Origin: Climacium dendroides
Taxonomy: Eukaryota; Streptophyta; Bryopsida; Hypnales; Climaciaceae
NCBI GenBank assembly: GCA_950106755.1
Contig: OX467091.1
Span: 13,161,538 to 13,225,537, forward strand
Direction: 5' to 3'
DNA length: 64,000 nucleotides
The position numbers were made by a program, and so were the translations under genes. This document shows, piece after piece, positions 1-64,000 of this stretch; the first letter of the stretch is position 1; every line of letters starts with the position of its first letter. The notes under the pieces were generated by a model that saw only the letters and a program-made list of their open reading frames with translations, made no database searches and was not told the DNA's origin.

Positions 1-1590
1 GTCTGGTGCTACATTTCTTTTGTACTATTCTCAATTAAGCCTCCTTTTGACACCCTTGGTACAATTTGGGGTTCACTTTACAATCAACTTTAATGAAGTG
101 TCAACTGGAAGAGTCAAGTATTTTGAATCTCTTTGAAGTCAATTGGTCGTACCTATAGCTTTCATTTGTTTCACTATGTACAATAGTATGGTAGTGTCTA
201 GAAAGGATATATGATTTTCTAAGTCAATTCCATCAATGTGCATTCTTATTCAATTGCAATCCAAGTAATTTTCAATTATATTAGCTTGAGATTAGCTTTT
301 ATACCTCTCATTTGCAAAAAAAATGGCTCTCAATTCCATGCATGTTTCATCTCACAATAGCACGTCAAAATTACAACTTTAAACACTTATGTGCTTAAAT
401 CAAGAATTATGAATCCTTTGTAGACTCTATTACACATAACATTCTTGAGTACAAGCATCCAAAAGTGTACTTTTTATAGTCCTATTCCAAAAAATTGTAA
501 TGAGGTCACTTTTAGATGGTGAATAATATTATGAAACTCCTTATTGTTTTCAAATGTTATGCAATCTTGGGTTGGCCATCACCCACATTGGTTAAGTTTC
601 TTGCACTACATATGTCTGCAATGGAGGGATTATAAAGAATCTTAAAAAAATCAAACTTAACTCACGAGTTAATTCAATTAGTATAAGAGACAAATTGAAT
701 AGTGTCAAACTCTCCAAATTAATTTGGATGATTTTGGATTAATAGGATCTAATTAAGGTGAAATTTAAGATGAATTTCTTATTAAAGTTGGACAAAATTT
801 GAATGAAAGTAGATGAAATAGATGAAAGTTGAATGAAAAAATACAATATTTGAGATAGTGTGAAAATAGTGTGAACCATGTTATATTTCAATTTTTTTAA
901 ATACTATGAACTACCATAAAAATGGGCCTTATTTTATACTTAATTTGAGTGATTTCCAAATTAGTGCAAGTTAGTTTCATTAGTATAGAGCACAAGAATT
1001 GAATTATTGTAAGTGAAGGTTTGATTTAGGACTCAAACGTTGAATTTGAATTTCCACATTAGATTCCCAAGGATTCATGCCACCTCACACCATTCTCAAA
1101 ATGACATATGGCATTTACTTTGTTTTTTACAAAAATGACTTATTTTTTGCCCAATTTGATTTCATGTAGGATAATTTGTGTGTTGCCCTCTTCAAACAAA
1201 AGTAAACCAAAAATTATTAACACAATTAGAAGATAATAAAAGTCATCCTTGTCCAACATGCCTCCTTATTGCCCCGTATTTTATCCCTAGAGTAAACACT
1301 ATAATTTTTTATTTGCCACCCATGATAAAATTTGCAAATTCTGAATTCATATTTGCAATCTATGGCCTCAATTAAGATTGGAGATGTGAAGAAATAAAAA
1401 GTTTATATGGCACAAAAGAAATAATTGTAAAGTGTTTGCTATGCGGGATTAGGAGCTCCAGTTTGAGAAAAAAATCAAATTGGTATGTCATGAAGTTTGG
1501 TGCTGTATTTTTTTTTGAGCTATTCTTAGTTAAACCTTCCTCAAACACCACTATTACAATTAGGGACAACTTTTAGGATTAACTCTAAAA
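1..1590. other. AT-rich intergenic DNA, no gene seen
   Basis: Only short open frames without recognisable domains occur here. The composition is strongly AT-rich with many poly-A and poly-T runs. I see no gene, RNA or well-bounded repeat. Confidence 0.6.
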
Positions 1591-1591
1591 T

Positions 1592-2589
1592 AAGGTAAAA
1601 GCACCCAAAAGTGTCCCACTCTCCATTCTTGTACCCAAAACTACAGCTAAATGTGTCCCCAGACTTTTGTTGATGTGTCCTTCAAATGTTTAACTATGAT
1701 TCGCATTTGAAAGACACATATTTACCTTTAATTCATTGACTACTGATTTTTGCAGATTTTGATTCAAAGTCTACATATGTGACAGTTTCAATTTTTTTTT
1801 TGTGTTTAAACGCCAATTTTGACATAAAGAAACAAACACTCTGATGTCCCTCCAAATATGAGGTAAACCAACCCATTGTAGTCAGAATGAGGAGTTTGAC
1901 ATCATCTTTTCGCTTTAATTTTTCAATTTTTTTCCACATTAGTACAAGTATAAGAAACAAGTGCAATTGAAATTATATTTTTTTGACAAAGTATGAATTC
2001 TCTAGGAATTTCTGAAGTATTCAACCCAAAAGAGTTTGTATACTACCTCATAACCAACAAAAGTTGAACATGTAACTAATGCTCATCTTACTACTTAATG
2101 CAGTCAAAATATTTTCTATCATGGAAGGCCTAAAAAGTCAATTTTTACAATGAACTTTACACTAAAAGATCAAAAGTTCCTAATGAGGTCAGTGCTCACT
2201 CCATTGCTGTCATGTAAGACATGCATTGTGGTCCACATCTCACATCCTAAAAAAAGACAACCACAATGGGTCATTTCCTAGGTGACCGCAATGGGTTACT
2301 TGACCGTAATGGGCTGGTTTTAGATTTTTCCGATGTGATATGTAATTTTTATGATTTTTCAAAGTAACGGGTTTCTAGACCACTGGAACTGATCCATAGG
2401 TGCACACAAATCTAAATTGCGCAAAATTCAACTATTAGCAAATTAAAGTTTAGTACGTGTTCTTCAAGTGCGTCAGCGAATCACCAATTAAACATGTGTA
2501 AGACACATTAATGGAACTCTAGGGACACTTTAAGGGCACTCTATGGGACAAAAATTAGGTACAAGGACGTTTTTGGGTGTTTCTACCTT
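1592..2589. mobile_element. TIR element, AAGG-end family (outer copy)
   Basis: The left end reads AAGGTAAAAGCACCCAAAAG and the right end is its imperfect reverse complement (TTTTTGGGTGTTTCTACCTT). This gives terminal inverted repeats of about 25 bp around a 1-kb body. A related but distinct element is nested inside (about 1862-2320). No coding capacity is visible, so it is non-autonomous. No clear target duplication was found, and the superfamily is unassigned. Confidence 0.55.
1862..2320. mobile_element. Degenerate AAGGTAAAAC-family element, nested
   Basis: The left end (GAGGTAAACCAACCCATTGT, followed by a TCAGAAT-type tail) matches the ends of the elements at 2828, 3922 and 61685. The right end near 2265-2320 keeps the typical inverted text (GGGTCATTTCCTAGGTGACC, then CAATGGG repeats) but is eroded. 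It has no coding capacity. Confidence 0.45.
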
Positions 2590-2827
2590 ACAATGAAAAA
2601 GCAACAACATTGGTTTCAATGGACCAGGGAGACAGAACTTTAAAAAATCATAGAAATCACATACCACATCCAAAAAATCTATTTATTATTTTCAATATTC
2701 ATGATTTTCACTTGTTAGCGTTACCCCAAAAAAGGTTATTATTAAGAAAAGGTGCCTCCATCTATGGTGAACTGCTTACATTGGCCCGTTGTTGGTGTTT
2801 CCACCACATGGGACCATTCTTACAATT

Positions 2828-3613
2828 AAGGTAAAGTAGTCCATTGTGGTCAGAATTTGGAGTCTGCCTTCATACCACTGCTGAAATTTTCAAAAAAATT
2901 CCCACGTAAAGACAAGTGTGAGAAATAGTGAGAACAATTGAAATTCTATTTTTTAGACAATGTATGAATTTGTTATGATTTTTTGAACTGATCTATCCAA
3001 AAGAGTCAATAGGCTACTTGATAACCAACAAAAACTATATCTAATATGTTCATCTTAATCCCCTAAAGCAGTCACAATAATTTCTAATGTGGAAGGCCCT
3101 GAAAAAGTCACATTCTACCATGATTTACACTAAAAAGTTGGGTGCTCCTTATGAGGTCACTACACTAAATAGTATATTTAGTGTTTTACATTTAGTGTAA
3201 TTATCACCCTACTCCACGCAACACTAAATCTCAACTTTGGAGGAATGAGTGTAGTGCTAAACTTGATTGCACCGCCTCCATCTTCTATCATCTCCTTCCC
3301 TGGCCTTCTCTACTTTTGGTGGCAACAACTCCCTCTTTAATGTGTTTTAACACTAAATGTAAACCTTTTCGAATTTCAGATTTACCATAAAGTACATTTA
3401 GTGTTAGAAATTAGATTTAATGTTACTTACTTTAGTAGGATTAATGATATTTAGTGTCATGGTTCGTAAATAGTGTTGCTAACACTAAATATACTATTTA
3501 GTGTAATTACTCCATGGGTGTTAGGTTAGGCATTGATTATGGCTTGAAAAATTGTCATGAGGTCGTTAGGTGTCCGCTATGGGTCATCTAACCGCAATAG
3601 GATGTTTTACCTT
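2828..3613. mobile_element. AAGGTAAAAC-family TIR element carrying a nested MITE
   Basis: It begins AAGGTAAAGTAGTCCATTGT and ends with the inverted form ATAGGATGTTTTACCTT. The body matches the complete copy at 3922-4371 (the segment with GTGAGAACAATTGAAAT, then a distal half ending in GGGTCATC). A 341-bp TA-flanked MITE at 3163-3503 interrupts it, so this element is the older of the two. Confidence 0.55.
3163..3503. mobile_element. MITE with CACTAAATAG ends flanked by TA
   Basis: The two ends form a perfect inverted repeat of about 23 bp (left CACTAAATAGTATATTTAGT, right its reverse complement), each flanked by TA. The TA flanks suggest a Tc1/mariner-like target duplication, although the CACTA-like start is also compatible with other groups. 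A second MITE with the same end pattern lies at 55067-55338. No ORF of note. Confidence 0.7.
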
Positions 3614-3920
3614 ATCCTTGGTTGGGGCAATAAGTTAAGTAAAAGGGGGTCCATCCGCCCCCCCCCCCCTTCCGTCAATATCTGATCTGACTCGGAGTGA
3701 CTAGAGATTTGATTCATGGTGACGGTGACGACGGGCGAGTGCATGGGCAACGTGAGGAGGCACGGTGGGGGCCCAGCTCACCCTCCTTAGGCCTAGAGAA
3801 CTGAGAGCAGAAGCCTGGACTTAGGGGCCCCCAAAAGATTCAAAGCGGAACCGACATGCAGGACAATAAACCAGGGGTTTCTATTTCATTTATGTTTTAG
3901 GCAGTGCAAGGAGCTATTAA
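3614..3920. other. Short GC-rich island with a C12 run
   Basis: A run of 12 cytosines at 3658-3669 is followed by about 180 bp of GC-rich sequence unlike its surroundings. No open frame there carries a recognisable domain. It may be a relic of an older insertion or gene fragment. Confidence 0.4.
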
Positions 3921-3921
3921 T

Positions 3922-4371
3922 AAGGTAAAACAACCCATTGTGGTCAGAATTAGGAGTTTCATCTCTAGTTGTTGCTGAAATTTTTCAATTTTTTTTCCCA
4001 CATTAGTACAAGTCTGAGAAATAGTGAGAGCAATTGAAATTTTTTTTTGACAAAGTATAAATTTGTTGTGAATGTTTGAAGTGTTCAATGCATCATGGCC
4101 CCAACAAGTCTGTAGACAACCTTAGTACCAACAAAATCTGAATCCATCATGTTCATTTTGTTCACCTAAAGCAGTCATTGTGTTTTCTAACATAGAAAGT
4201 CTAAAAAGTTCATTCTTACAATGAATTCACGTTGAAAAGTGGCCATTATTGTCATGTAAGACATACATTGTGGTCAAAATGTCATTTTTACGTACTAAAA
4301 TAAACCATGGTGGGGTCATTCCCTGGGTGTCTACTATGGGTCATTTTGACCACAATGGGTTGTTCTACCTT
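3922..4371. mobile_element. AAGGTAAAAC-family TIR element, complete copy
   Basis: This is the best-preserved copy of the family in the window. The left end AAGGTAAAACAACCCATTGT continues with GGTCAGAAT. The right end is its near-perfect inverse (CACAATGGGTTGTTCTACCTT). The 3-bp AAT on both sides is a candidate target duplication. It is about 450 bp, non-coding and MITE-like. Confidence 0.65.
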
Positions 4372-7300
4372 AATCACTACTGTAAAAGGATGAAGCTATT
4401 TACATCTGTAGAGGTGGATGAAACTTGTAATATATGGATGAATTTTCATTTATTCATCGAAAACAATGTATATTCACTGAGAATAGAGCAGTGCTGTTCC
4501 AAAATGTGGTAGCAAATTGGCAATTTCATTCACTAGAAAGCAAGAATATTTTGTCCAAAATTCCCTACCAAAAAAATCATCGCTCTTCAACGAAAAATCA
4601 CTCAAATTAAAAATGTTGCAATAAGACCGTCTCATGGTGAAGTGGAACTAGTAGGGTGAAAACGCAAGAATTTTACCCACTAAGGAAAACACAAGAATTT
4701 TTAAAAAAAATTCCACATGAAAAAATTTGCAAATTTTGAATTCATATTTGAAATTAGAGACCTTGAATGAGTTGTAAAAGATCAAGAACATTCTCTAAAT
4801 ACAACACAAAATATAGGGCAAGATTTTACTTTTATCTCCAAGAACTTGTATTTGCATACTACTAGGCTCATTTCGTAGATTGGATTTAGTGTCTTGCGAA
4901 TGACCGGGTGCCTAGAGTAGTCCATTACTTGTGGTTTTGAGATTAAGGTCGTCTGCTCTAAAAGTGATCATGATACACCTATCACATAGAGGTACATTTT
5001 GTTTTCTTCGATGTACCAATAGTGTACATTACATTTTAGGAGGTCAGTGCTTGTGGTGAGCACCGCATTTCAACTTCAAAACTTTGTTACTAATTCCACA
5101 AAGAAGGTCCAAAAAATATGAAATGATTGACTAGGGTTTGATGCCAATTATTTCATTTATCTTTTCCTACAAAAATTTGTTGATAAATTGTTTCAAGGAG
5201 TTTAGTTTATCCCCCAAAGGCAATCAACTTTTAAATAGTCTCTTTTAATAAGAGTAAACTATCTTAGTAATTTGGCACTTGGTACATTTGGTGAGTAAAG
5301 ATTCAACATGAATTAATAAATATTTTGGTGAAAAAACTACCATGTGTCATCTTATGATTGCTTTAGGATGGTGTGGATCTCTCTAAAAATCTGAAAATGA
5401 TATTTGATTTTTGGAACTTCTTTGTTGAGAATGACCTTCACATATGTATGGCATTGTACTGTACTTCATTACTTTTATGTAGCCTCTGTAATGAACTCTT
5501 GAAAACATTCATCATCTATTCAATGTTAACTTTCTTAGGAATTAAGATGGTTTAATGTTTTATTTAATGTTGAAAAAGAAACACTTAAAATTTGTACATT
5601 TTCTTGTTCATGTAGTTCATTTGAAAGTAATTTTACATGAAGTTTTTCATGGAAGATTACTAATTTTACTTTATTATTCAGAAAATATATCCAAATTATC
5701 TCAAATTTGGTGTAATTATATTTACATTAGTAACCATGTGAAACTTTGTTAAATTAAAAATTATGATGGCTAAAAATATATAATAATTTTATTATATTCA
5801 TTTATGATTCTAATTTAAAGATGATTTTTACCAAAAATTATATTTGACTATCTATAGTTATAATATTTCTTATTGTCTCATTTAAAATTGAGCACTTTTT
5901 CACTTGCAAAAGCTCTTTTCAAGCCAAATTAGAGTATTAGATTTTGGGGTTTTTTGTCATATTTTTTTTGGAATTATTAAAATAAAAAACTTCAAAGTTA
6001 TCTAATTTTTCTAAAGATCCAATAGTTGAAAAAAAATTGTTTATTTGTTTTGGATCCCAACTTGGGCAAATAGAGTGCAACATCATTTTGCTTTAAAAAT
6101 TTACATACTTCTTTCTAACTTGAGGTTTACTCAAACGTGAAGTCCCTAGATCTTTTTTGAACACAAGACTTTAGTAAGGGGTCTTAAAAGCCTAATAAGC
6201 CACATTGTCAATAGCTTAGGCTATTTTGAAAAAAACAATTTTGCTTTGCTCTGGATGCTGTGTTTTTAAACATACATTGCCCTCAAATCCCAAATTGTTT
6301 ATATGTGATTCTTATACTAGTCAAAAATATGATCCTATAGTTACAAATTTAAAAAATGAACTAAATTTGATTAATAGTCCTCTTCTTAACTCCAAAAGGA
6401 CCAAATGGCCTTTTAAGGCAACAATGCAATTTAAGCAACTCACTACAAATGGAATTTTTATTTTTTTTCTTTGAAATTTTTACACAACATACGCCTGAGG
6501 AGTAGCTTTAAGGCCCAACAATTTGCATAACTTTTAACATGGTTAAAAAGTTATTGTATAATATGTAGTTTTCAACATTCGGCGGGTAGTTCGGGTAGAA
6601 AAAAAAACTTCTTTAAAAATCATTTTTTTTTTTTTTTAAATTTGAAAATTAGTTCTTTAGATTTATTTATACATGGATATCTTTGAATCATTCCATTTGA
6701 TTAATGAGATGAAAGTTATGAGGAGTTTTAGTTGTGGGTAGTTTGAAGGTATGAACTCTAACATTTGGATGAAACCCATCCAATACTAATAAGAACTCTC
6801 ATAGGAGTCCATCTAATACTACAATCCGATGTAGAATGGCCCCAATGTCACTTTACGTGACATGTAGTTATAGAATCTCTATTCTAAAATAAACCTAGAA
6901 GTCCTTTATTTAATTCAATTTTCAATATTTTTGGAAAAAATAAAAACATTAGGTGTAGATTGTTTATTACAACATTGCAACCATTGAGATTGGCATTTTT
7001 CAATTCCACAAAAAAATTGTTAACAATTTAGTATATTGAATCATTGTCTACTTCTTTCTACTTACTACTTTTTTCCTATATGTTGTACAATTCCAAATGA
7101 TTTGAAAGTTTTCAAGCATATATCCAATTTGCCTTGAAGAACAAATCCAAAGAATATTAGAGTAACCACCATTTTGGACATTTTTTTTATACAAATGTGA
7201 CCTTTGAAGTGTAGCTATTTGGTTTTTTGTAGGGCTACAAAAGGATATTTGTCACTTCTAACGCTAATATCTTGCAATTTGCACGGTGAAAATTCTTGAA

Positions 7301-10300
7301 TTTTTTTTTACATATTCTCAAACCAAATTAATATAAAATCCTACAGTTAGATGTATCAAAAATGATTTTTTTTCAAAAATTTGGTACTTGTACTAGGGAT
7401 GGCAGTTTTGGAGCAGTTTTGGTGAAAACATAGTAAAAAAACTTTAGGAGTTAAAGAGTGCTAATCTTCGGCAATTTTATGTGTATATGCCAATTTCAAA
7501 CACATGAATCTTAAGGTGTTAAGGGTAAATGCAAGAAGTATTGGTACCATTTTCTATGTCCATCTTCTGTGAGGGGTAGTTAATTTTCCACAAATATTGC
7601 CTTATACCTTCGATGAATTTGAGATTTATAGTTGTGATATACTGTACGTTCAGTTTCTGTATTTTTGTGCTGAATTAGTTTAATTTTAGAATTTGGATAG
7701 TTTGGTAGCTTGATTTGCTTTTCTTGGCTTTCGACATTTTGCTTTTACTACTTTTTCAACACTCCCAATTTTGGATTCACTTTTTCTATTCATATGTAAA
7801 TGTACCCTTTTTCTAAATTTTCTCAAGAACAATAAATGGATATTCAGAATTAGGAAGAATTAGGAAGTTAGTAGTAAGTAAATGTCCACCAAAGTTGGAT
7901 AGTATCTTAGGATGTGATGAAATTTGATGAGTGAATATTTGGATAATTGATATACATTGTAGAAAAGTTTCAAGTCGTTTGAAACTATTATTAAGAAGTT
8001 ATGCTAAACCAAATCTAGGTATGACAATTTCTAAGGTATAGTAAGAATTGTAGGATTGGGATTTGGAAAAATGGGAGTTTGAAGGTAGTTTTGTTATTAT
8101 GTAAGGTGTTTAAGGGTATTTAAAAGTATTAGACACTTCTTACAAAGCATTTCGACAACAAAGGCTTTGTACTATTTTGGACCTAGTAGCGAATTTTTGT
8201 AACAGCGGGTATAGTTTGGGATGGAGTTACAGGATACAATTAGGTTGGGGGTTCATGGTGTAGTGTAGACTTTGGGGTTTCAAGTTCTAGTTTGGAGCTC
8301 TAGATTATGGGTTCTACTGCAAAGGAGCTTGGCAGAATTTAAATTAGGTCCACCCAATCTCATGTAAATGGGACTACAACAAGGCAAGGGAAAAAACAAT
8401 AGGAAGACATTGAGTAATCCACCTTGCTTCTTGTCTACCATTGAATGCAAATAGAAATGGGAAGTAGGAGCTAGAGTAGAATAGCAAGTAGCTCACATTA
8501 GAGGCTCTCTTCTGTTCCTTGCACAAACCGTTAGTGCATTTTAAGCATCCAAGTAGAAGTGGAAGAAAGAATGATGCGATAGTAAGGCAAGATGCACCAA
8601 GATAAGGATGAGATTATAAAGAGCAATTTCATCAATCATTTCCAATCATTAGATGGTGGATTAGGTTATCATAGAAATAATCCAAGGCATAAGTGGTAGC
8701 TTAAACGTATGTGGTAATTAATCCTTGCCTTGGGCTTCATAGATTAGTTGGTGACTACTCAAACCACCCTAATTAATGTGTTACAAGGAGTAGCATAGAA
8801 AGAAAAAAGGAAAAAAAGAAAAGAAATCAAAAGAAACAGAAGGAAAAGAGGTAGGAGGAGAAATAGAAGGTTAGCAAGAGGTAGAAGTTAATTGGATTGC
8901 CAAGGGTTTTACCAAAAATCAACATGAGGAAATTATCAAGTAATTGGCAAAATTCCACGAAGGCTAAATGATGGGTAGAGAGGTGTTAGAAGGGAGTCTT
9001 GACAACTTAATCATAGACCTTTAATATGAGATAGGTCATTAGTTCATTCTTTTCCCATTTAAATTTGTTTTAATTAGCAAGTATCAATTAGGACCAAGGT
9101 TTAGGAATAAATTACATATCCAAGATAGGAAGTCAAGTCAAGTTTAGTCTTAGAATCATAAAGTAGAGGTCTAGAGGATTTTGAAAATATAAAATACATT
9201 AAAAAAAATTGTCTCAGAATGAGTAAGATATGAATGGATGAAGTTTAGGAGTTAGATTGGATGAAAATTAGTCATTTTCATTCAAGAAGTATAAGAAAAG
9301 AACCTTAGTTAGTGGAAAGAATCCAACTTTCAAAAGTGAAGGAAAAAATTGTTTTTAAGCTATAAATGACGGAAAATAGTAGATGAAGTTTTGAAGCACT
9401 AATTAGTGGTCAAATTTCATCCACCCATAAGTTTCACTAGGAAGGTCTAGATCTTAAGTGTCTTAGCATTCTAGATAGTTAATCTTAGCCCCTACAAGAA
9501 ACCAAATTCCAAAATCTAGAAATAGTCAATTGATAGGAGTCTTGAGCTTTATGACTGCGATATGATATAGGATAGAATCTTTTGAAAACAACCAAGTAGT
9601 AATTTTATGTAATAAGAAAGGCTAGAAATTTGATGTAGGATAGCATTCAAGGAATTGAATACTAACTATACCCTTGAAAACCAAGTTAGACTTCACAAAG
9701 GATAAAAGTTGAAAAGTAGGACGGAGGAACTTCTTTAGGAATTGTCTACTTGCACCCAAACTCATGTTGTAAGTAGCTTGTATCAACCTAAATAAGTAGC
9801 CAAAATTTCAAGTTAATATGGAAATAGGGGTCTAAAGAAAAGAGTGGATAAAATTTCCATAGCCCTTCCAAAGGCTAAACTTCATTTGTCCATAACTTTT
9901 GATAGGAAGATTGGATCAACTTGAGTTTTATATTTTTGGAAATGGCATGACCTAATATTTAGCTTCATATTTTTAGTTGTGGGCTAAAACCATTTACACT
10001 AGGGAACCACTGTGGCCATAGTCATTTGGCCATTAAGCTTATTTCATGCATTAAAATAGGGGTTTTGTAGGTTATCTTGCAAGTTCAAGGCATTTAGAAA
10101 TTAGAAAAGATTCATTGCTTAAAAGGAACAATGGACCGATGTATAGGCACCCATTTAGTATAGAACTTGTATTACATTAGAACTTCATTGTATACATCTA
10201 ATTACCAAAGTTGGGTAATTAAATGCCCACATAATAAAAGTCTAGTGTGGAAGTATTATGTTTTCAAGAACATAAACTTGGAGGAGATAAGCTTTTGCTT

Positions 10301-10440
10301 TTTAAACAAATAATCTAGCCTAGAGCCAATTTTTTGGTATAAGAAGGCCTCTATGGGAGTCATAGCATTAGGAAGCGGGTGCGGGGAAAGGAGGGGTGTG
10401 TATGTAGATTTCACCAAACATACAACATATCATGTCTAAC
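4372..10440. other. AT-rich intergenic DNA, no gene seen
   Basis: About 6 kb of AT-rich sequence without a supportable gene. The open frames are short and low in complexity. A purine-rich tract lies at about 8799-8875. I see no bounded element. Confidence 0.55.
8799..8875 (+). repeat. Purine-only-like tract (A/G rich)
   Basis: This stretch is almost entirely A and G on the plus strand (AAAAAAGGAAAAAAAGAAAA and similar). It is a low-complexity polypurine segment with possible unusual duplex structure and no coding meaning. Confidence 0.6.
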
Positions 10441-10442
10441 TC

Positions 10443-12040
10443 AAGATTTTTCCATTGTGGAAAATCCAATGGGTACAATTGGTAGGGATTCTAGGTGAAG
10501 ACTTGTCTATATTAAATGTCTATGTTTCAACATCATCTAGAGAATGCATGGAACTTTGGATAGAATTACTAGCAATATTAGATAAAGATTGCAAATGGTT
10601 CTTATGTGGGGATTGGAACTTTGTCAAATACTCTGCCAACAAGTCCAATATTTGTAGTAAATTGATCTTTCTAGTAGAGAGACAAACATTTTAGACACTC
10701 ATAAGGGCCTTCAATGTTGAGGAGCACTTTGTTAGAACCAATCCTATCAAGTTTTCTTGGAATAATACACGCCGCAATAGCTCAAGGATTTTAGCTTGTC
10801 TTGGTCAAATCTATTCTTTTTTCAACGGTTGGAGGTCAAGCTAATCTAGGAGTTGAGTACTTCATCAAGGAGGACTATTCTCACTCGGATCACCAAGTTC
10901 TCATTTACAAACTCCTCTCCGAGGAAGTCATAGTATAAAATGAATGCATGCTACTTAGAGGATGCGGTGGTCAAAACTAGGATCATTCATCTCTAGATAT
11001 CCACCCCCCAAAAGAGATTTCTCTAGAAATTCTGTAGGGCAGCTAAAATTTATAAATTTTTGTACCTTCAAATGGAAAAGGCAAAGATAGAACAAAGCTC
11101 ATCTCTATTCTCAACTCATAGAGGTAGTTGAAGACTTGCAAGCGAACCCAAATAGCCTCTCTTGCCAAGGGCATCTCAATGACCTTGGTGAACAATTTAG
11201 TGTGGTGGAAAAGCAACATAGGGTGATTGCAAGAAACACTTGTCCTGTTTGGGTGTCCCCTTGTCCATGGACAAGTATTTTTTGCTCATAACTTTTGCAT
11301 CGTCAGTCCATTTTCTATGAAATTTGAAATGAAAGTAGATGTAGTAGTTTTAGATATTGTGTAAATTTTTGGATTTAAAAAAAATTATTTTACTATTTTC
11401 AAATAGCCCCTGATTGGATGTCTACCTTGGCCATTTTGGGGTTTTGAGTCCTATTTTCGACCCAAAAATGCAAACATGAAGCTCAAAATTGGTATATGAG
11501 GACATCTACTAAGTTACACAATCATGCTGAAGATTATTGTAAAACAATAATCTATCCACCTTCCACATGTGCTCAAAGTGCACTACCTTTGTACAACTGT
11601 AGAAAACACGACTTTTTTTCCTACAGAAAAAATTGCTTGAGAAGGAGCACCTTTAGGTTAGGAAAAATGGATTTTTTTATTTAATTTTATTGAATGAGTT
11701 TATTTAATATTTTTTAAAAATATAACTTCAAAGTCTATATTTTCTTAGTGTTTTCCATTGTGCATTTTTGGTGCATAACTTTTAGAGATAAATTTTTTTA
11801 GGTTTGAAATTTCAGAGGCATTCTATTTTCAATACTTTACAAATTATCCATATTTTATTATATTTAAAAATATATATTTCAAAAGTCCCAGTACTCACCT
11901 AAATAGGCCTTTTTGAGCCAAAACCGGCAAGTGTTTCTTGCCATCACCCCATATCGAAAGGCTCAAAGTGAGAAACCGGGTGTGGTGGGAAAAAGTGGGA
12001 GATGCTTGTTCAAAAGAGTTCTTTCAATGCGGATGATTGT
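10443..12040 (+). pseudogene. LINE (non-LTR retrotransposon) ORF2 endonuclease relic, interrupted
   Basis: The translation around 10455-10940 contains landmarks of the apurinic-type endonuclease of plant LINEs. These are ILNVYVSTSSRE, the metal-site motif GDWNF near 10610, a KFSWNN segment near 10750, and YSHSDHQV (the SDH motif) near 10880. The frame is broken by several stops and shifts. Downstream coding-like text (VVEKQH) reaches 11216, is interrupted by a 729-bp TIR element, and resumes at 11950 with IERLKVRN and then CSKEFFQ before ending near 12040. No reverse transcriptase domain follows, so this is a 5' fragment of ORF2. It is dead. Confidence 0.75.
11221..11949. mobile_element. 729-bp TIR element inserted in the LINE relic
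   Basis: Both ends match over 22 bp with one mismatch (left GGGTGATTGCAAGAAACACT, right the inverse AGTGTTTCTTGCCATCACCC). The 4 bp CATA occurs on both sides (11217-11220 and 11950-11953), a convincing target duplication. Removing the element and one CATA rejoins the LINE coding frame. The interior holds repeated motifs such as CATAACTTTTGCAT and no transposase. Confidence 0.8.
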
Positions 12041-12125
12041 TGCATCGTTGAAGGTTCAATAGCACAGAGATCATTATTGATAACTATTCGTACTGATACT
12101 TTTGTAACCATGATTTACAAACAAT

Positions 12126-12156
12126 TCGCTTCGCTTCGCCTCGCCTCGCCTCGCCT
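12126..12156 (+). repeat. TCGCC/TCGCT pentanucleotide microsatellite
   Basis: Six pentamer units in tandem (TCGCT changing to TCGCC) in otherwise AT-rich DNA. Confidence 0.85.
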
Positions 12157-12721
12157 GTGGATTTCAAACTAGCTTGTCCTGACTAACTTTCATAATACAA
12201 CTTGCATAGTATTCAAGAGTTGTGTTTGTTGGTCAGTCATTTTATCAAAGTGTGATCAGTTGAAACTGAGAAAAGCGTTACACAATGACTGTCGTGGCAA
12301 CATACACACCAGCAGTTCAGACTTAGGCGATTGCCAGGAAATGTTTGGCACCTATGGAAAACGAAAAAAAAAGCAGCACTCGCCTTCACAAAGTAATTAA
12401 CCAGAAATTCAGACTTCAAAGAAATCAACAGCTCAATTCCAATGCTATTGTTTGATACGTCCATGCAAGGAAACGAGAATCCTCAAAACAAAACTGAAAA
12501 TGTCAAATGATTCACGGTGTTCATAGTCATAGGGACCTCAGATAGACACATGCTTTGGGATTCAACTTCAGTTTCGTTAAATCGGAGCCCGTCCATTAAA
12601 AATGGCGTGCTGGTTCTTCAAGCAAGCCAGGAAGGAAATGAAATGACATGATTTAGGCAGCTGGGAGGAGGGGTGGAAATCGTAGTGCAGAAATCAATGT
12701 TGTGGATGGAATTTTTACATA

Positions 12722-12978
12722 CTCTCTCTTCGTCTCAAAATGATTGTCCACACTTTCGTTTAAAATTTTTTTAAGCCTATTTCATTGAAAATATTGTGGA
12801 AAACATGGTTAGAAAAGTTTTTGAATTTGGTATCACTAGAATCAATGAAGAGAATTGCATGTGTTCATTGCAACTGAAATGAAATTAGCCACAAAGAAGT
12901 ATTTTTTTGACGTACTCAAAACAACCTTAAAAATACATGACATTCAAAGTGGACAATTGTTTTGGGACGGGGAGGGAG
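12722..12978. mobile_element. Stowaway / Tc1-mariner-type MITE
   Basis: The ends show the typical CTCCCTCCGTCCCAAAA-like signature. The left end reads CTCTCTCTTCGTCTCAAAAT; the right end is the inverse of CTCCCTCCCCGTCCCAAAAC. Both run on to ATTGTCCAC. TA flanks each side (12720-12721 and 12979-12980), the target duplication of this superfamily. It is 257 bp and non-coding. Confidence 0.85.
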
Positions 12979-13384
12979 TATTAATTTGCGCATCTCTTGG
13001 CACAAGAAGGTAATGTAATTGCCTATGAAACTGGCTCATGGACTCATTCTGCCAATTTCATGGAATTCACGTTAAGATATTCATGCTTTTGCTCCCGGGC
13101 TCGGGGTCATTCAGTTGCAGACTCGTCAAAGAAGAGTGTCCATTCTCGTTGCTCCCTGCAGGCACTTGCAGACTCCGCAATTCATGTAGAGGTAACAGGT
13201 CCAAAAATTGCCCAGGTAAGAGCTGAAACTGAATTTTGGAGAGGAGAAGCTTCTTGAAATAATTTTCAGTAAAGTTTTGTTGAAAGACAAGTGGAACTGG
13301 CAACTAACCAATGTCGTTTCATGTTTTTTTGGAGCTTTGTGGAATTAAGGTAAGAGGTGCAGAAACTGCCCATTTAAGAGCATA

Positions 13385-13434
13385 TTGGCTTAGGATGTCT
13401 TCTATTTTAAGATTGGCTTAGGATGTCTTCTATG
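13385..13434 (+). repeat. 28-bp tandem duplication
   Basis: The text ATTGGCTTAGGATGTCTTCT occurs twice, 28 bp apart, with no other copy noticed. Confidence 0.7.
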
Positions 13435-13435
13435 C

Positions 13436-16394
13436 AGATCAAAGCATTTTCTAACAAATTTTCAAGAAAAGAAGACAAGAGGACAAGACCATCACAATTT
13501 GATTCATAATTTTTGAACTTAAATAGAATTAGATATGATTTTTTAAAGCTCATAGTAGTAGGGTGCTATTGGAGTCCATAGGTACTACCATTAAATGTTA
13601 CAAAGCTGTCCAATAATGGTGCAAATGGAGTTCAAAAATGAAGGCATGCAAACCTTCAACTTGAACAACATGGTGCATGTAATTGCTTAGAATCACACAA
13701 ATTGTCCCACCACTTATAACTCCACACTATTTACATTGGAGTTGTGTCTACCTCCAAATCAAACTTAGTCCCCAAATACTCATCAAATTGTGCACAAGAA
13801 TCCCAATTGACTGGCACCAATTCATCACTAGACAATTTCCCATTCTTGTAGTAACAATTTCATGATACAAAAATAGGAGTTCTTGGAGCATGGGCAGAAT
13901 ATGACATAGGGCTCTAAAATCGCCCACTCCCTAAAATGTACATTGTTTGTACATTGTTGAAGGCTATGAAAAAGCAACATGTACACATAGTGTACATTTG
14001 AAGATGTGGATGGATTTAGAGCCTGATTTAGTTACCTTCTATTCCTAGTGAGCCATTGAATCCCAATATCCAGCAAGTGCAACAAATTCGAGAGTAAAAT
14101 AGCTGCCCAGAATCGTTATGGCTGAGTTTCCAAATTGCGGTTTGTGGTCATGAATTCAGTAGAAGTAAGATCACATCAAAACTGGATCCTAGCACTAATG
14201 CTGATCCTTTTGTAACTCGTAAAGGACATTTTTAGGGAGACATTGTCAAAAACTGTGTTTTTTTGGTATGTTATTCAAAAATGAAAATTAAAACTTTTTT
14301 TTTGAAAAATCAACTATAAAAAATTGAAGTAAAGTGTTTCATTAGGATGTGGAAAAAATTTCAAACCATTTGATTACACAGATTGAAAGATTATAACTTT
14401 TGAAGTGAGAAAAAACATTTTTTTTTCATTCCATTGCAAAACAAGGTCAACAAACTTTGGTCCCTTATGGAGTAAAATTTTTGCTCTACACAAAAATGTG
14501 GCTTATGACCATTCATAAGTATGTGATATTAGTTTCATTCATGAAAAATTTTAGAATCAAATATGGAGTCTAGCTTATTCTAAATCACCTTGCAATGCAA
14601 GGGGGTTAATTGAATTGGCAATACACTAGTCATTTTTTGATGATTTCTTGTACTACGAAGGAATTTGAAATTTGAAATTCAAATAGTGAAAAGCTAAAGA
14701 CAAACATTTGGAATATGTGAAAAAAATTTCAAGAATTTTGACTTCAAAAATTGCAAGATAATAGGACTTGAAGTTAGAAGAAAATGACCCAATATAGCTA
14801 ACAAAGTTTGACTCCTCTTAGAATGTGATTTGAGGACTAAATTTTGGGGTTTTTTGAACAATTGTATGCTATATTTTATTAGTTACATACATGCCAAATT
14901 TCAAAAGGTGATGAGTTTCTTTACAAAAGATTTTCAAAAAATTCCCCAAAGATTTCCAAATTGCCCAAGTTATCTAAAAATTTCAAGGGAGCATAACTTT
15001 TGATTTGGGCACCCGAGCAGAAAAAAATTATTTTTTCACAAAGGAGGTATATGTCTACACATTGTGTTCAAAATTCATGAACATTTGACCAAAAACGATT
15101 TTGTAGGAATCTACTCAAGATTTCTTGTGTATGTTGAACAAATTGTTGATCCTTTGGGGGTTAACCCCTCATTGCCGAAGGGGACAAAAAGTGTCCTCAC
15201 ACATTATAACAGTCTAGTTTGAAATGCTCTAACATTTTCATCTGATGTTCAAATTTAATAAAACTTATTGTAAAAGTTGCGCATATTAGTCTAGTTTGTG
15301 TGGTAAAATTTTCAGATCAATCCAAGACAAATTGAGTTTGTGAAAGCCATTCAAAGAGTCAGAGGTTCAATTTGAATTCAGCACACTGCCTTCTCATGGC
15401 TGCAACTTTGTGGGCTTGTATCTTTTTCACCAAATGTTTATTTTCAATAAAATTTGTTGTGTTTTGTTTCCCTTAAGGTCTAGTTATTGTGGTAAAAATA
15501 TTTCATGTCACTGATAATTTTCCATGCAAAAAGAAGCCCTTTAATCTCAGTGCTAGGAATGAAATAAGTGAGGCAATTTCAATCCAAGCTATTTTGAATG
15601 TTTGTGAGCAATTTGAAGTTCAAAATCCAAATGTTTTTGCATTATAGTGAACTTTGGCGGCTCATAACTTCTTCATACATAGTCCGTTTTCAATAATTTT
15701 TGTTGTAAAAGTTTAGCATACTAGTTTAGTTTGTGTGATTAAAATTTCATATTGATCCAAGAAGTTATGGGTGATTGAGAAGCATTTTAGTAGGAGGTTC
15801 ACCTATAGATGTGATTTTCTTCTACTTTTTTCACAGATTTTTAACATTTCAAATCCATTTTGCAAACACAATGAGTCATTTGAATGATATTTTTTTCACC
15901 AAAGTGTTTATATTTTGGTTTTGAATCACTTGGTAGTTTTGAAATCAAAGTTCACCTCCAAATGTATTTTTAAGAAAATTTCAATACCTTTTTCCAACAC
16001 TAAAACATTATAATCTTTCAATCTCTACAATCAAATGACCCCAAATTTGTTTTACACTATCTACAACATGCACACAACAAGATTGTACGGTTAAGATTTT
16101 CATACCTTACTGAAATTTAGACTTTTAAGTTTTAACAATTTCAAAGGCAGGATGCTTTTAAGCATGTTTGGACCTTAAGGGATGAAGGGTTAATCCCTCA
16201 TTTCCAAGGGTGCTTTGGATGAGTGACAAAGAAAACACACGGATAAAGAAGATTGGGGTAGAATCTTGCAAAATAAACGGATAGATTGAAAGTGGCCTTA
16301 CTGTGGGGTTTAGGGATCTTTCTAATTGACATTCCATTGGTTAGATTTTCAGAAATTAGCATTTGATGTCCTAAGAAAAAGAAAAAACATTTGA
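13436..16394. other. Repeat-derived AT-rich DNA, no gene seen
   Basis: No gene is supportable. Two similar segments in the same orientation near 15155-15185 and 16170-16205 share GGGTTAAYCCCTCATT, suggesting two related element ends about 1 kb apart. A similar GTGAAGGGTTAATTAAG text lies near 42320. Boundaries could not be fixed. Confidence 0.45.
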
Positions 16395-16520
16395 TTTTTC
16401 ATACTTTGACAAGTGGTTCAATATAGAAAAAATGTCTACTTTTTCATACTTTGACAAGTGGTTCAAAATTGAAAAAATGTCTATTTTTTCATATTGTGGT
16501 GAGTGGTTTGAAATTTCTAA
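16395..16520 (+). repeat. Short tandem repeat, about 46-bp unit, three copies
   Basis: The unit TTTTTCATACTTTGACAAGT followed by GGTTCAA and GAAAAAATGTCTA recurs about every 46 bp, the third copy diverged. Confidence 0.7.
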
Positions 16521-16670
16521 CTAGCAAAGTAGTTATTGCATTCACTCAAAAGTTTGTGAATGTGTTAACAATGGTCTCATGAGTGACTTCCCAAAATTGT
16601 GTGGCGAACCATGCATTGCCCTAATCATTGGGTGAATTGCAAAGCACGATTGACTCACAAAGACCTCGGT

Positions 16671-17049
16671 TGTTACGATTGTCATAATAGCTGGGCTTAG
16701 GGACAAGTAAACTTAAGGGGAGGAAGTTCATACCAATCAGTTATGCCCAAGGTAGTTATGGGAGTTGGGGTTGTTGTTCCTATTAAAGCCTAGTGAGAGA
16801 GGGTTGTCTCTCACATCACATTTTGTTAATATAGGAGAATGTTTCGGATTATGGTTTCTCTTGATTATCGATTGACTTCCCCATAGATGATAGGTTATTG
16901 AAGGCTAACTCTTGCTTATTTATAGTCTGCATATAAAACCATACAATGTGTAGGTTTTGTGGGTAGTTATGTGCAGTGTTAAGGATAAATGATTATAGGA
17001 AGAATTGGAGTGTCAACAAGATCATGGGCGAAGTATGCAAGTTCTTACA
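16671..17049 (+). repeat. 5' LTR of Ty3/gypsy chromovirus
   Basis: This 379-bp segment starts TGTTACGATTGTCATAATAG and ends TTCTTACA. It is repeated in the same orientation at 41085-41645 with high similarity apart from one insertion there. The 5 bp before it (TCGGT) and the 5 bp after the 3' LTR (TTGGT) look like a target duplication with one CpG to TpG change. No standard tRNA-Met primer site was recognised right after it. Confidence 0.85.
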
Positions 17050-17137
17050 TTATGTGATGTCAAGGACTGTCCACATTCACAGATTGAGGATTGTTTCCTA
17101 AGTTCCACACTAAAATTTGATAGCGGATTGGGAATTG

Positions 17138-17255
17138 GATGAGATTGGGAATCATGTGTGAGGAGAATGGAAAAGAAATAGAAATAGAAAAGTTTTAGAT
17201 GAGATTGGGAATCATGCGTAAGGAGAACAGAATAGAAATAGAAACAGAAAATAAA
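17138..17255 (+). repeat. 60-bp tandem duplication in the gypsy 5' leader
   Basis: The text GATGAGATTGGGAATCATG occurs at 17138 and 17198, with GGAGAA and AGAAATAGAAA following each time. It lies between the 5' LTR and gag. Confidence 0.75.
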
Positions 17256-17612
17256 AAAAGTTGCGCATCTCCCCATTTTGAAGTAGTCGCAGTCGTAGAA
17301 GTCGTCGAGCTTGCTGGGTGATTCGGAGAGGTTTTAATCTAGCGCGTCGTGCTGTCGGATATTTTAGGAAGGCTCCAATCTGATCACGTCTGACATTGAG
17401 AATGCATGCGTGATTTTGCCGGCCAGTTCGAAGAAGGTCCACATCTGATGTTGCGAGTACATGAAGGACCGACGAAGATGTTGAGGAGAGTTGGGTCATC
17501 CGGATCTTCAACTATGACTAGGGGGAAGTCGGGGAGATTTGGACTACGCCAGGAGTGGGGAAATGTGACGGAGTGGTTACATTGAGGTTTATTGATCTAG
17601 CAGTGGCTTGGG

Positions 17613-18570
17613 GTGGTGATGGAAGTCATGGAATGCAAGGGATCTGCAACAAACTTGAATTCACCGGCACTGGGCAGGGTGGGTCCTGAATGGGCTGCTT
17701 ACATCCAGCAGCAGATCCAAGCCGCTTTTGAGGCAACCAAATCCCCACATGGTCCAACAAATATCAGAGTGGACGGTTGTTACCTCGTCAATGGATTCTT
17801 CAATGCCAACTACGGGAGCCCTAGGACAAGCCTAAGGGAGGTCAGAAGAATATGACAGCATGAATCTTGACAATAGGGATTCAAAAGTTGCAACTTCTAA
17901 CAAGTTCAGTGGAAAGCAGGGCAGGAGTTGTACAAGTGGTTTGTTCAGTTGTGATTAGTATTCCGAGGCAAACCTCGAGCATACTGCTCAGAGGAAGACA
18001 AAGTGGCATATGCTCTTTCATACATAGCAGGTGTAGCCCAAAATTGGGTGATGCCGATTTTACAGGCTTTAGATGAAGGATGACCTCATGAGTTGCTCGT
18101 GGACTATGATGTCTTCCGAGATGCAGTCATCGTTGTATTTGGTGACATAGATCAGAAAGGTAACGCTAAGGACCAGCTTGGAAAAATCTGACAAACGGGA
18201 TCTGTGGCAACTTACATTTCCGTGTTCAATGAGCATGCTGCGTAGGTGGATTGGAATGAAGCGAGCTTAGTGGCGCGATTTTGAGGAAGGCTTAAAGGTG
18301 AAGTTTTGGATTCCATTGCCATTGCGGAAATACAATCACGCAAGCTCTAAGAGTGGATGGCGATGGCATCACGGATTGATGAGAGACTATGGTTGCGATG
18401 TCAAAATTGATGCCCCGCTACGTCCGTTGCGGTCTCAAGAGATCATGGTGGACGGTTTCAAGTAAACCCGGTAAATTTCAGCCCTGTCTTGATGGAGCTT
18501 GTTGCCATCAGTAGACCATAGCCTTGGCCAGGATGGCTGTAGAGAGATTGGAATACCAACAACAAGGGAG
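17613..18570 (+). pseudogene. gag: Gypsy gag (capsid) pseudogene, 5' part
   Basis: An open N-terminal part (17613-17855, with AAYIQQQIQAAFEATK) is followed after frame changes by the retrotransposon Gag core. Recognisable parts are YKWFVQL, then KPRAYCSEEDKVAYALSYIA (from 17970), GVAQNWV, VDYDVFRDAVIVVFGDID, SVATYISVFNEHAA and EWMAMASRIDERLW. The core should assemble the particle. In-frame stops near 17950, 18074, 18190, 18241, 18282, 18349 and 18409 are nearly all one C-to-T change from CGA, CAG or CAA. The frame runs on to YQQQGRY, where the 18.6-kb element begins; the knuckle resumes at 37223. Confidence 0.85.
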
Positions 18571-18574
18571 GTAT
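18571..18574. repeat. Target site duplication GTAT, left
   Basis: GTAT directly precedes the left terminal repeat and recurs at 37223-37226 directly after the right one. Removing the element with one copy rejoins the gag frame exactly (GRY before, WGCGQLGH after). Confidence 0.85.
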
Positions 18575-18598
18575 AAGGCCTTATTCGTTAAATTGAGA
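18575..18598 (+). repeat. Left terminal inverted repeat, 24 bp
   Basis: Starts with the self-complementary AAGGCCTT followed by ATTCGTTAAATTGAGA. It is identical to the reverse complement of 37199-37222. Confidence 0.9.
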
Positions 18599-18630
18599 CA
18601 AGTGGAGGTCTCATTTTAATTTTGCACCAT

Positions 18631-18945
18631 ATTTAGATTTAAAAAGAGTTCATTAAATTGAGACTACTCAAGAAATTGAGACTTCAAAGACTCAATATAC
18701 ATGTCTAATTATGGTGCAACAGTTTGAAAAAGCATATTTAGATTTAAAAAGAGTTCATTAAATTGAGACTACTCAAGAAATTGAGACTTCAAAGACTCAA
18801 TATACATGTCTAATTATGGTGCAACAGTTTGAAAAAGCATATTTAGATTTAAAAAGAGTTCATTAAATTGAGACTACTCAAGAAATTGAGACTTCAAAGA
18901 CTCAATATACATATCTAATTATGGTGCAACAGTTTAAAAAAGCAA
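18631..18945 (+). repeat. Three 105-bp subterminal tandem repeats
   Basis: The units start at 18631, 18736 and 18841 (ATTTAGATTTAAAAAGAGTT) and are nearly identical. Each contains TTAAATTGAGAC, which is also the inner part of the terminal repeat (GTTAAATTGAGAC), and a second AAATTGAGACTT. Such subterminal repetition of an end motif is typical of transposase binding regions; that role is inferred. Confidence 0.9.
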
Positions 18946-19306
18946 AAAGATTAAAAGATCTCACAATCAACATTTACGCATTTTATTTCTTAGAAATAAA
19001 ATCAAAGACATTTCAAAATGAATACATTCATTGAAGAATATAGAGAAGAAATATTATGGAAAACCATTTTCAATAAACAGAAATCAGCATTTGTTACACA
19101 AACACCCTAGTAGTACTATAATAAACTAAACACTATGTATGCTTGCAAATATATCAGAACATGTAAATGTAGAGTCCATTGTACTTGAAACCTTACAATA
19201 ATAAAATGAACACAATAGAAGCTTGAAAATATATCAACACATGTGAATGTAGAGTCCATTCTCCCTTAACCCTACAATCAAGTCTACTTATGTAACTACA
19301 AACTAT
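18946..19306. other. AT-rich downstream region of the minus-strand gene
   Basis: About 360 bp of AT-rich sequence between the subterminal repeats and the end of the DUF7869 gene. It contains a roughly 80-bp imperfect direct repeat (GAACATGTAAATGTAGAGTC near 19156 and ACACATGTGAATGTAGAGTC near 19236). It presumably holds the 3' UTR. Confidence 0.5.
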
Positions 19307-22165
19307 TCAACCTTCCATTGCAGATTCACTGTTGTTCGTATCACGCGTAAAGGCTACCATTGATGCTTTGATGATATTAATTTGCGGCTTTGGAATTGCC
19401 ACCCTTGGACCTGAAGTCCCTTTCCGAATATGGGGCTTCCAAACTGTCATGATACAATCCATGTTTGACCATGTTGGAGATATTACTCGATCTTCGTGCC
19501 ACACATTCCCTTTTTTGGTGTCCCATCCATCATATGTCTCCATATTGATGAATTTTTCTGTAGCTGGCGTCCAATATTGAATTTCAATCATATGCATATG
19601 CCCTAGATCCAGATTCGGATTTGTAATGGTTCTAGCAAGCCAGAATGGCTTTGGATCACCATCTGCAGGGCGCACTACGACAAAGTACCCTGCAAATGTA
19701 TCGCAATCAACACGAAATGAAGGACGTGGGCGATCACGCCTATGTCCAACAAATGGCACATCTTGTACATCCTGTTGAGATGCCATGACCTCCCTTTGCC
19801 GGCGAATTGCCTCATCTTCTTCAATGACCTCTGTAGTAGGCCAAAAACCATCTAATAATGTTGCACGCGGTTCTAAGGGTGCATCCAAAGCAGCTCTCAT
19901 ACTTTTCCAGTACTCCTTAATAGGACCATTGACCCTCCAGAAATCACCTGATAGCGGATCATCTGCCATTGCACTCCATCTCGCAATGAACCCATTCAAG
20001 CCCTTCTTGATCTCTTCCAATGCTTTCATATTTTGTGGAAGTAGAGGCAGTGGAACACCGCTTGGCACTTTCGGAAGTCCGTCTTCGGTCTCTAACCACA
20101 AACAAATTTCCTTTTTGTGATCTAGCAACCAATCTCTGTCCGTACACAAATTTTTATACTCCATCAAAGGCCATCCAATAGCTGAATCCATATAGAACTT
20201 GAACTGCTGGGATCTCGAATGGCCTTCCAAAAAATCTCGGCCGGTGCCAATGTACCCTTGCACAAATCGCTTAAAATCAGGTACTTCCTCGATCAAATGA
20301 GGAATGACCGGGTGATTTTCACAATCCATGAAGGATTTCATAAACCTCGGAAGTGTGGGTAGTTATTTGTCTTCAATAGACTACTCCAACGGCCAAAAAG
20401 AGCATCAATGTCTTCGTGGGTGTGTCCAACAATGAGGAAGTTGATGTACACTTCGCGGAAAATGCCTTTGTAAACCAAAAGTGAACAGAAAGCAAAAACC
20501 CATCTATTTTTATTGTCACCAGATGCATTATCGAGCTGTAGAGTCAATATTGGTGGCAGAGGATGAGCGGGGATTGCTTCTGGAGGAGGAGGAAGGAGGG
20601 AGTCTAAACAAATCTCCGAGCCATTCAAGATTGCCTTCGTTAATACAGATTGTGTCTCTTCCTGAGAAAATAATTTGCGTGATGAATTCTTTGGTTCTTG
20701 TTCAAGATCATGCAACAACTTTGCAATGGACCCAATGGTATGATTGGAACCTGTTGGAAAAATATCCAGTCCATAATGTGCGTATCAAACGTCCCCATGA
20801 CCATGGGCAATCATACCCGTCACAGCAACAGGCATCTTCATGAAGGAATCAATTGCTTTGGTCTTGTGAGAGAAGTGCGGAGAAGCGGTCTTGGAGTGAT
20901 CCATTTTATCATGGATGATGGTTAGCATCTTCTGAGGATATTTTTCGGACATATATCGATTAGCATAGTACAATAGTCAATAGGCCTTTTGCCCGACATT
21001 ATGAGCATCTAGAATTTGCGACCACTTCTCTTGGGCGTACGAAAGCGGAGTACATGCGGCCCTCAATTGCTTATATTGGTCACATAAACCACATTGAGCA
21101 AAAGTATCCCCACGAGCCTTCGGAGCAAATTCTGGGAAAGAAGCCCCGGCGAATGTTGCTCAAACCACTAGAAGAAATTGGCGGCAAGTTCAGTGTTGCA
21201 TTGGCTTCATTGATTTTTGGCAACTAGTGACTCCACAAGAATGTTGACGGCAAAACCATTGCAGGGACTTTTTCCCCTAATTCCAGCGTCCTTGTCTTGT
21301 GTGGCATTTTGTCAGCATTCGGCAAAATCATAGTTTTAAGCGTGGCAGTAGCCTGCAAGGTATGCATCCTTGGTTTTTTGGACCCCAGATTTCCATGTTG
21401 CTCCGGTTTCTTCCCGTTTTTGGACATTTCCTTGTATCTGTAAAACTTAGCCTTCGAAATCCCATGAATGGTCCACCATGCAGTGGGGCACACGTTTCTA
21501 CCTTTCAAGGTAATCCACTCTTTGCCGAAAGGGTCTTTGTGGATCTGACCATGACATCGAGAAGACACCTCTTTCGATTATAAACTCCATCGTTTACATG
21601 GAGTTGAGTTCGGAGGGCTTAAATTTGCCCACGCGGAAATGGTTGCAAGCAATTACTTCTGCAACATGTTTTGGTGGAAACATAAGTGATTGCTTGAACA
21701 GTGAGAAGGGACTCTTTTTTGGGAGGGAGATCAGGCTCCACCCTTTCACGAGTTGTTTCGTAAGACCTAACCCCTTTCCGAACCCATCGAGTAAGGGCAT
21801 TGACGGCCATGTTGTAAATGTTTGTCTGGTCATGGTCATACAAACTGACACCTTCGAGAAACACTTGTTTGATGTGCCAAGAATGGATTGACCACATCCA
21901 CGCGCACAGAACTTTCTCCTCACACAAAGACTCTGCTATTTGGACAGCTACTCTGTCGTCACCAAGAGGCCTTCCGTCCATGTCTACGACGAGATCTGGA
22001 TCAACATTTTGACAAATTCCATTTGCAACATCAACTCCCACTTCGTTTCGGAGCGTGACAGCCCGAGGATGCCATTTTGCCCTAGGAATCCCGTCACACT
22101 CGGCGATTCCAGGAGGTAAGGTAGGCACTGGATTTGCAAATTCTTCAGGTCCATGAACATCCATT
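19307..22165 (-). pseudogene. DUF7869 DDE-like transposase pseudogene
   Basis: Read from 22164 leftward. An N-terminal part (22164-21619) keeps AWMWSIHSWHIKQ and a Cys-rich segment. Next come CPTAWWTIHGISKAKFYRY (near 21470), MPHKTRTLELGEKVPAMVLP (near 21270), IHDKMDHSKTA and VTGMIAHGHGD (20900-20790). The core at 20718-20338 has LQLDNASGDNKNRWVFAF and VGHTHEDIDALFGRW, which I recognise from memory as the DUF7869 signature. Asp63, Asn69 and the acidic HEDID cluster are plausible RNase H-like metal ligands. The C-terminal 344 residues (20341-19307) include a BAH/Tudor-like stretch GYFVVVRPADGDPKPFWLAR. Damage: TAA at 21619 (one change from CAA), a frameshift near 21560, many stops at 20980-21220, and a frameshift near 20360. 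The start is chosen because TTCAG, a good 3' splice site, lies one base before the ATG. I infer it is the element's transposase. Confidence 0.75.
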
Positions 22166-22364
22166 CTGAATAAAAAAATTCATATACTCGTTAAAGACAT
22201 CTTTAACTCGAAGATAAAGAATCCATTCCATAACACAATGAAAATGACCAAATAAGTTTCACAATTTTGCAGCATCGAATCTAGACAAGGTGAACCTATA
22301 CATGAAGTCTATGTAGCATGTACTAGTGAACTCAAGGCATTATTATATTTCATCAGAATGCTTT
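22166..22364. promoter_or_regulatory. Presumed 3' end of the 5' intron of the DUF7869 gene
   Basis: On the minus strand a pyrimidine-rich stretch ends in TTTTTTTATTCAG immediately before A-ATG at 22164. This is a good 3' splice site. It implies that the palindrome array upstream lies in a 5' leader intron. There is no transcript evidence. Confidence 0.45.
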
Positions 22365-23578
22365 ACCGTCGACTCGACGATAAGAAGACGCATAATAAGT
22401 GATTGATCATCGACAAAATCCTCTTTGTTATGAAAGTTTACTTTGAGTCGACGACAAGTTAGTTTATTATACTTCGGATGATTAATTCAATTGAACAGAT
22501 ATCCAGAGAATTAGTTTACATATCCTTGACTCGACCATTACAAGTACACTAAGGTCATGAAAACCTTTGTTTCATTTCTCTATAAGTTCTCATTGAGAGG
22601 ATGACAGCTGAAACCTAGGAATACCTCGTGTCACTAAATCCTGTCCCTTAATATATTCTGAAGTTGTTCATTAGTTCAGATCCACAACACAATAAGTACA
22701 AAATTCATGATGGAAATATAGTCAAATGGCATTGACTTCCTATGGAAGTTATCGTCGACTCAACGATAACTTTATTTACATAGACAAAGAACAATGAACT
22801 CAATATTAACTAATTCCATAATGGTTTACTTGAAGATGGCATTGTCTTTGAAATCAGTTGAAATTGAACTTCAGCGAGTTATCGTCGACTCGACGATAAA
22901 TCAGGTCTTCTCGTCGAATGGGCAACAATTACAATTGCTTTGCTCAAAGAACTATTTTGAAAAATAATTATTTGAATAACTTCCAGGTTCATAACATACA
23001 TCTCTAGAAATTGATCTCTTATCGTTGGGTCGGCGATACTAGCGAGATGACTATGGCAATTCCTGATCATTAATTCACTCTAAGAAATTATTTGGCTTTT
23101 CAATATTGTGAAGTAATTCTCTTAGAAAATCCCATGCAGTTGAAGAAGGCTAAGTAGTTATCGTCGACCCGACGATACTAGCAAGACGGCACTGCCAATT
23201 CCTGATCATTTATTTACTACAAGAAATTAAGTAACACTCCAATGTTGTGAAAGAACTAACTTCGAAATTCCCATGCAGTTGAACAAGGCTGAATAGTTAT
23301 CGTCGACCCGACGATACTTGTGAAAGGTCTATGGCAATTATTTATTTGTAATTCAAATTATTTTGCACTCCAATTTTGTGAAAGAACTGACTTAGAAATT
23401 CTCATGCAATTGAACTATGCTGAATAGTTATCGTCGACCCGACGATATCTAATGGATGAGAAAAGATGACGTTTTTGGTCTCGTGACGGTATATTTCTCG
23501 TGTCGAACAACACTTCTACTCATTATGGACATAGTTATAGGGAGTTGACTACCTACAGATATCGTTGAATCGACGATA
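22365..23578 (-). repeat. Left palindrome array (about 7 good copies, 130-140-bp period)
   Basis: Copies of the 21-bp palindrome (arm TTATCGTCGA, one central base, complementary arm) start at 22365 (partial), 22749, 22879 (perfect), 23019, 23158, 23297, 23428 and 23560. A half-site lies at about 22444. Spacing from the second copy on is 130, 140, 139, 139, 131 and 132 bp. Spacers between late copies are themselves similar (CCCATGCAGTTGAA, then GGCTGAATAG), so this is a true tandem array. On the sense strand of the minus gene the centre is G-rich, as in the right array. Many copies have an ACC/GGT centre. Confidence 0.9.
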
Positions 23579-24309
23579 ACTATAAGCTGTAGTCATCAGA
23601 ATTTGGTTATTGCTGAAGTGATGGTAAGGAAAAATCTTTCGCATGAAAGAAGTTTCCAGATTTATCGGCGAAAAAATAGGAGGCCTTCAACCCCAACAGG
23701 ACAACAAAAAAATTGAAAACATGAATCCAACAAGAAACTCTCTCATATCAGTTTCAAAAGACTGAAGTAGTGCGCCAAAATCATTAGATGAGTACACTTT
23801 AGAGCAAGAAACGACATAAGAAAACAAATGCTCAAGATTGTGAGTAAAGCAGAACTTACTTGCGACTGAATTGCAACACACACGCTTGCCAAATAAACTT
23901 CTAACCTTGGACGACAAGATACTAGAATACAATTAGAAACGCAGTGTCCAACAAGACAGAAGCTACAACAACAGAAAAAATTCAGCATAGCAACAACGAC
24001 AGTGAAGAATGTTGACGTCGAAGTGGCAGAGAAGATGGATTTTCTGGCAAAGGAAGTCCGTGACACAGAGGACGTAAGCGCGGCAAAAAAAAGCGCGAAG
24101 TTTTGCAATCTTGAGCGCCAATTTTTGGAATTTCGAATCCCCCTCCAATTTCTACATTAATGGCTGTCAGAGAAGGCATGTTGTCTTCGAGGAACTAGAT
24201 TCTGTGTCAGCTTTTTGTAATCGGCGCCTTTACTATGTACACGCTACCTGTAAAGAGTGCATGATATGTAGCGGATCAAAGTTTGCCAAATTCTGCACTT
24301 CAATAGGGC
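23579..24309 (-). promoter_or_regulatory. Putative 5' leader region of the DUF7869 gene
   Basis: The segment lies between the left palindrome array and the telomere-like run, upstream of the minus gene. Its composition is less AT-rich than the flanks. On the minus strand a 65-codon open frame starts at 24179 (MPSLTAINVEIGGGFEIPKI), possibly a leader exon. No promoter motif could be fixed. Confidence 0.35.
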
Positions 24310-24370
24310 TTTAGGGTTTAGGGTTTGTGGTTTAGGGTTTAGGGTTCAAATTTTTTAGGGTTTAGGGTTC
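24310..24370 (+). repeat. Interstitial TTTAGGG telomere-like run, left
   Basis: About six TTTAGGG units with short interruptions (TTAGGGTTTAGGGTTTGTGG and further copies). This is the plant telomere unit. It sits upstream of the minus-strand gene and reads CCCTAAA on that gene's sense strand, as plant telo-box promoter motifs do. Confidence 0.85.
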
Positions 24371-27130
24371 TAACTTTTTGAATGTTTTAAGTATATATTT
24401 AAAAAAAATTTAGAAATAGTGTGAACTTGTCTCATTTTTTAATTTGGGATGCATCTTTGACATTAGTTACAACTATTGGAAAGTTTTGGAATCATTTCAA
24501 AATAGGTTGGACTTCCCTTTGGTGAATGTCCTCCGAAATTTTTCATGAGAAGGAAGTTTTTAATGTTGCGGTTAAAGTACAGCGGGGAACCATCAACCTT
24601 TATATCACCTTGTAAATTTTGAAGAAAATTCAACACGTGGTTATTCCAAAATAATAATGAAATTAGCCAGGATTTTGTTCTAATTTAAAACTCCAACTTC
24701 CTTTAAAAATGTAAAGCCTACTTTTAAAATAAATGGGGAAGTTGCAAATATGTTGATCATTTAAAATATAAAAATTTAAATGAATGTTCACTTTGAGTTC
24801 CTAAAATCATTTACAACTTTGATCTTTGATTGATTTTAAGAAATGAATATTACATGTCAATATTTTTTTCAACAGGATTCATTAAATATTGTGACAATTT
24901 TAATTTTTTTTTCATGAATGTTTTAAAAACACCGGGCAAGTGGGAGAGCAACGATGCTACCATGTGAGTCTAGAAATGTGAGTCTAAATTTAAGGAGACA
25001 CTCTACAACTTTTGAAGGTGCCTATAACAAGCCTATAACATATTAGTTCAATTTTTTCATGTATTTGAATTCCTACTAATATTTTCAATTTTTTTCAGTT
25101 GTGTTTATTTTTCTTGTATATTTTTAGGAACTCTGACTTTTGCCAAATGAAATGCTTTAAGTAGAACGGATGAATAAATGAATGTTTGTTTGTTTGTTTT
25201 GATTTAAAGAAATAAAAATTTGGTTCAACATTTCCATGAAAGTACACCTTTCAAATGATATAAACTTCAAGGTTATATTTTTTCATGCATTTTCCTCAGA
25301 TTTCTACCCATAATATAGATATCTATAAAATAAATCTCCTATAATCATGTATAGAAGGTGTTAATAACTGAAACCTATAATATAACTATTCAATGAGTAT
25401 GGAAGGTGCTTATAACCTAGCCTCTTTTAATTTAAATATCTTATAAAAATGGAAGCTTCTTATAACATAGACACTAATAATTTAAATATACAAAAACCAT
25501 ACAAGGTGCCTATAACATCAGTACCTATAATGTAAGAGCCTAGGCTCTTAGGCTCATGTTTTGAAGACTTTAGGCTCATATTGTTGCAAATGTGAGTACT
25601 AGGAGGGACATCCCTATACATGGCTTTCTCTATAAATTTTCAAACATTTATAGCCTGTACATGACTAGTAATTTTTGAAGTATCTTCTAATACCTTATTT
25701 AATTGAGTTAAGCACTTGTTGGACTAAATACAATGATCAATTTTGATGGCAAGATTTCCTTAGAACTTGTGTGACTATTTTTTTGTAATTAACAAATGAA
25801 TACAATATGTATACATTTTTTTGAATGAGATACATTAAATACAAAGTTTGCTTTCAATGAATTTTCATGAATTATTTATTGGAGTTAAAAGACTTGCTTG
25901 ACTAAATACAATGATTAATTTGAATGGGTAAAATTATAATTTACAACTTCTGTGAGTTTTTAGTTCTTCCTACAACGAATGATTATTGGTAAAACAATTG
26001 TATGTAATTGTAAATAATAATATTGTAGATATATTAAATATGTAAAATTATTGAATACATGCAATTGTTTTACCAATATGAATCCTAATGATGAAGTTGT
26101 TCAATTTGTGTTTTAAGGTCATAAAAAAATCAACTAACCATAAATATTTTAAATACGTTATATTATAATGAGGCCTTGTTTTTTACGAAAAACTCTCAAA
26201 ACAATGATAAGTCTTAGTTTCAGTTGGCCACTAAATGACCAAATTTTTTTGCATATACTAGGACTAAAGTGCAATATTTCAACTTTGCATTATCTTGTAA
26301 AAGAAACCTCATGCAAAGTACCTCTAATTAGCAAAAATGGTGTCTTCAAAGAAAATGAGATTATGGAGTCCTAGAAGTGTAGGGATGATTTTTAGCATCA
26401 CCAGGGAGGCAATAAAGATGCTCAATTTAGTTCCCTCTTTAAAATTTAGAAATAGAAGTATGCATTATGCAAGAAATACTGAAATTCATTTGTTTGAACA
26501 ATTAGGATGCCTTGAATTACTCCAAGAAAGATCTTTTACAAGCCATTCAAGTAAAATTGAACTTCTAAAGTTAGGATTGCATTTGTATGCATGAGGGTTA
26601 ATAAGTCCCAATTACATCAATATCTTCAGCAAAAGTAGTGCGTTCTTGTATACATATATAGTCTAAGGTAGAACCACCCATTTCCGACCAATGACTCATA
26701 TTCAACCTATAGGTGTAGTTATTTCCGACCACATATTCTAAAGATTGGAATGTGATTTTTTGAACTTGTCAAGGTTGGAACTAATTACTTCATCACACAT
26801 GTCCCAAATGAGTGAGAAAGAAAGTAGGAATCAATGAGTAAAAAAAATATTTCTTGAATGATCAGAATTTGAAGAATCTAGACATTGGCCATGGATCCAA
26901 AGCACTTTTTGCTTCTCAAAATTCACTGTAATTTCAATTCAAGCGATCAAATTATAAATTTTTTTTGCAATCCCTGTCATTTCTATTGAGGCACCTCTGA
27001 AAATATTTACTATACCCTATAGTACTCCACATCATGCTACAATTGCTTAAGTTATCGGTTAAGGGTGGTTCTACCTGAATGTCTAGAAATTAAAATGAGA
27101 CAATCTAATTTTAGTATTTTGTGTATATGC
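24371..27130. other. AT-rich middle of the mega-element, no gene seen
   Basis: About 2.8 kb of AT-rich DNA separating the two arms. Short open frames (for example 26168-26374 and 26337-26594) show no recognisable domain. Phrases such as CCTATAACAT and TATAATTTAAATAT recur between 25360 and 25540. A 33-bp segment near 24505 matches one at 35829 (see findings). Confidence 0.5.
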
Positions 27131-28637
27131 ATTTGCACATGTCGTAGTGTAAGGGTATGATTTGCATTATTTCGGGCATTATTGGCAAAGATGGATTTGG
27201 CTATCATTGGCGGGTGTCATTTTGGTAGGATGTGGAATCCGGATATTGGCAGGTATTGGCGGATTCGGCTGTCATTGGCTGATTTGGATGGGCATAGTCT
27301 GGGTATTATTAGTGAAGATGGATCCGGGTATGAGGGTGTGTGTCAGTCGGGTACGTATTGGTATTTGATGCTACCAGACTTCGCTAGGGTTTGGGGGTAT
27401 ATTCTGTATCTTACACGCGGCGGCACGATAGGGTTGCAGGTCGTTTCTTGCGGGCGCTATGAGTAGGTTTCTCGTGGCGAGCAGGTTGTTGCGGGCATTC
27501 TGTGCGAGTGTTGAGAGCGGGTTTCTCGTGGCGAGTAGGTTGTGGTGGCGTTCGAATTGTGCCATTCTTGAGCGGGGCGTGCAAGCAAGGTTTACGGTGC
27601 ACGCAATTTGTCTTGATTTCACTCGATCATTTCTTCCGATTGAAGTATACAATTCTTTGTGAATGCGTAGGTTTACAGAATTACAGAATTCTTCGTGATT
27701 AAGAGATTCCAAGATCAGGTTCGAGCTTTCAAATTTTCAAAACTAGGGTTGGATTTCCGAGACCAAGGTCGGGCTTTGATTGGGGTCGAGTTCGGGTCTA
27801 GGTTGGACTCGGGTTGGGGGTCGGGGGTCGGGGGTCTGGGTTGGGCTTGGGTTGGGGGTCGGGCTCGGGTGGCAGGGTCGGGGGTCATCTCTCCTGAAGG
27901 CGCAACCCTAAGCACCGGCAGTTTCAGAATCTTTTTTGCGAGCTTGTGGTTTTGAGCTTGTATTTTGAGGCATGTGATTGTGAGCTTGTGTTTTGTTTGT
28001 GAGCTTGTGTTTTTAGGCATTGCGGTGTTGTTGCCTGTGAAGATGGAGCGACGGAGCATTTGCTGGTATTTTGTTGGCGTTTTTATTGGTATTTTGCTGG
28101 CGTTTTTCCGCGAGTTTGTGTTCTGGAGGCAAGCAGGCGCGAGTTTCCGCAAGTTTCCGCCACTTTCCGCGAGTTTGTGTTCTGGAGGCAGGTAGGCGGC
28201 GTTTTCCCGCGAGCTTGTTTTTTGGAGCACTGGGATGGATCGTGTTTTGTAGGTTTAGGGTCGCGAGCTTTTCCTTTGGAGGCAAATGGTTTCATTCGTG
28301 AGGACGGAGGGAGCTTGTATTTTGGGGCTTCTGTTTTGGAAACTCTGAGGTCATTTGCTGTTGCTGTTGCCGCGGATCGGTGGTACTTCTCCAATTTGGC
28401 AGAAGTTTGCAGGTGAGGGTTTGTTTTCTGTTTTTGTAGATTGCTTGTTTGTTTGCTTTGTTTTTTGTTTCCATTTTCCATTCTGTTGTTTTCATTCTAT
28501 TTCCGGTTTAGGGTGTTTGCTATTTTGATTATGTTTGTAATTCTGTTGTTTTGATTATATTTCCATTTTCCATTTTGCTTCGTTTCTTTTTTGAATTCAT
28601 TGAAGTTTGTATTTTGAGCTGTGTGATTGTTGTGATA
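27131..28637 (+). promoter_or_regulatory. GC-rich, G-skewed upstream region of the right arm
   Basis: The composition changes sharply to GC-rich with G excess on the plus strand. It holds several short direct repeats: GGGTTTCTCGTGGCGAG (27464 and 27518 areas), CCGCGAGTTTGTGTTCTGGA (28108 and 28168, 60 bp apart), and a dense run of GGGGGTC/GGGTTGG units at 27785-27885. Open frames on both strands are low-complexity and not convincing genes. It most likely carries the promoter and leader for the plus-strand genes. Confidence 0.45.
27785..27885 (+). repeat. G-run cluster (quadruplex-prone)
   Basis: Many runs of three to five G separated by 1-5 bases (GGGTTGGGGGTCGGGGGTCG and more). This satisfies the usual G-quadruplex pattern several times over. 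Confidence 0.7.
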
Positions 28638-28659
28638 GGGTTTAGGGTTTAGGGTTTAG
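28638..28659 (+). repeat. Interstitial TTTAGGG telomere-like run, right
   Basis: Three consecutive TTTAGGG units only about 10 bp before the first palindrome of the right array. Confidence 0.85.
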
Positions 28660-28668
28660 AATTTCAAG

Positions 28669-29410
28669 TTATTGTCGAGTCGACAATAAGTCCAAGCAAG
28701 AGTCCTAACCCAATTCAAAAATTTCGAGCAACCATGAAGCTTATCGTCGAGTCGACGATAAGTCCAACCGAGAGTCCAAACCCAGATCAAGAACTTCAGG
28801 AATTAGTAAAAATTATTGTCGAGTCGACGATAAGTCAAGCCAGGCGTACAAACCCAATATAAAATTTCGAGCATCATGAAGCTTATCGTTGAGTTGACGA
28901 TAAGTCCAGCCGAGAGTCCAAACCCAGATAAAGAATTTCAGGAATTAGTGAGAGTTATTGTCGAGTCGACGATAAGTCAAGCCGAGCGTACAAAGCCAGT
29001 ATAGTCATATCGAGCATCCATAAAGCTTATTGTCGAGTCGACGATAAGTCCAGCCGAGAGTCCAAATCCAGTAAACCAATTTCGAGAATCCATGAAAGTT
29101 ATTGTCAAGTCGATGATAAGTCAAGGCCCGAGTCAAAACCCAATAATTATCAATATTTCGAGCTTCCAGGAAGATTATCGTCGGGTCGACAATAAGTCAG
29201 GCAGGATTCAACACCGAGTAAACAAATTCTAAGAATCAATAGCAGTTATTGCCGAGTCGACGATACGTCCAAGCGTGAGACCAAACCCAGTATCAAAAGT
29301 TCAAGAACGTATAAAACATATTGTCGAGTCGACAATAAGTAATGCCAAGAATCAGAAACCAATATAAACATTTCAACCGTTCATGAAAGTTATCGTCGGG
29401 GCGACGATAA
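28669..29410 (+). repeat. Right palindrome array (11 copies, 72-bp period)
   Basis: Eleven copies of the 21-bp palindrome (arm TTATCGTCGA, central G, complementary arm) start at 28669, 28741, 28813, 28883, 28955, 29027, 29099, 29175, 29246, 29318 and 29390. Spacings are 72, 72, 70, 72, 72, 72, 76, 71, 72 and 72 bp. The copy at 28741 is perfect. Almost all differences in the others are CG to TG or CA. Spacers share AAGTCCAGCCGAGAGTCCAA and ATTTCGAGCATCCATGAAG-like text, and alternate spacers resemble each other. The array ends about 130 bp before the first coding exon. Confidence 0.95.
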
Positions 29411-29542
29411 CAGAACCTCTGTAAAACTTCACTATTTAATGTTTAACACCAATGAGTCTCTGAAAACAGAACTTCTATAGAATTTTATGCCCAAGCTAAA
29501 ACTCATTTAATTCATTAAATCCCCAATCTCATTGCAGCAGTG

Positions 29543-32387
29543 ATGGAAGCCAGCGACAAATACGACTACTCGATCAGCAGTCCCCATATCCAACACTTCG
29601 TGAATCCAATCGACCCCTTCATTGTCGATGACCGGGAGTCCTACGGAACACTATGGGAATTCAAGGACCATACCGACAGCTGGTGTTTTGGAGTCAATCG
29701 ATTCAAGAACTTCATCTTCCTCCGGTATAGAATAAAGAACCAACTGACATATCAAGTTCTAAATTTGAGGGAGAAGGTGACGACAATCGAGCAACACCAC
29801 CACAATTACGTGCTGATTGTGGTGAGGGAGGTGAACGACCTCAGTGAGCAAATGAATCACTGTCACTCTATTGTGATAGACGTGACAAAGCTCCATGGGC
29901 AATTTGACCTGGAGAATCTCTTGATGTTGCTGGAAGGTACAAAGCTGAAATCGTTGGTCGAACAGTTCAGTGAGAAGTACCTTCCCTGGCAAACAACTAG
30001 TGCCGAGTCAATTGCAAAAAGACTTCACTCAATTCTTCAATGCCTGGACCGGTACGCATACGATTTGGTGGAAAAAGAACCTGACTTTGGCAAACAAGCA
30101 GCCACATTCCGGAAGAAAAAAGAAACCTCTATCCCGACCCTGCTTGTTGCTCCTTCAACTTCCGAAGGAAAAGGGAAGCCCAGCCAAACAAAATCTGAAC
30201 TGAAGAAAAGAGTGGCAACGACACCCACGAATTCAAGTCAGAAGCGTAGAAATACCGCTACGAGGGGCAATTCAAGCTCGGCATTGACTACAAACTCTGG
30301 ACTAGCTCCCTTCCGAGATCCAATTCCCGACTTCTTGGCTATTGGCAAAGCTCAACAAGAATTCTGGGCAAACCACAAAGACTGCTTCCTCTTTAACATG
30401 AAGACAGTGATGATAGACATCAAGTAGTGCATACTTGCCAACGATGAGTACATCATCCGGACACTGCAAAAAAATCTAGTCACCAACATGAAGTAGTTTC
30501 TCATTCAAATGGTGCACAAAGACCAGCGCTAGAAGGTTTGTCTCACTCTGGTCGGCACTGACAATAAGCTATTGAAGACCAAACCGTCAAAATGGGAAGA
30601 TATCAGACGAATGCGCTTCATAATCATCAATGGCCAACACAACATTGTAGCTTCGCAGGAGCTACAAAAAGAAAATTGCTCCGCCGATAGGAAAGAGGAC
30701 TTAAAGACTTGGGAAGCTCTTATTGTTTGGACGCAAGACGTAAACAAGATGAGGTACATCTCATCTTTCTACAATCTGACCAACCACTTGCACCACGCCC
30801 AATCCACTTGGGGAAACCAGTTAATCAATTGCCGCAACATCTGGATATTGCTGGATCGCCTAGCATTGTCGAAGACAGAGCTTCTTGACAGAAAGAATTT
30901 GTCAACTTACAGTCCAACAAAATACGCGGTAAAGCTCCCCAACTTATCATCGAGTCGACGATAAATCCCCATTTAGCTTGTTTCTTTTTCTTGATTGATT
31001 ATCTTGTGAATATTCCGATTATTGGGCCCAAAGCTGACATACACGATTGATCTGGTTGTAGAGTTTCTCTATGGAAGTCCTCCAACGGTTTCAAAACATA
31101 AATCCAATCACAGACGGAGCCAAGGTGAACGCTCTCAAGGACTTAAAGAATGAGGTTCAGATAACAACTCTCCCTAACGATTACTGGTTGATGTGGGAGA
31201 AGTTCCTTGAATGGCACCCCGTAGGAAATTTGATTGACCCTATCACCGAAGAACCTTTCAAGGACCTCAAAGGTTTCAAGGAAAATGACCAAAACTTGAA
31301 GCGGGAGTTTTTCAGACGATGCGGTCACTTCACGGACATAGACTTCAGGGACTTTGCAAAACATCTCATCTTGCAAACAAACAACCGCACATGTGGGTAC
31401 TCGAAAGTCTCCGTCTCGAAGACTAGGATCCCAGTAAGCAACAACTACGTGGCTTCCGATTGGGTCGAAAGAAGAAAGCGGAAGAAAGTTATCATGTAGG
31501 ATTTGGTAGAAGTGAAGCCGCGCCTAGAGTTCTTTGATACCACTGGAGACGTCAATGACTTCGTGTGGGGGGACTGGAAGTTGAGGCATAGGTTCTCGTC
31601 AGCGTCTTGGGATTTCTTGCTTTCACACCCAAATAAAGAATATTTCAAGAAGCGACTCCAGAACAACGCTCGTCTGAAGTGGGTGACAGATTTGGAGGAT
31701 CAGTTTCCAGAAGTAATGTACATATTCCAAACTTTTATGACGTTAAAGTACAAGCTTCCGATTATTATAGGCGAGGTTCACATGTGCGCAATAGACACGG
31801 TTGCGTGTTCACTTGTCTCGAACAGCACGTACCAGTACACGGCGTCGACAATCAACTTGGGGGTGTTCGACTCTAGGGAAATTTTAAGGCACACTCACAT
31901 TGACGATGTGGGAGCTGTCGACCGATTTCTCAGCTTCCTGAAAGAGAAGCTTGAGCCCTCCATGACAGAGCCAAACGTGTGGCTCTTTATTTTTGAGCGC
32001 GAGAACCAAAGGGGAGCCGCCTGTAAATTTGCAGCGTACAACCTTCAAGAATTCAACGTCGTGCATTCGATGTACATACCTTGCAAGGCCGAGAACCTCA
32101 ACTGCCTCCCTGTTCGTAAGAGGATAGACTCCGTGCCACTCCTCTTCCTTTTTAAGAAAGGAAATGATTTTGCATCTTTCGTGCGCCCACTGATGCGAGC
32201 TCGGTATGACACCTCCCCGGATTGTGTGTACTATAAGGACCCCACGAGGTGCACGGAGAACAAGTACAAGATGTTTCCAAGCGAACTCTGATTTGAGTTC
32301 TACCTCGCTGTGCTGCAGTCTTTTGCAACGCCTGAGGAAAACATCCTTGGAGTTTACACGGGAACAAAGTTCATGATGGCCTCCAAG
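29543..32387 (+). pseudogene. Large cargo gene 1, two exons, C-terminus resembling a degenerate DNA methyltransferase
   Basis: The ATG at 29543 follows TTGCAGCAGTG, a possible 3' splice site. Exon 1 (29543-30928) stays in one frame over 462 codons except for three TAG stops at 30425, 30494 and 30530. A GT at 30929 and AG at 31060-31061 define a 133-bp intron keeping phase. Exon 2 (31062-32387) continues for 442 codons with TAG at 31497 and TGA at 32289. The N-terminal half is unrecognised, with a lysine/serine-rich stretch. The last 150 residues carry VWLFIFERENQRGAACKF, VVHSMYIPCKAENL, DSVPLLFLFKKG and finally EENILGVYTGTKFMMASK. The last resembles the terminal motif I (VLDPFxGxGTT-like) of beta-class DNA methyltransferases, but the key residues differ. 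The function is therefore tentative. A further exon may follow, but none keeps phase. Confidence 0.6.
30944..30964 (+). repeat. Palindrome copy inside the intron of cargo gene 1
   Basis: A 21-bp copy with one CG to CA change (TTATCATCGA arm, central G, TCGACGATAA arm), 15 bp downstream of the predicted 5' splice site at 30929. Confidence 0.85.
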
Positions 32388-32602
32388 GTAAATTCATTTA
32401 ATCATATCAACCTCGCGCTTGTTAATGCATAATTTGTTGTATTCTGTGCGTGGGTATCATCGACCTGACGATAATTCGTCGGCGTTTCCTTTGAATATGT
32501 TGTATTCCGAGCCTGGGTATCATCAACCCGACAATAACTTGAACTATTGTATTAACTGAACCTCCTGCCTTTGATTCAAATGTTTGGAGCTTTTTTCTAT
32601 AG
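32388..32602 (+). repeat. Two palindrome copies between cargo genes 1 and 2
   Basis: Copies at 32455-32473 (TATCATCGACCTGACGATA) and 32518-32536 (TATCATCAACCCGACAATA) sit about 63 bp apart in a non-coding stretch. It starts with a good 5' splice site (AAG then GTAAAT at 32388) and ends with a good 3' splice site (TTTTTTCTATAG at 32602). The flanking reading frames are not in phase across it, so either an indel exists or these are two genes. Confidence 0.75.
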
Positions 32603-32639
32603 ATTCTATGACAAATCTTCGGTTTCTATACATACGAAA

Positions 32640-34438
32640 ATGGCCGACGTCGCTGACAAAATGGACATGAACGACTTACTTTTCTCCAATTCACCCTACT
32701 CCCTGGACTTTACAAAACCCCACCGTGAATTTCAAAGGGTGGAGGCGCCTCCTTTCACAGAGGAAGGTGACGACGGAGTCTCTCTTTCAGAGGAGTCAGC
32801 CGAAGACGACGTCGTCTTAGAGCCCCCTACTGACGAGACCATAGTCAACCCTGCACTTGTTCCCACTTCAGGTGTAGGCGACAACGACTTCGAGACGAAC
32901 GAAGAGTGGAAGCTCCAAAAGCAAGTAGAGGGTAGGAACTCTCCAGGCAGCGATCCGGACGAGGAAGGAGGCGAGTCAGAGGATAAAGCCGAGTCGGAGG
33001 ACGGAGGCGAGTCGGAGGACGCAAGCCAATCAAAGGACGGAGGTGATGACGACAATCCATCCCCAGAGCTGCGCACAAAGCGCCGTGAGGATGTTAGCGC
33101 GCCGGACTTGAGCCTACGTGCTTCCATATCGAAGAAGCCGACGTGGAAGCCACACCGCAATCCATTGTCGATGCGGTTGTGGAGAAGGCTTTCGACAATG
33201 TCTTGGATGATGCTCTTCAAGACGACATCGTTCCTCCCCCGGCTGAGGAAGGCGATGTTGTCTTGACCGGCACTCTTGGTGCCTCTGAAGTGGAGGCACA
33301 GTTGCCTGAGCGTGAAGTCCAAGTTCTCAATAGCGATGAGGAAATCAACTACAGGCATGAATCGGATGAAGACGACGACGACGGCATTCCCAAGGTTCGA
33401 GAGAAGAAAGTCGTCATTGCCCCTGATGGCAGACCCATGAAGGTGGATAAGATTGGTGGAAGCAGGACCAGGAAATCTGGGAACGCAGAATCGCTCAGGA
33501 AGTCGAGCGTGAGGCGTCTCAAAGGGAACTAGAGGCAATGAAGGCGGAGTTGGCTAGAATAGAGCAGCAAAGACAAGTAGACATTAAATCTGCTGAGGAC
33601 AGACTGGCCCAAATAGAAGTCCAAAGGCAAGCGGATTACCTGAAATTTCAAGAGCAAATTGCTGCTCTAATGGCCATGCAATCTCAGACGCAGGGCGGGC
33701 CTTCAAGCTAGGCAATGACGTTCCCTGTCGCTATCTCCACTCCCGCTCCGCAGCCTTCCTCCACCCCTCAAATCCCTCAAGTAGCACAGCAATTGGTGCC
33801 GCAGCTACCATATCATCGACCTGACGATAAAGTCATGTTGAATCCTCCTGGCGATACCGACTTAGTTCAGTCGACCCCCGCATCACAAATTGCAAGTGCA
33901 TCTTTTGCAGAGCCTCGACACTCTGGAGTTGGAGTTCCGGAAGCAACCGGCCATGCAGAGGCTCTTCGAACTCCCCATGAATCCGATAGTTATCATCGGC
34001 TCGATGATAACACGCAAAGCGTCTCGCTTCCTGCGGCTGAGACAATAGCAGATGAAGTCGATACATCCACTAGGGAGGGTGTCACCTCCCCTTCGCCTTA
34101 TGAAGATAGTGTTGACTATGAAAAAGGCGATGACATTTATCAAGATCTGGATGTCTCAAGTGGGCAGGGCAAAAATGTCGCAGTCGGCGGTGAAGCCCAA
34201 GCGGAGGGCACAGCAACAGCCTCCTCACAGGTATATCAAACAGATCATTACAACTTTTGACGCTTGATCTCTTTTATTTTGTTAGGAAATTGTAGTGTTA
34301 GAGTGTGGTAGTTCTATTATGAAATCTTATTCGTATTCGTGCTGCGTGACAGAATGGCAACGCCAATCCTTGATGGCTCGATTTCTTCGCACGGACGGCA
34401 AACCCGTCCGCGGAGAGGATGCGTCTAGTCAAGTGTAG
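32640..34438 (+). pseudogene. Cargo gene 2: acidic, coiled-coil, proline-rich protein of unknown function
   Basis: The start is taken at the ATG at 32640 (MADVADKMDMND). An acidic region follows with repeated ESED-type units (32940-33050), then EADVEATPQSIVDAVVEKAF, a DEDDDDG stretch, and a clear coiled coil at 33469-33700 (EVEREASQRELEAMKAELAR and a continuing heptad pattern). A Pro/Ser/Gln-rich region lies at 33715-34230. A GT-AG intron at 34231-34285 joins in phase to a last exon 34286-34438 ending FLRTDGKPVRGEDASSQV. It is damaged by a frameshift near 33100-33140, another near 33450 and an in-frame TAG at 33709. The palindrome occurs twice inside this coding region, giving YHRPDDK and YHRLDDN. 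No domain is recognised. An acidic plus coiled-coil layout suggests a chromatin or assembly partner; that is a guess. Confidence 0.6.
33811..34010 (+). repeat. Two palindrome copies inside coding sequence
   Basis: Copies at 33811-33830 (TATCATCGACCTGACGATAA) and 33991-34010 (TATCATCGGCTCGATGATAA), 180 bp apart and in the same frame, encode YHRPDDK and YHRLDDN. Confidence 0.85.
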
Positions 34439-34593
34439 CATACTGTTCTGAGTGTACAGTTTAGTCGGCTGTAGATCAAAACATGTATCATTTTCTTTGT
34501 AAATAAAGAGAGGATTTTCTTTTATAGACTGTGCATATGCATCTAATTGCATTCAATTCATGTTTTTTCCCTCAGCTCCAAAAACATCAAAGC

Positions 34594-35569
34594 ATGCACC
34601 GTCCGTTGCCTGTGAAGGCTCTGCCTGACGACAGCCAAGAGATTAGTGGGATTTGATTCGTGTTTCCGCAATTTGGAAGTCCATCCTTTGCATTTAATCA
34701 AGTAACTCCATTCTCTGTTGTTTTTCTCTGGTCAAGTAGAATCGGAGGGAGCAGCAAGAGACATCGTCTCGAGGAACGTCCCAGTGATAGGGCCAGAAAC
34801 TAGGCCAAAGTGGTTGAACATTGTCTTCGACTTGAACGGCGTTCTCTGCCAAGTGGTTTCAAAGTCCTCTGTTGCAAAGTTAAAGCACTTGCAAATCGAA
34901 GACCATGTTCTATGCCATAGAATCCCAACAGTAATTGGAACCGAGGCTGTATTTGCCCGACCGAATGTTGGCCAATTCCTCCGTGAAGTTTCTGACATTG
35001 CGGAGAGGGTGGTAGTGTGGACCATGATGATGAGGCGCAATGCAGAACCTATCGTGGAACACCTCTTCTACGGTGTCAAGGACTTGTTTGACATCCTAGG
35101 TCAAGAGCAATGTCTAAAGATTGAGGTCTCTGAGGGAAAGCACTTTCATATGGGGGGCAAAGTCCATTGCATGAAAGTATTGTCGGAGATCCTTTTCACA
35201 AGTCCTAGTGGCGGGGATCCGTTCTCAATGAATAACACCCTCCTCATTGACGACTCTCCTACCGAGAGCGTCTGCAATGAGAACGGCAATTCCATCTTCT
35301 TGGACACTTAGAGTCGCGTGAAACGGAGGGACGACATTCTTATGGACGAACTCTTACCCTGGCTCAGGCACCTCCATCTGAACTGCAACGACGGGGACTT
35401 GCGGGGTTATGTCCAAGACAAACGGATTGGCCTGAACCCTTTGGGTGCCCGTGACCTCTCAATGCAATAGACCGTAGAAGCAATGAGAGAGTCCAGTAGA
35501 AACCTAGGTGTTCGATACGAGCTTTTTGGGATAGAATTAGTGGTAGGGCGAGGTCGCCGTAGGAAGTAG
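34594..35569 (+). pseudogene. Cargo gene 3: FCP1/NLI-interacting-factor-like HAD phosphatase homologue
   Basis: Two exons are proposed: 34594-34645 (MHRPLPVKALPDDSQEI) and 34737-35569, joined in phase across a GT-AG intron, giving 294 codons. Conserved features of the plant FCP1-homology HAD family are present. These are IVFDLNGVLC near residue 49 (motif I; the second Asp is Asn, as in the plant DLNG-type subgroup), RPNVGQFLREV, VVWTMMMRRNAEPIVE (motif II region), and NNTLLIDDSPTESVC (motif III/IV, the acidic pair), then a C-terminal GDLRGYVQ as in plant relatives. Active members dephosphorylate serine, for example in RNA polymerase II tails. In-frame TAG stops at 35309 and 35468 break it. 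It sits 156 bp after gene 2 on the same strand and is probably a captured host gene. Confidence 0.75.
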
Positions 35570-35590
35570 ACTTCTCTAGTCCCCGCGTAG

Positions 35591-35650
35591 AGACCTACTT
35601 GTTGTAAATGTCACCTACTTGTTGTAAATGCCACCTACTTGTTGTAAATT
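35591..35650 (+). repeat. Three 20-bp tandem repeats after cargo gene 3
   Basis: CCTACTTGTTGTAAATG occurs three times at 20-bp intervals, starting 22 bp after the predicted stop of gene 3. It may lie in the 3' UTR. Confidence 0.9.
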
Positions 35651-35868
35651 AATCATGTACAATACACTTTGTGGTAAAATAATAAACTCCATTCAAAAGA
35701 GCTTGACACCTAATATTTGATTTTGAAGCTGGGGTTTTTTCTTGTGGCACTTGGTCAAGAGCTATTGGCCTTGCAAAAGGATTACTTGAAAAGTACATCC
35801 CTAACACTTGTATTTTGTGCTTGCTCTAGGTTGGACTGCCCTATGGTGAATGTCCTCCGAAAAGGTAG

Positions 35869-36750
35869 ACGCTGACGAAGAGTCTCCTTTCCAGATCAAA
35901 GAAATCAATCTCAACCTCCAACGAGTCAGTGGATAGGAGCTGCAATTCAGTGGATGGGAGTTGTGACACCATTCCCATATCCAAACCGTATTTGCTGCAC
36001 TCCGCCACGAATGCAGCATCCGCGGCCATAGACTATATGAAGGGGGACGTAGAGGACGGTTTGGTCGACAGTCCCCCAAGTAAAGGCTCGTTCAGGACTC
36101 CCATCTGCTCCCCGTCGCCACTCAAACGGGTGTCTTCGACTCCAGCTGATTTGTTTTCATCTCCTCCGCGGTCGGAGGCCACAACAAGTTGGAGACTCCA
36201 CCTCATCCCCGAACTTGGTGTGGGAAATCATAGACTGGACGATGTTACACATTTGACAACATCCGTGGTGCCTTCAAACTTGAACAAGAGTACCGACTCC
36301 TCTGGTTTTCCAGTGAATCGAAAGTCTACAAGTGATGTTCGGGTACCTCAACTTAAAGATAATTGGCCTTGCCCCATAGTGGGTGTTGGAGCGAGACGAT
36401 TGCTTCCCTCACGAGAGAATATCCATACAAAGAGGTTTCTTCAAAACCGTCGGTGGCATTTGGGCTCCAAGTCCAGTGGATCTAGTACTGTGTGCATACC
36501 AAATGTCAAACTCTTGGTGCCAAAGCCGTTACAAGGATCAAAATCCCTTTCCGCCTCCGAGGCTCCTCCTAGTACCTGCAAGCCACTTCGCAGTGAGGCT
36601 AGAACTAGAAGTATGGAGGTCTCAAGTGTACAGTTCGGTGAAAGAGCATGGCATTCTACTTCGCGACGCAAGGATATTTTGAAAGGCCTAGCAGACCTTA
36701 AGGCATTGGAGGCTAAACAAAAGAGTTGTGTAGATAATAGCGATGCTTAG
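35869..36750 (+). CDS. Cargo gene 4: serine-rich basic protein of unknown function (terminal exon)
   Basis: The frame is open from just after a possible 3' splice site (GGTAG at 35864-35868) to TAG at 36748, about 293 codons. It is the only cargo frame without an internal stop. The protein is rich in Ser, Pro and Arg (PPSKGSFRTPICSPSPLKRV, HTKRFLQNRRWHLGSKSS) and ends in a short charged helix-like stretch (KDILKGLADLKALEAKQKS). A phrase NHRLDDV near 36230 resembles the palindrome-encoded YHRLDDN of gene 2. No domain is recognised. An upstream exon is likely because no ATG opens this frame before 36037 (MKGD). Confidence 0.5.
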   Translation, partial: TLTKSLLSRSKKSISTSNESVDRSCNSVDGSCDTIPISKPYLLHSATNAASAAIDYMKGDVEDGLVDSPPSKGSFRTPICSPSPLKRVSSTPADLFSSPPRSEATTSWRLHLIPELGVGNHRLDDVTHLTTSVVPSNLNKSTDSSGFPVNRKSTSDVRVPQLKDNWPCPIVGVGARRLLPSRENIHTKRFLQNRRWHLGSKSSGSSTVCIPNVKLLVPKPLQGSKSLSASEAPPSTCKPLRSEARTRSMEVSSVQFGERAWHSTSRRKDILKGLADLKALEAKQKSCVDNSDA

Positions 36751-37198
36751 GAAAAAAATGGAAGTTTTGGAGGCTATATGCTATTTCTCTTGTACTATAC
36801 ATACGGCGTATACATCATGCCTATAGCCCCATATTCATCAAAGTGAAGTGCTTTGCATTTAAGCAGTCACTTCGTATATACATAGGACTCATAAGAAATT
36901 AAGAGATTAAATTTTGAAAACTACAGAAGCCAATCAGGGCAAAATTACACGACTTGAATTCAAATCCTTGAGTACATTCAACTTCCAAGTGTGAATTTGC
37001 TTGTATTTTCTTTCCAAACCCTAAACCGGACATTTTTCGTTGTAAAGTATTTCACCTTATTTGTGCACTTCTTTGAAATTGTTGTCTCACTTCTGCCTGA
37101 AACTCTAAAAACTAAACTGTTTTTTATCATTGAGCCTGCAACTTCTTCCTCAAAAAAACTTTAGCATGTGTTTTCAAAGTCTCAAAACTACCATTCTA
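36751..37198 (+). other. Right subterminal region of the mega-element
   Basis: AT-rich non-coding sequence between gene 4 and the right terminal repeat. It contains a telo-box-like CCAAACCCTAAACC near 37016 and AAAGTCTCAAAAC near 37178, the inverse of the TTGAGACTTT-type motif in the left 105-bp repeats. There is no tandem array here like the one on the left. Confidence 0.55.
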
Positions 37199-37222
37199 TC
37201 TCAATTTAACGAATAAGGCCTT
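37199..37222 (-). repeat. Right terminal inverted repeat, 24 bp
   Basis: Reads TCTCAATTTAACG followed by AATAAGGCCTT, the exact reverse complement of 18575-18598, then GTAT. Confidence 0.9.
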
Positions 37223-37382
37223 GTATTGGGGTTGTGGTCAATTGGGCCACATTCAAGCAAAATGTCCAATTAATCCCTCCAAGCCATTATCAATTGCGGC
37301 GGTAGGAAGCAAAGATATAAGTATTGAGGAATTGAGAAAAAGGCGGGCCTGGGACTAAGAAAACCAACTTGGTACCTAGGTA
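37223..37382 (+). pseudogene. gag: Gypsy gag 3' part: CCHC zinc knuckle
   Basis: Continues the gag frame broken at 18574. It encodes YWGCGQLGHIQAKCP, a C-x2-C-x4-H-x4-C knuckle in which the first Cys is Tyr (TAT, one change from TGT). The knuckle normally binds genomic RNA for packaging. Confidence 0.85.
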
Positions 37383-37389
37383 AGCCTTA

Positions 37390-37845
37390 GATTGCAGCCG
37401 CTGCATTTCCAAGAAGCGAGTTGGCTAGAGAGGTATGCAATTTATCTCAACCTCAAGGGCAAGCCTCACTTTCACCGGGGGCTATTCCTATGCACCTTCA
37501 TATTTAAGAGCCACAATGGATCAAGAGTTGCATGTGATAGTGGATGCACAATTGAATTCACGGGTAGCTATCACATTGATGGATTTGGAGGCAATTGGAA
37601 TATTTATGCATCCCTAGTTCGCTCGGGATTGTTGAGCAGAGATAAAAACAAAAGTAGTTCCACGAGAGGTTCGGGTAATTGATGGGAAAATGATCAATTT
37701 AGGACTTATTATTCATGAAGCTTTAGTGGAATTACAAGTAGGAAATCATCAAGAGTGGTTGACGGCGGATATCACAAACACTAGATGTTACTCGTGTATA
37801 TTGGAAACGCCTTGGTTGGTCCGCCACGACCCGACTATTTGGTGA
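37390..37845 (+). pseudogene. Gypsy aspartic protease region, degenerate
   Basis: A frame with LTFTGGYSYAPSYLRATMDQ, then VVPREVRVIDG, INLGLIIHEALVEL and ETPWLVRHDPTIW fits the protease segment between knuckle and RT. The active-site DSGA-type triad is not visible in the surviving text, although a DAQLNSRVAITLMDL segment stands where it is expected. Stops near 37617 and 37631 break it. Confidence 0.6.
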
Positions 37846-38027
37846 TCGCAATGGGAGGTGTCGTTTGATTCAAATTATTGTCTCAGAAATTGCTTGCAGG
37901 TTGCTAAGGATGGAAAGAAGGAAATGGTGGGGCCCACCATGGAGCTCAACAATCAAAAGAAGAAAGAAAAGAATTTAGTAAGGCCTAAACAAGTGGATGT
38001 TGTAGGGACTAAGCTCCAAGACACGCA

Positions 38028-38835
38028 ATGGTATCACTAGCGGCTTTTAGGTTATCAACTAAGGGGTCTAAAATTTATATGTTGGAAATATCGGAGCTGT
38101 CTAGTAATGAGAATACTAGGGAACTTATTCCAATTCAATACCATGACATACGTGAGGCTTTTAGTGAAGAAGCATCCAATGAGTTACCTGAGCATGGGCC
38201 ATCAGGTATAAAAATCGAATTTAAAGAAGGGCAAGAACCATGCAATACTAGTTTACGCCCCATGTCGCTAGTTGAATTGGAAGAACTTTGACGATATTTA
38301 GAAGAAAATTTGGGGAAAGGGTGGATTAGAAGATCGAAATCTTCCGTTTTTGTCCCCATTGTATTTGCTCAAAAGAAGGATGGCTCGATTAAAGTTTGCA
38401 TTAACTACCAAAATTTAAACCATGTCACAGTGAGAAATCGGTATTTGTTACCATTAATTCCCAAACTCATTGATCATTTAATTAGATCAAATTTTTTTAC
38501 TAAGTTGGATGTAAGATAGGTCTATCATAGAGTTAGGATGGCGGTTGGTCATGAGTTCAAGACAACATTTAAGACGTGGTATGGGCTATTTGAGTATTTG
38601 ATAATGCCGTTTGGCTTAACCAATGCCTCGGCCCAGTTCCAGGTGCATATGCAATACGTTTTTAGTGATCTATTGGATATCTTTGTAATAATCTACCTGG
38701 ACAACATACTCATTTTTCTAACACCTTGGAAGAACATCAACAAGTGGTATGAGAGGTTTTCAAACGGTTATAGTAGCACAGTTTGTATGCTAAGGCGTCC
38801 AAATGTGAATTTCATCGTAGCTAAGTCGAGTTCTT
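38028..38835 (+). pseudogene. pol: Gypsy reverse transcriptase, degenerate
   Basis: RT landmarks in order: [87 protein letters not shown] and [11 protein letters not shown]. The catalytic YxDD is YLDN, one G-to-A change in a CpG context. In-frame stops at 38289 (TGA) and 38517 (TAG) match CGA and CAG in relatives. A frameshift near 38722 is followed by more stops before the RNase H part. It normally copies element RNA into DNA; this copy cannot. Confidence 0.9.
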
Positions 38836-39445
38836 AGGAATGATTGTTTCAGGCAAAGGCCTAGAAATGTGCCTAGATAAGGTCCAAGAAATTCGACAAT
38901 GGCCAACTCCAAAAACAATAAAAGAGGTACAAGTATTCTTGGGGTTCCCAAATTTCTACTACAGGTTCATTTGTGATTACTCAAAAATTGCAATTCCGCT
39001 TATAACATTAATACAAAAAAATCAACCATTTCAATGGACTCAAGTAACACAAGAGGCATTTGAAGAAATTCAATTTCAATTCTTGAAGGCTCCAATATTA
39101 ATACACCCAAATTTTGAGAAGCCATTTATTGTCAAAACAAATGCATCTGACACCGCAATAGGCGTAATTTTGTCACAACATAGGGAGGATGTCCATCTCC
39201 ACCCCTATGCATATCGAAGTTCTAAAATGTCGTCAAGTGAAAGAAATTATAATATATATGGCAAGATATTATTAAGTATTGTTTTGGCATTCCAGAATTG
39301 GCGAGTTTATCTCGAGGGATCGGTGCATCAAGTCCGGGTGATTTCCGACCACAAAAATTTAGAACAATTCTTGACCACAAAGCAACTTAATCGACAACAA
39401 GCAAGATGGTCTAAGATGCTATCAGACTTTGATTTTGCTATTTAA
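38836..39445 (+). pseudogene. pol: Gypsy RT thumb and RNase H domain
   Basis: An open stretch of about 200 codons: MIVSGKGLEMCLDKVQEIRQ, VFLGFPNFYYRFI, KPFIVKTNASDTAIGVILSQ, KMSSSERNYNIYGKILLSIV and VISDHKNLEQFLTTKQLNRQ. The first catalytic Asp of RNase H (TDAS in relatives) is Asn here, and the usual Glu in the KELL motif is lost. The last Asp (SDHK) remains. Confidence 0.88.
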
Positions 39446-39739
39446 CAAAGACCGGGCTTGTTGAATAGATGAGTGGATATATTATCTAGGCAAATGAATA
39501 TAAAAGAAAATTGTGGGTATTTCAACACCATTATTACAACTAACAATGTTAGAAACATGAGAACCAATATAGAACAATGCCCAAATTATTCAAAATATTA
39601 AATTAGCTACAAAAGAAGACATGACTCTTGAACCAATATTAAATTTTTTTATGAACAATCCTAGTGGTGCACCGACAAACATCTGCTGGCAATTTCAATA
39701 GAATGATTTTCAAGAGGGACTGAGGTGGTTCTTTATTTT

Positions 39740-40620
39740 AGAAATGCAGTATACATACCCAATGAGGAGGAACTTCGATGTCAAATATTACGGTCTAGAC
39801 ACGACGCTCCAATGGCAGCACATCTAGGTTGGGCAAAGATAGTGGACCTTGTTACATGAACGTTTTATTGGCCAACCTTGCGGCACTATGTTCATTATTA
39901 TGTTGATGGTTGTGACATGTGCTAGCAATCCAAGCCTTTACACCATCGTCAATATGGTGTACTACAACCCATTCTAGTGGCTGAGGCTCTGTAGAAGCAA
40001 CTAAGCAAGTTACAACTGACTTTATCGTGAAGTTACCAAATAGTGCAGGTTTTAATACAATTTTGGTTGTAGTGGATAAGAATACCAAATTAGCGTACTT
40101 TATTCCCACTATGGAAACCATTGACTCAAATGGAATGGCCACATTATACCTTCATCACGTATGGAAGCATCACGGAACACCCGAAGAAATAATTTTTTAT
40201 CACAGTTTGGTATTTGTCTCAAAGTTTATGCAAAGGTTGTATGAGCTTCTTCGCATTCATCCAACTCCTACAATAGCTTTCCATCTGCAATCCGACGGTC
40301 AAACGGAGCGGGTCAATCAAGTTCTAGAACAAATTCTACAAATGTTCACAACAAGGAGACAAGACGATTGGTCAGACTTTTGACCCATAACTAAATTTGC
40401 TTATAATAACTCCCTCCATGCGGCAACAGGGTTTTCACCGTTTTATGCTACATATGGCTATCATCCAACATTATCTTTTAAGAGGTCTACAAATTTGATG
40501 GTCCCCACAGCGGAAGGAAGAATCCATCAATTACAAGATATACATGAAGAGGTGAAAAATATGATAAAGATTGTGGGAGAGTAAGCTAAACAAAACTATG
40601 ACCAGCATATTCAAGAACAA
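39740..40620 (+). pseudogene. pol: Gypsy integrase, degenerate
   Basis: The HHCC zinc region is visible (SRHDAPMAAHLGWAKIVDLV, then DGCDMC with a stop just after). The core runs DFIVKLP (first Asp near 40017), VVVDKNTKLAYFIP, and IIFYHSLVFVSKFM, where the second catalytic Asp is replaced by Tyr, then QSDGQTERVNQ with the Glu kept. [20 protein letters not shown] and a KVLLRHDN stretch follow. Several stops break it. Confidence 0.88.
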
Positions 40621-41070
40621 TCTGATTTCAAAGTCGGTGATAAAGTATTACTTAGGCATGACAATATCGCTACAACGGCACCGTCTAAGAAACTAGCATC
40701 AAAGTTTTTGGGGCCATATTCGATTATAGCTAAAGTATCTAACTTAGTATATCAATTAAAACTACCTAAAATGCTCCGCATCCATGACATTTTCCATGTT
40801 TCACTCTTAGAGCAATATCGGCAAGACACCATCCCCAGCCGTAAGTCCAATTGTAACTCTGGAGGGGGATACTGAATGGGAGGTGGATAGAATATTAGAT
40901 TCACAGTTAAGTGTCCACAGAAAGAAACTCCAATATCTCGTTTCCTAGGAGGACTATGGGCCCAAACAAAATTCTTCAGAACCTACAGGAAATTTGAAAA
41001 ATGCTCCAAAGGTGGTTAAAGAATTTCACTTTCAACATCCTCAGGCCTTGGGACCAAACACTAGGACATA
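40620..41070 (+). pseudogene. Gypsy integrase C-terminus with chromodomain
   Basis: The GPF-like segment KKLASKFLGPYSIIAKV and IHDIFHVSLLEQY lead into TEWEVDRILDSQLSVHRKKL, YLV, a stop, EDYGP, then NAPKVVKEFHFQHPQALGPN. This is the classic chromodomain of chromoviruses, which steers integration to marked chromatin. It places the element in the chromovirus clade. A frame change precedes it and a TAG falls inside it. Confidence 0.82.
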
Positions 41071-41081
41071 AAAGGGGGGGA
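41070..41081 (+). other. Polypurine tract of the gypsy element
   Basis: AAAAGGGGGGGA lies just before the 3' LTR, the position used for plus-strand priming. Confidence 0.75.
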
Positions 41082-41084
41082 TAA

Positions 41085-41645
41085 TATTACAACTCCGTCA
41101 TAACAGTTGGGCTTAGGGACAAATAAACTTAAGGGGAGGAAGTTCATACCAATCGATTATGCCCAAGGTAGTTATGGGAGTTGGGGTTGTTGTTCCTATT
41201 AAAGAGCCTAGTGAGAGGGGGTCGTCTCCACGTCACATCTTGTTAATATAGGAGAATGTTTCGGATTATGGTTTCTCTTGATTATTGATTGACTTCCCCA
41301 TAGATGATAGGTTATTGAAGGCTAACTCTTGCTTATAACATCAATTTTGTTACATTGGTGATATTCCACAAGCCATAAATTGTGACAGATATCTTGACAA
41401 ACCTTTGATTTTAGACCACAAACTAGGACAATTATAGATTTTGGTTTCAAGTTGCATAGCCTGAACTGTACCAAAGCAATGCAATATTGTCAATTTAACA
41501 AAATTGACGTTTTATCTATAGTCTGCATGCAAAACCATACATTGTGTAGGTTTTGTGGATAGTTATGTGCGATGTTAAGGATAAATGATCATAGGAAGAA
41601 TTGGAGTGTCGACAGGATCATGGACGAAGTATACAGATTTTTACA
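41085..41645 (+). repeat. 3' LTR of the gypsy chromovirus, with MITE insertion
   Basis: Matches the 5' LTR (16671-17049) along its length, apart from a 175-bp insertion plus 4-bp duplication. Without it the LTR is 382 bp, against 379 bp. The many small differences between the LTRs show that the insertion is old. Confidence 0.88.
41337..41511. mobile_element. 175-bp MITE in the 3' LTR
   Basis: The left end AACATCAATTTTGTTACATT and the right end (inverse of AACGTCAATTTTGTTAAATT) form a TIR of about 20 bp. TTAT flanks both sides (41333-41336 and 41512-41515). The 5' LTR has the empty site (GCTTATTTATAG). Confidence 0.82.
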
Positions 41646-41650
41646 TTGGT

Positions 41651-44600
41651 AGTGACCAACAAACACAAGCATTGATAACTAGCTATTGTTGTAGAGGCAA
41701 TTACTTGTGACCAAGAACATTTAAGGGAGGAGTGGCAACAAACATAATTTGCCCAGAAGCTCGCATCCAACTCTCAAAATTTGAAAAGATTCTAGAAAGT
41801 CTCCTAAGCACATGAAAGGCTACAAAAATTCCAAAAGAGCCTTAAGTCCCATACATGGAATCAAACGATTGTACACTACATCTTGAAGACTAACAATGAA
41901 TTCAAAACTAACCCAACCAAGTACTATGTTGTCAATTTATAATCTTGCATTGCCATGGACACAAACTCAAACACACCTCAGAGTTACAACAAGGCAAGCA
42001 ATTCTAAAAATTGTGCAAGTGATTTCAAACTACTCACCATCTTCATATAGTCAATGGCAGCATCCAAAGCCCAATAGTTCGAGATCAGCAAACATCGGTC
42101 ACTTTCTAGAGCCTACCATGTTCAATTTTTGTTGTCTTGCAAATCAAACTATTCAAACTTACAAATTGTATGCACTAAACCCTCAAAAATGTCACATGCA
42201 TGTTCAAAGTCCAACCCTAAACAAGAACAATAATTGGGTTCCACAATTTTCTCCCTCTATGGCGTGTGGGGATCCTCTAATAAGACAAATTCATTGTGGA
42301 CAGCTTTGGTCCCCTTAAGTAGTGAAGGGTTAATTAAGCTCCATATGGAATGCAAAAAGAGAAATAGTCCAAATGGATCTTGCACATAAGCAAAGTAAGA
42401 GAAATCTAGAGACAATGTCTCAAACATCCTCCTTTCCATTTGATGCTATCAATTGGAATTGGTAGTCTCAATCCTCTACTATGTCAAACATAATGCTTAT
42501 CAATAACTCACGCTACAACTTGTGTGTTAGTTTCCATGATTCTTAAGTAAAATACGCAAATCAAATATTTATATTGGAAAGAACTTACCGATGCATCCAA
42601 TCCTCATGCTAGAATGAGCCAATACATGAAGTGTTGTCTACGCTTCTAGGTCAAGAGTCTTGGTCTTGTTACCACTAGTAGCATAGAGCTTGATGTGAAG
42701 GGTGCTAATTTCCAACTCCTAAAATAGGAAAACGTTTCAGAAAAATAATAAAATCATAACAAAATTCAAGAAATCTTATTCAAACAACCAAAAAGAAATT
42801 TATAAAATATTTTAAAATAATTCTTACTAGTATACACAATTCACTTACCTTGCACTTTTGGGCAACATCCTAAACATTGAGAATAGTTGTGTAGGGAGAA
42901 GCCTCATCTTTGATAGCCTTCACCTTTATGCCACCTACAAAGTCGATGCCACCAAAATTACATCAACAATCTTACTTCAAGATGATCTATACAAAATAGT
43001 GAAATTAGGTTGCCTCATATTAATTTCTTGTCATTTGACACTATATAAATAATTACTATTACTTTTCAAGAATGCATCACTTTTGAATTAGGTGTTGTTG
43101 TAATTGGGACTTATGAACTAGGTACATATGTACAAATGAAAATATTTGTAGAAGTATATATTGACTTTGATAATTTATAAAGTAAATTTTCTAGAGTAAA
43201 GCAACCTAATTATTAAAGTAATCTAATTTCACTATTTTGTGTAGAGTTCTACATTAATATAAGTTTTAAGAAAATAATATTTTTACAATCCTAATAAAAT
43301 GATTAAAATGAATCAAAATGAGGAAAAGGGTTAGTACTAGTGACTAGAGCAATGATCTCCTTTTCTAAAAAATCAATCACATGCTGCATTTTCCACCACA
43401 CATATGTTAATATTACATGTTCATAAACCATTGTATTTCTAATCAATCCTCCAACCATAAACCCTACACAAAATCCATCCCTCGTAATGGCAAACCCTAG
43501 ATCACAAAGATCACAAGGGCATTTAAGTGGTTGACTTACCTTGAAGGTGTTATTGAACAAGACAAATATGTGCACAATGCCAAATACATGCTTTCCATCT
43601 TGCATGATAGGATCAAGGGTGACATTCTCCTCCATCTCCTATTTGATTTTCTTCTTTTTGCAAACTGTAAACCGTATATCAAAAAGTGAAAATTGTTAAC
43701 TGAGGTCAAACCCTCGTTTTACTAATTTATATGCAACCAAAACAAAATAGAGAAACAGAGATGAAGCATACAATGGTGAGAGATGCAAATGGAGATGGTG
43801 ACAAGCAAGCAAGAGAGAAAGCAAGAGAATGATGGAAAAGAGATTTGGGAAGGTGCGAGATGGAGAGTTGTAAGGTAAACTATAAAGCTTATTCTATTGC
43901 TATTCAATTAGACTTGCATCTAATGGCAAAATTTTGTTTCATTCCCCTCAAATTTTCTACGCGGTTCTTGTGTTCACAATGTCTTTCAAATGAATAGCTT
44001 GTAGATGGATGATTAGCACACCAGTAGATAATAAGACTAAGTATCAATCAAAAATTCAATAGCAAATGCCAAACTCAACAATGGAATTCAAACATAAAAT
44101 GTTTTAACAAAATTCCTAAGGGACCTAAGGAAAAATCATCATTAGGATAATTGCAAGAAAGATCGGTCCTATTTTGCATCACATTCAAAGTGGTAGAGTT
44201 GTTTTTTGCTAGAACTTTTTGCCATGTACTTGAAATTTTTATTGAAGATGGTTAACTTGATTGCAATCATATCCTTTATTTTTTAGAAAATTAAAAAAAT
44301 CATTTTATATTTAAAATCCAATTTTACTAATTTGTCATACTTTGAGGTTTATGGATTTTTAGTATTGGGGAGTACCCAAATTAATCATCTAGAGCTGAAA
44401 TTTTTGTTGTCTATTTCTAAAATAGAAAGACATGTATCTACCAAAGGAGATCTTAAAATATATTATTTTATATTCTCCAAATTTGTACAAATAGGCCCTC
44501 CTTGCATTCATACTTTTGAACATTAGAGATGGTTTTGAATTCAGCAAAACACTACCTAAATCGCTTGGTCTTTCTTGCAACCACCCATTATAGAAAATCT

Positions 44601-45059
44601 AGCCCGTGTGGAGGTCCGTTTGAATTTTGGCTAATGTGTGAATTTCAAGGGAAAGAAAAGTGTTTTTGTTTTTGTTTTTGAAAAAAAATAGTTTTGAGTC
44701 TTGCATGGCACACCAAATAATCTTGTGGGCCATTCAATTTCCAGTGGTATCAGTGTCTCAACAAAATGGGTCAATTCAAGACAACACTCAAACATCTCCA
44801 GTGCACCTTGAATACACAACACACATGCAAGGTGTGTGTGAAAAGGTGTACCAATTGCATACTTCTCCTACCAATTAAACCCAATTGTATAAATGGTGGC
44901 ACCAAGTTTCCTTTTTCCTTATGGACACAAGCATAGTGAATTTTCAACCTGTCTTTTGAGTGGATAGCGAGGTAGAGGTTCACTCCCATTCCACCTAAAT
45001 TAAATATGTATTTTTAAAATTTTCCAATCCGATTCCTCACTCAACTTAAATAATTTTTT
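41651..45059. other. AT-rich intergenic DNA, no supported gene
   Basis: No domain is recognised. The longest frames (41896-42318 plus; 43303-43635 minus, 110 codons) have no family I can name and no supporting context. The region shows no bounded repeat. Confidence 0.5.
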
Positions 45060-45066
45060 TAATTCC

Positions 45067-45122
45067 CCAAATCCAATTCCCAATCCAACCCAATCCCCAA
45101 CCCAATCCAATCCAATCCAAAC
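45067..45122 (+). repeat. CCAAT-type microsatellite
   Basis: Degenerate CCAAT pentamers (CAATCCAATCCAATCCAAAC). Confidence 0.8.
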
Positions 45123-45199
45123 CTCACCCAAACTCTAAACATCTCCCCACCCCTAATTTGTAATTTGAGATCGATATGGGGTGGTACACTTTATATGGG

Positions 45200-45415
45200 A
45201 TTTTGGTGTGTACATGTATACATCTTCTGTATTCCTATTTGTATCTGTATGTGTATCCATACTTATATTGTACATTTTTGTATTTGTATCTATATTTTGT
45301 ACATGTACTCGTATCCATCTTCTATATATGTATCATATCCATCTTATGTAAAAATATTTGTATCTGTATTTTGAATCCGTATTCATATCTATTTTCATAT
45401 ATGTATTCGTACCCT
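45200..45415 (+). repeat. Degenerate TGTATC/TGTATT microsatellite
   Basis: About 200 bp of irregular hexamers such as TATTTGTATCTGTATGTGTA and CATCTTCTATATATGTATC. Both open frames over it are low-complexity shadows. Confidence 0.7.
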
Positions 45416-45909
45416 AGATTAATGGCTTGGAGATTGGTTTTATTTTTTTTCCTATGAGAAGATCTATGGTCTAAAATTTTTTTAAATAAAAAATGAGAGG
45501 GGGGGGGACAAGGGGAGGAAGGGTACATCTTTTCACTAGATAGTGAACATGTATATCATTTATTTGGACAAATGCAAGAATTATATCCCCCCTTGACGTC
45601 CTATGACTCATTTACAATTTCAAATTGAATTATGTGAGTGTGAGTGCCCATTTAATCACTTCGGACTTGTAAATTGTTTTTTTGGATTTTATTAGTTTTG
45701 AGTATACAAAAATCCCAAAAAAGAGTGAATAATCAAAATAGAGATGTCACTTACCAATATAGCATTTGGTCCTAAATAGAGCATTTTTTTAAATTATAAC
45801 CAAATTCCGCATATAGATAGGGTAGAAATCCAAAAATTGTATAAAGTAAGCTTGTTTAGTAGAAATTGCCCAACTTGCCTAAACTTGACAAATCCTAGCT
45901 AAATTGGTC

Positions 45910-46681
45910 CACTAGTAGAAAAACAGTGACCATATCAACAAAAAATTAACAAAAAAGTGTTGAGAGCATTTGTATTCGTGGTCGCGTTGTCTTGGACAGT
46001 ACTTAACAAAAAATTGTTGTCCATTTTGTTATGGTCGTCAAATCAAAAAAATAATAATATTAATTCATTTTTAAATTTGTTCAATGAATGGCTGCCACAT
46101 GACAAGCCAAATACCATCCCAATACAAATTGCCATGTAGGCCAAAAACAACACATAAACAAGACCAAAAATTAGACTTTATAATTTAATTAGAAGAAAGT
46201 TGGACTTTATAATTAATTTAAGAGACAAGTTTCTTAGAACTTAGTATTTGGTGATAGAAGAGAAGTGACTTTGATGATAAAAGAGAGGAGAAGACAAGCT
46301 CTTTATAAAAATCGAGTGGTAGAAGGTAGAACAAACCATATAGAATATGTGAATTAAGACTATGAATGATTCACATATCCCATATGGTTTGTTTTGACCT
46401 TTTATCACCTCATTTGTATAAAGAGCTTGTCTTCTCTTCTCTAATGTCACCAAAGTCACCTCTCCTATATCACCAGTGTGTGAAAGACATGTCTTCTTAA
46501 CAAAAAAGTGTTAACTTTTTTGTTGATATGGATGTTGTACTATTTGAATCAACAAAAATTCAGTGATCATTTTGTTAACTTGTTCAAATCAAGAAAAAAT
46601 TGTTAAAATGGTCAATACAGTATCCTAGTCAACAAAAAATTGTTAAATTATTGTTGACTAGAACACCATTTTCTAATAGTG
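45910..46681. mobile_element. Non-autonomous CACTA (En/Spm-like) element
   Basis: The left end is CACTAGTAGAAAAACAGTGA. The right end is the inverse of CACTATTAGAAAATGGTGTT. GTC flanks both ends (45907-45909 and 46682-46684), the 3-bp duplication of this superfamily. AACAAAAAATTGTTAA motifs repeat in opposite orientation near both ends. An internal inverted repeat (AAGACAAGCTCTTTATA at about 46290 against TATAAAGAGCTTGTCTT at about 46417) adds a second foldback. It is 772 bp and carries no transposase. Confidence 0.85.
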
Positions 46682-47219
46682 GTCTAAGGGAACTATGTAA
46701 GAATACTAATTTAGATTCCTAAAGAGAGGTTTTAGTATCCTCATTCCATTAGTAAAATAGTAGAACCCCCAATTGTTAACCTACAGGTGAAGAAAATTCA
46801 AGACAAACCAGAGAAGAGCATCTACGACCTAAGTACGGTAACTTAAGGTGGGAATCATGCCAAGAGTCCAACGGCGCAATTGGTTTGCCAAAAATCCCTG
46901 ATTATCGAAAGTGAAAACAGATAGCAGAATTTGATTTTCCTTCTTCAAATGTGCAAAGTAAAAATATGAGCTTGCATGTCTCTTGTAGAATTCCATGAGA
47001 GGTTCCATGAAAATTCTCAATTTTTTCTGATCTCCAAAAGATCTTTTTCTGAGCAATCAACCGCTAAAAGCAAGGTTGTTATACCGGACAGGTCAGGGTG
47101 ATTGGACGAGACGGGCGGACGGGCGAACCGGACCGGATGAATGGACAGTCCAGATAGTTCGGACGCCTTTCATTTTTGAAATTTTCCAATTGGAAAGTCT
47201 CTTCCACGCTAGTGGTCCA

Positions 47220-47560
47220 CGTTGGAATCAAGGTGCGGATGTGAAAGTCAAGATGGAGACGTCAGTGCAGGGCGTGGATGGACGGGTACAGATGTCAAAG
47301 CACGGATGTCATCGTCAGGGCAGGGACTGTATTGGACATAGACAAGTTCATCGGGGCGCGGACGTTAGGATGCGGAGTTCTTTTTAAGGCATGGACTTGC
47401 CGTCAAGGCGCAGACTTTTTGTTAGGGTGCAAACGTCAAGGCGTAGACTTGCCTATAAAGGCATGGACTTGCCGTCAAGGCGCGAACTTCTTGTCAGGGC
47501 ACGGACTTCTTGAGGGCGCGGACTTCTTGTCAGGGCACGGACGTAGGGGCACAGACATCC
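47220..47560 (+). repeat. Left subterminal GC-rich repeats
   Basis: About 15 degenerate units around GTCAAGGCGCGGACTT or GTCAGGGCACGGAC, spaced 20-30 bp. The open frames here are repeat-driven and not genes. A second block lies at about 48690-48805. Confidence 0.75.
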
Positions 47561-47576
47561 CATTCCTCAGCCATAG

Positions 47577-49080
47577 TGTGGGGGAAGTCAAATTCGCATT
47601 GAACTTCGTCATAGGATTCTTCTTTCCCATGGAGAGCGGGAAGCCATTAATGCAACCAACCCTTCATTTAAGTTCTGGGAATATCTTCAAGTCAATGGCT
47701 ATATTAAGAGATCCAACCACTTTTTGAGTTCAAAGACAATGTATGAAAGCATGTCCCTTCTTGGGCCGGACATCTCTTTCTTGACTTCACCAAGCACTTG
47801 AGAAGTAGGACTCGTCCCAAAAAAGAATTTAGAAAATGAAACTGAACTTCCAAACAAAAAGGACAAAATTTGTGTGAGTACAATCCGGGTTTGGAGTCCT
47901 AATGAAAAACAAGGTACAAATTTGTTTAAATTCAAGTTTAAGGATTCATTTTTTATTCTTCTAAATCGAATGTATTTGGGATTTAGGGTTTGGAGTTTAC
48001 AAGTCAAATCATAATCAACTTATAGTTTTTTGGCTTTTTGTTCAAGGCTTAATTTTTGAAATATTTAGCTACAAGGGTTTGGATTGAAATCAAATACAAA
48101 TTATAATACATTGAAATATACTTGAAGGGTTTGTTTTCGGAAAAAGATGCTACAAGGGTTTGGATCTTCAAGACTTCAACGATATATTCTTATAATGGGG
48201 ATACCGAAAGGGGGTGATATTGAAATGAAATACTAGTTATGTTATTTTGGAATTCAAGTTCAATGGTACATTTTTGTAATAGAGATACCAAAGCAGTTTG
48301 AAATTGAAATGAAATACTAGTCAAGTTATTTTGAATTCAGTCATTCAACTTGAAAATTTTATTTGTGTAATGGGATACTGAAAGGGTTTGGTATTGAAAT
48401 CAAATACTAGTTAAGTTATTTTAGAATTCAAGTTCAACGGTGTATTTTGGCAATGGGATCATAGAAGGCTTTGGAATTGAGATGAAATACTTGTTAAGAG
48501 TTTTTTGGAATTCACACCTTCAACAGGGTTTTTTTGCGAGGGACTACTGCAGGGTTTGGGATTGAAATGAAGTACTAGTTCAAATATTTGTGTGTTCAAG
48601 TTTGTGAGTTTGCGTATTCAAGGTTGTCATGGAGAGTTGAAATTTGGCTTGGAGGGAATTCAAGTCTGTCACTTGGATAAGTTTCTATACATACGCCCAG
48701 GTTAGGGCGCGGACGGCTGGTCAAGGCGCCGACGACTCAACAGGGCGCGGACGCCTGGGCGCAGATGTCCTATAGGGGCACGGACGGCTGGGCGTGGACG
48801 TTCAGTAGGATAATACGGGGGAGTGAAATTTAGCTTCAACATTTGAAATTGGCATGGGATTCTTCCTTCCCATGGAGAGGGGGAAACCATTGATGCTGTC
48901 AGTCCTTAATTTAAGCTCAGGGAATATCTGCAAGTCAATGGCTGCATGAAGAGGTCCAACTACCTTTTGAGTTTAAAGACAATTCGTGGAAGGATGTGGC
49001 TCCTTTCTCGTGCCGCACTTGTCCTTTTTGGCTTCCCCAAGGACTTGAGAACTAATCCCCACCCCCTAAAAAAGGAGATC
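47577..49080 (+). repeat. Direct duplication, two copies about 1.24 kb apart
   Basis: The segment at about 47577-47850 (CATTCAAGTTCTG-like text with TTCCCATGGAGAG and AATATCTTCAAGTCAATGGC) recurs at about 48815-49080 (TTCCCATGGAGAGGGGGAAA, AATATCTGCAAGTCAATGGC). Each copy is preceded by a GC-rich repeat block, so the duplication includes that block. Confidence 0.75.
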
Positions 49081-50360
49081 TCAGAAAATGAAAATTAACT
49101 TGCACACTTCAAGAAAATAAAATTTTAAGTTAGACGCTAGAAGTTTTTGGATTTATAACGAAAGACAAGATACATATTTTTTAAAATTCAAGTTGAAGGA
49201 TGCATTTTTGAATTCTCCAAATAGAAACTAAAAGGGTTCAGAGTTCAAAAAACAAATCAAACACATCTTATATTTTGTAGAGTTCTAATTGAATGGATTT
49301 ATTTTTGGTAATGGGGGCTATAAGAGTTTGGAAATTGGAATTCACATCATTAACGTATTACAATGTATTCAAATGTAGTTCAAGAATTTATATTTTTAAA
49401 TAGAGGCTACAAGGATTTGGAAAGGAAACAAAATGCAAGTTCTAGTGGTTTTGAAGCAAGTTCAAGGCTTTGGATGCTACAAGGGTTTTGAATTTAAATG
49501 AAATAGAAGTTATGTTTTGTTTAGTTATAGTTGAAAGCTTTATGCGTTTATGGTGTTGGTAAATTGTTGTTCCAAGTATTTAAAATTCAGTCAAATACAA
49601 GTTAAATGTTTTGTGCTTGTACTTCAAGGGCTTCAAGTTGAAGTAAGGGTTATAAGGATTTGGAAATCCCTTCAAATACAAGTTAATATTTTTGGATTCT
49701 AATTCAAGGGTTCATTTGTGTTAATGGAAGATATAAGGATTGGGAATTCAAACCAGATACAAATTATTTTATATTTGGTTAGGATTGAAGGATTTACTTT
49801 TGTAAGCACTACATAGAGGCTACAAGATTTTGGAATTCCTATGAAATACAGGATATAGTGCTTGGAGATTCAAGTTGCAACCTTACAGGGTCTACTTTTG
49901 TAATCAAAGGCTACAAGGCCTGGGTATTCAATTCAAATCTAGAACCCTAAATCTTCAGTTCTAGTTTAAGGGTCAATTTCTGTAATTAACAATTACAAGT
50001 TATATTTTTTGTAATTGGAGGATAAAACTACTGCAAGGGGGTAGGGATTGTCATCAATTTCAAGTTACTTGTTTTTTGGATTTGAGTTCAAACGTTCAAT
50101 GCTTCATTTCAATGTTTGGATTTAGGAATTGAAATCAAATATCTCTTCTATTATTTTTGGGTTTAGGTTGTTTTTAAAAACAAATAAAATTGGATACTAT
50201 AATTGTTTTGGAAAAAAATCAAATACAATTTGTTTTATTTTTGGATTCAAGTTAAGTGGTTCCTTTGATAATTGTAATCTAGACATCTACTTATGTTTGG
50301 AATTGAAGTAAAATACAATTGTTTTTTTGCTTGCAGAAAAATTCAACGGTTTCAGGTTTG
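48030..50360 (+). repeat. Degenerate tandem array, about 85-110-bp unit
   Basis: A phrase of the type GGGTTTGGAATTGAAATCAA, then ATACTAGTTATGTT, TTTTGGAATTCAAGTTCAAG and TTTTTGTAATGGGG recurs roughly every 85-110 bp over 2.3 kb, interrupted by the duplication copy at 48690-49080. The units are strongly diverged. Confidence 0.65.
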
Positions 50361-51259
50361 GTAATAGGATAGTACATCAAGTTTCAACCTCTAAAATCCT
50401 ACTTTAATTTGAGCTGACCATGAGCAATGGAACTTGTAAGCACTAATTGTAATTAACATGTCTCATGTGGGTTGTTGTACCTCCTACCACCTCATATGTA
50501 TATAATGAACTCCTCTTTCTACTCTAAAATTGAAAATAGGATGATAAATTATTTTTCAATTTTTCTTAGATATTGTAGGTAACTGAATTTTTTTCCATAC
50601 CTAGTTGTAGGATATTGTATTAGAGTAGTATAAAAATGTTTGGACAAAATTCCTGGAAATTTGAGCAAGTAGATCACAAGATAGTTATGTTTAACCCCTG
50701 AAGGCCTAACAATGTTTTGACAATGAAATTTTCCAATGAATCTTCCCACTTGGATATTTTTTTGTGTATGGGATGTATTTGAAATTTTTAATAGAGGCGT
50801 ACAAAAAATAAGACTACTATGTCTAGGATAGTAGGATGTGTGGAATTAATTCTAAAAAATATTGACCGTTGGATTTTTAGATAATAACAGTTTTGGAATT
50901 TGGATGATCAATTGTATAGGCAAAAAATGCAGCTTTTGGAGAAGAAAAATTATAAGAAGATGAATAGTGCTTTTCCCCTTTGGAATTTTTTTTTGGAATC
51001 TAAGGCAAATGTAGTATTTTTTTAATTTTAAGAATGAGAAATAAAAAATTCTCTCAAATTTATACAAATTTTGAAACAAAAGGAGTAGAAAGCCAAAATT
51101 AACCAAATTGGATCCTACCCAAAAAAATTTAATTTATATATGCATTTCTTTTAGAATTTAATGATTGATAGCATAATGTTTGGAACATTAGCATAATGTT
51201 TGAAAGATTCCAAAAAATTTGAAATCAGTCCAATTATTTTTGTGTTCATAACCTCTAAA
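50361..51259. other. AT-rich interior of the 7.4-kb element, no gene seen
   Basis: No coding frame of interest. Text near 50540-50700 resembles part of the element at 52770-53687 and may be a diverged relative. Confidence 0.4.
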
Positions 51260-51830
51260 GTCCTAAAGTCCCAAAGTCCCTATGAGGGTCGGAGGACTCT
51301 TGGGATTTCAAGTAGGCTCATGTGATCTCAATTTTTGACATGATTTTTTGAAACTTTTTTCAAAGATAGTAAATTAGATTAGCTTTATGGGAATATAATT
51401 TTTATTTCAATTGGTGCCTAGGAGCAAAAGTTATGCCACCCTAAGTCCAAAAAGAAACTCAAGGGGCAGCCCAAAAAAAATCACAAAAAATTAAGTTTTT
51501 TAAATTAAATTTTTTTTCTTGAAGATTATATTTTTGTCTACATTTGAAGCATTGATTCATTCTATTTGGACTTGTGATGAGAAAGTTATGGACAATCTTG
51601 TTTTTCGGGCAATCTAGGCATCTTCTTGAAAAAAGAAGTTATAGGATTCATTTCTAAATGCAATTTTTATAATTTTAAGAAAAAAATTATTAGACAATGT
51701 TAAATTTGCTTGTTAGAACAATCTCACCATTGGGATTATTGTGTTTAAATTCCATCTTGGAGCTATTAACAATTTAGTTTTCCCTTCAATCTTAAACCTA
51801 CTTGTACTTAACATTTTTTTAATGAGTGAA
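51260..51830 (-). repeat. Inverted partial copy of the 52770-53687 element
   Basis: Reverse-complement similarity to about 53130-53690 can be followed in order. Examples are AAAGTTATGGACAATCTTGT against AAGATTGTCTATAACTTTC, and GAACAATCTCACCATTGGG against CCCAATGGTGAGATTGTTC. The two arms form an imperfect hairpin with a loop of about 1.3 kb. Confidence 0.75.
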
Positions 51831-52436
51831 AATTAGGTATTTTTGGTTGAATATTTTTTTCCTAGATCCTCAACTCACTTCTTCCATCATGGCAATTTGT
51901 ATGACTTTTGTGAATTTATGAATGTTGAGTAAGCAAACAATTTTGAATGCAGAAGAGCATGGGCACATGGTAGATGCTATGCACCTTAAAATTTTGAAAG
52001 AATCGTAGACTATAGACCGTAGGCGTAGGAAGGAATGACTTTGAAATAAATAATACTCTTCAATATAAAAATGAATTGGAAAGAAATCATATCATAATTA
52101 CAAAATAAGAACTGATCCTGAGAAATGTAAAGATTTTGTGTCATTGTGTGAACAGAAGATTTCAATGTTCTGAATAGTACATCTGGCTTGTATATTAGAA
52201 CATTGTGTTCTATTGTAGTAATTGATTTGGAGAATATGGATTCTTTATCAAGTGAATTCCAAAGTATTTTAATTCACCGAGCTCTCGACAAAATACAAGT
52301 TTGAGTGCAACAGTGAGCAAGCCAACAAGGGCCCTCCTTCCTTTACTTTGAAATTCACAACAGAAAAAAATATAGTTTGATTGAACAAGGGACCCTTTTC
52401 ATTCCAAAAAAAATTACTTGAATTTGGGTTCAATTT

Positions 52437-54018
52437 AAGAAAATGTGGTTCACGTGAATAAGGGTTCCCCCTTATTGGAAGTTTTTGCCTATAAATTCAA
52501 AAGGAATTAGTATTTTTTTGCCTACAATGCAAAAAAATATGGTTCAATTGAACGAGGGCCCCTTCATTGTTTCTTAATGGAAAATGAATTAAATTCATTC
52601 GCCTACCAGGCAAAAAAAACGGGTCCATGGAGCAAGGTTCCTCTTCCTTTACTTTTAAATTTATAAGAAATTAGTTCCACTTGACCCCAATGGAAAAAAA
52701 TACGGTTTGGTTGTACAAGGGCCCCCTTTCATTCAAAAATAAATTAGTTCAATTTGACTCCAATTTAACCCCTAAAGGACCAAGGTCTATTTTCTGCCAA
52801 AAACCACTCAAAACTGCCATTTCTTTAGTAAAGAGAAAAAAAATTTGAATTTGTTTTTTCACATCTAACTGTAGGATCCTATACCTGACTAGTATGAAAA
52901 TGTGTGGAAAAAATTTCAGAATTTTTGACCACACAAATTGCAAGAAATCTACATTTTAAGTGCAAAAAACAAGTTTTTCAACACATTGTGGGACTAGATT
53001 TTTTTACTTCAAACATTTTAAACTTTAAATTTTTGCTCTAAAAAGTTTTAAGCTTTAAATCTTTATAATGGAGAATTGAGTTGAGAGTCTAGCAAAAAAA
53101 AGAAATTCATTAAAAACTTAATTTTCATTATTAAAAAAATTGTTAAGTAGAAGTATGTATGAGATAGTAGGAAATTCTAAAATATTAATATCTTTTATAT
53201 GGAATTAAAATGCATTAACCCCAATGGTGAGATTGTTCTAGCAAAAAATCTAAACCACAAGGAACTTTTTTTTAAAGAAATTGTAAAAATTGCATTCGGA
53301 AATGAATCGTACAAGTTATTTTTTCAAAAAGATGCTCTAAGTGCCTGAAAAATAAGATTGTCTATAACTTTCTCATAACAAATCCAAATGGAATGAATCA
53401 AAGCTTCCTAGATAGACAAAAATATAATTTGTGGCAAAAAAATTTAAAAAATTAAAAATTCAAATTTCTGCAAATTTTTTTTTGCTGAAACCCCTCTCCC
53501 ATGTTTTGAGCTTATTCGGGCATAACTTTTGTTCCCAGGCATCGATTGGAAAAAAATCACATTCCTACAAAGCTTATGAGTTTTTCTATCTGCATAAAAA
53601 GTTTCAAAGAATCAAGACAAAAATTCAGCCCGTACATACCTACCCAAAATCCCATTTGTCTCCCGAGGGGACAATGGTCCTTTAGGGCTTGAAAAAATGT
53701 GGTTCACATGAGCAAAGGTCCCCCCTTATTGCTCATAAATTCAAAAGAAAATAGTAATTTTTTGCCTACAATGCAAAAAAAATATGGTTTAATTGAATGA
53801 AGGTCCCTTTATTGCTTCTTAATGGGGAATGAATTAAATTCATTTGCCTTCAAGGGAAAAAAATACGAGTCCATGGAGCAGGATTCCTCTTCCTTAATTT
53901 ACTTTTAAATTCACAGGGAATTAGTTTCACTTGGCCCCAATGAAATAAAATATGGTTTGGTTGTATAAGGCCCCCCTTCATTCAAAAATAAATAAATTCA
54001 ATTTGGCTCCAATTTTTA
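52437..54018 (+). repeat. Direct duplication flanking a nested TIR element
   Basis: The segment 52437-52768 (GAAAATGTGGTTCACGTGAA to CAATTTGACTCCAATTTA) recurs at 53690-54018 (AAAAATGTGGTTCACATGAG to CAATTTGGCTCCAATTT). Between them lies an element with CCCTAAAGGACCA ends. Confidence 0.8.
52770..53687. mobile_element. TIR element with CCCTAAAGGACCA ends, nested
   Basis: The left CCCTAAAGGACCAAGGTC and right GACAATGGTCCTTTAGGG form a 13-bp perfect terminal repeat with weaker similarity beyond. It is non-coding. An inverted partial copy lies upstream at 51260-51830. Confidence 0.6.
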
Positions 54019-54345
54019 AAAAATCGTCCATGCCCCGATTACTTCCGTCCACACCTTTAATACTGTCTGCACTTTGACTACTTCCGTCCGTGCCCTGTCC
54101 CACTCTCGTCCCCGCCCTGACATTCGTCTGCGCCTTGACACAATTCCATCCCTGCCTTGACTAACATCCACGCCCTGACCCACTCTCGTCCCCACCCTGA
54201 CATTCGTTCGCGCCTCGACACAATTTCGTCCTCGCCTCGACTAACATCCGTGCCCTGGCAAGATTACATCCGCGCTTTGGCAAGATTATGTCTGCGCCTT
54301 GACTAAAGTCCGCGCCTCTACCAGTGACATCCGCGCCCTAGATCC
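54016..54345 (-). repeat. Right subterminal GC-rich repeats
   Basis: Units such as CGTCCGCGCCTTGAC and GTCCCCGCCCTGACATTCGT recur about every 25 bp. They are the inverted counterpart of the left block at 47220-47560. Confidence 0.75.
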
Positions 54346-54490
54346 TACTTGGCAGTTAGGTGGCGTCAATGTGGCAGCCACATCACCTGTTTTTTCAATT
54401 ATAGAAAGTCAATTTAGTGTTGACCACATTGGACGGACGAGACCTCTATCGGACAGGCAAACCGGACGTCCGTCCGGTATGACAACCTTG

Positions 54491-55064
54491 TACTCCCCTT
54501 CTTTTTTAAAAGTTAAAATTAATAAATATAGAGTCTCCCTTCTTGCATAGGTACATAAAGTAGAAACACCTAAATGTGACACTTATTCAAGATTTGCAGA
54601 TCTTGAAGGTAGGAACAAAATAAAATGGTGTGTGCTAGTTAGGAAATGGTTTAGGAAATCAACAAAATTGGTTTCATAAAAACAACAAACCCTAAGCATA
54701 GATGAATTTGTAAAAACAAGTGGGTAGATGCACCTATTGTGAATAACAAACTACCATGAAAGTAGACCTTGAAACACCCAAAAACAATAGATCCTAAACT
54801 TGTATTGCAATTGTTTTATTGGCCAATGCAAAACCCAGCCCCATCACTCTGACACATTCATGGAAACTCACCTATCAACATTGGATCCACCTGCACTTTA
54901 GTCTAGGGCTTAAGGCCTCCTTACAAGCTCATCCGGTGGACAAATTTACAACTAATTCAAGTAAGACAAAAGCGGCTCCACCGATTGTCTTGTTGGGGTG
55001 GGCAAGTAGGAAAAGAGGAGTTGAAGTTTCACCAATACCAGTGGACAACCTCATAGGTGGAGAC
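54491..55064. other. Intergenic DNA, no supported gene
   Basis: A frame at 54819-55085 has no recognisable domain and runs into the MITE that follows. Nothing else is seen. Confidence 0.5.
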
Positions 55065-55066
55065 TA

Positions 55067-55338
55067 CACTAAAATTGGTAAATAGTGTTGGCTACACTAA
55101 TTGTCAACAACAATACTAATTGTGATTTGCAAGGTTAGTGTTAGAACATTATTTACCCATTCTAACACTATTTTAGCTCTATAGTAAAATTTGGTCATTT
55201 CAACATTTCTACAAGAGTGCATTTAGTGTTAGATGGGAACAAAATATAGAAGTTGGAATGGTAATAGAATAGATTAAAACTATGATCCAATTCACTACAA
55301 CACTAATTATCACCCAACACTATTTATCAATTTTAGTG
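55067..55338. mobile_element. MITE with CACTAAAATTG ends flanked by TA
   Basis: Its ends CACTAAAATTGGTAAATAGT and the inverse of CACTAAAATTGATAAATAGT match over about 26 bp. TA flanks both ends. It has the same end pattern as the MITE at 3163-3503 but a different body. Confidence 0.8.
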
Positions 55339-55349
55339 TAGTGAATCTA

Positions 55350-56560
55350 ATATGTGTGCATTTTTTTTTATTGTTTCCCTCCCTACCCATTGGGTCCAAA
55401 TGAAAGTGCAATACCTATTTTCCCGTGTGGCATCCATTGTGCAATTCCCCCAAGAGGAGGCCCTTATTTTAGGTGTCCATAAACTACTCCTGTTACATTT
55501 GGGTGCACATGCCTTATTAGTTTACGTTGTCACTCCAACCTGTTTTTTTTGGAGTCCTACACCAACAGACTCTTCATGAAGCTTTTCTCTCTCTCCTCCC
55601 CGACCGCTCTTCTTTCCAGCTTGGTGCGTGCTTGCTCCTCCAGTCACGAGCTCCGGCAATGTCATCAGTCAGCGTGGCCCAAGTTTCCTCCACCAAACCA
55701 TTGCCCGTGATTCCCTGCACGGTCAACCGATCGAAACCTGGAGCTTGGACTTCATTGCTTGGCCACCGCTGGCTCAGTGATTCTTGACCAGATGAGTGGG
55801 ATGCCCTCGATCACACTACCATTGTTGTGTCCGTCCACAAGGATTCCGCACTCCGTCTCCCACACTCCACCTTCCCTCGCAATTCAATACTCTTTTCTCA
55901 AGTTTTACTTTTGAAACACACACGGAAAAGGTATATCTCAGTGGCAAGCTTCCACTAAGTTTGGCAACATCGGATGGTCGTGAAGGGTTACTGTAGGAAT
56001 ATGTCAACGACTTGTTCTCTGGGAGGATATTCTCAGGTTCGTCTCCTCTTGTACGAGCCGTAAAGAGGCCGTAAAAAAGCCGTAAATCTCGTACAACTCA
56101 TTGATGCCATCAGTCCCTACAAATCTGGAGATTCGGCTGCACTTTCTTCATTTTATAATCCTCAAGGTGGCAAGGTTCAGCAGACCCAGGGTTGGTGGTT
56201 TGAAAAAAACGGACCAGTTTCTTGACTTTTCATGTGCACCAGATTCCATATTTGAGTAATTTTGAAAATGTATGTGACGAAAATTTTGGTACCAGGTACA
56301 GTCCAGGATCAGTGATTGAAGAACGTGTTCCATGGGTTTGGTGAAAGAAACTGGAAAAAGGTGGGTCACTGTGTGGCCTATTCCGAAAAGTCTTTAAAAG
56401 TCATGAGACGCAGAACTTACCAATTGCCACATGAAATGAAATGCCGATCTTTTGCTGACCGACGTGGAGCTGGAGCAAGCCTGTGGTCCATCGAATCTCA
56501 ATCCTTCTATGTAACGTAAAACAATGCAATTGCTAATTGAAACAGTCTTGTCACAAAATG
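55350..56560. other. Less AT-rich segment of unclear nature
   Basis: Composition is closer to genic DNA than the flanks, with plus frames at 55527-55787 and 55796-55996 and a Cys/Ser-rich text. No domain, intron pattern or codon signal convinced me. It could be a gene remnant or low-copy host sequence. A small inverted repeat lies at 56049-56096. Confidence 0.35.
56049..56096. repeat. Inverted repeat enclosing three GCCGTAAA units
   Basis: TTGTACGAG at 56049-56057 and its exact inverse CTCGTACAA at 56088-56096 enclose GCCGTAAA three times at about 12-14-bp spacing. Confidence 0.8.
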
Positions 56561-56564
56561 AATT

Positions 56565-57028
56565 GCAATATCGCACATTAGGTGTTTGGGTTCCGAGAAT
56601 GGAGGCCTGTGCACAATTTGAAATCTCAAGATTCTAGAGCTAAGCATTGTGCAGGAGGAAATGTATGTGGAGAGAATAACAACAGGACAACGCTCAGCGC
56701 AGTTGAAATTGCAATCTTTAACAACCCCTGGTTACACTTCAATTCAAACCTTGCCGCAGTTGATCGAGCATCAACCATAATTGCTTACGAACTGCATTGA
56801 AGATTTCTCTGTTTTGATTGATTCATTGAAATGGTACAATATTTATAAAAGCAAAACCACCATCACCTGCAAAGCATTGATAAAACCGAGGCAGTTTTCT
56901 AGATGCCACCAACAAACAGTGGTGCTAAACTAAAACGCACATCTGCAAACACAAATAGACTTGACTAAATCAATGTGTGAATTCTCATTTTCTTTTTTGG
57001 GACTTTTCTCCTTTCTGCTTCGAGTTTT
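56565..57028 (-). other. Downstream region and likely 3' UTR of the ammonium transporter
   Basis: About 460 bp between the unclear segment and the stop codon of the minus-strand gene. No other gene is seen. On the minus strand poly-A-signal-like AATAAA-type texts are present (for example TTTATAAATATTG near 56840), but none can be singled out. Confidence 0.4.
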
Positions 57029-58480
57029 CTAGATTGTCACGGTGTGCTGCTTCATTTCATGTCCATGGTTGGTGAAATCCGCATCCGTCCCGCCATGCTT
57101 GCTCACATCGAACGTCTCCCCATCTCCCCAGAGCGCATATGCCTCCTCCCCGTGCTCCGCATCATCCCCAATCATCAAATGCTCATCGCTCATCCGCAAC
57201 GGAATCACCAGCTTAATCAACACCAAAATAATGCTCGTCATCACCACGTTCCACCCGATAATGAAAAGCGAGGCCACAATTTGCTTCCCGAGTTGCTTCC
57301 CTCCAACACCCCCATAGAACGCCCCTTGAATATCCAGCACTGGCAGGAAGTAATTACAAAGCGTGGGCTCCGCGAAGCATCCCGACAAAAATCCTCCTAA
57401 GAATCCCGCCACGGCGTGCGTATGAAACACGCCTAACGTATCGTCAATCTTTTGCATGAATGGCGAGCGCTTGTGAACCACCATCATGGTGAACCACGGC
57501 ACTGAGCCCGCGAAGACCCCCATCACGAGCGCCGCCCATCCTTGCACCAGCCCAGCTCCTGGCGTGATAACAACAAGTCCAGTGATCATCCCTTGCACCG
57601 CGCCGATGACTGATGGTTTCCCAAAGACTAACACGTCCAAGCCCGTCCAAACAAGCAGGCTCGTGGCGGCGCAAATATTCGTGTTGATGACTGCAATCGA
57701 CGCGACGAGATTCGCAGAAAGGGCCGCGCCGCCGTTGAATCCGTTCCATCCCAGCCAGAGTAGTCCCGCGCCCGCGAGCATGAGCAGAACATTGTTGGGT
57801 GGAAAACGCTCCCTGTCGCGCGTGAGCCGCGGCCCCACCCAAAATGCGGCCGTGAGTCCAGCGACTCCTGAAGAAAGATGAATCACGTACCCACCAGCAT
57901 AGTCGATGACGCCCCATTGCCAAAAGACCCCACCTCCCCACATGGAGAATGCACCTACAGTGTAGGAGCACGTCAACCAGAGTGGGACAAACACCATCCA
58001 CGCGCGGAAGTTCATGCGACCAAGTAAGGAGCCCGCTAGGAGCACGACTGTGATGGCTGCGAAGACGAACTGGAAGTAGACTTGGGTGGCCATGGGGTAG
58101 TAGGGCGTGAGAGCCGCGACTTGCGAGGTCGCGCTCGCGGGGAGAGTTGCTTGCGACAAAAGGTACTTGTAGCTGAGAGTGGTGCCGGCTTTGCCCCAGA
58201 TTGGGATCAGCTTCTCACCGAATGACATCTTGTAGGCCCAACCTACCCAGCAGAGGAGGACAGCGGCGAAGGCGTAGAACGCCATGAAAGCGGAGTTCAC
58301 CGCCCATTTCTTCTTCACGATGCTGCCGTAGAGAATGACGAGCGCGGGGACGGTTTGCAAACCCACTAACGTTGTGGCTGTGAGTTGCCAGGCGTTGTCG
58401 CCTTTGTTCAGCCAGTCGGGATTCACACCGCCCGTCTGGATGTACGCAGTAGGAATCGTGGGAGCCGCGTCGTCCGCCAT
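57029..58480 (-). CDS. AMT2: Ammonium transporter, AMT2/MEP type
   Basis: A complete single-exon frame of 483 residues, within the normal plant AMT2 length. It moves ammonium across the plasma or an internal membrane through a trimeric channel-like carrier of about 11 membrane helices. The first helix starts near residue 34 ([20 protein letters not shown]). The family signature is present as [17 protein letters not shown], with Asp193 of the outer site and pore His201. The second pore His355 is in [25 protein letters not shown] and [13 protein letters not shown] are typical. The C-tail (431-483) has [20 protein letters not shown], which couples subunits in the family. The start ATG is the first in frame and lies directly before conserved N-terminal residues. 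It is markedly GC-rich against its surroundings and undamaged, so clearly under selection. The gene name is by family; the exact paralogue is unknown. Confidence 0.95.
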
Positions 58481-59940
58481 CTTGGAAACGTTTCAGTTCG
58501 TGAGCTCTGGCGCTGTCACCGGGGCCCGTGCGCAATCTAGACACAATTGGAAACGGCACATCGAGATAAGTCGTAAATTCAATTGATGCATGCATCCCAA
58601 AATTGCGAAAGGAACTGATGGGTAGACTGGATCCGAGATTCAATTCATGAAGTTGAGTCAGAGCCGCAATTGAACCGGTCAATACATGAATGCAAACCTC
58701 CTACCATGCGGCGAAAAACGAGAAAAAGTGAGACAGTACGACAGTGCACTACAGCGAAGTCAAGTTACAGACAGCGTACGTCCAAAGCTGTGAAAGCATG
58801 AGGTTCAAGGACATTGACTATGCACAAGAGTACAATAATCGTGCTTTTCCTCTGAGAAAAGGAATAATAATTCAAAATTCTGGTTCAAAATTCAAAGGAA
58901 AGGAGAATAGGTGAACAATTCCAAACAATTGCAACTCAAGCGTGAAATTCGAGTACATTAACGAAGCATACACAAGTACATACAACAATCATACTTTTTG
59001 CTTGTAATAGAAAACTAATCGACCTTTGGACTTCCCAGGATTTGCAAAGTAATCTACAACTGGAAGCATGCAATGGTAAACTCAAGCCTAAGATTCAAGT
59101 AAATGGTCGAAGCACACACCTGTACAGACACAGCAATCAATCGCGCTTATCCTTTGAGAAAGCAACTAATTCTTAATGAAAAAAAAAAAACAAAAAAAAC
59201 AGCCTCGTGACTTACAACGAGTCGCAAAGTACATAAAAATGGAAACATGCAATTGCAAACTCAAGCTAACATTCTGAAATTACACCGACCACAAAGTACA
59301 CACGTACAAGTTTACATACAACAATCAATCACGCTTTTTTGTACGAGAAAACTAATAAACCTTTGCGACATCGCTAAGTAATCTATAACTCAATTGCAAA
59401 CTCACCGTCCCCTGCGATTCAAGAACGTAAATGGCCGAAGCATACACAAATTAAAGTATACCCAGGCAACAATCAATCAACCAATCAATCTTTCCGAATT
59501 GAGAAAGAAACTACGAATTAAAACTTTGGGGACTTACAAGGACCGAGTCGCAACGTAGATAGAACTGGAAGCATTACATTGGGGCACGCAAGAGGCAGGC
59601 AAGCAGGAGCAACGTAGATAGAACTGGAAACATAGATTTTGAACTGAAAACTCTCAAGCTTGTCGACAATTAAGTAGTCTTACTAAAGTTCTAAACCGAC
59701 AGTCGCATTCAACAATCCATCGATGATCAAACCATTGATTGGGTGAGGAAACTAGCGAAGCAGCCAATTCAAAGTCAAGCTTGGGTTGGAAAAAGCAAAG
59801 CGGAAGTGGTCGTACAAATAATAGAGTTGCTGTATATATCGATTCCAGCCGTGTCGGGGCGGGCTGTACAGGACGACGCTCGCTGCGCGCTGCCTTGGCG
59901 CTGGAGCACAGTAAGTAGCGAAGTCTGCACTTGGGTGGTG
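58481..59940 (-). promoter_or_regulatory. 5' leader (probably with intron) of the ammonium transporter
   Basis: If transcription starts about 30 bp downstream of the TATA box at 59956, the leader is about 1.45 kb. That length suggests a 5' UTR intron. A possible 3' splice site (TGTGTCTAG on the minus strand) lies near 58541. Most of the leader is filled by a degenerate tandem repeat. This is inference from sequence alone. Confidence 0.4.
58800..59530. repeat. Degenerate tandem repeat, about 150-180-bp unit, five copies
   Basis: Each unit holds, on the plus strand, ACACAAGTACATACAACAAT-like text, then ATCATRCTTTTT, GAGAAAACTAAT and GCAAACTCAAGC. Copies centre near 58830, 58980, 59125, 59310 and 59465. 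It lies between the coding region and the TATA box of the ammonium transporter gene. Confidence 0.7.
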
Positions 59941-59955
59941 GTCGGGCTGTGGTGG

Positions 59956-59965
59956 CTTTATAAAG
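59956..59965 (-). promoter_or_regulatory. Candidate TATA box of the ammonium transporter
   Basis: CTTTATAAAG is palindromic and sits in a GC-rich context, with C-rich text upstream on the minus strand (60030-60050). The orientation is chosen because the only gene nearby is on the minus strand. Confidence 0.5.
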
Positions 59966-60310
59966 GCTGCAATCGGGACTCGGGAGCCGTGGTCCACTGA
60001 AGCTCCGAGAAGTTTGCCCAGGTCTCGGGGGGAGGGGAGGAGGCTTTTTGTTTCGCTGCTGGCACGGACTCACGGAGGCAGGAACAAAGATCCCTCGGCA
60101 GACGGACACTTCGGGTGGGGGTTGGGCTCTTTTTACGTACGGCTCGTAGTTACGTTTTGACTTTGGTGGTACCAGTACTGAGTCGTACTGGGGTGAAATT
60201 GGTTAAATGCTTTTATTACTTCTGCTGCGTTACTTCACTTTTTTCCCTCCGGTAATAAGGTACAGTAGGTGTGCTGTAAAACGGACCATCTCCAATGGAC
60301 CCTAGCTTTA

Positions 60311-61122
60311 GAGCATCACCACTCATCCTCCAAAATGGATGGCCTATGGATGGCCTCTTAGAGCATCCCCACCCGTCTGCTAAAATTTTTGGCTTGCAAA
60401 ACAGGGGCCATCCATTTTGCAAGTGAATCCCATATGGACTACCCCACCAGTGGCCTGCTAACCGGCCACTATTTTCTGGAAACAACAAGTAGAAAAAGAT
60501 AATTGCAACTAACTTCTACTCAAAAATCGGAAGTTCATCCAATCAACTTGTCGGGGGTATCCATGCTTCTTGGGTGTCTCTTCTCGTATGCGGTCTGAGG
60601 GCTTGTTTGCAGGCCGCGCGTTGGCTGGCAAAACAACTTGCTTTTGCAAGCCACCTCACATTTCTGGTCCGGCCTCTTAGCAAGTTCATCCATTTTGCAA
60701 GACGGGTGGGGCACTTTTGCAAGCCGCCTTGGACAAGCCATCCGTTTTGCAAGACGGGTAGGGATGCTCTTAAGAGGGGCCTCTAAAACCGCCCCACCTA
60801 TCTTCCAAAATAGATGGCCTCTTAAGAGGTGCCTCTTGGAAATGAACTTTGGCCTCCATATGAGGGTGGTTTTGGGGGCCTCAACTCGGCCTGCATAACA
60901 CGAAAAGACAAGTCGTGCATTGCTTTCTACAATTTTGGCAAGTGGTTCACGCCGAGTTTTTTCACCATCAGGCTCCCTCTTTCTTACTCTGGTTGGAACG
61001 TCATATAGCCTCTTAAGAGGCTATGGGTGGGGCGGCCATTCCCACCTAGCTTCCATACCTGACTGAGCCTGTTTTTTTCAGGCCAAATCACCCTGCAAAA
61101 TGCCTCCCAAGTGGTGATGCTC
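60311..61122. mobile_element. PIF/Harbinger (Tourist)-type MITE, outer copy
   Basis: The left end GAGCATCACCACTCATCCTC and the right end (inverse of GAGCATCACCACTTGGGAGG) are flanked by TTA on both sides (60308-60310 and 61123-61125), the target duplication of this group. The body is rich in GGCCTCTTAAGAGG and TTTTGCAAG units. A related MITE is nested in it. Confidence 0.75.
60361..60769. mobile_element. PIF/Harbinger-type MITE, nested
   Basis: GAGCATCCCCACCCGTCTGC on the left faces GCAAGACGGGTAGGGATGCTC on the right. TTA flanks both ends (60358-60360 and 60770-60772). It has the same ends as its host MITE, so a family member landed within 50 bp of another's end. Confidence 0.8.
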
Positions 61123-61125
61123 TTA

Positions 61126-61684
61126 GGGGCAGAATGGAGATGAGGTGATCCTTGAATGGACCACTTTAGTGATTGAATGCATTCTCGGAAATTTTATTTT
61201 TCTATTGCAAGAGACAATCGTAGTCTTTGAGTCTACACATCTTTTTACAAGTTGCAAACAAATGGATTTGGGGAGACCTATGGTCACAAATAGGTGCATG
61301 TATCCTTAATCTTTGAAGATTTATAAGGAGTAATTCAAAAATGCTTGGGAAAATACAAAACCACTTGTATTTGGTTCCATGTCTATTTTTCTTTCTTTGA
61401 AAAATGATATAAAAATATTGTTGTCCACAGAAACCTATGAAAAAGGTAGACCAACCCTTAAATGGTTGCTTTTAGAGCATACTACCATAGTCACACTTTC
61501 TTCAAAAAACAAAATTCTATGAAGATTGAGAAATTGGCGAAAAACAACACTTCAAATTCTCAAAGAATTGAAGCTCCGCCTACCATGAATTGCCTACAAG
61601 AAAACACCACTTGCACATTCTTCGATAATTGTAGCCTTGATGAAGAAGGTGTGACTACCCCTAGTATTGTCTAGATGACGACCT
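61126..61684. other. Intergenic DNA, no gene seen
   Basis: AT-rich sequence with one 70-codon open frame (61462-61674) lacking any recognisable domain. Confidence 0.5.
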
Positions 61685-63610
61685 AAGGTAAAACAACCCA
61701 TTATGGTCAGAATAAGAAGTTTGGCCTCATCATATTACTAAAATCGTAAGTCCCTCTATAACATCACAAATGCTACCATTAATACTAGGGGCTTATGCTT
61801 GCTATGCTACGCATTCATTGTATCACATATTAGTAAAAATTGGATATATTTGAATAGAATGCATGATAATGATTTTGATAAGTCTTTAAAATAATTATTT
61901 TAATTATTTTAATTATTTTATAAAAATATTTCCAATCATGCATACATAGAAATCATATTTTCACACAATGTGATATTACTGAAATAGAGTAGCAACTCAC
62001 AATCACCTCTATAATATCACTTTTTACAAAGGTTGATATTATAGAAATAATATAGTCGTTGCAATTGAGGTGATATTAAAGAGGATCAATATGGTGATAT
62101 TATAAAGGTAACAATTTCATTGCTTTTCTTGGCTATATACTTCTTTTGCATTTCTATGATTTGTGCTTTTGTAAGCTTTGAGCTTTTGATTTCAATTTTC
62201 TATTGCTACTACCAAATGATTTGAGAAATTTATTAAATTGAACCAATTTTGGATTTCACAACAATTAAATTGTTCACGAAACTTTTGAAATTTATAAGTT
62301 TTTCCTTTAAATTCTTCTATTTGGGTTGCCATTGTTTGTAACAATTGAGTCAAATTTTTAATGCATTCTAATGTATATGTGTCTTTTACCATATTCATCA
62401 TTGCATGTATTTCATTCATCATTCATTAAATTTCTATTTTTTATTTCAATATATGCTTATTTATAAAAAAAAATTATATGAAGATTTTAGTAATTTTTAT
62501 CTAAAGATTTATTGAAATTCTTGCTCTGCATTCTATCTAATACATAAAAATTCTAATGAAATTCTAATGGTGAATGCGTAGCATAGCAAGCGCCAACCGC
62601 TAGTGTTGTTGCTAAAATTTTTCATTTTTTCCCTACATAACAAGAAGAGTGAGTAGTAGTGAGAGCAATTGAAATTATAATTTTTTGATAGAGTATGAAT
62701 TTGCTATGAATTTTGAAGCGTTCACTACATCATGGTCCCAAAAAGTCACTCTGTAGACTATCCTAGAACCAAAAAATCTAAATCCATAACGCTCATCTTG
62801 TCCACCTAAAGCAATCATAATATTTCATAATGTGAAAGGCTTTAAAAGTCAATTTTTACCTCGGGGGGGTCACTTAGAGTGTCCAATAAAAACCACATGC
62901 AAACAAAACTTTAGACCCCCCTATATACTTTGTGAATTTTAAATAAAATTAAATGAAAAAAATATGAATAGAATTTTCTACTTTGAAAGTTTATGTTTTG
63001 ACTTATTGATATTTTTATTTGTTAATAATAATTAGTTACAAATTTTTGAAGTAAAAAGATACATTGTAGGATTGAAAAATAACTTTCATACCCCTAGATT
63101 ATATAAGAAAAAATTGTCTAAAAAATGAACAAAAAATCCCCAATAATAAATCTCTATTGAAAGCTCATTTTGAATTAAATATTGATGCAATGGTCATCTA
63201 AATGTGTTCTTTAAAAATATTTGAGTTAAAAAACATGCCATTTTAGTGCATTTTTAACCTCTTCTAGAAATCATTTCATATTTTATTTGAGTTTGAAATT
63301 TTGAGAGTAGAATCCTATAGTCGTTAGTAAACAATGCTCAAAATTTGAAGTTAAAATTATAGTTTATTAGAAACCACTTGTTTACACGTGGTTTGTTGTA
63401 GTAGAACTAAGTGCAACCCCGGAGATTTTTACAATGAATTCTCATTGAAAAGTTGAAAGTTTGTAACGAGGTTACTAATCACTCTATTACTATCATGTTA
63501 GACATACATTGTGGCTAAAATTTCACATACAAAATAGAAAAAAACACAATGGGGTCATTCCCTAGGTATCTACTATAGGGTCATCTAATTACAATGGATT
63601 GTTTTACCTT
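61685..63610. mobile_element. AAGGTAAAAC-family TIR element with a nested insertion
   Basis: The left end AAGGTAAAACAACCCATTAT and the right end (inverse of AAGGTAAAACAATCCATTGT) match the complete copy at 3922-4371. Body segments also match (GTGAGAGCAATTGAAATTAT near 62660; GGTCATTCCCTAGGTATCTA near 63553). An insertion separates its left flank from the rest, and more foreign text lies at about 62870-63420. Confidence 0.65.
61784..62604. mobile_element. Nested TIR element with TTGCTATGCTACGCATTCA ends
   Basis: The left end contains CTTGCTATGCTACGCATTCA and the right end has the exact inverse TGAATGCGTAGCATAGCAAG. Outer bases (ACTAGGGG against CCGCTAGT) also pair. The interior has palindromic TATAATATCAC-type motifs. 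The exact outer boundary is unsure. Confidence 0.6.
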
Positions 63611-64000
63611 ATTTCCAATCAATTAAGCAATTCAACTTATTTGTGGCATGGGAAAAGTTGAAGAAATCTTTTTGCCCTATAGAAAAATAGATTTAGGAAG
63701 AATTTCATGATTTTTAATATTTTTTTCCTAAAAACAAATTATCATGAATTTTTTTCATGAAGATTTTGTTTGTTCCATTCTGGATCTATAGGCAAATCAA
63801 TTTGCAACCATAGGCTACTTAAGAAACCAATGTAGGTGGCCATTGTGGCTTTCAATGTACATGTTGTGATCATTTTTTGCTTCCCATGTACACCTCTAAC
63901 ATTTCTATTGTTGCTTTTGTTGTTAGCCATGCTACACGTAAGTTGTCACCTACAATAATGGGGAATTTCATTAAAATGGCGATATTTCATGTGCCATTTT
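63611..64000. other. AT-rich intergenic DNA, no gene seen
   Basis: Nothing recognisable to the end of the window. Confidence 0.5.

Follow-up and report, generated by a model that had tools for sequence, protein, structure and literature searches.

A giant multi-gene cut-and-paste DNA transposon family, most probably of Sola type, in the moss Climacium dendroides

Our interest in this locus arose from a unit of 18.6 kb, which occupies positions 18575-37222 of the window (the whole 64-kb stretch of Climacium dendroides DNA that was analysed) and which carries a DUF7869-type gene, several further genes and arrays of palindromes between inverted ends. The question is whether this unit is a transposon that has moved as a whole, whether it represents an undescribed class, as had been proposed from the window sequence, and what its additional genes are doing there. 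The two terminal inverted repeats (TIRs) are identical at 24 of 24 bases and the tetranucleotide GTAT is present on both sides, which bears out the perfect TIR and the target site duplication of the original prediction at 18575 and 37222. The features of the element are collected in Table 1.

Table 1. Features of the 18.6-kb element and its insertion site (positions in the window).
Feature	Position	Strand	Remarks
Left target site duplication, GTAT	18571..18574	.	read from sequence
Left TIR, 24 bp, AAGGCCTT terminus	18575..18598	+	read from sequence
Subterminal tandem array of 105-bp units (x 3.0) in which TTAAATTGAGAC of the TIR recurs	18628..18944	+	size varies between copies
Putative DUF7869 transposase gene	19307..22164	-	broken in window copy; L028 and L025 have an intact homologue of 952 codons
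Stretch with DUF7869 motifs LQLDN...NKNR and VGHTHEDID	20338..20718	-	E 1.6e-28
Palindrome cluster upstream of transposase gene	22363..23579	.	partly 139-bp tandem units
Telomere-like TAGGGTT x 6, inside the element	24304..24346	+	
Palindrome array upstream of rightward genes	28669..29410	.	11 palindromes, 70-76 bp apart
C1, open stretch, 295 aa	29540..30427	+	no Pfam family at E <= 1
C2, ~450-aa family	31071..32291	+	one internal stop here; no significant Pfam family
C3, acidic/coiled-coil-like open stretches (read by eye)	32571..34260	+	526 open codons in L060
C4, NIF (phosphatase-like) domain	34718..35311	+	E 6.4e-11; L057 copy E 1.1e-14
C5, open stretch, 273 aa	35929..36750	+	no Pfam family at E <= 1
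Right TIR, 24 bp, identical to left TIR	37199..37222	-	read from sequence
Right target site duplication, GTAT	37223..37226	.	read from sequence

In the left flank (14000-18574), every open frame is shorter than 110 aa. The right flank contains a retroelement RNase H domain (38825-39442, plus strand, E 5.1e-31), which is probably part of a degenerate Ty3/gypsy element that the transposon entered. Joining the two flanks by eye, minus one GTAT, yields one short open frame that we take to be gag zinc-knuckle-like, and on the basis of this reading it is plausible that the insertion splits a gag frame. At 57035-58492 on the minus strand, an ammonium transporter frame of 486 uninterrupted codons (PF00909, E 4.4e-81) is probably a host gene.

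The check that the original prediction had put first was a genome search for other copies with the same TIR. Such copies were found, with differing 4-bp duplications. A search of the host genome (412.6 Mb in 123 contigs) returned at least 69 matches to the left end, of which many are units of a single repeat array, together with at least 41 matches to the right end; these counts are lower bounds because each end search scored 40 candidates. Pairing left and right ends on the same contig and strand gave 19 elements, the window copy included. The first 8 bases of the AAGGCCTT-type left end are identical in all 18 other paired left ends, and all 24 bases are not always so. A perfect 4-bp duplication of varied sequence was present in 16 of the 19 pairs; on the plus strand these read GTAT, CCAT and AACT (two pairs each) and ATAC, GAAT, CGAT, CTCT, CTTG, TTAC, ATGT, GTTT, AGAA and GGAC (one pair each). 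The three imperfect pairs comprise one that is a single base off (C16:456901), one without a true right end (C5:2272588) and one with no match (C37:15663486). Two of the 16 perfect pairs, C1:7412427 and C1:23325528, have nearly identical flanks over 14 bases per side and may not be independent, either because the segment was duplicated or because one repeat was hit on two occasions.

Ten of the pairs span 16.8-20.4 kb (C5:2272588, the pair lacking a true right end, among them) and nine span 24-53 kb. Within the first 10 kb of the nine long pairs, five have a large interruption or an early end (L010, L013, L014, L021, L023), L017 has a gap of ~240 bases and three are continuous (L011, L022, L025); judged from these first 10 kb only, the long pairs appear to carry nested insertions. 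The window copy aligns with the copy represented by L028 and L057 in four blocks (94.8%, 87.2%, 92.1% and 93.8% identity), which together span all of the element except ~0.7 kb at element position 8970-9703. Some left ends match over their first 110-126 bases only, at 80-84% identity, and therefore other elements with similar ends exist. On contig C15, left ends at 502206, 560433, 629430 and 687594 recur ~127 kb apart in two pairs, which suggests that this part of the contig was duplicated, in tandem or in the assembly. On contig C35, two copies (32719964-32738322 and 32745257-32765662) lie in opposite orientation ~7 kb apart, the second having a very long 105-bp array.

The DUF7869 gene of the window copy is damaged by an in-frame stop near 20786 and a frameshift near 20350, and because its transposase is broken this copy would now be movable only with enzyme from another copy. 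Among the 17 left halves examined besides the window (20 were fetched), two, L028 and L025, retain an intact gene, a single-exon frame of 957 codons from stop to stop and 952 from the first ATG. The L028 protein scores 146.3 bits against PF25273 (DUF7869), above the curated cut-off of 26. Seventy relatives were collected at E <= 0.001, the named hosts being the mosses Ceratodon purpureus and Physcomitrium patens. Three aspartates are invariant in the 43 of these relatives that were aligned (the remaining 27, mostly short, were left out): D426 (HDKMDH), D549 (LQLDN) and D591 (GHTHEDID), numbered after P0122 and spaced D-123-D-42-D. As judged from this alignment, they fit a DDD transposase and may be catalytic. 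A sequence search of the PDB returned no relative of the protein, and the word DUF7869, for which alone absence is claimed, is not mentioned in the literature searched. In a collection of bacterial and archaeal genomes, one of 37 peptide-pattern matches proved to be a true transposase relative. This is contig CADCWO010000071.1 (L061; 4.3 kb), filed under an uncultured cyanobacterium and encoding a relative of 47% identity; the contig is likely contaminating plant DNA.

Two kinds of repeat accompany the genes, and both had been noted from the window sequence. The predicted subterminal repeats were recovered as the 105-bp left array. Seven of the eight ATTGAGAC sites in the whole window fall between 18592 and 18892, and in each of the 20 fetched left-end loci between 2 and 20 exact TTAAATTGAGAC matches lie no more than 4 kb from an end; such repeats are putative transposase binding sites. 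The predicted palindromes were recovered too: repeats of a 21-bp palindrome lie upstream of each of the two divergent transcription units, and at up to 3 mismatches the 64-kb window has 20 matches to it, all within the element, against 0 in 100 shuffles. Its 17-bp core, at the same tolerance, has 25 matches in the 64-kb window, again all inside the element, and five palindromes lie outside the two clusters, among the cargo. Conservation of the palindrome columns was 0.92 and 0.916 in the two clusters compared with 0.765 and 0.686 for the spacer, for 11 units in one cluster and 7 of the 9 near the transposase (2 left out), units having been chosen by likeness to the palindrome, which favours the palindrome columns. 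For this reason the 72-bp array is the fairer test, and all 11 of its regularly spaced units keep the palindrome. Many of the differences between units, read by eye, are C-to-T or G-to-A at CpG, as would be expected of methylated sites.

The transposase relative on L061 is accompanied by another palindrome, TTTAGCTCGASTCGAGCTAAA, which occurs five times at up to 3 mismatches and not once in 200 shuffles. Three of these lie upstream and two downstream of the gene, the downstream pair being weaker (3 mismatches each); the pattern was formulated after being seen. Palindrome number per se was rejected as a signal: L061 has three imperfect palindromes of any sequence, where shuffles have 2.0 on average and 4 at most. 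These three share one sequence and all lie upstream of the transposase. In the window, imperfect palindromes of any kind outnumber those of shuffles in the flanks (35 against 14.2 and 33 against 16.4) as well as in the element (36 against 9.3). Because the flanks exceed the shuffles too, only the shared palindrome sequence sets the element apart.

The original prediction had placed a DUF7869-type gene on one arm and four genes on the other. The former stood (E 1.6e-28), whereas the latter arm holds five groups of open stretches rather than four, some of which are possibly exons of a single gene. All five right arms compared (the window and L057-L060) align over ~9 kb at pairwise identities of 92.5-97.7%. 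Open stretches of at least 150 codons were found for C1, C3, C4 and C5 in all five arms and for C2 in four (not L059). Stops differ from arm to arm, and each arm has stops in at least one cargo stretch; C2 is nearly whole in L058 only (448 open codons) and open in pieces in the other four arms.

The NIF domain of C4 is known from cellular proteins. NCBIfam contributed little more, its dullard-like phosphatase domain matching C4 at E 6.3e-7 and falling well short of the curated cut-off. Among the 40 places listed of 109 candidates for C4 DNA, 24 are near-complete at 94-100% identity, one is partial and 15 form a diverged group at 66-69%. Four of the diverged places (on contigs C34, C17, C4 and C2) lie 1.95-1.99 kb from an independently found right end, compared with 1.94 kb in the window; this linkage covers four of the 15, the other 11 not being placed beside a TIR. 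One such right end of the diverged family, L064, was fetched and has the same TIR with one or two changes. Between the families, C4 has a pN of 0.27-0.29 and a pS of 0.68-0.70 (six comparisons; stop codons left out; pS near saturation). Because the spacing from the same TIR is kept in the diverged family and pN is lower than pS, C4 probably joined the element earlier than the split between the families and was then kept by selection, as far as sequence comparison can indicate. Two separate captures of one host gene could also account for its presence in both families.

C2 has 58 relatives. Among C2-bearing contigs of at least 10 kb, 4 of 35 distinct sizes equal one of 115 sizes of transposase-bearing contigs (drawn from 120 listed of 138 matches plus the 70 relatives), compared with 0.007 agreements expected by chance from jittered sizes, which suggests that C2 is linked to transposase relatives in other genomes. 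Taken with the shared DNA of the right arms and the recurrence of C4 beside the TIR, the cargo does not look like a recent random capture. C2 was considered as an N6/N4 DNA methyltransferase and this assignment was rejected (hhalign P 0.1, with 2 of 20 column shuffles scoring at least as high). The alignment, near the end of C2, falls on the FxGxG region of a six-member N6/N4 profile and is not significant. None of 19 C2 members (18 of the 58 relatives plus L058) has a Pfam methyltransferase match. The C2 profile had nine matches in the PDB, at E 0.16 and worse, two of which are arginine methyltransferases (E 0.26 and 0.32) that fall at the same FxGxG region. The possible methyltransferase link, not being significant, is kept as a lead only.

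Results thus far support the predicted 18.6-kb TIR element that combines a transposase-like DUF7869 gene with a cargo of several genes, its mobility being understood as past. The proposal of an undescribed class fared less well and is not supported, because the anatomy matches that already covered by published Sola descriptions. Published accounts give Sola elements a DDD transposase, a 4-bp duplication, TIRs of 11-1124 bp and a size of mostly 2-9 kb, with some over 15 kb (PMC10741241), and Sola1 is listed for Physcomitrella (PMC9033089). The present element shares the 4-bp duplication (perfect in 16 of 19 pairs), a TIR length within the range (24 bp), a size within the range (18.6 kb; ten pairs at 16.8-20.4 kb) and a moss host, and its three invariant aspartates would fit a DDD transposase; in contrast, palindrome arrays and a NIF gene find no mention in the portions compared. 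We therefore regard it as a giant multi-gene cut-and-paste DNA transposon family of moss, most probably of Sola type (a probability of roughly 0.75), a placement made from published descriptions. Within that type we would class it as a probable new variant carrying an accessory set of its own.

Comparable published systems differ from the moss element in detail. In Sola1-1_Ec32 of Ectocarpus (21.5 kb), an accessory gene that runs opposite to the transposase gene encodes a ParB-like and DNA methyltransferase protein of 1104 aa, and its authors suggest that proteins of this kind bind the very transposon that encodes them and modify it (PMC12477816). The likeness lies in giant size and accessory gene(s) opposite the transposase strand, and the difference in the ParB-methyltransferase, where moss C2 resembles, at best and without support, a single methyltransferase motif. 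VANDAL elements with their VANC anti-silencing proteins illustrate the principle of arrays plus a binding protein in plants (PMC5735166, PMC13317346). Like the moss element they have tandem arrays of short motifs in non-coding regions and extra genes; unlike it, they are non-TIR MULEs, with YAGTATTAY as the VANC21 motif, as against a 24-bp TIR and DUF7869. No VANC-like protein was identified in the moss element. Fanzor-bearing Sola2 elements share the Sola type, 4-bp duplications and an extra gene, and differ in AT-rich duplications (AWWT; ATAT, AAAT, ATTT), TIRs of 12-21 bp and the Fanzor cargo (PMC3627910).

Other explanations have to be weighed against a Sola-type family. The absence of DUF7869 from the literature searched, the AAGGCCTT terminus, which goes without mention in the portions of the Sola descriptions compared, and the comparison by description rather than sequence would all agree with a separate, unnamed superfamily defined by DUF7869, whose likeness to Sola would stop at the 4-bp duplication and the size. 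We consider this unlikely, since the invariant aspartates, the duplication, the giant size, the moss host and the opposite-strand accessory genes all fit the Sola descriptions compared. The unit is real, multi-copy, multi-gene and mobile in the past, and its superfamily is probably a known one.

A different doubt concerns the right-arm genes, which could be passengers, that is, fragments of host genes captured in the manner of Pack-MULEs that do nothing for the element. A cellular-type NIF domain in C4, stops in every arm and the 11 diverged C4 places that were not placed beside a TIR speak for such capture; the same DNA in all five right arms, the matching distance between C4 and this TIR in the diverged family together with a pN clearly below pS, and the size agreement between C2- and transposase-bearing contigs elsewhere argue against it, and we hold it to be quite improbable. 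Chance flanking of this region by a small MITE-like TIR, or an integrated virus, might be entertained from the size and multi-gene content of the unit and from the left ends that share only their first 110-126 bases. Either is very improbable given ten pairs 16.8-20.4 kb apart and fetched interiors that match the window. A viral collection searched with few peptide patterns gave 66 and 78 matches, among which no transposase or C2 relative was confirmed, and a viral origin was rejected on this result.

For the Sola-type family we propose the following mechanism. The DUF7869 protein would act as a DDD transposase: it would bind the TIR as well as the subterminal ATTGAGAC repeats, cut out the element in one piece and join it to target DNA opened with a 4-bp stagger. 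Some of the accessory genes, at least, would act on the element itself, and one encoded protein may bind the CpG-rich palindrome arrays and thereby control or de-repress the element. A more far-reaching reading, which we advance tentatively and with some doubt, is that this is a new giant plant transposon lineage with a self-regulation module, whose accessory proteins would read the CpG-rich palindromes upstream of both units and relieve silencing by the host, protein and palindrome evolving in step, as the different palindrome flanking the related L061 transposase might indicate.

These findings offer a putative function, that of a transposase, for the DUF7869 domain, to which Pfam assigns none. 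Because the family is multi-copy and its ends are clean, it makes the accessory genes and lineage-specific palindrome arrays testable as the transposon's own regulatory system, in the setting of an early land-plant lineage where the accessory genes have been long kept.
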